Source: Carposina sasakii
Taxonomy: Eukaryota > Arthropoda > Insecta > Lepidoptera > Carposinidae
Reading direction: 5' to 3'
Assembly (NCBI GenBank): GCA_014607495.2
Contig: CP053150.1
Coordinates: forward strand, 13,226,495-13,290,494
Length of the DNA: 64,000 nt
Below, one piece after another: positions 1 through 64,000 of the stretch. The notes under the pieces are model-generated. The model was not told where the DNA came from, made no database searches, and saw only the letters and a list, made by a program, of their open reading frames with translations. The translations under genes and the position numbers were made by a program. Each line of letters starts with the position of its first letter. The stretch's first letter is position 1.

Positions 1-1052
1 TATTCAAAGCATCAAACAATTCGTATGAGTGAGGAACCGCCTCCAAAGAGATTAATCAAAGTAAAATGACTTACTATTCCTTCTTAAAAATAAAAAACTA
101 CACCTGTCAATTGATTACCTATAATTTGATATAAGGCAAAACGAATAAAATACCACGAACACAAAATGGACGCGACATAGAAAAATGCAATTTTGGGATA
201 TATGAGAATGAGAACCAATTACAGGCGTATATGCATTAAAAATACAAAATAAGTCTCAACGAACAAAAATTTTACAAGATGACACTTGAATATTCAATAA
301 AGATTCAATAGTTTTGAATTGTTTATTTAAACAGACAAAATGCGGGGAAAGATGGCATTTCTGGCATAATTTGCTTGTCAGCGAGACCGGAATAAGAATG
401 TCTTGTGCGATCTTGGTGTCAAAATTGAATATTTTTTAGAAGAGAAGGACTAACAAAGAGACATCATAAGAAACATAGAACGCCTTTGTAGCGTCAATAA
501 GTTGTTATGTGTGCATTTCTTCATAGGTTTTTCTTATTAGAAAACTTTGAATGAATTGTGAAACTATATTAGGTGTCCATATGCAGTGTAGGTAGGCAAT
601 ACGGCTAAAATGCTATTCGCTTAATATTATAGGCAGCATTTAATGTCAGAATTTGCTGTCAAAGAATCAGAAGAAACTCTGTCTGATTACGACACGTGTG
701 AAAGAATTGATATATGAGAAAAAATACTATGGGAGACACTTATATCATACCAAAGCGTACAATAAAGTACCCAAAAGTGGAGCATGACCTTTTGACCTTG
801 GAACCTTTTTACGTCTGTTTCCACAGTCTAGTTTGTTTGCCTGTGATCGAAACAAAGCTGTGTAATCTGACCACCATTGAACCATGCGGCTGACAACACC
901 GACTACGCCATTTCGGGATGCCACCACGGTTTTCAGTATCGATACTTGTTAGATTGAATAGGGACAATAAGGGCTTGTTTCCCATGCCTTCTTAACATAT
1001 GGACAGGCACAGTTATTAAAGATTTTGTCGCTTCCAGCAATTGATGACGTTT
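1..1052. other. AT-rich DNA without a recognisable gene
   Basis: No open frame here has a recognisable domain or a length above chance for this base composition, and I see no repeat with clear ends. It could be intron or intergenic DNA. Confidence 0.5.
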
Positions 1053-1107
1053 TCGACATTTTGTTTTTTCTGTAGTCCACGCGGACGGGGTCGCGGGCGT
1101 CCACTAG
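1053..1107 (+). mobile_element. 3' end fragment of a non-autonomous Helitron
   Basis: The segment carries the Helitron 3' end seen in full copies at 33861-34201, 42082-42425 and 61137-61459. It has the conserved run GACATTTTGTTTTTTCTGTA, then a GC-rich hairpin around GCGGACGGGGTCGCGGGCG, then CTAG followed by host T (CTRR-T rule). The 5' part is missing, so the copy is 5'-truncated. Confidence 0.75.
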
Positions 1108-1658
1108 TAAAGAATAAGAATTTACATGCAATATTTGCGAAATATGTCATTGATATAATTAAAGACCTTAATAATATTTTATTGTAACATATTGAGCAAA
1201 CAAATAATATTATATTTTACTTCGTGTAAAATACCTAATACCTTCTTTGATTTACAATAATTTGCGAAGTTTAGATTTAAATATGTTAGCTACTCACTAG
1301 GTAAGTAAGTAATTGCTTTTCCTATAATGTATCATTATTGTATAATGTACCTTTAATGTCACACATGCACCATACATCGCCAACCTAAACTTAATTGTGT
1401 GTCAAAAATGATATACGATGTCTCCAACCTAGCATCTGGATGGCAATTTAAATGTAAATTCGTCCCGATTTCCGTTCGAGAGTGTTAAATTAAAACACAG
1501 AATCGGCTTTAATTATCTCCACCGAGAAAAACGAATAAGTGGCTCGCTAAACTGCCTACTATTTAGCTGTTGTTAATTAAAAACGATCGGGATTACAAAG
1601 GAATCAAATATATGGAGACAGTTGATTGTAATGAAAGCAATGGTCTAATTTTAAAACC
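1108..1658. other. AT-rich intergenic or intronic DNA
   Basis: No coding signal or bounded repeat was recognised between the Helitron fragment and the hAT element. Confidence 0.45.
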
Positions 1659-1666
1659 CTCTAAAG

Positions 1667-2396
1667 CAGTGGTTCCCAATTAGTGGTACACGTACCCCCA
1701 GGGAAACGCAAGGTTGCATTAAGGGGTACGCGGCGCGTACCAAAATTACTATAAAATATTTATATGTGCAAAGAAAAACGTGCCCATTTGTCACATTAAT
1801 AAAACTGGCGTTCACTATGGGTGCGCCCACCACCGGGCCCTACACCCTCCACTGACCCTCCGATCTGATAACTCATAATTGCGACAACAGGCATTTGCAC
1901 TAACTACAATTCACAATGTGTTGGGTTTTATAGGTTCATAATAATTAGTGGTTTACTAATTTACTAATTTCTATAATCCTGAGGATGCCACGGTTGTTGG
2001 CGAAACATATGTAGATTATTTATCTAGTTTTTGATTTCGGAATAGTGCAATGTATCGTCTTGCATGCTAGGTGCTCGGGTCTGGTTTCTTATGGCGATTG
2101 TAGTTAGTGCAAGTGCCTGTTGTCGCAATTATGAGTTATCAGATCCGAGGGTCAGTGGAGGGTGTAGGGCCCGGTGGTGGGCGCACCCATAGTGAATGTT
2201 TGAACTTCCGAATTGTAACGCCTAATACAATTTCATTTATAAAACTGGCGTTCTCTGTCATCTTGTATTTTGATAGTAATAAATTCAAAATACATGATTT
2301 CATTTCTTAATTATTTATTGTTCCTGTAATAAGGGGTACGCGAGTTTGAGATCTTTCTTAGAGTGGTACGTAGAAAGAACTAATTGGGAACCACTG
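1667..2396. mobile_element. Non-autonomous hAT-type transposon with perfect 8-bp TSD
   Basis: The left end reads CAGTGGTTCCCAATTAGTGG and the right end is its reverse complement (AATTGGGAACCACTG). Both sides carry the same 8-bp target duplication CTCTAAAG (1659-1666 and 2397-2404). An 8-bp TSD with a CAGTGG..-type end is the hAT signature. A second similarity pair, AAGGGGTACGCG, lies just inside both ends. The 730-bp element encodes no transposase; its middle is occupied by a separate inverted-repeat insertion (1811-2196). Direct copies of TAAAACTGGCGTTC flank that insertion (about 1799 and 2239). Confidence 0.88.
1811..2196. repeat. Nested fold-back repeat with 100-bp arms inside the hAT element
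   Basis: The left arm 1811-1910 and right arm 2097-2196 are reverse complements with only a few mismatches. They are separated by about 186 bp of non-coding sequence. The arm contains CACCACCGGGCCCTACACCC, which recurs as a diverged copy at 63448-63510, and the inner half recurs weakly at 4016-4080. This fits a long-TIR MITE or fold-back element that inserted into the hAT copy. Confidence 0.8.
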
Positions 2397-2404
2397 CTCT
2401 AAAG

Positions 2405-3441
2405 GAAATAAATTTGCGCCGTTGCCGTAGTAGATTCGTAGTTCGTAGCACATGCTACGGGCAGAAGCGCCCGCACGGTCGAAATTGCATTTACTTTTAT
2501 ATTATTAAAAATAATACTGTTTTTATTACGCGAGTTACCTTTGTAAAAATTCACATTGTATAATTATAAAAAATATATACTATTTTTAATCCCGATGTTC
2601 GGGTTTACTTGAAATTTCAAGATTTGAATAAGAATCTACCTAGCGCTTTTTGCTGAAAGAAGCGATGGCGGTCGTCTATCTATAGAAAACACAAAACGAA
2701 AGCGGAAACAAAGTGAGAGTGGGTCACTAGTTTGAAATAATGAGGTGAAAAAATATCTCACCTATAAAATACGGTGAAGCAGACCTTTTGTACCGGGTTT
2801 GAATAGAGTCTACACTCCGCAGCAATATCTCTGTACTACCTACTGATGCTTTTTAAATAATTAAAATTTTCTATTACAGACAGATGTAAATTATTAGTAA
2901 AAATTGGTAATGCGACTTTAAAATATAAAGTAAAATAACATTGTGTTGACGACATAATAATGGGATGGTATAGATTTTATTTTTAGTATTACCTACCGAT
3001 ATGAAGCAAAATACTAATATTTGTAAAAATAAGGATATTATGACTTTGGGATAAGCTTATTTTGTGAACTTAATAATAGGTAACATTTTTGGGTAATATT
3101 ATTGGTTTATACCATGTATAAACAAAAATATCTATCATAATGATGAATAAGTGCCTATATCACTTCCTTCCTCTAATTAAATCTTCTAATACTTTAAAAA
3201 TTATATAGGAAAGTAACTTCTAAATAATTAAAAATTATTAACAAGAGACTGTGAGAGTAACGAAGCAGAAATAATTGGTGGGTATCATAATTTTATGTTT
3301 GAAGCAGAATTTATAATTTTAACATAACAACCAGAGTCCACTAGATACTTTGTTAGCATATAGGTATATTTTAATTTAAACAAAATTTTAGTTTTATATA
3401 CTTATTGGATTGTATCAGGCAATACTAATTCGGAAGTTTAA
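2405..3441. other. AT-rich DNA, no gene seen
   Basis: Long A/T runs with no supported frame, RNA gene or bounded repeat. Confidence 0.45.
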
Positions 3442-3655
3442 AGCCTCGAGCACACCGGATGCGTACGCGTACACGTAAGCGTAGACGTGCACGTACCTCT
3501 GAGTTGTAATGTATGGAACTGTATAGGCATGGGCAGACCGGATGCGTATGCGTAGACGTGAGCATAGACGTCAAGCGGTGACAGCTCCATACATTCAGAG
3601 GTACGTGTACGTCTACACTTACGTGCAAGCATACGCATCCGGTGTGCTCGAGGCT
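3442..3655. mobile_element. PIF/Harbinger-like MITE, copy 1 of 3
   Basis: The ends are AGCCTCGAGCACACCGG and its reverse complement, flanked by TAA on both sides (3439-3441 and 3656-3658). A 3-bp TWA target duplication is typical of PIF/Harbinger elements. The interior is dense in TACGT/ACGTA words and carries a second inverted pair around the centre. Sister copies with the end AGGCTCGAGC and TTA duplications lie at 14251-14441 and 49127-49345. There is no transposase; open frames inside are by-products of the repeated CGT words. Confidence 0.85.
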
Positions 3656-3699
3656 TAAATGCCCAAATGGTCTTTGTTCATCACCGCGTATGCAGAGTA

Positions 3700-3975
3700 C
3701 CAGCTATGTACGTAGTCTTCAGCCTATTACAGTCCACCGCTGAACATTGGCCTCCCTCAGAGCACGCCACAAGGCTACTGCCATGGGGGGCTTTTACCTA
3801 TAGTAAACACGCTGTGCAGGCGGGTTGGTGACCGCAGTCTGATTTTCGGACTATGTTGTCAGCACGGGAGACGCTGCTGCCCACTTCCCGGAAACCCTTA
3901 AACGCCTCATACCCAAAGGGAGGCATGGGACGGTACAAACTTTAAACTGCCGGCACCACGCGGCGCGCGGCATGT
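3700..3975 (-). repeat. Lepidopteran interspersed repeat with (GAT)n-type tail, minus-strand copy
   Basis: Its reverse complement aligns along most of its length with 59936-60190. The shared landmarks, in order, are GTGGTGCCGGCAG, a GGGTATGAGGCG segment, GTGGGCAGCAGCG, CAGACTGCGGTCACCAACCC and ATAGGCTGAAGA. The tail at 60170 turns into GATGATGATG, as at the 3' end of RTE-type LINEs or SINEs that use them. A shorter copy is at 14698-14826. No coding frame survives. The class is inferred. Confidence 0.65.
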
Positions 3976-4159
3976 ACGTACTTAGTGCATACTAGGAACC
4001 CGGAACTAAGTTCTCATCGCGATTGTGGTTGCCTGTGATCGCAATTATGAATTAGCAGATTCGAGGGTAAGCGAAGGAAATAGGTTTTTATGTATGACGC
4101 TGCAGAATAACTGGATATATAAGTATCACTTGATCGAATTTCGGTCCAGTACTTACAAA

Positions 4160-4214
4160 CATGGGCAAAATCATGAAGAAGCGAACCACTGGTTCGCTGC
4201 TTCATGGGCAAAAT
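4160..4214. repeat. 35-nt hairpin between 12-bp direct repeats
   Basis: Positions 4172-4206 fold into a 17-bp stem with one mismatch and a one-base loop (CATGAAGAAGCGAACCA against TGGTTCGCTGCTTCATG). CATGGGCAAAAT stands directly before it (4160-4171) and, overlapping the stem end, again at 4203-4214. No function is known to me. Confidence 0.6.
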
Positions 4215-7200
4215 GAATAAAATCTAAGTTTATATTTGAAAAAAAAAACGAGAGCTTGGAGCAAACACATTGCGTTTCGAACGAAAAACATTAATTAATA
4301 CGGCTCCAGTATTAGGTAGGTGTTCCCGAACGTTCTGGAAAACTTCAAAGCCTCTTAATTAGGGCCGAAAACTGCGGGGGAGGAGACCATTTGCCAACAT
4401 AAAGAGATGGGCGGCTTCGATATCTGCCCGACAAAGGGGCAGACCCTTTTATATAAAATAAAGGCGTTTTGTTGATCATAAACACAGTACAAGGTGTGAG
4501 TAATTAGTACTGGCCAAATTGAAGACCGCGATAAAATTTTACGAGAAAAGGTCTGTGTAGGTGTAGGTCGTTGTAGCCTACTGTATGTGCTTATACGGCA
4601 TAATATGTTTCAGCTCAGAATAAAGATTCATGCTTAACATTAAATATGTATAAGTTGACGAGAATCACAAACAAGTAGATAATTTTGTAAGTATGTGTGG
4701 TTTTTCAAGTTGATTTATAAAATAAGAGATTAGTTGACTAGTCAATATCCCTTAGTTAATTAGTTAGATATTCTCGAGTTCAAGTCAGTCATCAACCTGA
4801 CTTGAATGATAAGGTAAGGTTAATCTATGTCAAAGTGTAAGAAATGAGCGAAGTACTATATGCCTTAAGCATTTTAGTTCCAAGTCAAGGCTTACTTTAA
4901 AAGCATTGACTGAAAAATTTCGACGTAATCGACGTCTAATGCTATAATCAACCAAAACTTATTTAGCATGTGACATTTATGCTCGCTTTAAGTTCAGCGA
5001 GGGAAATATGAGTACATCGGCTTGGAAACTCATATAAACTCGACTCCATCAAATATTCACGTGAAACAAAGCGTTTATAAAATATGCATTCTACTGGCAA
5101 CATCTCTTGTTTCGCGTTTATCAGGGTACATAATTGTATTGTGTTCAACTACAGTAGAAATAATATTCAAGTTTTAACCTCGCTATGAAACTTATAACTT
5201 TTGCTGGCATTATGAAAATGTTTCACTCATTACTAGTGACTTGCTTGACGTACCTAAGCCTGTCAAATAACGTTGGCCTTTCATTTAACTACCAAATGTA
5301 TCCTTTGTTGCCCGAGTCACTACCTAATATTAGTAGGTATTTATAGATTTCTTACAGGCTGTAGTGTTTACATTAAATTCGCCTTTATACATAAACTTTT
5401 GTCGTAGTACAATACAATACAATAAATAAAATCAACACGAAGCACTAAAACGTAATGTAAAATAATTTAATTTTTTGAAAAATATTTTTTATCTCCCATT
5501 GATAAATGACTATTATCAAATAGGACAACTTGAAATAGACCCTTAATGTCAGCAAACAGTAACTGTAAATCTAAGGAGGTCGTAAATGTATCCGTTAGTC
5601 TCACGAAACAATTCTTCGCACGTTTCCCTTTTGTTTGAGAGCAATTAAACTGACCAGTGTTTGTTTCGTTTAACGGTGTTATTCCACAGAATCGCGAAGC
5701 AATATCTAAACAGTGGTTTTCTGAGACAAGGTCTAACGTTTTAAGCACTGTCTAAACAACTTCTATAGAAAACACATTTAGACCCATTCGATTCTGCCTG
5801 TGGCACTTAAACCTAAACATAAAATTAGTCCTACCTGTCCCTTTCTCTCTCAGCCATTTATGCTAAGAACGGAGAGGGATAGGCCTGACTTAAATTAAGT
5901 GTACGTTAAAGTGTGACGGTCAGAGTTGACAATATTGATATCAAATATGTGCATAACAAAGGTCCAGTTGTTTAATCAGTAGTCAAGCTTGTCATTGGTC
6001 AAAATACGTCACAGACTCTGTCGAGGAGATACCAAATCCCTGGTCTTCTTGTTAAATTTAGATAATTACCTAAAATTATGTTGAGAAGGTACATTCGTTC
6101 CATTCATTCATTACTGTTCCTTTCCAAACATACTTTTATGAATAATAAAAATTAACTGAAATAAAATTTTATTTTGTAATTTTTTTGTTAATATGTACCA
6201 GTAATATTAAGTAATAAGCATTTATATTATCACACATGTCTGAAACACCATTTTTTAATAGATCTTGCTTAGCGGTGAAGTGAAAAACGGAACGTATTTG
6301 TTCAGAGTGACGGTGATACGTTAGCGTAATCTATTCTATGATATAGTAGTAAATTATAGTTCAGATATTCCAAAAGCTGTGCAAAATATTGCTACTATAA
6401 TGCCTCGTTTTCCCTTTGTTGTTGTTATGGAAACCTTTTTGAAAAAAGTAAAAAAAATTGTCAGAAATTTTACGTTAAACAGGATTAAAACTATCCTTTT
6501 TATTTGACTATTTTTAAACCTTGTCTATACAGCGTCTCACTCTAGCTGGAATCTAAATACGTTTTTGTTTTTACTTAATAGATATTTTTAAAACAAGTGT
6601 TCAATTGTGTTCCAACAAGAGGATACCAAATTCCTGGCCTAGTAGCATGACCTGCGAAACACGATATGATAAACCGATTTATCGACATTAAGCCAGTCAA
6701 ATTACGATAAATATAGCCGCCATGTTGAATTTTGTATAAAGACTATACGATATCGTACGATACGATATCCACGATGCGTGGTCATGCTAGGGTCCAACTG
6801 TTTTGTAATGTCAAAGCTTAGGTTAAACAGGCTAAGCAGTGTCGTGTATCAGTTTTTAAACCAAGTCTGAACAGCATGTTATGGCTAAAAACGTTTTTGT
6901 AATAGAGATTTTTTAAATTGCGCTTTTGACAGCCTTCTAACTGTTTTGTAATAACACTGTAATTGTCTCTACAACACGAGTGCTATTTCCTTTAAACTAT
7001 ATATAGCGTAAAGAGTATTCTTGTGTCATATTTAGACAGAAAATTTTATAAGTTGTTGGCTTGTAGTATAAAATCACCACATAAAAAACTTATTAACTAA
7101 CTGAACTTCTGTTGACCGACACACCCACTACAATAATCGTGTCTGACTTTTATTTACGAGGAAAGGAGTATATTATCCTCGTGTTTCTAGAAAGACGTAT

Positions 7201-7585
7201 TTCACATGAAATTTCGAACCTTATTTGCTGGTAACAGAAGCCTTTTCAGTTCTATTTAGGATAAATAATACCTCCTTTCATGTGAGAACTTTATTTGTGC
7301 CGTGAAATTTAATTTCTTCCGCGGCTATCGCCAATTCTCGTGTTCTTTGTTTATAACATCTTCACTTTTAGAGAGGTACGAGTCCTTAATTCCTTATTTA
7401 TGTATGTAAAATGGTAATATCTCACCAAAAATGTTTTTTATTTGTAAAATAACATTGGTTACGCTGTCAACAAGTTTTCAAATATCATGTTGAGCACACC
7501 TTTTAAATCTTCTTTGCATGACCTATCTGTGCAAACTCTAAACTTGTGTTAAAAACGTTTATCAGTCGTTTCAATAGTTTGTATT
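4215..7585. other. Long AT-rich stretch without a supported gene
   Basis: The longest frame (93 codons, minus strand, 5467-5748) has no domain I recognise and no splice or start context that argues for it. Two short related segments sharing GATACCAAAT (about 6029 and 6623) hint at an old local duplication. A palindromic ATCGTACGATACGATATC cluster lies at about 6750-6770. Nothing else stands out. Confidence 0.4.
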
Positions 7586-7677
7586 AATGAGGGATTTTCT
7601 ATTAAAAGTAAAAAAAAATTGTACCTGGATTGATGGCGTGAGCGCATCATCTACCCTAATCCCCCCACCTCACCTCT
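7586..7677. repeat. Left arm of a ~90-bp inverted repeat around the retroelement fragment
   Basis: The arm begins AATGAGGGATTTTCT and ends in CCCCACCTCACCTCT. The right arm at 10081-10168 is its imperfect reverse complement, sharing also GATGGCGTGAG and CTACCCTAATCC. The two arms are 2.4 kb apart and enclose the primer-binding site, the small ORF and gag. They may be the TIRs of a DNA element that contains the retroelement. No clear target duplication was found. Confidence 0.7.
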
Positions 7678-8127
7678 CAACCAAAGACATCAATAGTTCC
7701 TAAGCACTTTAGATAGACACAGCAAAGCAGGCTATAGTGTGAAGAACACGTCCGACTAAAAATCGGTCCGCTAGGAAAGACAAAGATAGGTATAGCAGAT
7801 ACCTAAGCATTTATGCATCTCTGCTAAATAAGTATCTGTAGCATTTAATAATATGGGATGGGATGAAAGGCATATACAGGAGTACGGAGAAGGACATAGA
7901 CTACATTCTGTAGTTCACGCATATGAAGTCACGGGCAATAGTAGTCATTCATAAATTTAAGTTAGTAAAAAAAAAGTAGGTATCATCTCGTATTAAGATT
8001 ATAATATGATACTATTAACCCCATGTAGAAAAATCCAAATACATTTAACCAAAACTTAAAATCTATGGAGAGCCAGGCATTGCTAAGATTACTTGCTATG
8101 TATTTAACCTACTCGTATGCTACACCG

Positions 8128-8272
8128 TTGTAGTGTAGTAAGACCTTTATATTTCTTATTAAACTATCTGTTATAAAACCTATTGTATAATCTAATTAAA
8201 GGCAGTCTTTAAGCAGCATCAACGAGTATCATTTCACTCCTAGACTCCGCATCCCTACATGGCGACCCTGCC
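8128..8272 (+). mobile_element. Probable 5' LTR end and primer-binding site of a Ty3/gypsy-like element
   Basis: TGGCGACCCTGCC at 8260-8272 resembles the start of primer-binding sites of the TGGCGACC type (tRNA-Arg) used by many insect Ty3/gypsy elements. It directly follows ..CCCTACA, a plausible LTR 3' end (TG..CA rule). The LTR start at TGTAGTGTAG (8128) is a guess, since no 3' LTR is present for comparison. TTATAAAA at about 8171 could serve as a TATA-like signal. Small ORF and gag follow in order. Confidence 0.4.
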
Positions 8273-8408
8273 TATGTACGGCCGCGCGAGGACTCGCTAA
8301 GTTGCGTCAGAGTGTCGTGTCGGTCGACGAACTTCATTTGTTATTTCAATAATGAACAATTAACTTAAAATTTACTTCAAAAATACAAACTGTGTCAGTG
8401 ATGCATAA

Positions 8409-8717
8409 ATGAACAAAGTGTTTTATGTGAGAAAAAATATGGGAGGTTCTTCTTCAACACCTACCTCACCGGCAGTCAACCACGAAGATGTTTACACCCA
8501 GATTGGTCAGAAAAATTATATTAATCAACAATTAGCGGTGGAACATATCAGTCAAATTAATTGGTATATGTACATTTTGATGATTATACTTTCCGTCGTT
8601 TTGGCGTTTTTCATAATTCGCTACGTAAATGCGTGGTGTAACAAGAAAATTCAGCGTCGAGCCCAGGCCCAGATTTTAGAAATGCGAAATCTTAACAAGA
8701 AATCGGAGATGGTATAA
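8409..8717 (+). CDS. Small membrane protein ORF upstream of gag, retroelement-associated
   Basis: The 102-codon frame lies between the primer-binding site and gag. The second Met (8439) has the better start context (A at -3, G at +4) and gives a product beginning MGGSSSTP, which fits the N-myristoylation pattern (G2, S6). Counted from the first Met, residues about 52-73 form one hydrophobic membrane segment. It is followed by a basic, charged tail (NKKIQRRAQ). Predicted topology is therefore a lipid-anchored N terminus, one membrane pass and a short charged tail. I do not recognise the family. Its place suggests an accessory protein of this retroelement; an unrelated captured gene is also possible. 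The frame is uninterrupted although the downstream gag is truncated. Confidence 0.5.
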   Translation: MNKVFYVRKNMGGSSSTPTSPAVNHEDVYTQIGQKNYINQQLAVEHISQINWYMYILMIILSVVLAFFIIRYVNAWCNKKIQRRAQAQILEMRNLNKKSEMV

Positions 8718-9002
8718 ATCAGCGATTCTCACGATGGGGCAAGGAGACAATAAGGCAAGCACATCCGAATGAGTGTAAGTGCATTATCATAAAGTGCGGA
8801 AAATTTGTGAAAAAAAAATTATTAAGTGTTGGTGCATTTTTTAAAGTGTCATACAAGTGGTGCAATAACCAGAAATAAGAGATGAACAGTATTGGACAGA
8901 TCTAATTTACGTATATATATATATTTTAAACATATGTGGGTATGTACTTATTCTTATGTCTTATCATTTACTATTAGAGTTAATTATTATAAATGAGTAT
9001 AT

Positions 9003-10010
9003 ATGAGTATAAAAGTATGTTTACTCAATAAAAATTCGTTAAGGTATAACTTATGTACATTGATTATGACAGAAACTGTTACTGGTGATAGTACTTTACA
9101 GCAGTTTTATACACAGTTAAAAGATATTAGAGAATATTTGATTAAAATAGGCCCTAGTAGGAGACAGGGTAACATTGCTGTTGTAAAGCTTAATGAAGCG
9201 AAACCGATATATAAAAGTTATGAAGCATATGTTGAAATATTATGTAAACAAGTAGTATTAGGGTCTATAGAGCAAAGTGAAGTAATTTTAATTGATGAGA
9301 TAAGTGTAAAAATCACCAACTTATATAAGGAAATTGAAACCTTATGTTCAGATGCTGTATTAAAGAAATCCGAAACTAAAAATATATCAAAAATGGATTC
9401 TTTTGACCTAAAAACCGCTTTAAGTTTATTACCCATTATGATGGACGAAGAATCCAGTATAAAACAATTGATCGATGGTATTGACTATTACAATTCTGTA
9501 CTCTCGAAAACAGAATGTAAGACAAAATTAATAAATTTTATACTAAAAAGCAGACTTTCTATGTCAGCTAAATTAAAATTAAATACTGAATATTCTGCCG
9601 TCGACACTTTATTACAGGATATGAAAAGTAAATTGCTACCTCAAAAAGCAGCAACGGCAATTTTGGCAAAAATGCAATATTTAAAACAAACAGACCAATC
9701 TGTAAGCAATTTCGGTAAAGAGTTGTCAGAATTATTTGTAGACCTTACGATTTCGCAGGCCAATGGCGACCCGACAAGCTTTGGTATATTGAAGCCGTTG
9801 AACGAAAAAATGGCTATAAAAAGGTTTGCCGATGGACTACGGAATCGTAGGTTAAGCACTATTATTGCTGCCCGAAATTTCAGTTCTTTAAGTGATGCTA
9901 TACAAGCAGCCTTAGATGAGGAGGTCACCTCATCATCTATGAGTTCAGAAAACTTTAGAAAACCAACCGGATGGTTTATTGTCGGCTGTACACAGTCTGG
10001 GTGTGTGTAG
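9003..10010 (+). pseudogene. gag: Truncated gag of a Ty3/gypsy (errantivirus-like) retrotransposon
   Basis: The open frame codes for an insect gypsy-type Gag, the structural protein of the particle. It is rich in alpha-helix and Lys/Glu, with a late segment (LNEKMAIKRFADGLRN..) resembling the capsid C-terminal region of gypsy-family Gag proteins. The first ATG at 9003 adds 21 residues unlike the rest; the ATG at 9066 (MTETVTGDS) is the more likely start, giving about 314 codons. After about 9966 the protein sense stops abruptly and the last ~15 residues look like read-through into unrelated DNA. No nucleocapsid, protease, polymerase, integrase or 3' LTR follows, so this is a 5' fragment that cannot move by itself. 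Confidence 0.65.
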
Positions 10011-10080
10011 CTAGCTTTATTCGTCAGTGCACAGGTGCACAGTCTATTCGCGGAACTATTACATTATCCTTCGAGCTGGA

Positions 10081-10168
10081 AGAGGTGAGGTGGGAGGATT
10101 AGGGTAGGTGATGCACTCACGCCATCTATTTTTGACTGTTATTTTAACTTGTCAGAAAATCCCTCATT
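10081..10168. repeat. Right arm of the inverted repeat around the retroelement fragment
   Basis: Imperfect reverse complement of 7586-7677 (starts AGAGGTGAGGTGGG, ends AGAAAATCCCTCATT). The 70 bp between the gag break and this arm match nothing else in the window. Confidence 0.7.
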
Positions 10169-11774
10169 GTGACGTTCAAATCCATCGAGTATTTTCACGT
10201 TTGCTCTGAAACGATTGTGATGACAATTAAGTTTAAACTGCTTTTCAAACGTAAATAAAACTCGTCTTCTATTCAACGGTGCACTTCGCTGCGAATTTGC
10301 AAGGAGTTGCATCTGAGAGGCGAGCGAGTGCCGCTATGCATTATATCGTATCTCTTCTGTTTGTGTGAATAAAATGAGAGGGAAATATTTGAGTGGCAGG
10401 TTTTATTATGAGAAACATTTTAAAATAGTTTGAAATATTTGTTGTTAACAACTTAATAAATAGCAAAACAAAGAATAATAAGGAAAGAAAGATAAAATAA
10501 ATTAAGAACGGTACGACGACAGCTAGGTAGTACTAAAAAAAATCAAGCGTATCTTGTCCATCCATCTCCAAACCGGTATTGGCTCACCTTATGGGCCCAA
10601 CACTCATTCCCGCCACTATAACTTCTAAAAGCCAGTAACAACAGAGGCGATAAGAAATATGAAAGTGCATAGTAAATATCGGGACCTAATAAGAAACTAT
10701 AAAGTATTAAAACTAATAGAAACAATGTTGTCCATCTCCAAGATCACCTAAGCCAATTTATATTTTGACCTATAGCCGCAAACGTTATCATTATGCATAT
10801 GAATAAATGAATATTAATGGCTAGTCGAGTGGTGCATTCATGTGTATAATACGATAGGACACGCCCCTACGTACGCAAATGAAATGCAACGGAGAACTGT
10901 GAGTACTCCTCCAATACGTCCATACCTCCAGGCTTACGCAGTTTCAACTACCTCTCATCAAAGTCTACCCTTCACCGCGGAGACAATATTATCTTTGAAC
11001 TTTGTTAGAACATATCCAATATGTGTCGACTCCATGCTAATGTCTATAGCGTAACGTGATGTAGTTATGACGTCACAGTGACGGCTTCAGTCAGATAGCG
11101 TCTCGGGTATGGGCATCAATATGGTAATTTGTCATGATTGGAATAAGATGATCTTGGAGGCGGAGAGGGATGCACAGGTGTAGATTGGGTTACCTTATGC
11201 ATTCGAAAGTAGCTCTGCTCGGTACTCAAATTACAGGGAAAAAGTTGATTCTATTAATTGTTTTGCTCTAAAATATTTAAAAAAGTACTGTGACAGAGGA
11301 AGGTGGATGGACCAAACAATTATACACGTAATTATTGCGTCAACTCAACAAAGACTTACCTATTTCGTATTTATTTCTAAAGATAAAAACTCTTGAAACA
11401 TTATTTTAAATATTAATTAATTACTTTGTTGGCAGAAGTATCTATCCCTAGTAAAATGTGTCACAATTTATGTTGAAAATACTGAAACAGGTTTTTAGCT
11501 TAACGGACCACGAGTGAACAGCTGATATTAGCGAGACTATATTACCGCTCGGTTATCATCCCCGGGGGTTGCTTCGGGGTTGAACATTATGCGCTGTACT
11601 GTAATAAAATTAATTAAGTCTAGGTACCTACTATATTTTATTAAGCTGACCTTAAATAGATTACTTGTAATTATTTTGAAGGCTATATGTAATTAATAAT
11701 GGTGTTTACTAGACTTGGAACACCACCCCGTCATTGGAAATAAGTACGAGTAAAATAAATCTGCCTAGAAAATT
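10169..11774. other. AT-rich DNA, no gene seen
   Basis: No supported frame and no bounded repeat. A short GC-richer patch (10840-11050) gives a 70-codon frame without recognisable sequence. Confidence 0.4.
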
Positions 11775-11836
11775 AGGTCGTGGGTTCGATTCCCACCCGG
11801 GTGAGGAATTTTTTCCATTTCTTTATTAATAATTTT
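11775..11836 (+). repeat. 3' fragment of a tRNA-derived SINE
   Basis: This starts inside the T-arm (GGTCGTGGGTTCGATTCCCA) and runs through the same GAGGAATTTTTTCCATTTC tail as the longer copy 40 bp downstream. The B box is intact and the A box is absent. It looks like a truncated duplicate of the neighbouring SINE. Confidence 0.65.
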
Positions 11837-11874
11837 ATAATATATAATATCTTGACTAAGATAAATTTATAAAA

Positions 11875-12161
11875 ACACTTCTCCATTAATATAATCCGTT
11901 AGGATATGGTTGATCGTTTCATCTTTAAACATTGTGCTGAGGGATTCAGCTTTGTTTGCCGAGATTTGGCTAGTGTATAGCTATCGGGATGAAAAATAAC
12001 GTTGCCAATATGTAATTTAGAAAAGAGATGGTAAAATTCGTCATCCGAGTAATTGACCCGGTGGCTCAGTGGTGAGAGCGCTGGCACGCGGAATGCAGAG
12101 GTCGTGGGTTCGATTCCCACCCGGGTGAGGAATTTTTTCCATTTCTTTATTAATAATTTTA
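11875..12161 (+). repeat. SINE-like repeat with internal tRNA-like Pol III promoter
   Basis: A tRNA-like segment at 12055-12128 has an A box (TGGCTCAGTGG) and a perfect B box (GGTTCGATTCC). Six of seven acceptor pairs form, and both D and T stems form. The anticodon stem does not pair well, so it is not a functional tRNA. About 180 bp of shared sequence precedes it and an AATTTTTTCCATTTC tail follows. The same unit occurs in reverse at 36777-37058. Having non-tRNA sequence upstream of the tRNA part is unusual for a SINE, so the tRNA part may be embedded in a larger repeat. Confidence 0.7.
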
Positions 12162-12269
12162 GAAAATTAATGATATGTTAAATTGCTGACATTTTTATCG
12201 TTGATCGACTAAATATCGATATTAATAGGTACACTTGCTATTTTTGCAAACATTATCAAATTATTTATA

Positions 12270-12499
12270 TATAGGTGTAACAAAAAGGGTATGTTAAGCG
12301 AAAAGCTATGTAAATAGCTAACTATTTTTATTTTTATTTTTCAAGATTGTATGAAAATTTCTGAGATATTTAAAAATTCTCCATACTATCGGGAAAAATA
12401 AACATGTGATTTCGGGTCTCAATTTTTTTGGATAGGTTCTCTATAGTGGGCTATTTACATAGCTTTTCGCTTAACATACCCTTTTTGTTACATCCTGTA
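12270..12499. mobile_element. Tc1/mariner-type MITE, AAAAAGGGTATG family, copy A
   Basis: Its ends are the reverse complement of each other over about 50 bp (TGTAACAAAAAGGGTATGTT, then AAGCGAAAAGCTATG). TA lies on both sides (12268-12269 and 12500-12501). The left end is mutated (TATAGGTG for TACAGGGTG). It is 230 bp and non-coding. Other copies are at 13353-13562 and 39625-39893. Confidence 0.85.
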
Positions 12500-13352
12500 T
12501 AGTACCTACTTAGCAATAAAATATGTTCAAAGAAATATTTAATATGATTTTGATACAAAGTGGATAAAAGTCTGTAGGCACCTATTCTTCTTGAAAATAA
12601 ATACAATTAACATAAAGAAATATAATGTGATATTTTCAACTTTGCGAAATTTCGAAAATTGCTTAATGACGTGCCTTTTGTTGCGACAGCAACAAAGCTG
12701 GCCTTTGTTTTTCCTAATTATTTTTTAGACGGACGCAAATGAAAGTTTATTTGCCAAGCAGGTAGGTAATTAAAATTTAAGTCGGATTTGTAAGCAGTAG
12801 TAATGTTGAAAAAACATTGAAGAATTTAGGTAAGTATTTTAAAATACTTAAGACTAAATTTTTCAGATAAGATTATAGTAATCACGCTATCGTGAAATAA
12901 AGCTACTGGACTGGAAAACCCACATTGGTATTTAAATTGTTCTGACGAAAATTTACAATCAAGATTGTCATTGATTGTGGAATATAGGGTGATATGATAC
13001 AAACGATGATGACTTTAAATTTTATTATCGGCTTAAGGTCGTACCTACATATCGTCTTTAATAATTGATTTACCTAAAAAAAGAACAATTATTATCAAGA
13101 GGCTTGTCTACTAAACTTACAATTTACTTAAATTAAGACTTACCTATGTATATTACCTATATGAAATTAATTTGAAATACTACCTACGTACTAACATTAT
13201 TTTCTCTAAAAATAAGTGAAAGATCCAATAAAAACTGCTACCCAGTAGGTACTTTTTTCTTATCTAATTTTTACTTACTTTTAAATTCCACCATATAACA
13301 CGCTATGCTCGGATTACCGGAAACATACCTGTAAAAGAAATATAAGTACTTA
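12500..13352. other. AT-rich DNA between two MITEs
   Basis: No frame or repeat that I can support. Confidence 0.4.
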
Positions 13353-13562
13353 TACAGGGTGTAACAAAAAGGGTATGTTAAGCGAAAAGCTACGTAAATA
13401 GCCCACTGTAGAGAATCTGTCCACAAAATTTGAGACTCGAAATCACATGTTTATTTTTCCCAATAGTATGGAGAATTTTTAAATACTCAGAAATTTTCAT
13501 ACAATCTTTAAAAATAAACATGTGATTTCGAGTCTCAAATTTTGTGGATAGGTTCTCTACGT
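13353..13562. mobile_element. Tc1/mariner-type MITE, AAAAAGGGTATG family, copy B, right end missing
   Basis: The left end TACAGGGTGTAACAAAAAGG is intact with TA before it. The interior matches copies A and C, including an internal inverted pair (AAACATGTGATTTCGAGTCT). The sequence breaks after GGATAGGTTCTCTA, and the expected final ~45 bp are absent; a second MITE begins 8 bp later. Confidence 0.8.
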
Positions 13563-13570
13563 ATAAAGTA

Positions 13571-13779
13571 TCCAAAATTAGTGATTAACCTTTGACACGA
13601 AACTAGGTACGTTAATAGACACAACTTTCACTATGGGACCTACTGCGAAATATTGAAAAAAAAAAATCTGCTGTTCCATACATTTCAGTGCGGTAATTAT
13701 TCGAGATTGTATGGAACAGCTGATTTTTTTTCCAATTTAGTTAATAGTTTTGTGTCAAAAGATAATCACAAATTTTGGA
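13571..13779. mobile_element. TA-flanked MITE with TCCAAAATT ends
   Basis: Left end TCCAAAATTAGTGATTA and right end TAATCACAAATTTTGGA are inverted repeats, with TA at 13569-13570 and 13780-13781. The complementarity continues inward (TTTGACACGAAACT against AGTTTTGTGTCAAA) and an inner pair CTGTTCCATACA/TGTATGGAACAG adds a second stem. It is 209 bp and non-coding. Confidence 0.8.
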
Positions 13780-13806
13780 TAGACCTTATACATATTATAT
13801 AACAAA

Positions 13807-14158
13807 CTAGTGGACGCCCGCGACTTCGTCCGCGTGGAAATTGAATTGTAGCTTATATGACACGTTTGTCGGTTTACCATAGCAGTGCCATCTATTGATT
13901 ATTTACTCAATCCAGTCGAAAATTATCGACATCTGTTAGAATCTCTTGGAGTTAACAGATAATTGTAACTGTCAATTAATTATAGACAAATAATTTGCAA
14001 TAAAATAAAATTGCGACTATAATTAAAGATCTAAGCTATCCTATCTCTCAAGTTGGACCAGACTGCTCACGGTATGCCAATTTAATTTAAAATCGGTTAA
14101 GTAGTTTAGGAGTCCATCGCGGACAAACATCGTGACAGGAGATTTATATATATTAAGA
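13807..14158 (-). mobile_element. Non-autonomous Helitron, minus strand
   Basis: Read on the minus strand it starts TCTTAATATATATAAAT after host A, and ends with a GC-rich hairpin (CCGCGTGG.. region, GACGAAGTCGCGGGCG) and CTAG before host T. These are the 5' TC and 3' CTRR rules. It is 352 bp with no coding capacity. Its 3' end belongs to the same group as the other CTAG Helitrons here but its 5' body differs. Confidence 0.82.
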
Positions 14159-14250
14159 TTACATAATAATGTACAAATCGATAGACGCTAATGTAATATT
14201 ATCATCATCATCTTCCTGCCCTTATCTCAATATTTATGGGGCTAGGTTTA

Positions 14251-14441
14251 AGGCTCGAGCACACCGGATGTGTGTGCGTGCACGTAAGCGTAGACGTATA
14301 CGTACCTCTGAGTCGTAATGTATCGAACTGTATAGGCACGGGCAGACCGGATGCGTATGTGTAGACGTAAGCATAGACGTCAAGCGGTGACAGTACGTCT
14401 ACGCTTACGTGCACGCATACGCATCCGGTGTGCTCGAGCCT
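14251..14441. mobile_element. PIF/Harbinger-like MITE, copy 2 of 3
   Basis: The ends are AGGCTCGAGCACACCGG and its reverse complement, with TTA on both sides (14248-14250 and 14442-14444). It is 191 bp, about 23 bp shorter than copy 1 because part of the central inverted pair is missing. Confidence 0.87.
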
Positions 14442-14570
14442 TTATTTTTCAAAATTCACATTCCCAAAGATTTGGCATTTGTTTTACCTACGGCCGGATG
14501 CCGAAACTCTCCTCGGGTATAGCTAAGTGACAATTCTAGTAAATCCGTACATGAAATAAATTCAGTGGTA

Positions 14571-14646
14571 CATGACTGGGATCGAACTTATTCCTCCGAC
14601 TTATGCGCTTGGAAGGCGCACGTCTTAACCACTGCGCGCTATCACC
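14571..14646 (-). repeat. tRNA-like head of a SINE, minus strand
   Basis: On the minus strand an A box (TAGCGCGCAGTGG) and a B box (AGTTCGATCCC) are spaced as in a tRNA. A perfect 5-bp anticodon stem (TGCGC/GCGCA) holds loop CTTCCAA, a TCC anticodon. The T stem is degenerate and there is no clean acceptor stem, so I read it as a SINE head derived from a tRNA, not a working tRNA-Gly. Confidence 0.55.
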
Positions 14647-14697
14647 GCTAATGTAATATACATATGTACCTATAGAACGCAATTATTCCCGAGTAAT

Positions 14698-14826
14698 CTC
14701 AGATTGTTCCACCAACCCGCCTGCCCAGCCGTGGTGACTGAGCAAAAACCCACTTACGGCAGTAGCCTTCTAGCGTGCCCTGGGGGAGGCCTACGAGTGG
14801 ACTGCGATAGGCTGAAGACGAATCTC
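14698..14826 (+). repeat. Partial copy of the (GAT)n-tailed lepidopteran repeat
   Basis: Matches the last half of the 59936-60190 copy: CCACCAACCCGCCTGCCCA, then CCCTGGGGGAGGCCTACGA and GCGATAGGCTGAAGA. It lacks the 5' half and the GAT tail. Confidence 0.65.
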
Positions 14827-14960
14827 AGATATTCCCTATTTTCGAAAATTATAACCAGTCATGGTAATAGATAGTTCTATATCCAGTTGTCAATCTGATT
14901 CTTTTTAATAAAACTATATTTATGAATGATATGCGATTAGCGGAATACGAGTAGATAGCA

Positions 14961-14984
14961 TGGTCATGGTCATGGTCATGGTCA
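14961..14984. repeat. Hexamer repeat (TGGTCA)4
   Basis: Four perfect TGGTCA units, 17 bp upstream of the 29-bp minisatellite. Confidence 0.9.
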
Positions 14985-15000
14985 TACACACAGTCTTTCC

Positions 15001-15116
15001 AAAATAATGTAGTCAGACTACAGGATCACAAAATAATGTAGTCAGACTGCAGGATCACAAAATAATGTAGTCAGACTGCAGGATCACAAAATAATGTAGT
15101 CAGACTGCAGGATCAC
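15001..15116. repeat. 29-bp minisatellite, four copies
   Basis: Four head-to-tail 29-bp units (AAAATAATGTAGTCAGACTG followed by CAGGATCAC). Units 2-4 are identical; unit 1 differs by a single base (CTACAG for CTGCAG). The array starts and ends at exact unit boundaries. Confidence 0.95.
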
Positions 15117-15642
15117 AAAAAAGATCTTAAATTGCAGCTACGTACGGGGCCAGATGTAAAAGATCAGTGTAATTCGTTTTAAGATCTTTAAACTGAATCA
15201 ATAAATTAGAAGGTCCCCGAGTTAAAGACATGCTTGGAAGGAAAGTCAGCTGATATGGCACCAGTCTAGTGACACCCGGCGTCAGCACAAGACTCCATAG
15301 GTAAACACAATTCATAATTGGTCAGAAACATTCCTTACATAAAAATTTCATGGACTTAAAAAAGTAGTAATTTTATATGCAAATCGCTGTTCTATTCCAC
15401 TTTATAGAATATTGCGAAGTTGGGATATAGGTTAATGTTTGGATAACCGGGACCAAAGGACGTTTGACTCGAAGGCTATATATAAATAAATATGCTCTTA
15501 GGGTTTGAATCAGTCTTTAAATAAATAGATGACTTAGGAAGTAGGTACACATAATGCTTACAGACTTTTTACTTTGAGATGTGTAGGTATAGGCATTATT
15601 TTATCTTTACCACTTCTGCTACACTAGGTGGATTTTTTTAAA
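15117..15642. other. Non-coding stretch before the palindrome
   Basis: Positions about 15120-15310 are somewhat GC-richer (AGCTGATATGGCACCAGTC, CACCCGGCGTCAGCACAAG) and resemble part of 52200-52260 (CAGCTGATATATTCCAGTG, CATCAGCACAGGC). This suggests an old shared repeat. The rest is AT-rich with nothing recognised. Confidence 0.4.
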
Positions 15643-16197
15643 TTATTAAAAAAACAAAATACCCGACTGCACACTAAAAAAAGAGTAAAACAAGCCACAC
15701 AATAATATTGATCAATCAAATGCTAAAAACTAATTATGTAATACCGTTTAAACAATACCTATATTAAAATACACTACAATATGTGTTCGTAATCGATAGT
15801 TAAATAAACAGAAACTTATTTTGAATACAAATTTACTGAATATAATTTATAAATGTTGATGGAAAGCATCGCAGGCGGGGACCAACAGAGGCTTATTTAT
15901 AGTCATTTCGGTTGTGCACCATTTAGCAGAATTTTCGTTGGTGGCGGTCAAGGTGGTCCCCGCCTGCGATGCTTTCCATCAACATTTATAAATTATATTC
16001 AGTAAATTTGTATTCAAAATAAGTTTCTGTTTATTTAACTATCGATTACGAACACATATTGTAGTGTATTTTAATATAGGTATTGTTTTAAACGGTATTA
16101 CATAATTAGTTTTTAGCATTTGATTGATCAATATCATTGTGTGGCTTGTTTTACTCTTTTTTTAGTGTGCAGTCGGGTATTTTGTTTTTTTAATAAT
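15643..16197. repeat. Large near-perfect palindrome at the 3' side of the Helitron array
   Basis: Left arm 15643-15884 and right arm 15954-16197 are reverse complements. I noticed only one substitution (AATAAT against AATGAT) and one A-run length difference, around a 69-bp spacer. The outer 108 bp of the right arm (16090-16197) is the 3' end of Helitron unit 1. The inner ~136 bp occurs nowhere else in the window. On the element's own strand the palindrome runs from ATACCCGACTGCACAC to GTGTGCAGTCGGGTAT. The second Helitron unit lacks the palindrome. Confidence 0.92.
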
Positions 16198-19100
16198 AAT
16201 TCTTTTATTTATAACTTTTTAGCTGTTTTTATTTAACGAAAATGTTGTAGATGTAGAAGACTATGTATATGTAAGTACCATTTTAAATTATTTCGACGAC
16301 ATTTGGCTTTAGATTACGAGTGATGTTACTCCGCAACATAAATTTACCGCCAATCTGGACTGTTTGTAGTGAAGAAGAAAAAGAATTAGGTGAGTCATTA
16401 CTGCTGAAGATCCCGCAAACGTTTAAGTTCAGTTAAAGAACATTCGTCGTGGGGCCGGTCCAACAGCTTTTTTGGGTCAAGTGTTTTTATTGCTAACCCA
16501 GCAAGTGTTTTAACACGGCTTAGGGCTACATAAGCCTGGCCCTTTGCAAACACGTTTGATAGGTCCACGACAGCCCGATCCAAGGTGGTACCTTGCAGTT
16601 TGTGTACCGTTACAGCCCAACAAAGTATCAAAGGCAGCATCCGACGTTCAATCTTCCCTTGTCCGCGAAGCGCATCAAAGTCGACAGTGGAGGGCTCTAT
16701 GCGAACCCCCACACCCAATTCATTGCCCTTAACAGAACGATCGTCGAACTCTACGAATACTGCCTGCGGTAACTCACCTGGTTCTAACTGCTCTCTGCGA
16801 AGAGAAGGCCACTCAATTCTTCTTATGATACCCATAGCACCGTTCACCAGACCGTGGTTTACATTGATGTTGCGGCGTAACATCACGCGAGATCCAATTC
16901 CAATAGTTAGTGTGCCGAGAATGCCCCCTGTTTTGTTCGGGTCGTCAGAAATGTATTGTTTGCGAGGGCACTGACCGTAGGTTTTAGCTTCTAGGGAGAT
17001 GTCAACAGCGTTTATTTGGTAGAGCTTTAACGATTTGCCCAACTTTTTAGTCATGGCTGAATTATAAGCATCGACTTGTTTCGTAGTAGGGAAAATTCGA
17101 ACTGCCTCTCCATCGGCAAATGGACCCTCTAGTGGAATTCTGCGGCTGTCCAGGATCTCAAGTTGGTCCATCGTTAACTCACCAACACGAATATTATTGA
17201 GAATGTCCACAAAGGTATTGTCTCCTGCCTGTCTCATATTCTGTGGCAATTCACAAAAGCTGAACAATTGCCACAGATTTGTTTCACCAGTTAAGTTCGA
17301 CGGCTGTCGGAAGCAGTAAGAACCACCGGTGATTCTGGAAACTGGTGGTAACTGCATGAGATCTCCAAACAAAATTACATTGATACCACCAAAGTTCCCT
17401 TGATCCTGTTTTAGTTGCTGGAGGCGAATGTGAATGTTTCGCAGTGTTAAGTAGGGCACCATTGATATTTCATCGATGATGAGCCAATTTATATGCCTCC
17501 ACTTTTGTCGCTCCCTTTGCAGCCTTTCACCTGTTAGTGGGCGTAATGTTTCATTTCTTCCCTTTTCAATTGGTAGCGCAAAAGTGGAATGCAGTGTAGT
17601 TCCACCGATTAGTCTGGCTGCTACTCCAGTTGGTGCAGTAACAATCACGTTTTTACCTATTTTAGTGTTACTCAACCTACGAATTTGTTCAGTCATAACT
17701 TTTAAGGTAAATGTTTTTCCGGTACCAGCTCCTCCAGTAACAAAAACTAGTAACGGATCAGAATTTGACACGTCCAATAACTTTTGGGAAATTTTTTGAA
17801 ACAGTTGTCGTTGACTCATGTTCAACGAAGCTACAAATGTTTCAAACTGATTGTCTGGCATGCCTATGTCAGTTGGTTCATCTTCGACTTCTTCGATCAT
17901 AATATTATGACCGCCGTCGTCGAGTATGTGTTCAATAGGCTGAACGTCATTGTTGTCATTTGCGTCATCGTTTTGTTCCTCAACGGTTCCTGCTGCCAAG
18001 TTTTCTGCCACAATGCGGCTTATAGCTTGTTGGATCTCAGTTTCCCACCGCATCATAGTTTCGGCGTCAAAACCTTCTTGCAGCGGACGTAGTCGATGCC
18101 TTTTGGCCCAGAAAGCTTCTTTTGCAGTATTAAAACCATCCAACAACTCTTCCTCTGCTCGGAACGGAATATGAGTCAGGACCAATGAGTAGTAATATGC
18201 TTCTGGGTCTGAAGACAGCGTATAATAACGCGTTCGGAGTATAGCTGGACGTGTCCGCTTTTTCATCCTACCTACGTTGTCTAATAAGGTAATGTATCGA
18301 CGACTAGACACGTCCTCATCCTCAGCATCATAGGCATCAGCATCTTGTTCATCCTCCTCTGTATCGTTTCTAGTAGAGGCAACCTCGTACCAAATCGCAA
18401 ACTCACCTAAACTAAGTTGCTCCAGAGAAAGAGGTCTGTGAACGTACCTATCAAATACATTTTTGTACGGTTCGGAACTTTCTGTGTCAATCCTAAGCAT
18501 TCGGTATCTTTGTTCAGGCGCGCAAGTGTTTACGAAAACACATTTACGTGAACTATCTCTTAATTTTAAATGACACAATCGAAACGCACATTCGTTGGCA
18601 GAGACTTCTCTGTGAGACAAGATTGCGTTTTGGATAGCAAAAACCAGCCGTCCCAAGTTGCTTCCACCGCGGTCTCTTACAGCACTTATAGCTTGCCTTA
18701 TTGATCTAGAGACCTCTGCAGGTTCAGCTTTTGAGATATACTTTGAGATGTAGTACGCCACACCTAAAGCTGACCCGCAAGGCTGTAGATCAATATTGGC
18801 GCGCCACAGTTTTAATAATCTCGAATTGTAGCAGTTTATCATGGTTTCCGAATCTGTTCTTTTTAATATATAAAATCTTCCACCATTTCTCATTGCTTGC
18901 TCGTCGTCTAAGATTGTAGTGTTTTCAGACACTGGTCTCGGGAAAGCGAATCTACAAACGTTTCGGTTATTTTTGAAGCATGTTTGAGTGTGTCGATGTG
19001 TTTGTAACTGAACGACTAAATCATGCATCTCTGAGTCGTCCTCAGCGTCGGGAACCTCACACGTGACAACACGCTCCAGCAACTGAATACCTTCAGGGGT

Positions 19101-22100
19101 GTCAAAAGCCGGCATATCAGCACACCATAAAACCATGTGAACGTGAGGGCTACCTCGTAGCTGAAATTCTATGCGCCACCAAAAATCAATAATTTTCTTT
19201 CCTAAAATCGGATCCTCTTCTCTTCTCAGCCTAGTAAACAAAGTGTTTAGGCGCAACATAAATTGTCTTGATAACGTGACTGGGTAGGACTCGACAAGGT
19301 GCTGCTTTTCAAGGAAGGTCAAATCTTCAAAAGAAAAATTTGGGCGGCCATCGGCAACTAAAAGGGCTTTTAGCATGTCGGGCCAATTTAAATCGTTACA
19401 AGAGAGAGTAAGATACCAATGAGGAGGACCTAAATTTTTCACCATGGCAAGAAGATCCGTATACGCTTTGTGCCAGTACGCGGACGTGCCACGTATGTTG
19501 CGCATTACCAGGTGCACATTTTGTACAACATCTGTGGGCTCAGCTCCATCCTGACGCAACCGGCCACAGACTGAAACATTTTGTTGAGCCTTGCAAAGTT
19601 CTACTAACGAGAGGGCGTAAAATATGTACTCGTTAAATTGGAACCGTTTGTCATTGCTCATCACTCGAGTTTGGTAGTAATCGAGCGGTGTTATTGGAAC
19701 GGGTCTTTGTTCCCTAAGCCCATTTCGACCATCTGGGAATAACCTTATCCACGCTAGCTCTTCTGCTCTTTGCTCTCTCAAGACGCTGACCGGGGGCACA
19801 GTTTTCCGTTTGAGTTCGTAGATAGGTATTGGTCTCTCTTCTACGGTATTAGCGTTCGAAACAACTTCGTTTAGATCTGGAATATTAGTATCAATCGGCA
19901 TAAGAGCTGTAGTAACAAACGCGTGTTCTTCGTGCACAGGATCACTGCTATTCAGATTGCCGTCGCTAACTATCTGAGTGTCGTGTTGTTCATTCAGTAC
20001 TGGCGATTCATTTGGGATGACCAAGGGTGTTGCATTTATAGCTGTGATACTATACTGCATATCTCGATGGCCTCTTACCTGTAGTGCAACAGCAAGATGT
20101 TGACATAAATCGCCTTGATTTGCAAACTTCATCAACATGGAGGCTCCTCTGTTAGGTGCAACATAACCTTTGGGTCCCCGAGAATGTGAGTCGAATAAGT
20201 AATATTCTGGGATCTCGACATCGGGAGACTGATTGCGTTCGACGATTACTTTCATTACCGCCAATGCAATATTTGTTTGACATGTAATAATTCCTTTATC
20301 GTGTGTTGTAAAAAAATATTCAATCCCCGAAGACAAATTAGGGAAGTATCCTTCAAGAACGTCAGATGGCGCACTCGAGTTAACAACTCCAACGACAACA
20401 TCGGGCTGTATATTTAATTCGAATTCTGTAGCGGCCACAGAAACTGCGGGTAATAGCTCTTCAGTATTTAAAAATTGCGGTCTGTTTGCAAGTCGTGACA
20501 TGCACCTGTTGAAATATGTATTACCAGCTAATAAAATTCGATCCAAGTCAGATGGGGCCCATTCATTTAATGGTTTGGAACTGGAGTAGGCGATAGCCGT
20601 GGCGGCATTAGCCGTGCACTGGCGGCCACGGGATTCCTCTTCAAACCGATCACTGCCTTGGTGAAAAGACCCACGCAAGATGTGACGGTCATGTCCCAAA
20701 GCCTTGAAGTGATTTTTTGGCTCATTTCTAATGTGATCTGCATTTTCTAATGTGATAACTGCCTCCAGAATACTTGACCGTATCTCTTCATTGGTAATGT
20801 TAGTATTAATTTGCACATTAGAGTACAAATGATTGTTTCGCAATAGCCACTCTAATGCTTTCTTAATTTTTTCGATGTCTACCGAGTATCGTCGATTGTT
20901 TGTCACGTTATCTAAATTTTCAGTGACCACACTTATTCCCGCATTTGCTATATTCAATGGAAGCTGTTCAGGTATCTCTTCAACTTGCTGTGCAAAGAGG
21001 ATGGCTTGCCCCTTAAATCCCTGTTGTCCGTAACGACCACCCAGACGCACCACTTTTATAAACGGTTTTATCCGAGAAATGAGCCGCAGCTCCATCTCTG
21101 ATAGACATTCAATTTCAGGCGGAATAGGTGCAACAGTCATGTTGTTCCAAAATGCATTTGACGGGCACTGATTCCTTGACAATTTGTTGGCGCATCTATT
21201 GCAACAATCTATGCGGTCTGAAACATTTTGTGGTAGAACAGTAATATTAGCAGTTAAGATACTGCGTGACTGTTTCTTGTATAGAAGCTTATGACATACG
21301 TAGCACACCACATCCGCCACTTGAGAAATCGCTTCATTGAATGTGGCATCACTATTTGTAAACAACTGCCGTCGAACACGAGACTGTGACCTCATAGCCG
21401 AAAGTCTTTCTAAACGCGAGCCAGGTGATTCGTTGTTACGAGACTGCACAGCATACTCTCGCATCTGCTCGAGTCGAGAAGCGCGGGATGATGGAGACTC
21501 ATGCTCACGAATTAATTCGGCATGCTCCCGCATCTGGTCGAGTCGGGCAGCGCGAGTTGGTGGAGACTCGTGTTCGCGAACATTTCCCGCATGCTCCCGC
21601 ATCTGCTCGAGTCGAGCAGCGCGAGATGATGGAGACTCATGTTTACGAACGTTTGTGGCATATTCCCGCATCTGCTGGAGTCGTGTCATACGAGACGACG
21701 GGGACTCAGCAGCTCTCTTTTCAGATTTGCTAGCTGCAAGCCTACGCCGCTTTTGTTCCCTATCAACGCTAGACTCACGTGCTTGTAAAGTACGTCTACG
21801 GGTACTTTTGTTATTTATAAGCTCTTGACGTGAAGTAGGTGAAAGTTGGCTGTACCGTTGGGACATTCTTACTCTTGCTTCTATAAGGCGTTTTTCGCGT
21901 GCCTCAGGAGATTCGGCTTTTAATTTTTTAGCCCGAGCCTGAGCCCTTTTTGTTTTGCGAGATAATCCCATATTGTATGTTTTTATTTTTTAAAATGGTC
22001 TGATACCTATTGCCGAAAAAATCAGTACTAATGGAGAAGTACTTAATAATAATAAAAAAAAAACAGTTGAACTATAACTAAAAAAAAAATACAAAAAGAA

Positions 22101-22833
22101 TAAGTGAGGATTGTTTAAAAGAATGTTACTTAAACTAACCAAAAATATCTACCTACCTAGTTATTTTATTAATAATTATTATTATATTATTAATTAATAT
22201 GAATAATTTAAGAAAGAACCAAAAAAAAAAGAACGGAAGAACGAGTTAATTAATTAGAAAGAACGAATAAATTTAAAGAGAGAAACACGAAAGAAAAAGA
22301 ACGAGTTATTTATACTTTATAAGTTTCGCGTCAGACGACGAAGTATCGAAAAAATCGCTATTTAGAGACGACCGTCAACGACGTGTGCCCTTATGCGTGT
22401 GCCCGCATTCGGGCTGTATACTCGAGCATATCCCCCTCCGCACCGCGCCGCGCGCCGCATGCCAGGCCACGCCCTATCTTTTTGCTTGCTAACGCATGAG
22501 TTGCTTTGCGTTGACGCAGAATTAACATGTTCCCGTGGGAATTTTGAGAAAAAACGTATCCTATATTAATTACTCCCGTGATTGAAATGAATCTAATGAT
22601 ACCGCATACATATTTTTGTTGTTTAAAGGGAAATTTAGAAAAAATATTATTATGTCTTTATCCCGTGGGACTTTTATGATAAAATGTATCCTATGACACT
22701 CCCGTAATCAAGACAAATCTAACGATACCTCATACATCAAAATCCATCAAGCCGTTTAGGCTACAGGAGGTCACAAAGGAACAGACATACATACATACTT
22801 ACATACACTCCCTCAACATTACCCTCCCTCTTT
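16090..22833 (-). mobile_element. Autonomous Helitron-like element, tandem unit 1
   Basis: This 6744-bp unit is repeated at 22834-29577 head to tail with no spacer, only a shared TTT at the joint. Read on its coding strand it starts AAAGAGGGAGGGTAATG, has about 860 bp of leader, then the Rep-helicase gene, and ends ..TAATACCGTTT. The leader includes a GC-rich patch near 22440-22480, ATACATACATAC words and CCCGTGGGA/GTATCCTAT segments typical of lepidopteran Helitrons. Differences from unit 2 that I saw are single bases at about 16136, 21994 and 22507. Its 3' side continues into the palindrome at 15643-16197, which is probably its true terminus. Confidence 0.88.
16398..21971 (-). CDS. Intact Helitron Rep-helicase (RepHel), unit 1
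   Basis: This 1857-codon uninterrupted gene encodes the rolling-circle transposase: it nicks and joins DNA at the element ends and unwinds it 5'-3'. Residues 1-200 are basic and hold five 23-residue repeats (89-196, pattern ESPSSRxxRLxQMREH). A Cys cluster follows (C223, C226, C256, C257, C260, C269). A region around 265-345 resembles the domain annotated DUF6570 in arthropod Helitron proteins. The Rep core has the HUH motif H943-V-H945 (SPHVHMVLW) and the tyrosine motif at 1073-1078 (YYISKY, YxxxY). The C terminus is a PIF1/RecD-like SF1B helicase with Walker A GGAGTGKT (K1419), Walker B IIDE (D1500, E1501), GDLMQLPP, and motif VI ALSR (R1819). All key residues are present. The ATG is the first in the frame and is preceded by an AT-rich leader. 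No OTU or apurinic-type endonuclease domain was seen. Confidence 0.95.
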   Translation of the reverse strand: MGLSRKTKRAQARAKKLKAESPEAREKRLIEARVRMSQRYSQLSPTSRQELINNKSTRRRTLQARESSVDREQKRRRLAASKSEKRAAESPSSRMTRLQQMREYATNVRKHESPSSRAARLEQMREHAGNVREHESPPTRAARLDQMREHAELIREHESPSSRASRLEQMREYAVQSRNNESPGSRLERLSAMRSQSRVRRQLFTNSDATFNEAISQVADVVCYVCHKLLYKKQSRSILTANITVLPQNVSDRIDCCNRCANKLSRNQCPSNAFWNNMTVAPIPPEIECLSEMELRLISRIKPFIKVVRLGGRYGQQGFKGQAILFAQQVEEIPEQLPLNIANAGISVVTENLDNVTNNRRYSVDIEKIKKALEWLLRNNHLYSNVQINTNITNEEIRSSILEAVITLENADHIRNEPKNHFKALGHDRHILRGSFHQGSDRFEEESRGRQCTANAATAIAYSSSKPLNEWAPSDLDRILLAGNTYFNRCMSRLANRPQFLNTEELLPAVSVAATEFELNIQPDVVVGVVNSSAPSDVLEGYFPNLSSGIEYFFTTHDKGIITCQTNIALAVMKVIVERNQSPDVEIPEYYLFDSHSRGPKGYVAPNRGASMLMKFANQGDLCQHLAVALQVRGHRDMQYSITAINATPLVIPNESPVLNEQHDTQIVSDGNLNSSDPVHEEHAFVTTALMPIDTNIPDLNEVVSNANTVEERPIPIYELKRKTVPPVSVLREQRAEELAWIRLFPDGRNGLREQRPVPITPLDYYQTRVMSNDKRFQFNEYIFYALSLVELCKAQQNVSVCGRLRQDGAEPTDVVQNVHLVMRNIRGTSAYWHKAYTDLLAMVKNLGPPHWYLTLSCNDLNWPDMLKALLVADGRPNFSFEDLTFLEKQHLVESYPVTLSRQFMLRLNTLFTRLRREEDPILGKKIIDFWWRIEFQLRGSPHVHMVLWCADMPAFDTPEGIQLLERVVTCEVPDAEDDSEMHDLVVQLQTHRHTQTCFKNNRNVCRFAFPRPVSENTTILDDEQAMRNGGRFYILKRTDSETMINCYNSRLLKLWRANIDLQPCGSALGVAYYISKYISKAEPAEVSRSIRQAISAVRDRGGSNLGRLVFAIQNAILSHREVSANECAFRLCHLKLRDSSRKCVFVNTCAPEQRYRMLRIDTESSEPYKNVFDRYVHRPLSLEQLSLGEFAIWYEVASTRNDTEEDEQDADAYDAEDEDVSSRRYITLLDNVGRMKKRTRPAILRTRYYTLSSDPEAYYYSLVLTHIPFRAEEELLDGFNTAKEAFWAKRHRLRPLQEGFDAETMMRWETEIQQAISRIVAENLAAGTVEEQNDDANDNNDVQPIEHILDDGGHNIMIEEVEDEPTDIGMPDNQFETFVASLNMSQRQLFQKISQKLLDVSNSDPLLVFVTGGAGTGKTFTLKVMTEQIRRLSNTKIGKNVIVTAPTGVAARLIGGTTLHSTFALPIEKGRNETLRPLTGERLQRERQKWRHINWLIIDEISMVPYLTLRNIHIRLQQLKQDQGNFGGINVILFGDLMQLPPVSRITGGSYCFRQPSNLTGETNLWQLFSFCELPQNMRQAGDNTFVDILNNIRVGELTMDQLEILDSRRIPLEGPFADGEAVRIFPTTKQVDAYNSAMTKKLGKSLKLYQINAVDISLEAKTYGQCPRKQYISDDPNKTGGILGTLTIGIGSRVMLRRNINVNHGLVNGAMGIIRRIEWPSLRREQLEPGELPQAVFVEFDDRSVKGNELGVGVRIEPSTVDFDALRGQGKIERRMLPLILCWAVTVHKLQGTTLDRAVVDLSNVFAKGQAYVALSRVKTLAGLAIKTLDPKKLLDRPHDECSLTELKRLRDLQQ

Positions 22834-25800
22834 AAACGGTATTACATAATTAGTTTTTAGCATTTGATTGATCAATATTATTGTGTGGCTTGTTTTACTC
22901 TTTTTTTAGTGTGCAGTCGGGTATTTTGTTTTTTTAATAATAATTCTTTTATTTATAACTTTTTAGCTGTTTTTATTTAACGAAAATGTTGTAGATGTAG
23001 AAGACTATGTATATGTAAGTACCATTTTAAATTATTTCGACGACATTTGGCTTTAGATTACGAGTGATGTTACTCCGCAACATAAATTTACCGCCAATCT
23101 GGACTGTTTGTAGTGAAGAAGAAAAAGAATTAGGTGAGTCATTACTGCTGAAGATCCCGCAAACGTTTAAGTTCAGTTAAAGAACATTCGTCGTGGGGCC
23201 GGTCCAACAGCTTTTTTGGGTCAAGTGTTTTTATTGCTAACCCAGCAAGTGTTTTAACACGGCTTAGGGCTACATAAGCCTGGCCCTTTGCAAACACGTT
23301 TGATAGGTCCACGACAGCCCGATCCAAGGTGGTACCTTGCAGTTTGTGTACCGTTACAGCCCAACAAAGTATCAAAGGCAGCATCCGACGTTCAATCTTC
23401 CCTTGTCCGCGAAGCGCATCAAAGTCGACAGTGGAGGGCTCTATGCGAACCCCCACACCCAATTCATTGCCCTTAACAGAACGATCGTCGAACTCTACGA
23501 ATACTGCCTGCGGTAACTCACCTGGTTCTAACTGCTCTCTGCGAAGAGAAGGCCACTCAATTCTTCTTATGATACCCATAGCACCGTTCACCAGACCGTG
23601 GTTTACATTGATGTTGCGGCGTAACATCACGCGAGATCCAATTCCAATAGTTAGTGTGCCGAGAATGCCCCCTGTTTTGTTCGGGTCGTCAGAAATGTAT
23701 TGTTTGCGAGGGCACTGACCGTAGGTTTTAGCTTCTAGGGAGATGTCAACAGCGTTTATTTGGTAGAGCTTTAACGATTTGCCCAACTTTTTAGTCATGG
23801 CTGAATTATAAGCATCGACTTGTTTCGTAGTAGGGAAAATTCGAACTGCCTCTCCATCGGCAAATGGACCCTCTAGTGGAATTCTGCGGCTGTCCAGGAT
23901 CTCAAGTTGGTCCATCGTTAACTCACCAACACGAATATTATTGAGAATGTCCACAAAGGTATTGTCTCCTGCCTGTCTCATATTCTGTGGCAATTCACAA
24001 AAGCTGAACAATTGCCACAGATTTGTTTCACCAGTTAAGTTCGACGGCTGTCGGAAGCAGTAAGAACCACCGGTGATTCTGGAAACTGGTGGTAACTGCA
24101 TGAGATCTCCAAACAAAATTACATTGATACCACCAAAGTTCCCTTGATCCTGTTTTAGTTGCTGGAGGCGAATGTGAATGTTTCGCAGTGTTAAGTAGGG
24201 CACCATTGATATTTCATCGATGATGAGCCAATTTATATGCCTCCACTTTTGTCGCTCCCTTTGCAGCCTTTCACCTGTTAGTGGGCGTAATGTTTCATTT
24301 CTTCCCTTTTCAATTGGTAGCGCAAAAGTGGAATGCAGTGTAGTTCCACCGATTAGTCTGGCTGCTACTCCAGTTGGTGCAGTAACAATCACGTTTTTAC
24401 CTATTTTAGTGTTACTCAACCTACGAATTTGTTCAGTCATAACTTTTAAGGTAAATGTTTTTCCGGTACCAGCTCCTCCAGTAACAAAAACTAGTAACGG
24501 ATCAGAATTTGACACGTCCAATAACTTTTGGGAAATTTTTTGAAACAGTTGTCGTTGACTCATGTTCAACGAAGCTACAAATGTTTCAAACTGATTGTCT
24601 GGCATGCCTATGTCAGTTGGTTCATCTTCGACTTCTTCGATCATAATATTATGACCGCCGTCGTCGAGTATGTGTTCAATAGGCTGAACGTCATTGTTGT
24701 CATTTGCGTCATCGTTTTGTTCCTCAACGGTTCCTGCTGCCAAGTTTTCTGCCACAATGCGGCTTATAGCTTGTTGGATCTCAGTTTCCCACCGCATCAT
24801 AGTTTCGGCGTCAAAACCTTCTTGCAGCGGACGTAGTCGATGCCTTTTGGCCCAGAAAGCTTCTTTTGCAGTATTAAAACCATCCAACAACTCTTCCTCT
24901 GCTCGGAACGGAATATGAGTCAGGACCAATGAGTAGTAATATGCTTCTGGGTCTGAAGACAGCGTATAATAACGCGTTCGGAGTATAGCTGGACGTGTCC
25001 GCTTTTTCATCCTACCTACGTTGTCTAATAAGGTAATGTATCGACGACTAGACACGTCCTCATCCTCAGCATCATAGGCATCAGCATCTTGTTCATCCTC
25101 CTCTGTATCGTTTCTAGTAGAGGCAACCTCGTACCAAATCGCAAACTCACCTAAACTAAGTTGCTCCAGAGAAAGAGGTCTGTGAACGTACCTATCAAAT
25201 ACATTTTTGTACGGTTCGGAACTTTCTGTGTCAATCCTAAGCATTCGGTATCTTTGTTCAGGCGCGCAAGTGTTTACGAAAACACATTTACGTGAACTAT
25301 CTCTTAATTTTAAATGACACAATCGAAACGCACATTCGTTGGCAGAGACTTCTCTGTGAGACAAGATTGCGTTTTGGATAGCAAAAACCAGCCGTCCCAA
25401 GTTGCTTCCACCGCGGTCTCTTACAGCACTTATAGCTTGCCTTATTGATCTAGAGACCTCTGCAGGTTCAGCTTTTGAGATATACTTTGAGATGTAGTAC
25501 GCCACACCTAAAGCTGACCCGCAAGGCTGTAGATCAATATTGGCGCGCCACAGTTTTAATAATCTCGAATTGTAGCAGTTTATCATGGTTTCCGAATCTG
25601 TTCTTTTTAATATATAAAATCTTCCACCATTTCTCATTGCTTGCTCGTCGTCTAAGATTGTAGTGTTTTCAGACACTGGTCTCGGGAAAGCGAATCTACA
25701 AACGTTTCGGTTATTTTTGAAGCATGTTTGAGTGTGTCGATGTGTTTGTAACTGAACGACTAAATCATGCATCTCTGAGTCGTCCTCAGCGTCGGGAACC

Positions 25801-28800
25801 TCACACGTGACAACACGCTCCAGCAACTGAATACCTTCAGGGGTGTCAAAAGCCGGCATATCAGCACACCATAAAACCATGTGAACGTGAGGGCTACCTC
25901 GTAGCTGAAATTCTATGCGCCACCAAAAATCAATAATTTTCTTTCCTAAAATCGGATCCTCTTCTCTTCTCAGCCTAGTAAACAAAGTGTTTAGGCGCAA
26001 CATAAATTGTCTTGATAACGTGACTGGGTAGGACTCGACAAGGTGCTGCTTTTCAAGGAAGGTCAAATCTTCAAAAGAAAAATTTGGGCGGCCATCGGCA
26101 ACTAAAAGGGCTTTTAGCATGTCGGGCCAATTTAAATCGTTACAAGAGAGAGTAAGATACCAATGAGGAGGACCTAAATTTTTCACCATGGCAAGAAGAT
26201 CCGTATACGCTTTGTGCCAGTACGCGGACGTGCCACGTATGTTGCGCATTACCAGGTGCACATTTTGTACAACATCTGTGGGCTCAGCTCCATCCTGACG
26301 CAACCGGCCACAGACTGAAACATTTTGTTGAGCCTTGCAAAGTTCTACTAACGAGAGGGCGTAAAATATGTACTCGTTAAATTGGAACCGTTTGTCATTG
26401 CTCATCACTCGAGTTTGGTAGTAATCGAGCGGTGTTATTGGAACGGGTCTTTGTTCCCTAAGCCCATTTCGACCATCTGGGAATAACCTTATCCACGCTA
26501 GCTCTTCTGCTCTTTGCTCTCTCAAGACGCTGACCGGGGGCACAGTTTTCCGTTTGAGTTCGTAGATAGGTATTGGTCTCTCTTCTACGGTATTAGCGTT
26601 CGAAACAACTTCGTTTAGATCTGGAATATTAGTATCAATCGGCATAAGAGCTGTAGTAACAAACGCGTGTTCTTCGTGCACAGGATCACTGCTATTCAGA
26701 TTGCCGTCGCTAACTATCTGAGTGTCGTGTTGTTCATTCAGTACTGGCGATTCATTTGGGATGACCAAGGGTGTTGCATTTATAGCTGTGATACTATACT
26801 GCATATCTCGATGGCCTCTTACCTGTAGTGCAACAGCAAGATGTTGACATAAATCGCCTTGATTTGCAAACTTCATCAACATGGAGGCTCCTCTGTTAGG
26901 TGCAACATAACCTTTGGGTCCCCGAGAATGTGAGTCGAATAAGTAATATTCTGGGATCTCGACATCGGGAGACTGATTGCGTTCGACGATTACTTTCATT
27001 ACCGCCAATGCAATATTTGTTTGACATGTAATAATTCCTTTATCGTGTGTTGTAAAAAAATATTCAATCCCCGAAGACAAATTAGGGAAGTATCCTTCAA
27101 GAACGTCAGATGGCGCACTCGAGTTAACAACTCCAACGACAACATCGGGCTGTATATTTAATTCGAATTCTGTAGCGGCCACAGAAACTGCGGGTAATAG
27201 CTCTTCAGTATTTAAAAATTGCGGTCTGTTTGCAAGTCGTGACATGCACCTGTTGAAATATGTATTACCAGCTAATAAAATTCGATCCAAGTCAGATGGG
27301 GCCCATTCATTTAATGGTTTGGAACTGGAGTAGGCGATAGCCGTGGCGGCATTAGCCGTGCACTGGCGGCCACGGGATTCCTCTTCAAACCGATCACTGC
27401 CTTGGTGAAAAGACCCACGCAAGATGTGACGGTCATGTCCCAAAGCCTTGAAGTGATTTTTTGGCTCATTTCTAATGTGATCTGCATTTTCTAATGTGAT
27501 AACTGCCTCCAGAATACTTGACCGTATCTCTTCATTGGTAATGTTAGTATTAATTTGCACATTAGAGTACAAATGATTGTTTCGCAATAGCCACTCTAAT
27601 GCTTTCTTAATTTTTTCGATGTCTACCGAGTATCGTCGATTGTTTGTCACGTTATCTAAATTTTCAGTGACCACACTTATTCCCGCATTTGCTATATTCA
27701 ATGGAAGCTGTTCAGGTATCTCTTCAACTTGCTGTGCAAAGAGGATGGCTTGCCCCTTAAATCCCTGTTGTCCGTAACGACCACCCAGACGCACCACTTT
27801 TATAAACGGTTTTATCCGAGAAATGAGCCGCAGCTCCATCTCTGATAGACATTCAATTTCAGGCGGAATAGGTGCAACAGTCATGTTGTTCCAAAATGCA
27901 TTTGACGGGCACTGATTCCTTGACAATTTGTTGGCGCATCTATTGCAACAATCTATGCGGTCTGAAACATTTTGTGGTAGAACAGTAATATTAGCAGTTA
28001 AGATACTGCGTGACTGTTTCTTGTATAGAAGCTTATGACATACGTAGCACACCACATCCGCCACTTGAGAAATCGCTTCATTGAATGTGGCATCACTATT
28101 TGTAAACAACTGCCGTCGAACACGAGACTGTGACCTCATAGCCGAAAGTCTTTCTAAACGCGAGCCAGGTGATTCGTTGTTACGAGACTGCACAGCATAC
28201 TCTCGCATCTGCTCGAGTCGAGAAGCGCGGGATGATGGAGACTCATGCTCACGAATTAATTCGGCATGCTCCCGCATCTGGTCGAGTCGGGCAGCGCGAG
28301 TTGGTGGAGACTCGTGTTCGCGAACATTTCCCGCATGCTCCCGCATCTGCTCGAGTCGAGCAGCGCGAGATGATGGAGACTCATGTTTACGAACGTTTGT
28401 GGCATATTCCCGCATCTGCTGGAGTCGTGTCATACGAGACGACGGGGACTCAGCAGCTCTCTTTTCAGATTTGCTAGCTGCAAGCCTACGCCGCTTTTGT
28501 TCCCTATCAACGCTAGACTCACGTGCTTGTAAAGTACGTCTACGGGTACTTTTGTTATTTATAAGCTCTTGACGTGAAGTAGGTGAAAGTTGGCTGTACC
28601 GTTGGGACATTCTTACTCTTGCTTCTATAAGGCGTTTTTCGCGTGCCTCAGGAGATTCGGCTTTTAATTTTTTAGCCCGAGCCTGAGCCCTTTTTGTTTT
28701 GCGAGATAATCCCATATTGTATGTTTTTATTTCTTAAAATGGTCTGATACCTATTGCCGAAAAAATCAGTACTAATGGAGAAGTACTTAATAATAATAAA

Positions 28801-29577
28801 AAAAAAACAGTTGAACTATAACTAAAAAAAAAATACAAAAAGAATAAGTGAGGATTGTTTAAAAGAATGTTACTTAAACTAACCAAAAATATCTACCTAC
28901 CTAGTTATTTTATTAATAATTATTATTATATTATTAATTAATATGAATAATTTAAGAAAGAACCAAAAAAAAAAGAACGGAAGAACGAGTTAATTAATTA
29001 GAAAGAACGAATAAATTTAAAGAGAGAAACACGAAAGAAAAAGAACGAGTTATTTATACTTTATAAGTTTCGCGTCAGACGACGAAGTATCGAAAAAATC
29101 GCTATTTAGAGACGACCGTCAACGACGTGTGCCCTTATGCGTGTGCCCGCATTCGGGCTGTATACTCGAGCATATCCCCCTCCGCACCGCGCCGCGCGCC
29201 GCATGCCAGGCCACGCCCTATCTTTTTGCTTGCTAACGCATGAGTTGTTTTGCGTTGACGCAGAATTAACATGTTCCCGTGGGAATTTTGAGAAAAAACG
29301 TATCCTATATTAATTACTCCCGTGATTGAAATGAATCTAATGATACCGCATACATATTTTTGTTGTTTAAAGGGAAATTTAGAAAAAATATTATTATGTC
29401 TTTATCCCGTGGGACTTTTATGATAAAATGTATCCTATGACACTCCCGTAATCAAGACAAATCTAACGATACCTCATACATCAAAATCCATCAAGCCGTT
29501 TAGGCTACAGGAGGTCACAAAGGAACAGACATACATACATACTTACATACACTCCCTCAACATTACCCTCCCTCTTT
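22834..29577 (-). mobile_element. Autonomous Helitron-like element, tandem unit 2
   Basis: Second 6744-bp unit, same orientation as unit 1. On the coding strand it is the upstream copy: its 3' end (..TAATACCGTTT, 22834) runs straight into the 5' end of unit 1. Its own 5' end (29577) borders CCGACTGCC on the minus strand, so the outer boundary carries GCAGTCGGGT (29579-29588), the inverse of ACCCGACTGC at 15661-15670 beyond the other end of the array. No target duplication was seen, as expected for Helitrons. Confidence 0.88.
23142..28715 (-). CDS. Intact Helitron Rep-helicase (RepHel), unit 2
   Basis: Encodes a protein identical, as far as I can read, to the 16398-21971 product, with the same 1857 codons, HUH, YxxxY and helicase motifs. 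Both genes being open and identical implies that the duplication is too young for decay, or that the copies are homogenised. Of the three differences noted between units, none falls in the coding region: they lie in the 3' flank, just upstream of the ATG and in the leader. The leader upstream of this copy ends at the outer boundary (29577), so only this copy has the original genomic sequence upstream. Unit 1's leader abuts the 3' end of this unit. Confidence 0.94.
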   Translation of the reverse strand: MGLSRKTKRAQARAKKLKAESPEAREKRLIEARVRMSQRYSQLSPTSRQELINNKSTRRRTLQARESSVDREQKRRRLAASKSEKRAAESPSSRMTRLQQMREYATNVRKHESPSSRAARLEQMREHAGNVREHESPPTRAARLDQMREHAELIREHESPSSRASRLEQMREYAVQSRNNESPGSRLERLSAMRSQSRVRRQLFTNSDATFNEAISQVADVVCYVCHKLLYKKQSRSILTANITVLPQNVSDRIDCCNRCANKLSRNQCPSNAFWNNMTVAPIPPEIECLSEMELRLISRIKPFIKVVRLGGRYGQQGFKGQAILFAQQVEEIPEQLPLNIANAGISVVTENLDNVTNNRRYSVDIEKIKKALEWLLRNNHLYSNVQINTNITNEEIRSSILEAVITLENADHIRNEPKNHFKALGHDRHILRGSFHQGSDRFEEESRGRQCTANAATAIAYSSSKPLNEWAPSDLDRILLAGNTYFNRCMSRLANRPQFLNTEELLPAVSVAATEFELNIQPDVVVGVVNSSAPSDVLEGYFPNLSSGIEYFFTTHDKGIITCQTNIALAVMKVIVERNQSPDVEIPEYYLFDSHSRGPKGYVAPNRGASMLMKFANQGDLCQHLAVALQVRGHRDMQYSITAINATPLVIPNESPVLNEQHDTQIVSDGNLNSSDPVHEEHAFVTTALMPIDTNIPDLNEVVSNANTVEERPIPIYELKRKTVPPVSVLREQRAEELAWIRLFPDGRNGLREQRPVPITPLDYYQTRVMSNDKRFQFNEYIFYALSLVELCKAQQNVSVCGRLRQDGAEPTDVVQNVHLVMRNIRGTSAYWHKAYTDLLAMVKNLGPPHWYLTLSCNDLNWPDMLKALLVADGRPNFSFEDLTFLEKQHLVESYPVTLSRQFMLRLNTLFTRLRREEDPILGKKIIDFWWRIEFQLRGSPHVHMVLWCADMPAFDTPEGIQLLERVVTCEVPDAEDDSEMHDLVVQLQTHRHTQTCFKNNRNVCRFAFPRPVSENTTILDDEQAMRNGGRFYILKRTDSETMINCYNSRLLKLWRANIDLQPCGSALGVAYYISKYISKAEPAEVSRSIRQAISAVRDRGGSNLGRLVFAIQNAILSHREVSANECAFRLCHLKLRDSSRKCVFVNTCAPEQRYRMLRIDTESSEPYKNVFDRYVHRPLSLEQLSLGEFAIWYEVASTRNDTEEDEQDADAYDAEDEDVSSRRYITLLDNVGRMKKRTRPAILRTRYYTLSSDPEAYYYSLVLTHIPFRAEEELLDGFNTAKEAFWAKRHRLRPLQEGFDAETMMRWETEIQQAISRIVAENLAAGTVEEQNDDANDNNDVQPIEHILDDGGHNIMIEEVEDEPTDIGMPDNQFETFVASLNMSQRQLFQKISQKLLDVSNSDPLLVFVTGGAGTGKTFTLKVMTEQIRRLSNTKIGKNVIVTAPTGVAARLIGGTTLHSTFALPIEKGRNETLRPLTGERLQRERQKWRHINWLIIDEISMVPYLTLRNIHIRLQQLKQDQGNFGGINVILFGDLMQLPPVSRITGGSYCFRQPSNLTGETNLWQLFSFCELPQNMRQAGDNTFVDILNNIRVGELTMDQLEILDSRRIPLEGPFADGEAVRIFPTTKQVDAYNSAMTKKLGKSLKLYQINAVDISLEAKTYGQCPRKQYISDDPNKTGGILGTLTIGIGSRVMLRRNINVNHGLVNGAMGIIRRIEWPSLRREQLEPGELPQAVFVEFDDRSVKGNELGVGVRIEPSTVDFDALRGQGKIERRMLPLILCWAVTVHKLQGTTLDRAVVDLSNVFAKGQAYVALSRVKTLAGLAIKTLDPKKLLDRPHDECSLTELKRLRDLQQ

Positions 29578-29966
29578 GGCAGTCGGGTAATAAAGAAAGG
29601 AATAATTAATCAAAATTACATGGTATTATTATATCTTTAATTGAAAATATATTATACCCTTAGAAAACTTTTTTCATTTCCTTTCTTCGAACCAGCCAGC
29701 GGGAAGTATGATGAACTTTTTTCATTTGTTCACAAAAGCAGTAAGACACGTTCAACTCGTCCCACTTATTGGGATTTTTAATTTTCTTTATCCCATAAAC
29801 AGGTACAGTAATTTGTATCAAATAAAAACAAATTCTAGTTGCAAGAATGCAGGACCAATCTTATGAATCAACGTTTGTTTACTATCTCACCACCACTTTT
29901 AATGCAGAAAAATACTAGAATCTAAAGGGTAACGAAATCTAAAGGGTAATCTTACTGAGTCATCTA
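29578..29966. other. Flank between the Helitron array and the mariner element
   Basis: Begins with GCAGTCGGGTAATAAAG, the outer Helitron boundary. The rest is AT-rich with no gene; a short direct repeat (AATCTAAAGGGTAA / AATCTAAAGGGTAATC) lies near 29920-29950. Confidence 0.5.
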
Positions 29967-30699
29967 TACAGGGTGTGTGTGACAGCCAGGCAAATACTGC
30001 CATGGTGACTTCACACCATTATTGTAAACCAAACAGCATTGTTTTTATTTTCAGGAAATGTAAGACTAAAGTTTTAGAAAATTCATAAATCTTACCACCC
30101 CGCAATGTAATGCTCATAACGGAAAATTGCGCGCGCTCACGTGGCGTAGCCGGGCGGGCGGCTCCGTGTCGGTGCAAAATCTTTCACGAAGTAAAACCTA
30201 CCTCCCTAGGTAAATTTGTTTAAGCATAAAGGCTCTATTCGTAATACGAAAATACCGTGTGTGTTACCTACCTACATTGATACCTAACAACAACACTTCA
30301 TAAATAAATTAGTAGTAGGTAGTTAGTTACCATCGAATCTTAACCGATCATCAAACGTACATAATACTTCTATGCACAATACATAACATACACATAAGTA
30401 AACATGTCTGTCTATCTTGTAAGTAAGACAGGTAGGTGCAATCAAACCAGTAACAAAACGTAAGTCGGAATCCTACCTACCTACTTTAGGACAAATAGGT
30501 AAGTATTACTATGTACTAGACTTCATAATCTACATAAACACTAATCGATAAATTAGGTAAAAACTAGTATAAAATGAATATTCTTACTTCAGTCTCCTCG
30601 TTCAGGTCTTATGAGGTAAGGCTCGAAATGTAGGCCTCCCAGCTGCACGCAGAGCCGTGCGCGTCGAAGAGTCTCGGCATGCAGACGAGGCATCAGTGT

Positions 30700-31740
30700 T
30701 CAGTCTTCGGCTATCGCGGCATTTAGTTCGATAAACGCGGCTCTGATTCGTAGCTCCATGACGTCTCGTCTATCACACTCTGTGACGTACACGCGCTCTT
30801 TGATGTAACCCCATAGGAAAAAATCCAACGGGGTCAAATCAGGCAAGCGCGGTGGCCACAAATGGGGACCGTAGCGTCCAATCCACCGGCCCGGAAAGAT
30901 CGCGTCCAGGTGCTGGCGTACGGTGAGTACCACATGTGGAGGAGCTCCATCATGCTGGAACCAAATCCTCGGCATTCGGGCAAGAGGGACGTCGTCGTCA
31001 ACATCAAGCTCAGCGCGGAGAATTTCCACCTCGCGTCCTAGCTCTTGTTGTAGAAATGCCAAATAACTGGTGCCGTTTATACGTGCCGGCAAAAATACCG
31101 GCCCGAGGATTTGGTTATGGTACACACCAGCCCACACATTTAAGGACCACCGAGTCTGGTGCCCCGTCTGCTGGATGGCATTCGGGTTACCATGTGACCA
31201 CAGATGGGCATTGCGCCGGTTCCACATACCGTTACGCGTAAATGTGGATTCATCAGTCCAGATTACTCTGGATATGAAGCCAGCATTTACGCGTTCCTGG
31301 CTAATGAGCCAACGACAATACGCCACCCGGCGACTTGCGTCTCCCGGCACCAGAGCCTGCACCTTGTGGATGCAGTATGGGCGCTGCCGATCTCTACGCA
31401 GCACTTTATGCACAGTCTAGTGCGACGTACGAGCTCCATGATGCCGCTGAATCAATTTCGCAGCGGTGCGCGTACCCAGACGTGGATTACGGCGAACCAC
31501 AGCTAAAACTCGTTCTTCGGTACGCAGAGCAACTGGTCGTCCAGCCCCTTCTTGTGTCGGTACAATTGGCCGATTATCTAGCACCCTTTGATACGCTGCG
31601 GTTATAATACGGCCATTTGCTGGGTGCCTAGCGTTGGGATAACGCTCCCTGTACATCCTCAAGGCAAGCGAGGCATTTCCTCGGGCTTCGCCCAAACACA
31701 TGAGCATCTGCCCGTACTCACGTGCACTAAATACACTCAT
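30700..31740 (-). pseudogene. DD41D mariner-like transposase, one in-frame stop
   Basis: The frame runs from ATG 31740 (MSVFSAREYG; an upstream in-frame ATG at 31773 adds 11 residues) to a stop at 30700, 347 codons in all. That is normal mariner length. It is broken once, by TAG at 31417-31419, directly after ..HHGARTSH. The N-terminal part is a helix-turn-helix DNA-binding region of the type often annotated DUF4817. The catalytic acids are visible in the C-terminal part: WTDES (first D), FQHDGAPPH (second) and PDLTPLDFF (third), with 41 residues between the second and third. This spacing places it in the DD41D group rather than classic DD34D mariner. Since only one lesion is visible, the copy died recently, or the stop is a sequencing error or is read through. 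Confidence 0.85.
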
Positions 31741-31773
31741 TATCCGTATCACACAAACACACAATACACTCAC

Positions 31774-33748
31774 AAAAATATCCCATAAAACACACGAAAT
31801 GTCCTATGTTACGCGCAACGATATCCAAACGACTTTCTATGATCTAGGACTGCAGCGAACTGGGCGAGAAAAAAAAACGAAACTCCCGAAAAATTGAAAT
31901 TTGCAAACCAATAGTGTTGTACACTTGTTTCACTGTTATCGATCCAAACAAAAAATCGTTGTATAATGAGTGCACATAGGTAGGTCGTATTTCAGTTCAG
32001 TTCTTTCTAAATTATTAGATACCTAGGATCATAATGTACTTACCTATTTTTCAATAAAAAGCAACCATCATCGAGTGGTGGCCTTCCTGGTAGGTAGTAA
32101 AGCCTAGCGGTGATTAAATTAAATAAACCTAAGCTTATTAATACATATCGCATTTAAAGTAAGTAGGTAAGCGTACTATTAAGGTATAAGGTACGGGTTG
32201 GGCTCATGTTTGTACTTATTTATTACATTGAGAATTACGTTTCGATAATTTCTAGTCAAACAGACAATAAATTACACAGACTTCAAGTTACTCCTGTCTT
32301 CTAATCGACTAGTAACTGTCAGTATGACAAAAAATTTCATGTGTAGGTAGGTCCATATGCATGACCCATTAAATAAACATCGAAATTCGTTTTACTGCCT
32401 ACGGTCATTCAAACTAGGAGCACAGATTTAATAGTAGCTACTGGCGTAAGTAGGTACTAAAAGTTCCAAAGCGTCCAAATTACGATTATGACTATTTTGC
32501 GATTAGCAAATTTACAAACTAGGTTTTTTAAGTTAATGTAATGAATGGCCTACCTAATCTATCCATTATTTCAGTTGTAAGTACCTACTGATAGGTAGAT
32601 AAAAGAACTTATCATTTACCTACTCTTTATTTCAACTGCATTGTTTGCATTTGAAAGATACGAACGGAGGGACTAATAAAATTGCTTTAATTAGATTCGA
32701 TATCGATTTTAATTAGTTGAAATAATACATCCCAAATCCCAACACTATTACGTACCTTTTCTACCACCTCCACTCTACCCTACTACTACACTGCGAGTTT
32801 TGCAAACATAGTTATTTTGAACGGTGGCGCTAGTTGCTCGGTGTATGACGACATTATCTGTGTATCTGCATACAAAATATTTTAGTTCCGAATTCGCCCA
32901 CCGGAATAAAATTGTATAAAACGGTAATCATACTAGAATAAAGGTGGTTATACACACTACAACTCCACCAAGCCAAGTTTGCAAATCGCGTGTCGTGCGT
33001 CGGTCGATCATCTAGCTAAAAAGATTCGCTAAGACTTAAACATAAATTAATAAACGATAAATGCTACAAACTGTCCGTAATGGTCTGCCTATTTTTTTAG
33101 AAGACAGGCAGGGTCTAGGTTATGAATTATGATATGATTTCATCTCATCAGCCAACCCTTGCTACTTGTTTATTAACATGCAAGCCATGTTCAGGTACTG
33201 AGATTTTTAATATCTTGTTCATGTTACTCAATCATGCAGTGAAAACAATAAATCAAAGTATGAATAAAGAGAAAAAAGTGATATGTAGTAGGGTAAAGTA
33301 CTAAAGAAAGCATTTTATTATTAAAGGTATGTACTGAAAGTACGTAATCCATCATGTGTAGTGACCGACTAGTGTGTAGGGATACTTTATACAGGCGCTA
33401 GGCGATTGGCCTTTGTGCGCGGGGGATTTCCCTCGTTTGATAGACCGCACGTCGGCCGCGCGCCGCGCGCCGGCGACGAGACAGATAGCGCATACAGCAT
33501 TTGTCTCGCTCTCTACACGTGCCGACCGCATGCCTCGTACATGCGCGCTACCTAGGTATCTCTTGTTCCAAACAGCTGACGCCCCCATACCATGTAATTT
33601 GATTATCGTACGATATCGACGTTTCATAATAATTTTATTATTTTGCATTACTTTTTTCTGTATTACGTGCTTGTTTTAGTTATTTTAGGTATTATCGGGT
33701 ATATTACCATAGAATGTACCATTCTGACACGGAAAAATGAAAAAAAAA
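31774..33748. other. Non-coding part of the mariner element
   Basis: AT-rich, with many TAGGTAGGTA words and no supported frame. CACTCACAAAAATATCCC just upstream of the transposase start could be leader. The GC-rich patch 33410-33560 contains CGGCCGCGCGCCGCGCGCCG and open frames on both strands that look like chance. Confidence 0.45.
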
Positions 33749-33860
33749 CCGGAAAATTTCAGGAATTTTCCTGAGAAAATTTTCAGTGGTTTTCATCTCA
33801 GAATCATGGTCTGATATCACCCTATCAATATTTGCCTGGCTGTCACAAACACCCTGTATA

Positions 33861-34201
33861 GGTACATACATATAATAAAAATGTAACGGATCGCTGTCTG
33901 TACATGGAAGATATATGAGAAAAAACATTATAGGAGACCTTTATCAACGCAATAGAACCCAAAACGATGATTTTTGGAATTTTTGTCTGTTTGTCGGTTT
34001 GTCTGTTTGTCTGTGCGTTTGTGCACGCTAATCTCAGAAACGGCTGGACCGATTTCGATGCAGTGTTCAGGAATATATTGTGACAGGTCCCACTTAACAT
34101 ATAGGCTACTTTTTATCCCGGGAAAATGTTTTTATCCCGGATAATTTCAATATTTTGTTTTTTCTGTAGTCCACGCGGATGGAGTCGCGGGCGTCCACTG
34201 G
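33861..34201 (+). mobile_element. Non-autonomous Helitron adjoining the mariner right end
   Basis: Same family as 42082-42425 and 61137-61459: ATACATATAATAAAAATGTAA at the start, GTTTGTCTGTTTGTCTGTGC, CAGAAACGGCTGGACCGATT, TCCCGGGAAAATGTTTTTAT, GGAGTCGCGGGCG hairpin and final CTGG before T. The 5' TC is mutated. It starts two bases after the TA that ends the mariner element. Confidence 0.85.
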
Positions 34202-35029
34202 TTTGAAATATAAACATTATAATATTTATTGTTTAGGTATTTATTTCATTAATCTAGTAAAGCAAGTGTCATTTATGTACTTTAATATGAAAGTAGTTGA
34301 TTATGCTAGGAAAGTACTACCTAAAGCTTCGATCAAATATAATGACCTAAAGTAATCATGAAATATAACAAAAGTATAAAAATTGCCTTTTTCAGAGTAT
34401 ATTCATTCACTACAAGATTTTTGAATCTCCAGCCAGTCTCTAGCAGTAACTTATTGTGACATGTTTCGCTTGTTCTAGTATACGTAATGCACATCTCCGG
34501 AAATAAGTTAATTTTGTTCCGAGAAAGTTTCATCATTTTTTTCCGGCACGTTCCAATTTAATAAATAAATGGACATTAAAAAACATAACGCTTAGCTTAA
34601 AAACCGATCGGAATATTAACAGGAAGGAAAAGTAAAAACAAAATAATCGTACAGTTTACAAGTATTTTGCTATTTACAAGTTCCTGTTAAGATGACGAAT
34701 TGGTAAAATTGGTGTTGTTACGTCGATTTTTCTCAGCTATTACAAGATATAGGAAGGAGATATTTAATAATCGAATTCTTCATTATATTTTCATACTTTT
34801 TGTAGTTGCAGAAACACGATTCGTAGACTTTTTTATGATAAAAAAATATGTTAAAGATACCTCTTTTAAATCAGATTTGTTCATTTTACAGGCAAACCAG
34901 AGCTATCTAAGCCTAAATTTTTGTATCAATAGACTTGTCTTAAAACACTGTAAAAAGCTAGTTCACTTTAAAAAAATAATGTGTAGTTTTTAATTAAAAT
35001 GCAAAAATACGCCGGAGAGTTTTGGATTT
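34202..35029. other. AT-rich DNA, no gene seen
   Basis: Open frames of 67-97 codons are low in complexity and show no family resemblance. Confidence 0.45.
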
Positions 35030-35042
35030 GACTACCTTATAT

Positions 35043-35290
35043 TCGACGGCCGATTGGTCTAGTAAGTAGTGACCCTGCCTACGACGCCACAGGTCCTGGG
35101 TTCGAATCCCGGTAGTTGCAAACATTGATATGATGAATATCGATGTTTGTTTCAGAGTCATGGATGTTTCTATACCTATCTATGTATTTATATGTATACT
35201 GTTGCTTAGTACCCACGACACAAGACCTTAGGGACCTTAATGTGGGACTAGGTTAATGTGTTGTGTAGTGTGTGAATTTATTTATTTAAA
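35043..35290 (+). repeat. tRNA-derived SINE
   Basis: The tRNA-like head 35046-35117 contains an A box (TTGGTCTAGTAAG) and B box (GGTTCGAATCC) at normal spacing, with a T stem CTGGG/CCCGG. The body has TGTTGCTTAGTACCCACGAC and TTAATGTGGGACTAGG segments and ends in AT-rich TTTATTTA/A-run. This layout is typical for lepidopteran SINEs transcribed by Pol III and moved by a LINE. I did not find clear target duplications. Confidence 0.8.
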
Positions 35291-36071
35291 AAAAAAATAC
35301 TACATGATGGCATTGACTGTGTTGAGATTCGTGAGCAAATCAAATTCTCCGTACCTTACAACTATCCCAGGCGCCCCATCACTAGCATATTTTATATTCC
35401 TCCAAGTAGGACCAATTTGGGTCGAACCTCACCGTTGGTCAGAATGTGCAGGAAGTACAATTATCTGCAGACCAGACAAAGCGATCTTGACATTTTTCAC
35501 GACTCACTCGGTATAGTAAAGTTCAGCACATTATCAAATAACTTTATAATTTAATAAGTGACATGTGCATTAGATCTGGACCATTCTCTATTTTTAAAAT
35601 GTACAGATGTATATGTTGTTGGCATGCCATAAATAAATGTATTATGTCGCTTACGCTCTTTCAGTTTAAGCACAGTCCCCGCTCATATTTGTATGGAAAT
35701 AGACTTCTCTAAGTCGGCCTCCGGCTTTGAACCTTTTGGATTTTACTATTGAGCAATACGTCGCCTTAAAGTTAAAATATTTTTTTTAAGTATTGGCAAG
35801 CGTAATGTCCTGAAGACATTTTTTCATCATTAGTACATACTACATAAATAAACTAGTAATGCCAGCCGATATCGTTTACCTATGTTAGATAGTTAGTAGT
35901 ATTTGGTCATGCTTTGAATGCGCTCATGTAGCACAAGCTAGAGCACCATTGCGATAAGAGTAGATAGTGAATGTTTTATTTTTTTAAACCTGCAGTTTAT
36001 AACAAAATTTCATTGATATTTTTATATGATCCAATATTTTTCCTTCTTGGTAATGTAAGCTATAGCTCAGA
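35291..36071. other. AT-rich DNA, no gene seen
   Basis: No supported frame. The segment 35640-35760 is less AT-rich (CTAAGTCGGCCTCCGGCTTT) but gives no coding sense. Confidence 0.4.
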
Positions 36072-36355
36072 AGGGCAATTCTTGAAATTTTTTGAGCCGA
36101 AACGAAACCACCAACGAACCCTTAACGAAACGCGGTGCGAAGCAATGTATACTTACCGCTCGAGTAAAGGTATATTTTAGCATGTATCCGGTGGTTAGGA
36201 CAAAATCATTAGGACAAAACAAAACAAATATTTGTCTCGTGCTAAATTGTGTATAATTACGTCACCATAAAGTAACTATTGCTTTGTTCTTAACGTGTAC
36301 AACGGTTACGTTTCGGCTTCGTTCCAACTCGATACTTTTCGAGAATTGGCCGCCT
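36072..36355. mobile_element. MITE with GGGCAATTCTTGA ends, copy 1 of 3
   Basis: Starts AGGGCAATTCTTGAAA and ends TTTTCGAGAATTGGCCGCCT, an imperfect TIR. The interior shares AACGAAACGCGGTGCGAAGC, GTCTCGTGCT, TTACGTCACC and GTTTCGGCTTCGTTCCAACT with copies at 51471-51734 (reverse) and 52953-53230. No transposase. Confidence 0.75.
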
Positions 36356-36776
36356 GCACCACGATATATCGACTTTACGTGTATTCGTTATTTGTTAAAG
36401 TATTAAGTCATATAGTCGTTTGGAATATTGCGTTCTATAATAAAATACAGTACCTACATATAACAAAATATTTTATATACAGGCTGTGGATGACAGCCAG
36501 GCAAATACTGAAATTCTGAACAAGTATCATTGTGTTGAGTTATACGACAAAGTTATTACTCGCAGGAAATGTATTTTTGATTTAAAATTCCAACTAATTT
36601 TTCATTTTTGACCCGACTGCGCGACGCAAAGGAGTGGTATTGTGTTTAACAGCCTATGTATGTATGTATGTTCCTTCGGCCGATTTTTATGATTAATACG
36701 TCAATCGATTCCTTAAGAAGACTAAGGTCCGGCGAGTGTCAATAAAGACATGACGTTAGTAAAAATCTAATATTTT

Positions 36777-37058
36777 AAAATTATTAATAAAGAAATGGAA
36801 AAAATTCTTCACCCGAGTGGGAATCGAACCCACGACCACTGCAAACCGTGCCAGCCGCTCTAAATACTGAGCTACCGGGTCAATTACTCGGATGACGAAT
36901 TTTACCTCTTTTCTAAATTACATATTTGCAACATTATTTTTCATCCCGATAGCTATACACTAGCCAAATCTCGGCAAACAAAGCTGAATCCCTCAGCACA
37001 ATGTTTAAAGATGAAACGATTAACCATATCCTAATGGATTATATTAATGGAGAAGTGT
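36777..37058 (-). repeat. SINE-like repeat with tRNA-like segment, minus strand
   Basis: Near-complete reverse copy of 11875-12161. The tRNA-like part is 36809-36881, with an A box (TAGCTCAGTATTTAG), less perfect than in the other copy, and an intact B box (GGTTCGATTCC). Confidence 0.75.
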
Positions 37059-37402
37059 TAAAATATAAAATAATAATAAAAAATAAAATCTAATATGGCG
37101 ACTACGGGATGCCATTTTGTTAAAATGAAAAAAAAAGTCGTCAAACTATATCGAGTGGGGTATCGTTGAATAGGTATTTAAAAATCATTTTTAGGTTTCT
37201 CTCAATATTTTTCGATTCGACTAACCGTTTAGGATCCATATCGATTGAAATTTGTGTAACAACAACTTCTTACATATAAGTTTTTAGACAGCAGCAAGAC
37301 GAAATATTCTTGCTGCCAAGCATGTTGAGCATGTTTTTCGAACCGTATCTATTAGTAACTAGGTACTCATAACAAAAAAGTAATAAATAAAAAAAAAACA
37401 TT

Positions 37403-37859
37403 ATTTAAAAAATCCAGGAACCCGACTGCTTAAAAAAGAACCAAATAATACCTATACTCGTACATAATAAAAAAAACTGAAAAGAAAAAAAAACAAGCAT
37501 TCAGATGTCCGGTGGTATAGAATTCTATAATGTTATTATATTTATTATATTATTATTATTAATTATATTATGGAATGAATACTATTGAAGAACTTAAATT
37601 TTTTTCTAATGATCGTAACATAACAACTGAACAAGCCAGGATCCATTGAAATATTATTACCTTGGCTGTCGGATAATGGATGCCGACTGTTCAGTTGTTA
37701 TGTTACGATCATTAGGAAATATTTTATGTTCTTCAATAGTATTAATTCCATAATAATATTATAGAATTCTAGATCACTGGACATCTAAGTGCTTGTTTTT
37801 TTTATTAGGTACATTAATTGGTTCTTTTTTAAGCTGTCTGGTTCCTGGATATTTTAAAT
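37403..37859. repeat. Large inverted repeat at the 3' end of the Helitron-like element
   Basis: Left arm 37403-37633 and right arm 37688-37859 are reverse complements with several substitutions and an extra AT-rich block in the left arm, around a 54-bp spacer. Landmarks pairing across it are TCCAGGAAC/GTTCCTGGA, TAGAATTCTATAA/TTATAGAATTCTA and TGATCGTAACATAACAACTG with its complement. The spacer itself holds CATCCATTATCC-type and AGCCAGGATCC segments forming a smaller inverted pair. Confidence 0.9.
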
Positions 37860-38285
37860 ATTTTTTTTTTCAGAAAAAAATTGTATGATCAAAAAAACAG
37901 TAATGTACCACACAATAACCAAAAAGCCCATTTAACTAGTCAGAGGATCGCCCGATACAATTGGCACGAAAAGCAAACATTGCGGATAATCAAATTAAAA
38001 ATGTATTTCCTGCGAGTAATAACACTGTCGTATAACTCAAAACAATGCTACTTGTTTAGTATTTCAGTATTTACCTGGCTGTCACACACACCCTGTATAG
38101 TGGTATAAATAAGATAATCCTCTAATCTTTTCTGCGTCACAACGTTACCTTATCACACGAAGGCAGGGTTTGAGACAACTCGACATCGAAAGTACTAGAA
38201 AGGTCGACGATCTTCGGAAAAAACAAAAAATATACCTAGCCAACTTTTATATAGAACTCTACTTAAACATGACTATGTTAATATA

Positions 38286-38630
38286 TACAGGATGTTTTTT
38301 CGTTTCCACCCTTAACGGAGGGTACGTACTTTATACATCAAATAAAGTAAGTTTATGCAAAAAAAAAAATGCTGGAAAACGATGTAAATTTTTTTATTTT
38401 TTTAAAATTAATTGATCGGTCGAAATTTAGAGTGTCCAGTGTGTATGCTAGTTTTTTCATAGACAGATATTAATTATTTCTCGTGAAAAAAATCTTGCTA
38501 CACGCGTCAATGTGCATTTATGCAGAAAAACGCTGTCTATTTACTAACCAGACACTTCCCAGGTTTGCTTCCATGGAGGAAAATGATCGCGATGATGAGG
38601 AGATTCCGTAGTTTTCGGGAACGTTGACGT
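38286..38630. mobile_element. TACAGG-type MITE, right end lost
   Basis: Begins TACAGGATGTTTTTTCG after TA and shares with 55322-55621 the run GGAGGGTACGTA, TATACATCAAA, GGGAAAACGAT-like and GATGATGAGGAGACTCCGTA segments. The expected inverted right end is missing after about 38630. Confidence 0.65.
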
Positions 38631-39622
38631 ATAGGTATGACAGCATTAACAAATTAATAAATTACTATGATCAAAACCTTCTTAATAATAAGGTAGCACT
38701 AAAATCCTGCAAAACGATTGCCATTCACATTTCAGATACTTTAAAATTTTAGAGTGGTCGTGCGAATTCCCAGCACGTTCCATTCGACATTGTATTGTAG
38801 CGGGCTGGCGTGACGTCACTATCCACCTCGCAAATAGGCCGAAACGGGCCCGGAACTGGAAACTAGGTCGAACGTTAGGACTATTCGGTATACCCTGCCT
38901 GCAACCTAGCTTAGCTTACTGTAGCTTTTTGATAATATTTTCATAATATTTGAATTTAACACTCGCAGCATTAGGAGTAATCTGGCTCTCTGCAGACCAA
39001 TGCAAAACAATTAAACGATACAAAGAATGCAGACTATAAAATTCATTTTTTTTTCTTTAATACTTTAAGAAAGTTAGGTATTCAGCATAGAAGTATTTTT
39101 TTATTCTTATTCTTTATTGAAAACAGTTTAATGTTGCATAACAGTTTTTTTTAAATTGTTACTTTAAATACCTACTTGAAAACTATCGTTTTATACTAAC
39201 CCAACTAAATTTTTCTAATTTAGATATTTTATTTCATTCTGTAAGGAATACTCATTTTTCAGTAGTGCGTGAGAATGGGTGGTATCCAAGCCTATTTACT
39301 TAGGTATTTTACTACTATATCCAAAAATAGTAACATAAAATTGCCCCATCCTTTCCTAACCTTTAAAGGTGCTTCAAATGAAATGAGTAGGTACCTACGT
39401 TTCTCGGAGATGAAAAATTGATTTAGGAAAATGTCGGGAAAAGTTGGATGGTGAATTTATTCATATCTGCTATTGCTTCGTTCGTTATGTTTATATGGTA
39501 GATCGCAATAGAGTGGCAGGTCAATACTGCTATTTGATTTTTATTTTTCCTTTTTCATTCGCAACGGAAGCGGCTTATCTTGTGTGCATTTATTTAGATA
39601 CAATTGATACGTTAACATAATC
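38631..39622. other. AT-rich DNA, no gene seen
   Basis: No supported frame or bounded repeat; a GC-richer patch at 38760-38900 has no coding sense. Confidence 0.4.
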
Positions 39623-39624
39623 TA

Positions 39625-39893
39625 TACAGGGTGTAACAAAAAGGGTATGTTAAGCAAAAAGCTATGTAAATAGCCAGTGGACCAGTAGAGAACCTATTCA
39701 CAAAATTTGAAACTTGAAATTACATGTTTATTTTTCCCGATAGTATGGAGAATTTTTTAATATCTCAGGAAATTTCATACAATCTTGAAAAATAAAAATG
39801 TGATTTCGAGTCTCAAATTTTGGAAATAGGTTCTCTATAGTGGGCCATTTACATAGCTTTTCGCTTAACATACCCTTTCTGTTACACCCTGTA
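39625..39893. mobile_element. Tc1/mariner-type MITE, AAAAAGGGTATG family, copy C
   Basis: Intact ends TACAGGGTGTAACAAAAAGG and reverse complement (CCCTTTCTGTTACACCCTGTA), with TA on both sides. 269 bp; same internal inverted pair as the copies at 12270 and 13353. Confidence 0.88.
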
Positions 39894-40662
39894 TAAGTAG
39901 GCATTCTCTTCTGACAAGATTGATTAATAGATAGCTACAACAAATCAAATTATAGTAAAAAATTATAAAATTTATTAAATTCATTGAGCATAATCCATGC
40001 TTGAGTTTTAAAACGCAAATTAAAATAAAATAATGTTGAAATAGTTTTACTTAATTTCTTGTAAAAGTTGAGGTACATAATGTTATCTTGTATTCCTGGG
40101 CATGAGTAGAATGAGTGGGAAGTAGGCTCTCTCCGGCCCAATCCGCGACATAATTAGCTACCATACTTGCCTGCCTCAGGGTTGTCACTTTTAGCTAAAT
40201 ATTAATTCAGTGCCTAGAAATTGGCCAGGGCCGGTTGTATTTTTACTTGTGGTGTCTGGGTTCAGGGTTATTGAGGTCGGTTTTACCTAAACGATGATGA
40301 AACTATTCACGATTAAAGAAAGAGCGACTGGTGATACCTATGTGGTTGCGGGGCCAGAAACAGGCGACGCGGGGTGGTGATGAGTACGAGTACCTGCGAT
40401 AGTTTACGCGAGTTTACTGATAGTACTGTCAACCAATTCATTAGTTTAAAGCCCAGCCCTTGCCAAAAATAACACTTTTCGTTTATTTATCGGTGCCGAA
40501 AAGCCGTGTCGTAAGTGACGTGCGAACCTTGTGCGGTGTTGGCTCCGACTGGCGCACTGAGAAACGGGTCGAGATTTTGTTTGAGTGTGCGTGCGGCGAT
40601 GCATAGATACTATGGCGTACACATACAAGCCGCGCGCGGTGCGTTTGTATGAAGATAACATA

Positions 40663-41458
40663 CTAGTGGACGCCCGCGACTCCGTCCGCGTGGACTACAG
40701 AAAAAATAAAAAGTAGCCTATATGTTAAGTGTAAAAAGTAGCCTATATGTTATCGCGGTTGTCGTAAAAAATTAATTCACGTTTGTCCCCTTCCCGTGGG
40801 AATTTCGGGAAATCCGTTCCCAGTGCTTCCTCGGGGTCCCAAATAAACATATATGCTCAACTTCAGATTCACATGTTTAACCGTTTTCGTAAAAAATAAA
40901 TAATTCCCGTTGGTCTCCTTCCCGTGGGAATTTCGGGAAATCCGTTCTAGTGTTTCCTCGCAGTCCCTAATGAACATATATGCCCAATTTCAGTTTCATA
41001 TGTATAGCGGTTTTCGTAAAAACTATGAATTCCCGTTTGTCCCCTTCCCGTGGGAATTTCGGGAAATCCGTTTTTAGTCCTCCCTCGCTGTCCCCAATGA
41101 ACATATATGCCCGATTTCAGCTTCATATGTATAGCGGTTTTCGTAAAAACTATGAATTCCCGTTTGTCCCCTTCCCGTGGGAATTTCGGGAAATCCGTTT
41201 TTAGTCCTCCCTCGCTGTCCCCAATGAACATATATGCCCGATTTCAGCTTCATATGTATAGCGGTTTTCGTAAAAAATATAGAATTCCCGTTGGTCGCCT
41301 TCCCGTGGGAATATCGGGAAATTCTTATAGCCTATGTTCATCCAGGTCCAATAAGGATTCTAACGGTGAAAGAATTTTTGAAATCGGTCCAGTAGTTTTT
41401 GAGCCTATTCATTACAACCAAACAAACAAAGTTTTCCTCTTTATAATATTAGTGTAGA
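40663..41458 (-). mobile_element. Non-autonomous Helitron with five ~127-bp tandem repeats
   Basis: On the minus strand it begins TCTACACTAATATTATAAAG after host A and ends with the GACGGAGTCGCGGGCG hairpin and CTAG before host T, so both Helitron terminal rules hold. The middle holds five head-to-tail units of about 126-128 bp, each marked by TTCCCGTGGGAAT (40791, 40919, 41045, 41172, 41300). The units are more alike towards the 5' end. The open frames over this stretch arise from the repeat and are not genes. Confidence 0.88.
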
Positions 41459-42081
41459 TTTCTCACTCATTCTACTATGTCCTGGGCGTCTTGTATCTTG
41501 ACGGAACTGTTATGTAGGTATTATATAGACTTTCTAATTCAAATAATTTAATAAAAATAGTATAACAGAATGGTAGTTCATCATATCAATAAGTTATAGT
41601 GCTGAGTATCCCGGACGCACTATTCGTAGCTTGTTCTACGACGGAATAGACAAGTGCTACAAGCTACTATGGCAAGAGCGTACCTGACAGATCTCTAAGT
41701 ATATTATTGAAATATAATTCAAAGACCCTCTTCATGAATCCTTAAAACCATAATATAACAAATATCTCCAAATAATATCCTATTTACCTATCTAGTTAAC
41801 GTAGATTTACAATATATTGATTTGCTTCAAAAATATATTTAGTGCGGCAGACAGTAGCGTTCTATATCAACAGAGAGGTAAACAAACACGGCGAGTGTTG
41901 TTGTTGATCTACCTTGTGTAAACGTAAATGTTTACAGAAAGTACGTCGTTTCATACGAGCGGCTAGCTGAAGCTCGGTACACACGCTCCTATGTGATTTA
42001 CCAGAGCTGCGGCCGAAGGCAACCCTGCGGTTTAAGGCACCCAAAGCTGGAAATATAGGCATTTTGATGTATTAAGTTTAA
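41459..42081. other. Non-coding DNA between two Helitrons
   Basis: Nothing recognised; a 66-codon minus-strand frame (41862-42062) has no recognisable sequence. Confidence 0.4.
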
Positions 42082-42425
42082 TCTATACATATAATAAAAA
42101 TGTAACAGATCGCTGTCTGTTCATGGAAGATAATATAAGAAAAAATATTATAGAATACCTTTATCGACGCAATAGTACACAAAAAAATGATTTTTTGAAT
42201 TTTTGTCTATTTGTCTGTTTGTCGGTTTGTCTGTGCGTTTGTGCACGCTAATCTCAGAAACGGCTGAACCGATTTCGATGCAGTTTTCACGAATATATAT
42301 TGTGACAGGTCCCATTTAACATATAGGCTAGGCTTTTTATCCCGGGAAAATGTTTTTATCCCGGATAATTTCGACATTTTGTTTTTTCTGTAGTGCACGC
42401 GGACGGAGTCGCGGTCGTCCACTTG
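42082..42425 (+). mobile_element. Full-length non-autonomous Helitron
   Basis: TCTATACATATAATAAAAAT after host A, with the family body (CTGTTTGTCGGTTTGTCTGT; CGGCTGAACCGATTTCGATG; TCCCGGGAAAATG), the GGACGGAGTCGCGG hairpin and CTTG (one base off CTRR) before T. 344 bp. Best complete copy of this family next to 61137-61459. Confidence 0.9.
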
Positions 42426-43124
42426 TTAAATAAATAAAATCGAGTTTTATAAACTTAATTAAAGTTTTTAGAACTATTTACAAAAATAAATATTGTTTAA
42501 AATTATTTGATTGTAGAATAAGTTGGGAGCACAGATAGGTAATTTTATATATGCAGTAGGTACATAATATCCAAATTGTATGTTTTGTGTAACACTTACA
42601 CACAATACACATGTATGGTAAGGAATGTAGGCTCTTACAAACCCTTCTAATAATAAGCGATGATTGATATAAACTGAAATACATGGCAAAAGAAAAGAGG
42701 AAAATGTAGTTATAAACAATAATTTATCGCCCTGTTCGTAATCAATCTATGATTTATTACAACAGTCGATAGGTTATGTTCATAGTAAATTGCGTTAAAA
42801 ATCAATAAACCGCGCGATGCGTTTCGATAGCTACAATATTCAAGTATTAAAATGTAGTAATGAGTGACAAAGAAAGATACAGTTAGCATGAGCGCAAAAG
42901 AGATAGCAATACTTTATAAGCAGCCGCGCTGAAGTGCACAACATGCTTGTCACATGGAAGTGGTAGCCGCGTCATAGTCATAAATTATGAAAACTGAAAG
43001 ATGGCCTTAATGTTGACAGATAATATGTCGGACTCGAATCATTATTTAAATAATAAATAAATATAAGTTACCGGTGGAAATGTAATTCCTAAGCTTTTAT
43101 TACACATTTTAAAATATATTTTAG
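42426..43124. other. AT-rich DNA, no gene seen
   Basis: No supported feature. Confidence 0.4.
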
Positions 43125-43740
43125 ATAGATAGATAGAATTTATTTGACAATTACATATACACGGAAAGCAACAACATAGAACAAGACAATGGAAATAGGG
43201 TAGTATTAGACACAATAGAAAAGAGTAGGCAAACAGGTAAGAACACATGTAGAAAAGAACAGTAACAGGAAGGACTGTGCACCCTATTTGGAGCCCCGCA
43301 GTCACGTCCCGAGTAAGTGCAACCGCCAAATAGGTCCCTTTTTAGCTGAATGCTGCTAGAACAAGGTAAGGCGTGCCTACCATGCAAGCAGCACTGATTT
43401 TCAAAAAGGACCTAATGGGAGCTGACATCACAGAATTTACAGAATATAATATATTTACACATAAATACAGACTATAATATATATAAGTGCATAAATATAT
43501 CTTATAATGTGCATAAATATACCTACATGTACGTATTAATAAATTAAAATAAGAGCATACAAATTATATAAAAATACATAATATATATACAATGTGATGC
43601 AAAGTAATAATAAACACTATAACTAAATAAATATAATATTACACGACACGGAGAGATCCAACGCATGGAGGGCGTTGCTAGTAGTCTTAGTGTGACAATA
43701 CTTTTGGCCCAGTAGTATGTATAATTAATGCCAACAAAAA
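43125..43740 (-). mobile_element. 3' end of a non-LTR retrotransposon with (TCTA)n tail, minus strand
   Basis: On the minus strand the sequence runs from a GCGTTGGATCTCTCCGTGTC segment through a long UTR (GTGCTGCTTGCATGGTAGGC, ATTTGGCGGTTGCACTTACT) to AAATAAATTCTATCTATCTA, a tetranucleotide tail at 43125-43142. A LINE 3' UTR with simple-repeat tail is the best reading. No reverse transcriptase frame is left. Confidence 0.55.
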
Positions 43741-43756
43741 ATATAAACTAAAAGAA

Positions 43757-44038
43757 ATAATAATAATAATAATAAGCCCGCAGGGCAGCTTGTGGCGAGC
43801 TGTTGGGAGCTACCTCCCAACCTCTGCCACGGACCTGAAGTACTCCCGGGGGAAGACCCTGTTCCTCATCTCCAGCGCTGGAGTGAGGTCTGACGAGGAA
43901 CAGTTCCCCCACCTCTGCCTTGCCTTCGCCGGCCGGGCAGAGTGGAGTCGCGAGAGCTATGACAGCTCGAGGGTGAACGTTTTTAAGGCACGGATTGGAG
44001 GGGGCAGGTCATTCCAACACTTAGAGGCAGTAAACCTA
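43757..44038 (-). repeat. GC-rich retrotransposon 3' fragment with (TTA)n tail
   Basis: Much richer in GC than its surroundings. On the minus strand it ends GCCCTGCGGGCTTATTATTA with six TTA units (43758-43775), as a LINE or SINE 3' tail would. An 84-codon frame on the plus strand (43790-44044) is probably a chance product of the GC content. Confidence 0.5.
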
Positions 44039-44041
44039 ACC

Positions 44042-44648
44042 TAAACTATTATACCACTTGCTGACAAAGCCAAGAATTTGGGGGTTATGTTCGATTGTAC
44101 ACTGTCGTGGTCAGCACAGATTAACAAAGTTAGTAAGGGAGTCCATTCCACTTTTCATTCTCTTAAACGCCTACAGAACTTTCTTCCTATTAAGACCAAA
44201 ATAACCCTCGCACAATCACTTATTCTTCCCCTTATTGATTATGCGGATGTTTGCTATCTTGACGCCAATGAGGAGCTGCTAAATAAACTCGAACGGCTCC
44301 AAAATCTAGGAATTCGATTTATATGTATCTCATCTTCGTAAAGAGTTAAAATGGCTCCCTATCCGCCTTCGCCGGAATGCTCACGTACTACTTTATAAGG
44401 TTCTGTACAGTGGCCCTTCTCCGGAGTATCTTGTTGAGAGATTTCAATATCTTTTCTCCAGACACAGACCTCTTAGGTCTATCACTGCGTCTATGTTGAA
44501 AACTCCTCAACACAACACCGGAGCATATGGTTACTCCTTCACAGTTAACGCGGTCAAGCTTTGGAATTCCTTACCCCACTCGGTGAGGGATTGTCGTACC
44601 ATCGGCATTTTTAAGAAGAGACTTAAGGAGCACTACTTGTCTCTCTGA
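44042..44648 (+). pseudogene. C-terminal part of a LINE reverse transcriptase, frameshifted
   Basis: The frame from about 44042 reads NLGVMFDCTLSWSAQINKVS and continues with LILPLIDYADVCYLD, the segment that follows the polymerase core in Jockey/CR1-like ORF2 proteins. Near 44335 the sense jumps to another frame (KWLPIRLRRNAHVLLYKVL, then AVKLWNSLPHSVRDC and a stop at 44646-44648). So there is one frameshift and the copy is 5'-truncated, lacking endonuclease and catalytic domains. The 3' UTR follows to about 44926: (TG)8, AATAAA at 44900, and an (AAAG)n tail. Confidence 0.8.
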
Positions 44649-44926
44649 AGTTAGTAGGTAGTAGGTTATTATGGAATATATATGAAAATTAGTATGTATA
44701 CATAGTATTTGTTTATTCTTTGTTATCTGTCTTTTTTTTTCTCCCTCTGTGCACATGTGTTTTATCTATTCTGTGATGTCTTTTTTAAATATTTTTGTTC
44801 GGGTTAGCTGGAAGAGATCTCTTATAGAGATAAGCTCGCCTTTGTACAATATTTATTTTAATTGTGTTATTTTTTATTTATGTGTGTGTGTGTGTGTGTA
44901 CAATAAAGAAAGAAAGAAAGAAAGAA
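44649..44926 (+). mobile_element. 3' UTR and tail of the plus-strand LINE copy
   Basis: Contains (TG)n at 44881-44897, the signal AATAAA and an AAAG repeat that ends the copy; it joins directly to the opposing LINE sequence. Confidence 0.7.
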
Positions 44927-45942
44927 CCCCTGAAGGCCACCGACTTGTGTCTAGGCGTAGTAAACACATGAGTGCAATTTCTTCTATAATAGCGAAAATA
45001 GTGGTCTTTCGCTCACCTGAGTTTGGTAAAGAGATACTCAGGTATCTTTCTGTCCAGGATTCCAAACAGAAGATTGGCAAGGTGAAGTTTCCTGCGAGCC
45101 TTCATCTTAAGCAAGCTAGAATTGTCCAAATATGGGGTCACATGGGTTCGAGGAGGGGTGTGAAAGCAGAAACGCGCACAAGCGTTTTGCACCCTCTGTA
45201 CCAACTTCTCGGTTCTAGCCAATAAGCATGGCCCATAGACGACATCACAATAATTCAGCTTGGATAAAACAAGAGACTCACACAGAGCAATACGGACTTC
45301 CTCACTTATGTATGGTCGAATTTTGTAGAGGGTTTTCAACCTATAAAAACAGTTTCTTACACACTCAGCAACGTGGCCCTCGAAGCGAAGTGTACTGTCC
45401 AGGATTAATCCCAGACTTCTGGACTCAACTACTCTTACAACATTGACTTCTCCTATCTCGATATTAATTGAGGTGTTTGAGAGCCCGGCCAGCCCTATTC
45501 TAGAAATTTTGACTTAGTGGGGTTGAGTACCAAGCTATTTCGTTCTGACCATTGAAGTACCCGTCTCAAGTCACTATTCACCTTCATTACAGAGTCTGAT
45601 ATATCGTGGAGATGGAATGAATGATACAATTGCACATCATCAGCATACTAATGGAACATGCAGTGTGATATGGCACTGGTAATGTCTGCAGTGTACAGGA
45701 TAAACAAAATAGGTCCAAGTATAGATCCCTGGGGGATCCCACGAGGGACCGGTTGGAGTGTAGATCTAAGTGTGCGACCATCAGGTAACCCAAGCTCCAC
45801 ACACTGCATCCTATGATGCAGATAGCTATCAAATCACCTCACTGAATTAGAGTCGAAGCCATAATATGACAGCTTAGAGAGGAGGAGGGGGATGCTTATG
45901 GAATCAAAAGCTCTGGAAAAATCTAGAAGGACCAGGATACTA
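44927..45942 (-). pseudogene. LINE reverse transcriptase remnant with stops and frameshift, minus strand
   Basis: On the minus strand, RT motif A (VLLDFSRAFDSI), motif B (RGIPQGSILGPILFILY) and motif C (YADDVQLYHSF) appear in order in one frame. TGA interrupts between A and B (after DSNSVR) and TAG stands immediately before YADD. A frameshift near 45500 leads to the thumb and C-terminal part (ESRSLGLILDSTLRFEGHVA, YKIRPYISEEVRIALCESLV, LNYCDVVYG), with another stop near 45011. It belongs to the Jockey/CR1-like group by sequence feel. Its 3' end is lost where the plus-strand LINE begins. Confidence 0.85.
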
Positions 45943-47183
45943 GACATTCCCTGATCCTGTGTCAGTGCTTCTCCAGTCTCTCTCTGACAGACAACGGTCT
46001 GACTGTCGGTTGTCTACTGTCTACCCTCTACAGTAGTTAATGTGTATAAGAAAATTGGTAGTTATTTGTAATAATTTCCGAGCCAGCTAGACTTCCACGG
46101 ATGTACAAACACTCACACACACGCACAGTACCACTAAATAGTTATTCCACATAACACTAAATGGATATGCATAAGAAAAACAAATATTTTAAATTAAATA
46201 ACGCGGATACAGTTGGGTCGACTTCGAATCCGAAACGTCAATCCTTTTACATCTCCTATGACATACGGAGGCATATTTTAATTATTTAACTTCTTTGAAA
46301 CTCAATCATAAGCATGTCTATGGTCATGAAGAGCTCGGCGCATACTAAATAAATATCGGACAAAGCTCCTATATTTAAAGATCAAAAACCGTGTTTGAGG
46401 AGGCTACTCTAAGAAAATAAAAATTCATTGTTATCAATATAATTTCAAAGAACCCATTAGGAAGATACCTATCATCATAAAATACCTATTCCAAAGTAAG
46501 GAAAATGAATTTTCGGTTCCTGCCTGCTTTCGTTTTGATTTTACGAGAGTCACAAAATGGTCATGAAATGAAAAAAAGTTTAAGGCTCCCGCGTAAAAAT
46601 AACATACGATGACGAATAACATGGAGAAATTGGCCTATACACACTGCGTCATTCAATTATATTGTTATTAAAAATATAAATATAATTCTGAGAAACAAAC
46701 AGATACGTGACATAAATAAGCGATATTTTAATCGGAAATAAGGAAAACTGAGATTACAATGTTAGTTGATAAACAGTAAATTAGTCATTAAATTCTCTTA
46801 AACAATTTTTAAACATGTTTTTAGCTTCACTCGTTGTTTGACAGATATTCCATAAATGCCATAAATCGTGTGGTCAATAAAATGTCGAGTTTCTGTTTTT
46901 AAATTTTTTGAATGTCATTTTGTAGTAGTAGGACCGCAAAAGTTTATAATAACATCAATGACTGTTTGAAATAAAAGAAATATCTTCAGTATTTTCCTTT
47001 AATACGCGACTGGATTAAACGTAATGGCGACCCAATGGTAACAGTAATTATTACAAAAAAATAGGCAGTCAGTGCAAATTATATTCCCTCCTCGGCAAAC
47101 TTATAGCGCTATCTATGCGAGCCGGCAAGTACTAACATTACATAGGTATCGATAATATGGTGAATACATTATTATATTGGATA
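45943..47183. other. Non-coding DNA
   Basis: The first ~80 bp may be more LINE remnant. No other supported feature; the segment around 46200-46260 is somewhat GC-richer without coding sense. Confidence 0.4.
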
Positions 47184-48159
47184 TGCTCCGGCCACATTGT
47201 CGCGATAACGCTAATCTTGGCGTTGTCGCGACAATGTCTGGCAAAAGAGTATGTCATGTCGCGAATCATCATCGCGAAGCAAAATGTACTTCGCGCCAAT
47301 GTCGATAAATTGCCGTACATCAAAGGGTTTTATCGCAACAAAGTTCGTGTAGGTGGCCACACTTTACGCGCTTGAGTAGAGATGGGTCGGATTAGGTAAA
47401 AATCGTACCTGTTCTACCTAATACTAATAATTAAAAATACCTGTTCCTAATATTTATGCAGTATGGCCTTTCCATTACTAGAAATCCATTACGTATTAGA
47501 TAAATACGTAGAATATTTATTCACTGAATATTTAGTATCGGTTTTCGGTGACTGATCCATTACCTAATAAATAACATACGTAGAAAGAATAGTTGTGAAA
47601 ATAAAAAATATCGTGATAATAGATGCGCTTTTTATATTAGGTAAAATTTTTAATATTTCGTTAAATTGTTTTTAGTTTGTGTCACATATTTTGTTTAAAT
47701 AAAGTATTTTATTTTGTAAAAAAAAAGGAAAAATGTCGGGCTGAACCCGGATTCGAACCAGGAATATTTGATTTCGAGTTCGTCCGATTTGCCATCTGAT
47801 CTATTATAAATTTGTTAGAGGTGGCGAAATTTACCTTCGTATTCTAATGATATAGTATGTATTTTTGCTAAGTAATAAAATTGAAACTTATAGTCTAAGC
47901 CTTACGGTTGATTTCTCTTAATGAGATGATATTTTATGCGATACCTAATACTCGATACGTTGTATTAGGTTCCGACTAGTATTGAAAAATATCTAATCCA
48001 CATACCTATTCCAATATTTATGCCTCACCTACGGTTCGAGGTTGTCGCGACAACGCGAAGTTTTTATAATGTGGCCAAGCGCTTCGTCGTAAAGTCGGAC
48101 ACGAAGTTTTGTCGCGACAACGCAACACGAATCTTTTTCGCGACAATGTGGCCGGAGCA
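47184..48159. mobile_element. TIR element rich in TTGTCGCGACAA words
   Basis: Left end TGCTCCGGCCACATTGTCGC and right end GCGACAATGTGGCCGGAGCA are inverted repeats. The palindromic word TCGCGA or its extended form recurs at least six times, all within ~140 bp of one end or the other (47184-47290 and 48040-48150). The centre (about 47385-48025) is unlike the ends and may be another insertion; it holds a tRNA-like B box (GGTTCGAATCCGG) on the minus strand at about 47745. No transposase and no certain TSD. Confidence 0.65.
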
Positions 48160-49123
48160 TTAGAGTACGATTCGCAATGCTAGTGCCGGCCAAATCGCCA
48201 CAGATGGCGCTACTTACAGCAATGACGTTGTATACAATCAATAAATAATACACACAGTGTATAGACACAGCTAACCCAAGCATATCCAATGAGGTTGACA
48301 AAGAGGCAAATTAAACACCAATCATCAGTTAGCATGAGTATTAAACTATCTGTTGATAACATCACCTTTGTAAATTATATTTCAATTGGCTTCCAGAAAT
48401 AAGTGTTATCCATAAAGAATCATAATTAATAGATAGATATTTCATTATATCTATGCATGGAGAAGAAATTCTTCATGTATCTATCTAAGGTCTAAAGTCT
48501 AGTCTACCTGATAGTATTTTTATTCTATCTCTTATTTGTCTTTAATACTATAACGGAATTTGCAGATAGAGTCACGGGCTAATATTCCAAAATATACAAT
48601 AAAATATAGCTTTTTCTTCCACTTGAGTATAACTTAATTAAGGTAGATATGTTTAACCTGGACCCAAAGATTCATAACAATTTGACATCATAATTTGAAA
48701 GCATCTTTCAACGACCTTATTACAAGACGAAGGGTACTATGGTAGCGTGGTAGGTGCCACTGTATCACCGAAAGGTAGGTCGGCGCTTGGCCTATATTCC
48801 CACCTACTCCAACTTGCAGTAAATGCTGCGTGCTATCTCTGTTCCACGTGACGTCACAACGCAACCCCACGCCAGGGTTGTGTGCGTGCGTTCACGTAGC
48901 TGTTTTTCACGATATTATTTTAATGCTGCTAATGAAGTCCGTATAACGTTGGGTTAAGGTGCGAATTTACATCATATAGATGCACAGGTTTTGGTAGATT
49001 GTATGTACATACTGTGCGTTCATTCCGCTTATTATTGCAATGGCAATAGTTTTTGTGTAAATAGGTCGGGGGTTGAATTTACAGGTCATTAGTTTTCGAT
49101 TTAATATATCGATGAAGCGTTAT
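48160..49123. other. Non-coding DNA
   Basis: AGCATATCCAAT at 48279-48290 is the inverse of ATTGGATATGCT just left of the preceding TIR element, so that element's boundary may be wider than called. Nothing else recognised. Confidence 0.4.
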
Positions 49124-49126
49124 TTA

Positions 49127-49345
49127 AGGCTCGAGCAGACCGGATGCGTTTGCGTGCACGTAAGCGTAGACGTGCACGTACCGCTGAGTTGTAAAGTATG
49201 GAACTGTATAGGCACGGGCAGACCGCATGCGTATGCGTAGACGTAAGCATAGACGTCAAGCGGTGACATTTCCATACTTTAAACTCAGAGGTACGTTTAC
49301 GTCTACGCTTACGTGCACGCATACGCATCCGGTGTGCTCGAGCCT
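49127..49345. mobile_element. PIF/Harbinger-like MITE, copy 3 of 3
   Basis: Ends AGGCTCGAGCAGACCGG and CCGGTGTGCTCGAGCCT, flanked by TTA at 49124-49126 and 49346-49348. 219 bp, closest in layout to the copy at 3442-3655. Confidence 0.87.
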
Positions 49346-49348
49346 TTA

Positions 49349-51404
49349 AGGTTTAAGTATTGGATTTTGGCGTCGAGGTGAACCATTGTTTAATAGACTT
49401 AATCGGCATGCATCATGAATGCATATTTCTATCTTATTCATTAGTTAGTGTATATTTTTGGCTCCGTGATCTATGGTGTAGGTACACAGCTTAGGTATAA
49501 TGTTTGCAAGAAATAAAATATTTTCATATTTGTAAAAACCAATAAAACATATTTGCAATTTACGTAACCATCAGATCTTACCTATGGACCTTACTATATT
49601 ATTATACCTTTATTTACAGAAACTTATTAATAATTTTATAAGAAACTTATATCACTTATTTGAAGTTGCGCTATAAAAATATCGTTGTATAATTTGATAA
49701 AACCGTACCCTACTTGCATTGATTATAAATTGCCTTTTAGATGACAAAGATGAAACCTAATTTCTCCAGATTAACTGTACCTTCATCTCCGGAATAGCCA
49801 TATTTGATTCAATTGTGCCAATTTCAAAAATTGATTCGTCGCGCCGCAAAAATTTATTTAATAATCCTGGCTTTAAACCAGGTTTCTATTAAAATGCCGG
49901 AATAGATGGTGTTCTAAATTACTCAGAATTATGATTGAGACAATTTTCACGTAAATAAGTAGGTAGGGGAGAGTGGGTAACAGTGGATCACGGGGTACAG
50001 TGGATAATCCACTGTAACTCAGAATGTGTTATGTTTATACACACACTGAAACGTGTTTCTTGCCGCCAATCTATTTCCCCTTCCAACATATTAGTCGTTT
50101 ACACAGTGTCAAACCGGAAAATCTCGCTGTCAGACTCCTCTCATCAAAATGAAACGAAAGTATTTTTCAGGCGGTTTGACAATTTGTTTTATATCTTAGT
50201 AAATAAGAAATCCAAAATTTTTATTTTTCTAATACGCTTGTAACATTCTAAATACTATGTAAACTATGTTAATTTGTCTGTATGATAGATAGTTTATTTT
50301 ATATATTACATTATTATTTCAGAAACGCGATTGAGTCACAGTGAATTATTTCGTATTGGGTCACAGTGGACTACTGATCCTGTAGGACTCGTAGAACTAA
50401 AATTAATTAGCCGTTTCGTTATTTTTATTGCATATTTTTATCTCCAAAACAACACAGCATTTTTTCCTTCATCCAAAGAAATTAAAAATATCGCTCTTAT
50501 AGATATTAAATTCACTTATTTTCTCGATGATTAATACCCGTATTATACCCGAGAGGGTATTAAGGGTGTACAATTAATTATATATTTGAGTTTTCCTTAA
50601 TCGACATACCGAATATAAACGAGCAGTGCCCGGCCCTAGATCACCGCCTTCATTTATTCCCAAATCCATATAAACTTCCATTATTGGCATGAGATATTGC
50701 AGCTCGTGAAATTGTATTATGTGAATTGAATTAATCTTCGTACTTATTTCTATTTATTGAGTCTTGGCAGAGTTATTTAATTGTTTCGCACTTGTGACCG
50801 TCAGGCTAAAATTTTCCACTGGACGGGGATAGATAAACATAAAACTTTGAGAAAATCGCACAATTTAGTACCTATAGCATAGTTAAAGCATATTTCTGTA
50901 TAAAAATCCCAAACTTACTCTATTGCAAAAGAAGATAAGTCTCTAAATTAACTGAACTAAGTTCTTTGATTAATGAATTTAAATCGGCTTTTATTGTCTT
51001 TTAAGGTTGACCATATCTATAATTTAGCTATAGGTACTGTTGGTTGATCAACTCTGCAACATAAACCTAGGAAAATCAGTGGCCATGATGAGGGTTTTAC
51101 GAACTAATTAAAATGTTCCCGTTTGTCGCTTTTTCCACAGAACAAGTTAATTGAGCTCCCGCACTAGTTGTTAAAACAACACAACTGAACTTTTTATAAT
51201 TAAATTTTTATGTCTAAAAGTTCCGTGTTCACCGAGCTGCACCGACTGTGGTGCAAAGTGAGGAAATAAACCGTACTAAGTAGATACTAGCATTTTTACT
51301 ATCCCAGCATTTTCGAAAGCGATAATTTTAAAATTTTGTTTTAAAATTATCATGTAAGGCCTAATTAAACGAACTAAACAATTTTTGTCCTAAAAAAAAC
51401 AAAA
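49349..51404. other. Mostly AT-rich DNA
   Basis: GGGGAGAGTGGGTAACAGTG at 49967-49986 resembles the start of GGGGAGAGTGGGG-type transposon ends known from many animals, and GTCACAGTGGA words recur near 50335-50370. No end pair or gene was found. Confidence 0.4.
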
Positions 51405-51781
51405 AAAGTCGGAAAATTTTGGAATTTTCCTGCGAAAATTTTCTGTTGTTTTCGACTCGAATAATGGTCTGGGGGCAAATTCTTGAAAAGTCTCGAGTTG
51501 GAACGAAGCCGAAACAGAACCGTTATAGACGCTCATAACAAAGCAATAATGACTTTATGGTGACGTAATTAGACACATTTCAGCACAAGACAGATATTTG
51601 TTTTTATTCTGACATACTCGCGACCGATGCGCGCTAAAATATACCTTATAAGTATATATTGCTTCGCACCGCGTTTCTTTAACGGTTCGTTAGTGGTTGC
51701 GTTTGGGCTCAAAAATTTTCAAGAATTGCGCCCCTGAAGTCAACTTATCAATATTTGCCTGGCTGTCACAAACATCCTATA
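51405..51781. mobile_element. Terminal fragment of the DD41D mariner family, split by a MITE
   Basis: 51405-51470 matches 33752-33800 (GGAATTTTCCTG, AATAATGGTCTG). After the MITE insertion, 51735-51781 continues with TCAATATTTGCCTGGCTGTC and ends in a decayed TIR. Comparison with the uninterrupted 33750-33858 shows the insertion point directly after GGTCTG. Confidence 0.8.
51471..51734. mobile_element. MITE with GGGCAATTCTTGA ends, copy 2 of 3, reverse orientation
   Basis: Begins GGGGGCAAATTCTTGAAAAG and ends AAGAATTGCGCCCC. The interior is the reverse of copies 1 and 3. It interrupts mariner remnant sequence; only TG is shared at both sides as a possible duplication. Confidence 0.8.
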
Positions 51782-52740
51782 TAAACATATTGATTTGTTT
51801 TGTTGATAATGTATTACACTTACCTAATATTTATCATCGAAGTAGACATAGCAAATAACAAAAATATATAGATAACTCCGGAGCAGATTACTCGAGGATC
51901 CGCAAAAAGTAATATAAAAGCAAATCATTGTTTATTTCTATAACTAAAGCTTTCTTTCAGGAATTTCCCGTCCTTTTCTTACGCTTGTAATCCGGTGATT
52001 ACTCACTTTGTGTTTGTGAATTAGGCAGCCTTTTTTTATTTCGGCTCAATTGGTTATACTGAATAAGGTCTTAAAGATATTTTAAAGGTTCAATTTAATT
52101 AATTAAATTAAATTGTAAAGGTGATACCACAGTCACGTTTAGCACAGTGTAGACAGATTAAAGAATAAAGAAAGTTCCTTAGTGGACTCTTACGGCATGC
52201 ACGGATGGAGATGCAGCTGATATATTCCAGTGAAGCCCCGCATCAGCACAGGCTTTCCAACCACAAGCGAAAAGCACTGCGTACGAGTGTTTATGCACAC
52301 TGACATAAATAGGAAGCTGAGCTTAGGTTGCGCGGACCTAACTAATAGAGATTAAGCTTCCAAAGTAATTTAAAAACATATTCACAAGAAGGATAAACTC
52401 TACCATAACATAGAGGAATAAGATTTCATAGAGTGCTAATGTCATATTAACTGTTTCGATGCACCATTAGACTTTTCGGTGCCTCACAATTCCAGTCCTT
52501 GACACTTAGATTCTATTTGTGTAATGTATAGTAATGTACTACATTACTAATGTATTGTAACGTATAGTAATTCAATCTATGTCTACATCTTATTCCTCTA
52601 TGACCATAATAAATGCTACGAAGACAAGCATCGTTAATATCTGAGATACAATTAACCCTAATTAAGGCCCCATTCTATTCTAGGGTTAGACGTGTAACGA
52701 GCGCATTTTCTTTATTTATCGCAAGAGGTTTAGCTCGACC
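51782..52740. other. Non-coding DNA
   Basis: 52180-52265 is GC-richer (GATGCAGCTGATATATTCCA; GCATCAGCACAGGCTTTCCA) and weakly like 15240-15300. No gene. Confidence 0.4.
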
Positions 52741-52809
52741 GTTAAGGGTGGGAATAAGTACTATGTAGGTTCTATTCGGTGAAAAAGTAGTACAGATTGT
52801 CATATTTAT

Positions 52810-52889
52810 AAGGTTTTATAGCGTGCCAAAGAAATGTACATACAAACATACACTCGAAAAATATAATCCTTCTGGCGTAGTCGGGTGAT
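52810..52889 (-). mobile_element. 5' end fragment of a Helitron-like element (ACCCGACTGC type)
   Basis: GGCGTAGTCGGGT at 52875-52887, preceded by ATACAAACATACACTCG, mirrors the 5' end of the tandem Helitron units (ACATACATACACTCC..CTTTGGCAGTCGGGT). The extent to the left is unclear. Confidence 0.5.
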
Positions 52890-52952
52890 AATATAAAAAC
52901 TTCACTGTCAAATAAAAGATTGTGGGTTGTTTGTATTTGTAACATCATATTA

Positions 52953-53230
52953 GGGGGGCAATTCTTGAAAATGTTTGAGCCGAAACAACCACTAACGAAC
53001 AGTTAACGAAACGCGGTGCGAAGCAATACGTATATACTTACCGCTTGAGTAATAAGGTATATCGTAGCACGCATCGGTCGCGAGTATGACAGAATAAAAA
53101 CTAATATCTGTCTCGTGCTGAAATGTGTCTTATTACGTCACCGTAAAGTAATTATTGCTTTGTTCTGAGCGTCTACAACGGTTCCGTTTCGGCTTCGTTC
53201 CAACTCGAGACTTTTCGAGAATTGGCACCC
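52953..53230. mobile_element. MITE with GGGCAATTCTTGA ends, copy 3 of 3
   Basis: GGGGGGCAATTCTTGAAAAT at the left and TTTTCGAGAATTGGCACCC at the right; same interior landmarks as the copy at 36072-36355 and same orientation. 278 bp. Confidence 0.82.
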
Positions 53231-53831
53231 AGTACTAATAAAGTATATCGCACGTAAATTAGAAAGTTATATTGCCTCACAAATACCACTCTGGAAACGA
53301 AGAAACAACACTTAATACTAACAGAAACTCGGAGTGCGAAACATAAACCATTATTAGCGTAATTTCATGTTCATTCTAGATTAATGCATTCCAAAATAAC
53401 ACTTAACTGTAGGTGATAAGGGTTGTTGTTTTACAAATACAGTCGACGGCTGCTTGGTCTCTCGCTTCATTGTTTGCTTTCAGAATTTCGTTGCGACATT
53501 TACTAATATTTATTCAGATCTGCCAATGTTTTTGTTGCGCAAACTGGTATTTGTTACAGACTCGATTCCTCTTGAAATTATAATTACAAGTAAATGCTTA
53601 AATGGAATTTGCATATTTTTCATTTTATGTACTCGAGAGTTAGAAAAATAAAACAGTGCGGTTGGGAATCATCCGCGAGCAAATGATAAAACCTACAAAG
53701 AGAGAGGTGGTCATCGTGAAAAATCAGCATTATTTTAGTTATGATTGTCAAAGAATAAAAGAGAGATAAAGTGACTGTGGTGAGTCAGACATAGCTTATA
53801 TTTAGTGAAGCTAAAAAGTCACTGACCTAAC
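53231..53831. other. Possible upstream and 5' UTR region of a host gene
   Basis: No bounded repeat is seen. If the exon at 53832 is real, ACAGTGCGGTTGG near 53653 could be an initiator-like start and 53670-53831 the 5' UTR; no TATA box is obvious at the right distance. Confidence 0.25.
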
Positions 53832-53933
53832 ATGGGCCCAGCCTCAGCTGCTCCTCCATCCATAGCCGGACCAGTAGTCAATTTCATTCTCAAAACTATC
53901 ACTTCAAACAATATCACTATAAACAATACTGTT
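53832..53933 (+). CDS. Candidate first coding exon of an unidentified host gene
   Basis: ATG at 53832 opens 34 codons starting MGPASAAPPSIAGPVVNF and ending at GTT, followed immediately by GTAAGTATG, a strong splice donor. The start context is good (A at -3, as in CTAACATGG, with G at +4). Codon use is less AT-rich than the flanks, and the segment is not repeated elsewhere in the window. The peptide has two N-glycosylation sequons (NIT, NNT) and no clear signal peptide. No downstream exon was found in the window, so the next exon may lie beyond 64000 or be small. I do not recognise the protein; chance occurrence remains possible. Confidence 0.35.
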
Positions 53934-53939
53934 GTAAGT

Positions 53940-54464
53940 ATGTTAAAAAATCATATTTATATGTAAAAAAACTAGGTTATCGTTTATCAAAGACTGATGC
54001 CGCTGATAAATGCACAGTAAACAAGATGCATAATGATTATATTGATCCAAGTCTGTAAGAGATAGAACGGAGATCGAAACTGATTTCTTAATGCAGTACG
54101 TTGATAGACAACTACGCACTACGTCGAGCAAACATACATACGTAATATGATGGTCATCATAATATATAAGTAGGTAATATAGCTGACATAATACGAGTAT
54201 TATGTAGGTATATGGAAATGCCCACTCATCAGATTTTGGCTTAGAATGAGACGAGATAAATGTACTCTACGACAGCTGTAGAATACAAGCTTTTTTACGT
54301 ACCGAACGTTTATGGTTTGTGAAAACAACGACTGGTTTGTGTTTTTTATTGTTCTTATTAGATGATTACATTTGAGATCTGCAAAAATATAAAAAAAATT
54401 GGAATGTTTGTTTAGACAATACAACACACATACCAATATATATTATGTTGTTTACCTATTACTA
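53940..54464. other. AT-rich DNA, possibly intron
   Basis: Nothing recognised. Confidence 0.35.
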
Positions 54465-54600
54465 ACCGAACTTGTACATCTCAACTATAGCCTCAAAATT
54501 TGGTCAGAAGTGGCACCACGTGGTTCCGGTTCTATCGGCCCTTGGTGCTCTGCCTACCCTGTAAGGGATACAGACGTGATTGTGTGTATGTATATTTACC
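54465..54600 (+). repeat. Interspersed repeat 3' segment ending in a GTATGTAT-type tail
   Basis: CACGTGGTTCCGGTTCTATC, GGCCCTTGGTGCTCTGCCTA and CCCTGTAAGGGATACAGACG lead into TGATTGTGTGTATGTATAT, a layout I associate with a widespread lepidopteran repeat. Only one copy is in the window, so the limits are uncertain. Confidence 0.4.
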
Positions 54601-55319
54601 TATGCGCTACACCTGCACTAAGCAACTGCTTAGTATATTTTCTTTACCTGCTAACCTAAGTGAATTGAGACGTATGTTGTGAAGTTACGTAAACTGAACC
54701 CTGTGTTTGTTTACTAGTAATTTGTCAGCAAATTACAGGAATTCATAGAATGCATGATCACGACCTGCCTAAATCATAAAAACTACATAGCAAGTTTTAT
54801 TACTCTCACAGGATACTTAATTTACTAGAAAAAAAGCGTCTAAGAAAGCTAAATTTTTGGTAAGCAAATCTTGTGCTCGCATGTAGTAAGCAAATACTCT
54901 ACAGCTACGCAAAACTATCTGTGTATTATCATTTACGAAAAATAATGCCAATGCTTGAAATAAAGGAATAAAATATTCATAAAGCAAGCTGGAACATAAA
55001 ATTTGTAAGTTTACTCTCCAAGATCTTGGAAGACCTTGGCCGAATCTCACAGCTGCGAGTTGGTAACTAAGTCAGTATCCACGTTATTGATTAGTTTACT
55101 CTGACGGATGGCAGGTGCCTTTGCTTTTTATGACAGCAATGACTTGGTGACTTCTCGCGAAGAGTTTCTGGATCTTGAAGTGTGAAACGAAATTATTTTG
55201 TTGAACTGTTTTTTAGATAAACTTAATTATGCATAATCATAGTATACAGAAAAGTGCATATTTGTTAACATTTAAACCAAATTTTAATATTTAATAGAAG
55301 GAATAGTATATTCCTAATA
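54601..55319. other. AT-rich DNA, no gene seen
   Basis: No supported feature. Confidence 0.4.
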
Positions 55320-55321
55320 TA

Positions 55322-55621
55322 TACAGGTTTTTTTCGTTGCTACCATATACGGAGGGTACGTAGGTACTCTATACATCAAAGTATATGCCAAAAAACTTGC
55401 GGGAAAACGATTTTAATTATTTTGACATTTTTTTATTGACATGTTTGCGCGAAATTGCGTGTGTTTTTCACAGGCAGATTTGAATTTTTTTCTTGAAAAA
55501 TGTTTGTTACTCGCATCTACCTTCCCATGTAAGTATGCTTCGATGGAGAAAATTGTTCATGATGATGAGGAGACTCCGTAGTATTTGGAAACGTTGAATA
55601 CCTACCAAAAAACTCCCTGTA
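55322..55621. mobile_element. TACAGG-type MITE, both ends present
   Basis: TACAGGTTTTTTTCG at the left and the reverse complement of TACAGGGAGTTTTTTGG at the right, TA on both sides, 300 bp. Related to 38286-38630, which has lost its right end. Both contain a GATGATGAGGAGACTCCGTA-like segment. Confidence 0.75.
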
Positions 55622-55865
55622 TAGTTTTGTAAACCCGTATTAATAAATATATTAGGTAAGATAAAGTGCTATAAGTTTTAATAAGTAAATACAATAAAAT
55701 AAGTAAATAAATAAAAGCCTATCGTAATAATTTTATTTGGTACCTATCACATGTGTACAATACGTATACGTACGAGAATACGTACATCGCTTCCAAACCT
55801 AAATCTTGATTGCTATTATTATTTCCACGTAATAAATAAGCGATATTTTTATCGATGATTTATTG

Positions 55866-58756
55866 CCCAAGTAGCACAGATAGCTGAATAAATACTCACT
55901 TTTAATTTACACACAGCTCTGGACGTATTAAGACTCATATAAGAATACACGTGGATATAAGAATACGTGGTCCCTTAGTTGTATAATAGCAGTCAGTGAT
56001 ATTTAAACAGCTTAAGGGTAATAAGAGCTAAGGGACAAATATACCCTTAAAACGCAAAATAGAAAGAACCAAGAGCTAAGAAAGCTTGTGAATTATGGGT
56101 GAGTTCTCATAATATTAAAAATAGACGCATAACGGGACACCTGTGGCCCTTAAAACGCATATTTACCGCTAAGAGCCTTTATTTTCTATTGTCTGAAGCG
56201 GCAGAACCAAGAGCCTCACAATATAAGTATATCAAAATAAAGCTTTACTTGTGAACTGTTATAGGGTTCACACTGAAACGCTTAACACTTATTAATGGTT
56301 CAGGGCTTAACAGCTTTAATAAGTAATGGCTCTTTGATAAATAAGTTCAAGTGAATCATAATATTAAACCTGTTTAAATCAACCAAGACGCATAACGCTC
56401 TTGGACACCTGTGCTCAACAGCCCTTTAATAATAATATATAACAGCTTTTTAATTAGCGCTCGAAACGAACTTTAATGATATGCACATTGAAACACCGCT
56501 TAAATGAGTATAGGTTAAGAATCACTAAACAGCTTTGATAAATAACTTTATTTATCCATTTTACTGTGTTTTGAATTATTATAATTTACTTTACATGTTT
56601 TGTGCATGAATTAGGCACACGATCTAATATTCTGCATATACTTCTGTGTTGACTACCAAATCTTTTGTTTTATTGGCAGTGAAAATTCACACGCAAACTA
56701 AAAGATGTGCGCCGTCTGGGATAATATAAGTAATAAAATACAAGCAATTTAAACATATGTTCCTCCCCTAACACATATTTTCCCTCATGGATCCCAAAAT
56801 TTAAAAAGGCAGAGGATACCAATTCACAGGAAGTAAAGACAGAGAATAACTATAGACCAATATCACTCCCAAATAAATGGATCATTAACTCAGACTTAAC
56901 TTTGAGAAAAAACTCGTCACCTAACCAATTTGAAACGCTTCGACGGAATGCGGTAGCTCTTTCACAAGAATTGGGTAAGGGAAACAACTCTGGCTGTTTT
57001 CCTGGTAGCAAAAGCTTTTGACACGGTTGTACCCACTTTTAAAAAAGTTAGACGTGCACTCAACATAAAAACGCTTAGACAACAGATACCAATGTGTCAA
57101 AATAGAAAACTTTATCAGTGATGACCAGCAAAACACCAGCTGTCCCTCAAATATCCTGGGTCCTAGTTTTTAATTTACATTAATGGTAACCTAAATCTAC
57201 ACGATAATTTCCGTGAAATGCTTAATTTTCTCAGCTAAAACCCCTTTAATGCACAACAAGGGTTTAATAGTAATGCTTCAATATAATTCACGATAAAACT
57301 GTACATCCATTTTACCATGAAACATATTGTTTTATACTAAGCATGTCTTTCTGGTCCTTTAATGTCCACATATCCAAAAAACTACAAATATATCTTGGGG
57401 TTACACTCGAAACCCTCTCTTTCCACCTTCAAGAAGTAGTTAGTAGGTACGGAAGCAACAACGGCTTAGCTGATTCAAAATTAATTAAACAAGTTTAACG
57501 TCTCAATTTGTAATTTGAACACATAAAACCAAAATCGAGCGAGTGGCAATACTTTGTTGTCCCTTCCTATTTCCAACTTCCCACTTTATAATTCGAAGCT
57601 AACCGTGCGCTTTTTATAGCACACTGTTAAAACAGCACAAGTGCTTGTGAATCACTAAACGAAAAGATATTGTTTGTAGTTTCCTCAACACCGTTTGCTT
57701 ACAAATGATTTTTTGCCTAAACCCTTGTTAACGAATAATAAAGTTTATTACATATATTCACATAGCTATTTAAGCTGTCCATGACGAAACCAACCGGTAG
57801 ATAAATAGTAAATATATAGTTTTAAATTATTTTTATGTTAAAAAAAAAGTTATATAGTATACAAAATGTAACACTCTTTTTTACATGTGTTTATTTAGTT
57901 TTAATTTTTATTAAAGAAATGTTTAACAAAATGTAAGAATCTTTTATGGTATTTATTAATTATTATAATCGCAAACCTAAAGCACAGGCTACTAGTTTAG
58001 GTAAATTTTATTTACTATTTAAATTTTAAGATTTTTTATATGATATTAAATAAATTTTTTTGTGCATGAATTACGAACCTATTAAATTAGGTATTACTTC
58101 TTATATCGTAACAGTCTCTATTTATTTAAAAGTTCTGTCCAAACTATTGAAAATTGTTGGGCCAAGATTTTAAAACACATAGCTTATTTGCATCATTTAT
58201 TACTATATTATTTAAAAACACAATATTTTCGTAGCGCACCAAAATTTTCTTAGTTAATATACATATGATGTCAGTAAACTTGCATTCCTAAACATTTTTC
58301 TGCCACTAATAAAGAAAACCGTTCACTTAGGTACCAATAAATTTATTATGAAACGACACCGCCATTAATATGGCGTTTACGTTTATGTTGTCACAAGTTA
58401 TTACGGTCACTTTTCAACAATAAGTAAAATGAATATACAAAAATATTATTTTCTATAGTCACGCGTCACCTACAGGCCCATTGTGATACATTACTTAGGT
58501 ATTCAGCTTAATAAAGAGTAACATGGTCTCTTAACCAGTGGATATTCAGCTCTTACAACACCTGTTACCCCTTAAAACTCTCTTATATTTCTGATTCTGC
58601 GCTCTTAAGCAGCTTATGTGACATTAGAGGTGAATAATTTGTGCCCATTTAAGTGGTTTAAGGGCTGAATAAGCTCGGAATCAGCTTTCTTATACCACTT
58701 CAAGGGTAATTGTAGTCCAATATTCAGTTGCTATACAGCCTCTTGTGCTACTTGGG
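55866..58756. mobile_element. 2.9-kb element with CCCAAGTAGCACA terminal inverted repeats
   Basis: Left end CCCAAGTAGCACAGATAGCTG, here shortened to its 13-bp perfect core CCCAAGTAGCACA, mirrors the right end TGTGCTACTTGGG. Both flanking zones are dense in CTTAAGGG, GCTGAATA and AGCTTTAATAA words on both strands, as in subterminal transposase-binding repeats. It has no intact transposase. Its middle carries a decayed reverse transcriptase piece (56780-57480) that is likely a foreign insertion. I cannot assign the superfamily, and no convincing TSD is visible. Confidence 0.6.
56780..57480 (+). pseudogene. Heavily decayed LINE reverse transcriptase
   Basis: Scattered RT sense in changing frames: NNYRPISLPNKW at about 56850, then FLVAKAFDTVVPTFKKVRRA at about 57000 (RT motif A region), then degenerate PQ..WVLVFNLH. 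Many stops and frameshifts, and no catalytic YADD was found. It lies inside the 55866-58756 element. Confidence 0.6.
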
Positions 58757-58989
58757 TAGTTCGGATTTGCTATTGCTTTTACGTAATCAGGGTCCCGGGC
58801 ATCCTTACAGGAAGCTTACAGGCGATAAGCTAGCGACTTGTTACTAATCATCAACATCTGCTCCTGTTATGTTAAACATGCGCTGTTGGATCTCCTTTAT
58901 GACACTGCAGATCTGGTTATTCCATTAGGGAACACGGCTGTGTGTATATGTATGTACTTAGTTAGGATTTTGGTATAGCCTTGTGACAG

Positions 58990-59242
58990 TAGGGTTGCCA
59001 ACCTTAATGTTTTCCCAGGACATGTCCAGCTTTTTGGGGTGTCCTGGGCCGTCCTGGATAGTTTTTAAGCACCGTCCTGAGTTTTAGAGGCTTGACACAT
59101 CGGCAGATTTTCTAAGGGTGCCGACATCAGGTCAACGCCTAGTGCGACGACGCGTCAGCGGTATAGTCCTGGGTTTTAATCGAAATGTCCTGGTATTTCT
59201 TCTTCAAATCCTGGTTTTCAAAGTTTTGAGATGGCAACCCTA
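58990..59242. mobile_element. hAT-type MITE with perfect 8-bp TSD
   Basis: TAGGGTTGCCA at the left, its inverse TGGCAACCCTA at the right, and identical TGTGACAG on both sides (58982-58989, 59243-59250). 253 bp with repeated GTCCTGG words. Its right TIR supplies the ATG of an 87-codon frame (59231-59494), which is therefore unlikely to be a gene. Confidence 0.88.
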
Positions 59243-59250
59243 TGTGACAG

Positions 59251-59930
59251 AGAAGTAAGGACGAATAGAAGATTTTATTATAAACTACCTACCGGTCACG
59301 ACTTCGTCCATGAAACTTTATTCAATGTGCCAAACTCAGAACAAAGTTTCGCTTCCTACGCCGCCGCCGTCAGTGTGTCCGTTACTCAATCAATCAGTCT
59401 GTTACGATACGAAAGAGCTTGCTTAGATAATGTACCTATCGTTTGGCACATCGTTCAGCATCTACGTTCCTTATCGCAACTCTCCCACCAATAGCGGTTG
59501 GAACTTTATTCATCACGTGACTTGGCGCATTAGCGAAAATGAAAGCTTGTCGGAGACGAACTTCTATGTATATTCGATCGAAAAACAATATTAAGTTATA
59601 TATCTAGGTAGACAAAGGTAAAGTCCCTGTTCATAGAACCTAATAAGGAATAAATTATTTATATATAAAATTTATATCATACCTACTTATCTATTACTAG
59701 AGACAATAAAATTCTATCACGGTTTGCTAAATATTGACCTAATAATTTTACGGCTCTCTTATAATAAAATCGTGATACAGTAGATAATCAGGAGCAATAT
59801 AACTAATCTGTTACGTGCACTCATATGAGTTATCGAATAAAAGTAGATAGGACAGGTGTGTTTTTATGATTATAATATGCCCCCAAATTCTATAATATAA
59901 TCTACAATTCTACCTACCTAGTAGATTGAT
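59251..59930. other. Non-coding DNA
   Basis: A short GC-richer part (59340-59480) then AT-rich sequence; no supported gene. Confidence 0.4.
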
Positions 59931-60190
59931 TTAGCCGCGTGGTGCCGGCAGTGTATAGTTTGTACCACCCCATGCCTGCCTTTGGGTATGAGGCGATTAA
60001 GGGTTTCCGGGAGGTGGGCAGCAGCGCCTTTCGTGCTGACGACACTCTACCGTCCAAAAATCAGACTGCGGTCACCAACCCGCCTGCCCAACGTGGTGAC
60101 TATGGCCAAAAACGCATGCCCTGGGGGAGGCCTACATCCAGCAGTGGACTGCAATAGGCTGAAGATGAAGTAGATTGATGATGATGATGT
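59931..60190 (+). repeat. Lepidopteran interspersed repeat with (GAT)n tail, best copy
   Basis: Runs from CGCGTGGTGCCGGCAGTGTA to GCAATAGGCTGAAGATGAAG and ends in GATTGATGATGATGATG. Reverse copy at 3700-3975, partial copies at 14698-14826 and about 62326-62395. The 72- and 63-codon frames over it follow from GC content and are shared by no other copy. Confidence 0.75.
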
Positions 60191-60328
60191 AGGAAGTATA
60201 TTAGCACAAATGAGGTGTTGCCTATCTTTATATTAAAATTATATTAAATTATTTAAAATTATATTAAAATATTAAAAAAAGTAAAACAAATGATTATTTT
60301 TATTAATACCCACCTGATAATAACTAAG

Positions 60329-60810
60329 TCCGAAGAAGCTCGTCTCAAGGAACTCGACGCCAAGCGACACGCCCGAAAAACTCGTCCCAAAATCATCTAC
60401 AACTACACGTACAATGTAAACGGGCAGTCACAGTGCAACTTATGCAGCCGCACGTTCGGTTTCGCGAGTCATATCCGTGCACACGCCAGGAACTGACAAG
60501 GTGTCGCCGTCGACGGATACGTCGTGGAGGACATCATCATCATAAGAATTACCTATATCTATTAAATCTTTCTACCTAATAATGACGTTTATGCTACTAA
60601 TAATTATTAATACTAAGAACCAAAAATATTCCTAGAAATGCAATAAATGAATTGACAAGCTATCTTTGTAATTATGATAATTATTTTGTAATTTTATGTA
60701 ATTATAGGTGAAAACATGTAAATTAGCCCTGTTCTACCTATCTGTACACTTAAGTGATTAGGCTGTATGTTTTCCAAATAAAATAAAAAATAAAAATAAA
60801 TAAAAAATCC
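60329..60810 (+). pseudogene. 3' end of a LINE: C-terminal zinc finger and 3' UTR
   Basis: The frame (from about 60329 to the stop at 60494-60496) reads SEEARLKELDAKRHARKTRP and ends with a Cys/His finger, CNLCSRTFGFASHIRAHAR, with spacing C-x2-C-x8-H-x3-H. Such a basic stretch plus finger followed by a stop is how several insect LINE ORF2 proteins end. The downstream GATACGTCGTGGAGGACATC with CATCATCATC, and an AAATAAAATAAAAAATAAAA run at 60776-60807, fit a LINE 3' UTR with tail. A terminal exon of a zinc-finger gene is the alternative, with AACTAAG just before as a weak acceptor. Confidence 0.55.
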
Positions 60811-61136
60811 ACATCAAAGAGGAAGAAAAAAAATCATAACGGTTTTAATTAGAAATAAAAATGTTAGTTCAGGAATGGGTTTAAAGTTCACGTTTGTATG
60901 CAGAATCAAATCGTTGTAATTTCATAAATAGGGTAGTATCTACAATTAGGGCAATAAGAACCCACTTAAAATTATGATTGGATTATAGTTGAATCTCTAA
61001 TTTTACTAGGTACAGTATTTATGGAGGAGTGTAATAATCACAATGAAGGAGAAAATGCCACGGTCACATAATGACTGAAAAAATAGCCAACTACTATTGC
61101 TAGCAGGGCTTAGAGAGATTGTCAAAGTATTAGTGA

Positions 61137-61459
61137 CTAGTGGACGCCCGCGACTCCGTCCGCGTGGACTGCAGAAAAAACAAAATGTCGAAATTATCCG
61201 GGATAAAAACATTTTCCCGGGATAAAAAGTAGCCTATATGTTAAGTGGGACCTGTTTCAATATATTCCTGAAAACTGCATCGAAATCGGTTCAGCCGTTT
61301 CTGAGATTAGCGTGCACAAACGCACAGACAAACAGACAAAAATTCCAAAAATCATTATTTTGGGTACTATTGCGTTGATAAAGGTCTTCTATAATATTTT
61401 TTCTCATATATCTTCCATGTACAGACAGCGACTCGTTACATTTTTATTATATGTATAGA
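61137..61459 (-). mobile_element. Full-length non-autonomous Helitron, minus strand
   Basis: On the minus strand: host A, TCTATACATATAATAAAAAT, family body, GACGGAGTCGCGGGCG hairpin, CTAG, host T. 323 bp. Same family as 42082-42425; the differences are scattered substitutions. Confidence 0.9.
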
Positions 61460-62325
61460 TTATTTTTGCTCGTAAGCAATCACATTGCAATAAGATGTGA
61501 TAATCTGTGATTTATCATTTACCAAGTTCACCAACTCCGCCATGTTTCCCGCACCCATGCCTATACCTATACTATACTGAAATTACGCATGATTTTCATG
61601 ATATAAGTATCATACAAGGAAGCATTATCACCATGGGCTTGTATTTCGATTATTTTTAATATTACACAGAAATAAAACAAAAGTCAAAGGTTTCACAGAT
61701 AAACTCGGTCAATTATTCGCACAGTTGAAATTTTAATAAATTACAAAGTACTATATAATTTATTTAATTGTTGAATTACCTTGAATATCCACCGGTTGGT
61801 ACCCGTTCGATGTAATCGCCTCCTCCATTGCACAAACGCTCGTTGTCTCACTATCTTTATGGCCACAGAACAACAACCCGCGTCAGTATACCAGCACCAA
61901 GAAGCGGTGACATATGACTGTCGCGGATAATATGCAATCATCTGGTGACAATTATCTGCGAATACTTTCCACTCGACTGTAATAGGTACCCCAATAAAAT
62001 ATCTGTGTATGATGGGGCCAAGCTCTCTGGTGATTATTGTCACGGCCAGCGCAGCTCCATGCGACAACTACGTGCACATATTTATTATATTGTTATGTTA
62101 TTATAAATATATTGGCTCCAAAATATGAAAAAAGTTTAGTCTTTCAGATAGTGAATCAAATAAGATTTTAAACATCAAAATGAGGAGTTAGAGGTAATAA
62201 AGTACCTACCTACCCGAGTACCTACTGAGAAAGAATTTCTCTTATAAATAAACAAGATCAATAAGAGTTATTTATTTTTATCAGTTATGCACTGATATTG
62301 ATTCAAAGTTACTTACCTAATTGCC
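61460..62325. other. AT-rich DNA with one unexplained frame
   Basis: A 108-codon minus-strand frame (61741-62067) is less AT-biased than its surroundings but contains no domain I know. Otherwise nothing. Confidence 0.35.
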
Positions 62326-62400
62326 TTGTATGCAGCCGGTCTTGTAGCGAATCCTGGGGCAGGCCTACGACCAGCAGTGGATTGCATTAGGCCTATTTAT
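62326..62400 (+). repeat. Short 3' fragment of the (GAT)n-tailed repeat family
   Basis: TCCTGGGGCAGGCCTACGAC, CAGCAGTGGATTGCATTAGG and then TTATTATTAT; matches the last ~60 bp of 59931-60190. Confidence 0.55.
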
Positions 62401-62692
62401 TATTATATTGGAAATGCCATACTCATAAAACATTAATTGTACAAAAATAAAACTATTTGTAAAATAGAAAACTTGGCAACTCCACAACCAGAGACAGCAA
62501 GATGGAACTCCTTCGGCTCTCAGCTATCAGTTATCTGGGTTTAACTTGTTACCACTCGACGGTAATCCCGCAACTAAATACAAAGGTTCCGACATAATGG
62601 AGCCTCTTATATGAGATATATGACGTTGTATAGCTTGTAAAATGCAGGCGTGCATTGACTTATTAGGTTTCTTTATTTCCGTTTATTTGAAA

Positions 62693-62937
62693 CTAGCGAA
62701 CGCCCATCACTTCGTCTGCGTGATTCAGTTAGTATGGAGAAGTTACTGAATAACTCAGGAATGTGTATACAATTTAAAAATATATATTTTATAGTTGGCT
62801 ACTCTATAGTGAGCTATTTTCATGGCATTTCGTCCTTATAATAGCCATTTTCACAAAAATCGGTCAAGTTTTTTTTTTCTGAAGGAGAAACAAACAACAA
62901 AACATCAATTTTCACATTCATGAATATTAGTCATGGA
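62693..62937 (-). mobile_element. Degraded non-autonomous Helitron, minus strand
   Basis: ACTAGCGAACGCCCATCACT is the mutated 3' hairpin and CTAG end seen from the plus strand. The other end, TTCATGAATATTAGTCATGG, corresponds to a 5' TCCATGACTAATATTC. The hairpin has lost several pairs, so the copy is old. Confidence 0.65.
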
Positions 62938-64000
62938 GGTAATAAAAACAGCGGAGGTAGCCTTCAAGAACAAACATCTGTTATGTAGAAATGGCGGCGG
63001 TTTGTCATAATAGGGTTGCCCGCATTTATCTATGACGTGAAATTTACCCCATAAAAAAAAGACCTTTAGATACCTGGATCTATTCTCAAGAAGAAAAAAT
63101 AGTTGGTAATAATTATTTGAAAGTTCTCGTGTTACTTCACAAAACTTTTGTATAAAGTACGATTTCTAAATTATAAAAAAAGTGTCAAGAAAATCCTTTC
63201 CGGTTTAATGGCAGTTTAGAACCTAGGTGTAACCGTTAATAGATATTGGAAAGATTGAATATATTGTACTTAAATAAATATTTATATCGACGTAAATAGC
63301 AGTAGGTACCTACTTTATTTACGCGAAATAAACGAGTACAATATTTTTCGTTTTATTTCGCGTACATAAAATTATATCTAGAGACATAAATGAAATAATT
63401 TTTTTAAGCAATAAGATTTATTTTCCAGAGTAAAACTTTCCATCAAGGGTTCGCCCACCGCCGGGCCCTACACCCTCCGCTGACCCTTGAATCTGCCGAC
63501 TCATGTTCAGAACTTGGGTTCAAAATATATACTGCAAATCACACTAGACGTAGATGGCGTCCAATCATGGTTATTTCTACACTGTCTTATTATTGTAATC
63601 CATTCTTCCACGCGTTATTTGCAGATGGGAATCTGTAAAATTTATCATAAAATTTTACTGTGACTTTTTTTTCTTAATGTCATTTTACTTTGACATACAA
63701 ATTCTTAACCTTTTCTATCATAAATACAGAAATGTTTTCTTTGAGTTTTCATTTTCAGTTAGTACTAATTTCCCGACTTCTGGGGTAATTTCCCCATTTT
63801 TTAAATGACAACACTGGTTGGTACAAACAACGTTTTTAATTTTAAAAACGATTAATATTTTTTATCTATAAAGACTGCAAATGAAATAAATAATTAAATT
63901 TTTGCCTATGAAATGCTATCCCATCACTTTTAGTGATGTAACTGCTATTGTTTCAACAGATTTTAACTACGCACGACGGCATTATTTATATTTTATTGCA
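62938..64000. other. AT-rich DNA with one repeat fragment
   Basis: 63448-63510 (CCCACCGCCGGGCCCTACAC, then CTGACCCTTGAATCTGCCGA) is a diverged arm of the fold-back repeat at 1811-2196, here without its partner. No gene seen. Confidence 0.5.

What the first reader, a model, noticed from the sequence alone, without database searches (positions are those of the whole stretch)
16090..29577. Two intact Helitron-like elements in perfect head-to-tail tandem
Seen: two 6744-bp units joined without spacer, both with an uninterrupted 1857-codon Rep-helicase. I could find only three single-base differences, all outside the gene. Known: rolling-circle (Helitron) transposition can yield tandem copies when the 3' end is not recognised and replication passes on. 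Inference: this is a recently active, possibly still functional, autonomous element. Intact autonomous Helitrons are uncommon because most copies are decayed.
Basis: partly seen in the sequence, partly recalled or inferred. Interest (0 to 1): 0.85.

Follow-up and report, generated by a model that had tools for sequence, protein, structure and literature searches.

The report
Tandem-duplicated butterfly Helitron with hairpin end
A young rolling-circle jumping gene in what is probably a Colias butterfly carries its single, still intact gene twice in a row; the copies are joined at a point where the element's usual end, a very long DNA hairpin, is missing, which fits the idea that losing this stop signal lets copying run a second lap.

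Summary
The repeat is real: two direct 6,744-bp units, three single-base differences, one identical 1,857-codon Rep-helicase frame in each (minus strand). The unit is not the whole element, however. Copies elsewhere in the assembly show that the element runs from about 29592 (5' end, TT-ACCCGACTGC) to about 15642 (3' end). The inner junction lacks most of the palindrome and the 5'-terminal 15-17 nt, and is joined at a 3-nt match. So this is one ~13.95-kb Helitron2-type (endonuclease-less, Helentron-like) insertion with an internal tandem duplication, not two complete elements end to end. The family is young: near-identical copies, private mutations. The window's two frames are the only complete ones among 25 candidates scored of 1,616. 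Best reading: replication skipped the 3' hairpin, lost the terminator and made a second lap; host template switching, nested insertion with collapse, and artefact remain possible. Tandem Helitrons are known. Less usual are the long 3' hairpin, rare loop flips, an inverted dimer elsewhere, and STPR plus tegument-type deubiquitinase domains. Reads were not available, so assembly error is not excluded.

The parts
15642..29592 (-). whole insertion: one Helitron2-type element with an internal tandem duplication (about 13.95 kb; minus one unit = about 7.2 kb, the length of the slices of full-length copies L014, L023, L025: 7,203-7,204)
16087..22830 (-). downstream (left) unit of the duplication; continues into the genuine 3' end
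22831..29577 (-). upstream (right) unit of the duplication; continues into the genuine 5' end
22831..22833 (.). inner junction, 3-nt microhomology (AAA in element sense); 445 nt of the 3' end and the 5'-terminal 15-17 nt absent; pattern unique in the assembly
29562..29592 (-). 5' end: TT-ACCCGACTGC terminal motif, with a 7-bp stem ATTACCC/GGGTAAT (29562-29568 and 29585-29591, read by eye)
15642..16197 (-). 3' end: palindrome, arms 15642-15884 and 15954-16197, 69-nt loop; folds at -274 kcal/mol versus a mean of -47 for 100 shuffles
15660..15670 (-). 3' copy of the terminal motif, inverted relative to the 5' end (GCAGTCGGGTA in element sense), in the outer arm
16398..21971 (-). transposase gene, left copy, 1,857 aa: STPR repeats, DUF6570, tegument-type DUB (VTD), Rep HUH with two tyrosines (motifs read by eye), PIF1 helicase; no AP endonuclease found
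23142..28715 (-). transposase gene, right copy, identical protein
20112..20669 (-). VTD deubiquitinase-like domain (residues 435-620) in the left copy; the Cys and Asp-x-His motifs align with PDB 8ADD
36604..37870 (+). older non-autonomous relative with the same 5' motif and an imperfect 3' palindrome (arms 37389-37633 / 37688-37870); the motif is degenerate in its outer arm

Best explanation
One Helitron2-type rolling-circle element (single Rep-VTD-PIF1 gene, no endonuclease) is inserted at 15642-29592, and a 6,744-bp internal segment of it is duplicated head to tail. Shown: the true ends, the long 3' hairpin-forming palindrome, its absence and that of the 5' tip at the inner junction, and recent activity of the family. 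Inferred: during replicative transposition on a head-to-tail joined (circular) template, synthesis reached the inner arm of the 3' hairpin and skipped the rest of it plus the first 15-17 nt of the next lap (about 460 nt, at an AAA match). With the terminator gone, a second lap followed until an intact 3' end was copied, and the dimer was inserted as one piece.
For: Unit and three differences. With a query spanning the left edge, 41 of 43 matches begin at its first base, 87 bases outside the unit, and 20 of them (window included) cover all of it at 99-100%, so the 'flank' belongs to the element (40 of 99 candidates scored). In 20 fetched loci the 5' motif is present in 20 and the 3' outer arm with its motif in 19; L018 is interrupted by a nested insertion. 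All 53 distinct five-prime ends read TT before ACCCGACTGC; T also stands at -5 in 52 of 53, and the one exception is the inner junction of the other head-to-tail pair, L022. 20 three-prime ends stop 4-30 nt past the outer motif; of 19 tallied, 17 end in T. That pair (L022, 1.4-kb deletion derivatives) also lacks its outer arm at the inner junction. Helraiser work names the 3' hairpin as terminator and describes bypass and circles (PMC4778049, PMC5876387; passages seen).
Against: No read data and no detected circle. Three nt of microhomology also fits ordinary replication-based tandem duplication. No mutation is shared by the two units to the exclusion of the four other copies compared, so they are not shown to be sisters. 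Tandems are rare: no family member lies directly upstream in 29 further loci (30 five-prime ends, 400 nt looked at), apart from an older 81% 5' end about 160 nt upstream in L040. A third head-to-tail case (L018/L031) turned out to be a nested insertion, not a lap.
Confidence: 0.55

Rival explanations
1. Host replication or repair made the tandem after insertion: template switching or unequal exchange at the AAA match near the unstable palindrome, with no role for the transposase.
For: 3-nt microhomology and breakpoints inside hairpin-forming ends; internal deletions, some with short matches at the breakpoints, are common in the family; L031 and L073 show other template-switch-like structures.
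Against: The skipped part is the 3' end plus the 5' tip, which would be neighbours on a circle; L022 shows the same kind of loss.
Confidence: 0.22
2. Nested insertion: a second copy inserted into the 3' palindrome of the first at a T-run (CCG-TTT), then the duplicated palindromes collapsed by recombination.
For: The family inserts next to T, and L018/L031 is a clean nested insertion in another copy's outer arm.
Against: Needs two further events here: loss of the new 5' tip and collapse of the palindromes. No further element sequence was found in 15000-15641 beyond the palindrome. The L022 inner junction lacks the T at -5 that the other 52 ends have.
Confidence: 0.1
3. Assembly artefact, or a single inserted copy plus free 6.7-kb circles that the assembler threaded into the chromosome.
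For: Copies are about 99.9% alike, so assembly is hard; reads were not available.
Against: The junction was found nowhere else in the assembly, so it is not a mere join of assembled copies; the two units differ at three sites, each private to one unit; each outer end of the element is present once in the window.
Confidence: 0.1
4. One reading: two complete elements joined precisely 3' to 5' by simple bypass of the 3' end.
For: Head-to-tail order and near identity.
Against: The inner junction lacks the 3' palindrome's greater part, the outer motif and the 5' motif that the other copies carry.
Confidence: 0.03

Closest known systems
Helitron2 elements (endonuclease-less relatives of Helentrons; e.g. 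FoHeli of Fusarium oxysporum, PMC5148889, passages seen)
   Same: Single Rep-helicase gene without AP endonuclease; asymmetric inverted repeat at the 5' tip and near the 3' end; hairpins at both ends (FoHeli1, FoHeli2); insertion after T-rich sequence as quoted there for Helitron2.
   Different: 3' hairpin with 243-bp arms instead of a short one; STPR and VTD domains in the protein; variable 3' stop within a T-rich tail, which that paper did not see in FoHelis.
Helentrons and their non-autonomous HINE/DINE-1 partners (PMC4067079; Background, part of Results and passages seen)
   Same: TT insertion, T-runs of variable number at the ends, subterminal inverted repeats, S between G and P in the Rep motif (RGSPHVH), deletion derivatives sharing the ends; VTD domains are reported from Helentrons (PMC9741609, passages).
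   Different: No C-terminal AP endonuclease; the 3' palindrome reported for the mite families is 5-10 bp.
Helraiser / canonical Helitrons (PMC4778049, PMC5876387; passages seen)
   Same: HUH Rep plus PIF1 helicase, 3' hairpin as terminator; circles and tandem copies are described there.
   Different: No 5'-TC / CTRR-3' ends, no A-T target; best protein match to Helraiser lies in the helicase.
Tandem Helitron arrays (bat and silkworm, cited in PMC4067079; bat, Drosophila, rice, maize, cited in PMC5148889)
   Same: Helitron copies in tandem, attributed in PMC4067079 to a bypassed termination signal.
   Different: Here the true ends are known from sister copies and the junction visibly lacks the terminator region.

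Membership tests
Helitron2 | Rep (HUH, two Tyr) and PIF1 helicase in one protein | tested here: met
   Pfam Helitron_like_N 799-948, PIF1 1383-1601; RGSPHVH and YISKY read by eye in the protein
Helitron2 | no endonuclease domain | tested here: met
   No endonuclease family in the Pfam scan at E<=0.001; frame ends just after the helicase
Helitron2 | asymmetric terminal inverted repeat and hairpins at both ends | tested here: met
   ACCCGACTGC at the 5' tip, GCAGTCGGGT 4-30 nt from the 3' end in 20 copies, 5' stem 7 bp by eye, 3' stem 243 bp
Helitron2 | phylogenetic grouping of Rep-Hel with Helitron2/Helentron | not tested
   No tree was built; only the S in RGSPH was checked by eye against the signature quoted in PMC4067079; the triplet before the motif reads WWR, its first residue not F/Y
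Helentron | C-terminal AP endonuclease | tested here: not met
Helentron | insertion at TT, variable T-runs at ends | tested here: met
   TT before the motif in 53 of 53 distinct ends; 3' end in T in 17 of 19
Canonical Helitron (Helitron1) | 5'-TC and CTRR-3' ends, A-T target | tested here: not met
Terminator-bypass (rolling-circle) tandem | precise 3'-to-5' end junction between copies | tested here: not met
Terminator-bypass (rolling-circle) tandem | free circular intermediate | not testable with these tools
   no reads or DNA

The most novel reading that the evidence does not exclude
This Helitron2 lineage may pass through a hairpin-ended intermediate: the 3' hairpin folds back and primes its own copying, rather like the ends of parvoviruses (comparison recalled, not tested). 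That would explain why both arms stay nearly identical, why the loop is found in both orientations (L016 and L069 inverted), why one copy has its outer arm copied about 100 nt further than the others (L073), and why one insertion is a tail-to-tail inverted dimer (L031). The tandem in the window would then be one of several template-switch products of such replication.
Probability: 0.15. Interest if true: 0.8.

Novelty: new variant of a known kind. Interest (0 to 1): 0.52.

Why it matters
How Helitron-type elements stop, and why they sometimes run on and form tandems, has been studied above all with a reconstructed bat element and with genomic copies (papers seen in part; an active wheat family is also reported, PMC13286980, passages seen). 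Here a very young natural family shows its 5' end in 53 places and its 3' end in 20 full-context copies, and two dimers whose inner junctions lack the presumed stop signal. The only two complete frames among the candidates scored sit in this window, so this locus is a good candidate for the family's source in a living insect and a place to test hairpin-dependent termination.

Tried and rejected
Rejected: (a) the palindrome as host flank or as a separate fold-back MITE: it occurs with the element in 41 of 43 matches and in the fetched copies. (b) CCGTTTAAA as the true 3' terminus, my own early reading, withdrawn when the copies were compared. (c) The tandem as an amplified mobile dimer: its junction is unique in the assembly. 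(d) The long 3' palindrome as a universal feature of relatives: of two 52%-identical sister elements, the one on C5 shows no second arm and the one on C10 has an inverted second copy after a 182-nt gap. (e) The family's terminal motif in the sister loci: none at <=1 mismatch, and no end similarity beyond 15-17-nt matches.

Led nowhere: viral-contig scans (no relative); genome-contig scan (one weak helicase hit in a Bacteroidetes MAG); joint search of papers for the whole words STPR and Helitron (none). Loci L074 and L075 (older copies with damaged palindromes) were fetched but left out of the end and loop counts, as was L073.

Full report
OBSERVATION. Comparing the window with itself at an offset of 6,744 gives a shared stretch 16087-22833 / 22831-29577 broken by three mismatches only, at 16135, 21989 and 22504. 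All are C/T and lie outside the gene. Each unit has a 1,857-codon frame on the minus strand, with identical translations. The chance that three random changes all miss the frame is about 0.005 (about 1,170 of 6,747 positions, cubed; my arithmetic, not a planned test).

HOST. The closest database protein is from Colias eurytheme (P0003, reported as 100% identical over 54% of the query), and a full-length relative is 63% identical (P0002); six proteins passed, from 7,985 candidates scored. The window lies in a 399-Mb, 31-contig assembly, C3:13226495-13290494.

PROTEIN. Pfam gives STPR repeats, DUF6570, Helitron_like_N, PIF1 and helicase sub-domains, and no endonuclease of the AP type. Residues 435-620 match PDB 8ADD, which the passages of PMC9741609 seen describe as a tegument-like deubiquitinase domain from a zebrafish Helitron. 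The Cys motif (RQCT) and the Asp-x-His motif (FDSHSR) align. That paper says the VTD-bearing Helitrons carry an AP endonuclease; none was found here. No paper in the held library contains both whole words STPR and Helitron; other spellings were not tried.

TRUE ENDS. A 401-base query from the left edge, including 87 bases outside the unit, had 43 matches (99 candidates, 40 scored). 41 of 43 begin at the first query base, 20 (window included) cover the whole query at 99-100%, and the window's second unit is the match that begins exactly at the unit edge. Against a single-copy reference they show one common 5' end, found in 20 of 20, and one common 3' palindrome, whose outer arm and motif are found in 19 of 20; L018 is interrupted there. 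Over the window, these loci and 29 further short loci, 53 distinct five-prime ends were seen. TT precedes ACCCGACTGC in 53 of 53; T stands at -5 in 52 of 53, the exception being the L022 inner junction. At the 3' end the outer arm stops 4 to 30 nt past the inverted motif in 20 copies, the window among them; the L022 value is shortened by an indel. 17 of the 19 other ends are T. L069, fetched later, stops earlier, in a T-run before the motif. The palindrome (arms 15642-15884 and 15954-16197, 69-nt loop, one mismatch and one indel between arms) folds at -274 kcal/mol against a mean of -47 (sd 4.3) for 100 shuffles. Thus the insertion is 15642 to about 29592, and the duplicated unit omits both tips. 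Without one unit it is about 7.2 kb, like the slices of L014, L023 and L025 (7,203-7,204).

ACTIVITY. Pairwise differences among the window units and four near-full-length copies are 3 to 12 per 6.7-7.2 kb, gaps not counted; apart from end and flank positions, every substitution is private to one copy. A 1.4-kb deletion derivative (same breakpoints) occurs in nine of the 20 loci; it differs by 0-1 bases from the L022 copies, except L016, which has a different 5' tip and an inverted loop. In a genome-wide protein search (34 matches; 1,616 candidates, 25 scored) only the two window frames are complete. Five other near-full-length loci are broken by indels, stops or truncation. A sister family at 52% identity has two long open frames, on C5 and C10. 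The 5'-end query had 42 matches (241 candidates, 40 scored), so copy number is a lower bound.

THE TANDEM JUNCTION. A 28-base pattern across the inner junction (up to 2 mismatches) is found once in the assembly. It joins reference position 6810 (inside the inner arm) to 64 (15-17 nt inside the 5' end) at AAA. On a linear element this is a backward jump of 6.7 kb; on a circle with joined ends it is a forward skip of about 460 nt that removes most of the hairpin and the 5' tip. L022 is a second head-to-tail pair: its first copy stops near the end of the loop, and the next copy's intact 5' motif follows. L018 looked like a third, but the neighbouring DNA (L031) shows a clean nested insertion in the outer arm's T-run. 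In 29 further loci (30 five-prime ends, 400 nt upstream) no family member lies directly upstream; L040 has an older 81% 5' end about 160 nt upstream, and L039 holds two copies 5' to 5'.

OTHER REARRANGEMENTS. The insertion in L031 consists of a deletion derivative followed by an inverted copy of its body back to the 5' tip, and a further 3' palindrome. The halves are not letter-perfect mirror images. L073 joins the body to the loop and an outer arm copied about 100 nt beyond the usual stop. The loop is inverted in L016 and L069; over 32 loops counted, 29 read forward and 3 inverted, the third inside the symmetric L031 structure. An older non-autonomous relative in the window (36604-37870) also ends in a palindrome, with the motif exact in its inner arm and degenerate in its outer arm. 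Against a general rule, the C5 sister has no second arm.

MECHANISM. From papers seen in passages or parts: the 3' hairpin of Helraiser acts as terminator and can be bypassed (PMC4778049); circles are intermediates (PMC5876387); tandem arrays are attributed to a bypassed stop signal (PMC4067079), and tandem insertions are cited for several hosts (PMC5148889). A junction that lacks the stop signal fits this model better than it fits a precise end-to-end dimer. Ordinary template switching near a palindrome gives the same product and cannot be ruled out, and neither can an assembly artefact without reads. The fold-back reading is bolder: loop flips, near-identical arms, the over-extended arm and the inverted dimer all fit it, but each could also come from host recombination.

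NOVELTY. Tandem Helitrons are known. Paper searches gave, in their listings and in the passages I saw, no description of a Helitron with a 3' palindrome of this length; most listed papers were not opened, so this is weak. I rate it a new variant of a known kind.

Noticed in passing
36604-37870 (+): Older non-autonomous Helitron2-type element with the same terminal motif and an imperfect 3' palindrome; carries a segment (36768-37059) 93% identical to 11874-12169.
   Followed up: partly
12054-12129: ARAGORN calls a tRNA-Pro (cgg) inside the 11874-12169 repeat; the related segment 36768-37059 gave no call, so a tRNA-derived SINE is only a guess.
   Followed up: no
40745-41322: Array of 4.6 copies of a 127-bp unit carrying the CCCGTGGGAATT motif also seen in the 5' region of the element.
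   Followed up: no
33866-34214, 42085-42438, 61136-61456: Dispersed repeat family of about 340 bp, around 90% identical, both orientations.
   Followed up: no
3438-3659, 14247-14444, 49123-49349; 39623-39895, 13351-13560, 12274-12508: Two families of short repeats, most of them self-complementary (fold-back, MITE-like).
   Followed up: no
30700-31413 (-): 237-aa frame with a DDE_3 match below Pfam's cut-off: perhaps a decayed cut-and-paste transposase.
   Followed up: no
21451-21683, 28195-28427: 69-nt (23-aa) coding repeats: the STPR region, matching fibroin-modulator-binding protein 1 chains in the PDB; the sister elements have 57-nt repeats near the start of their frames.
   Followed up: partly
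L039 (G000:C3:13071880-13072480): Two copies of the family lie 5' end to 5' end about 160 bp apart.
   Followed up: no
L016 and other loci of the 472/6279 deletion class: The same internal deletion occurs with two different 5' tips, suggesting exchange of 5' ends between subfamilies.
   Followed up: no
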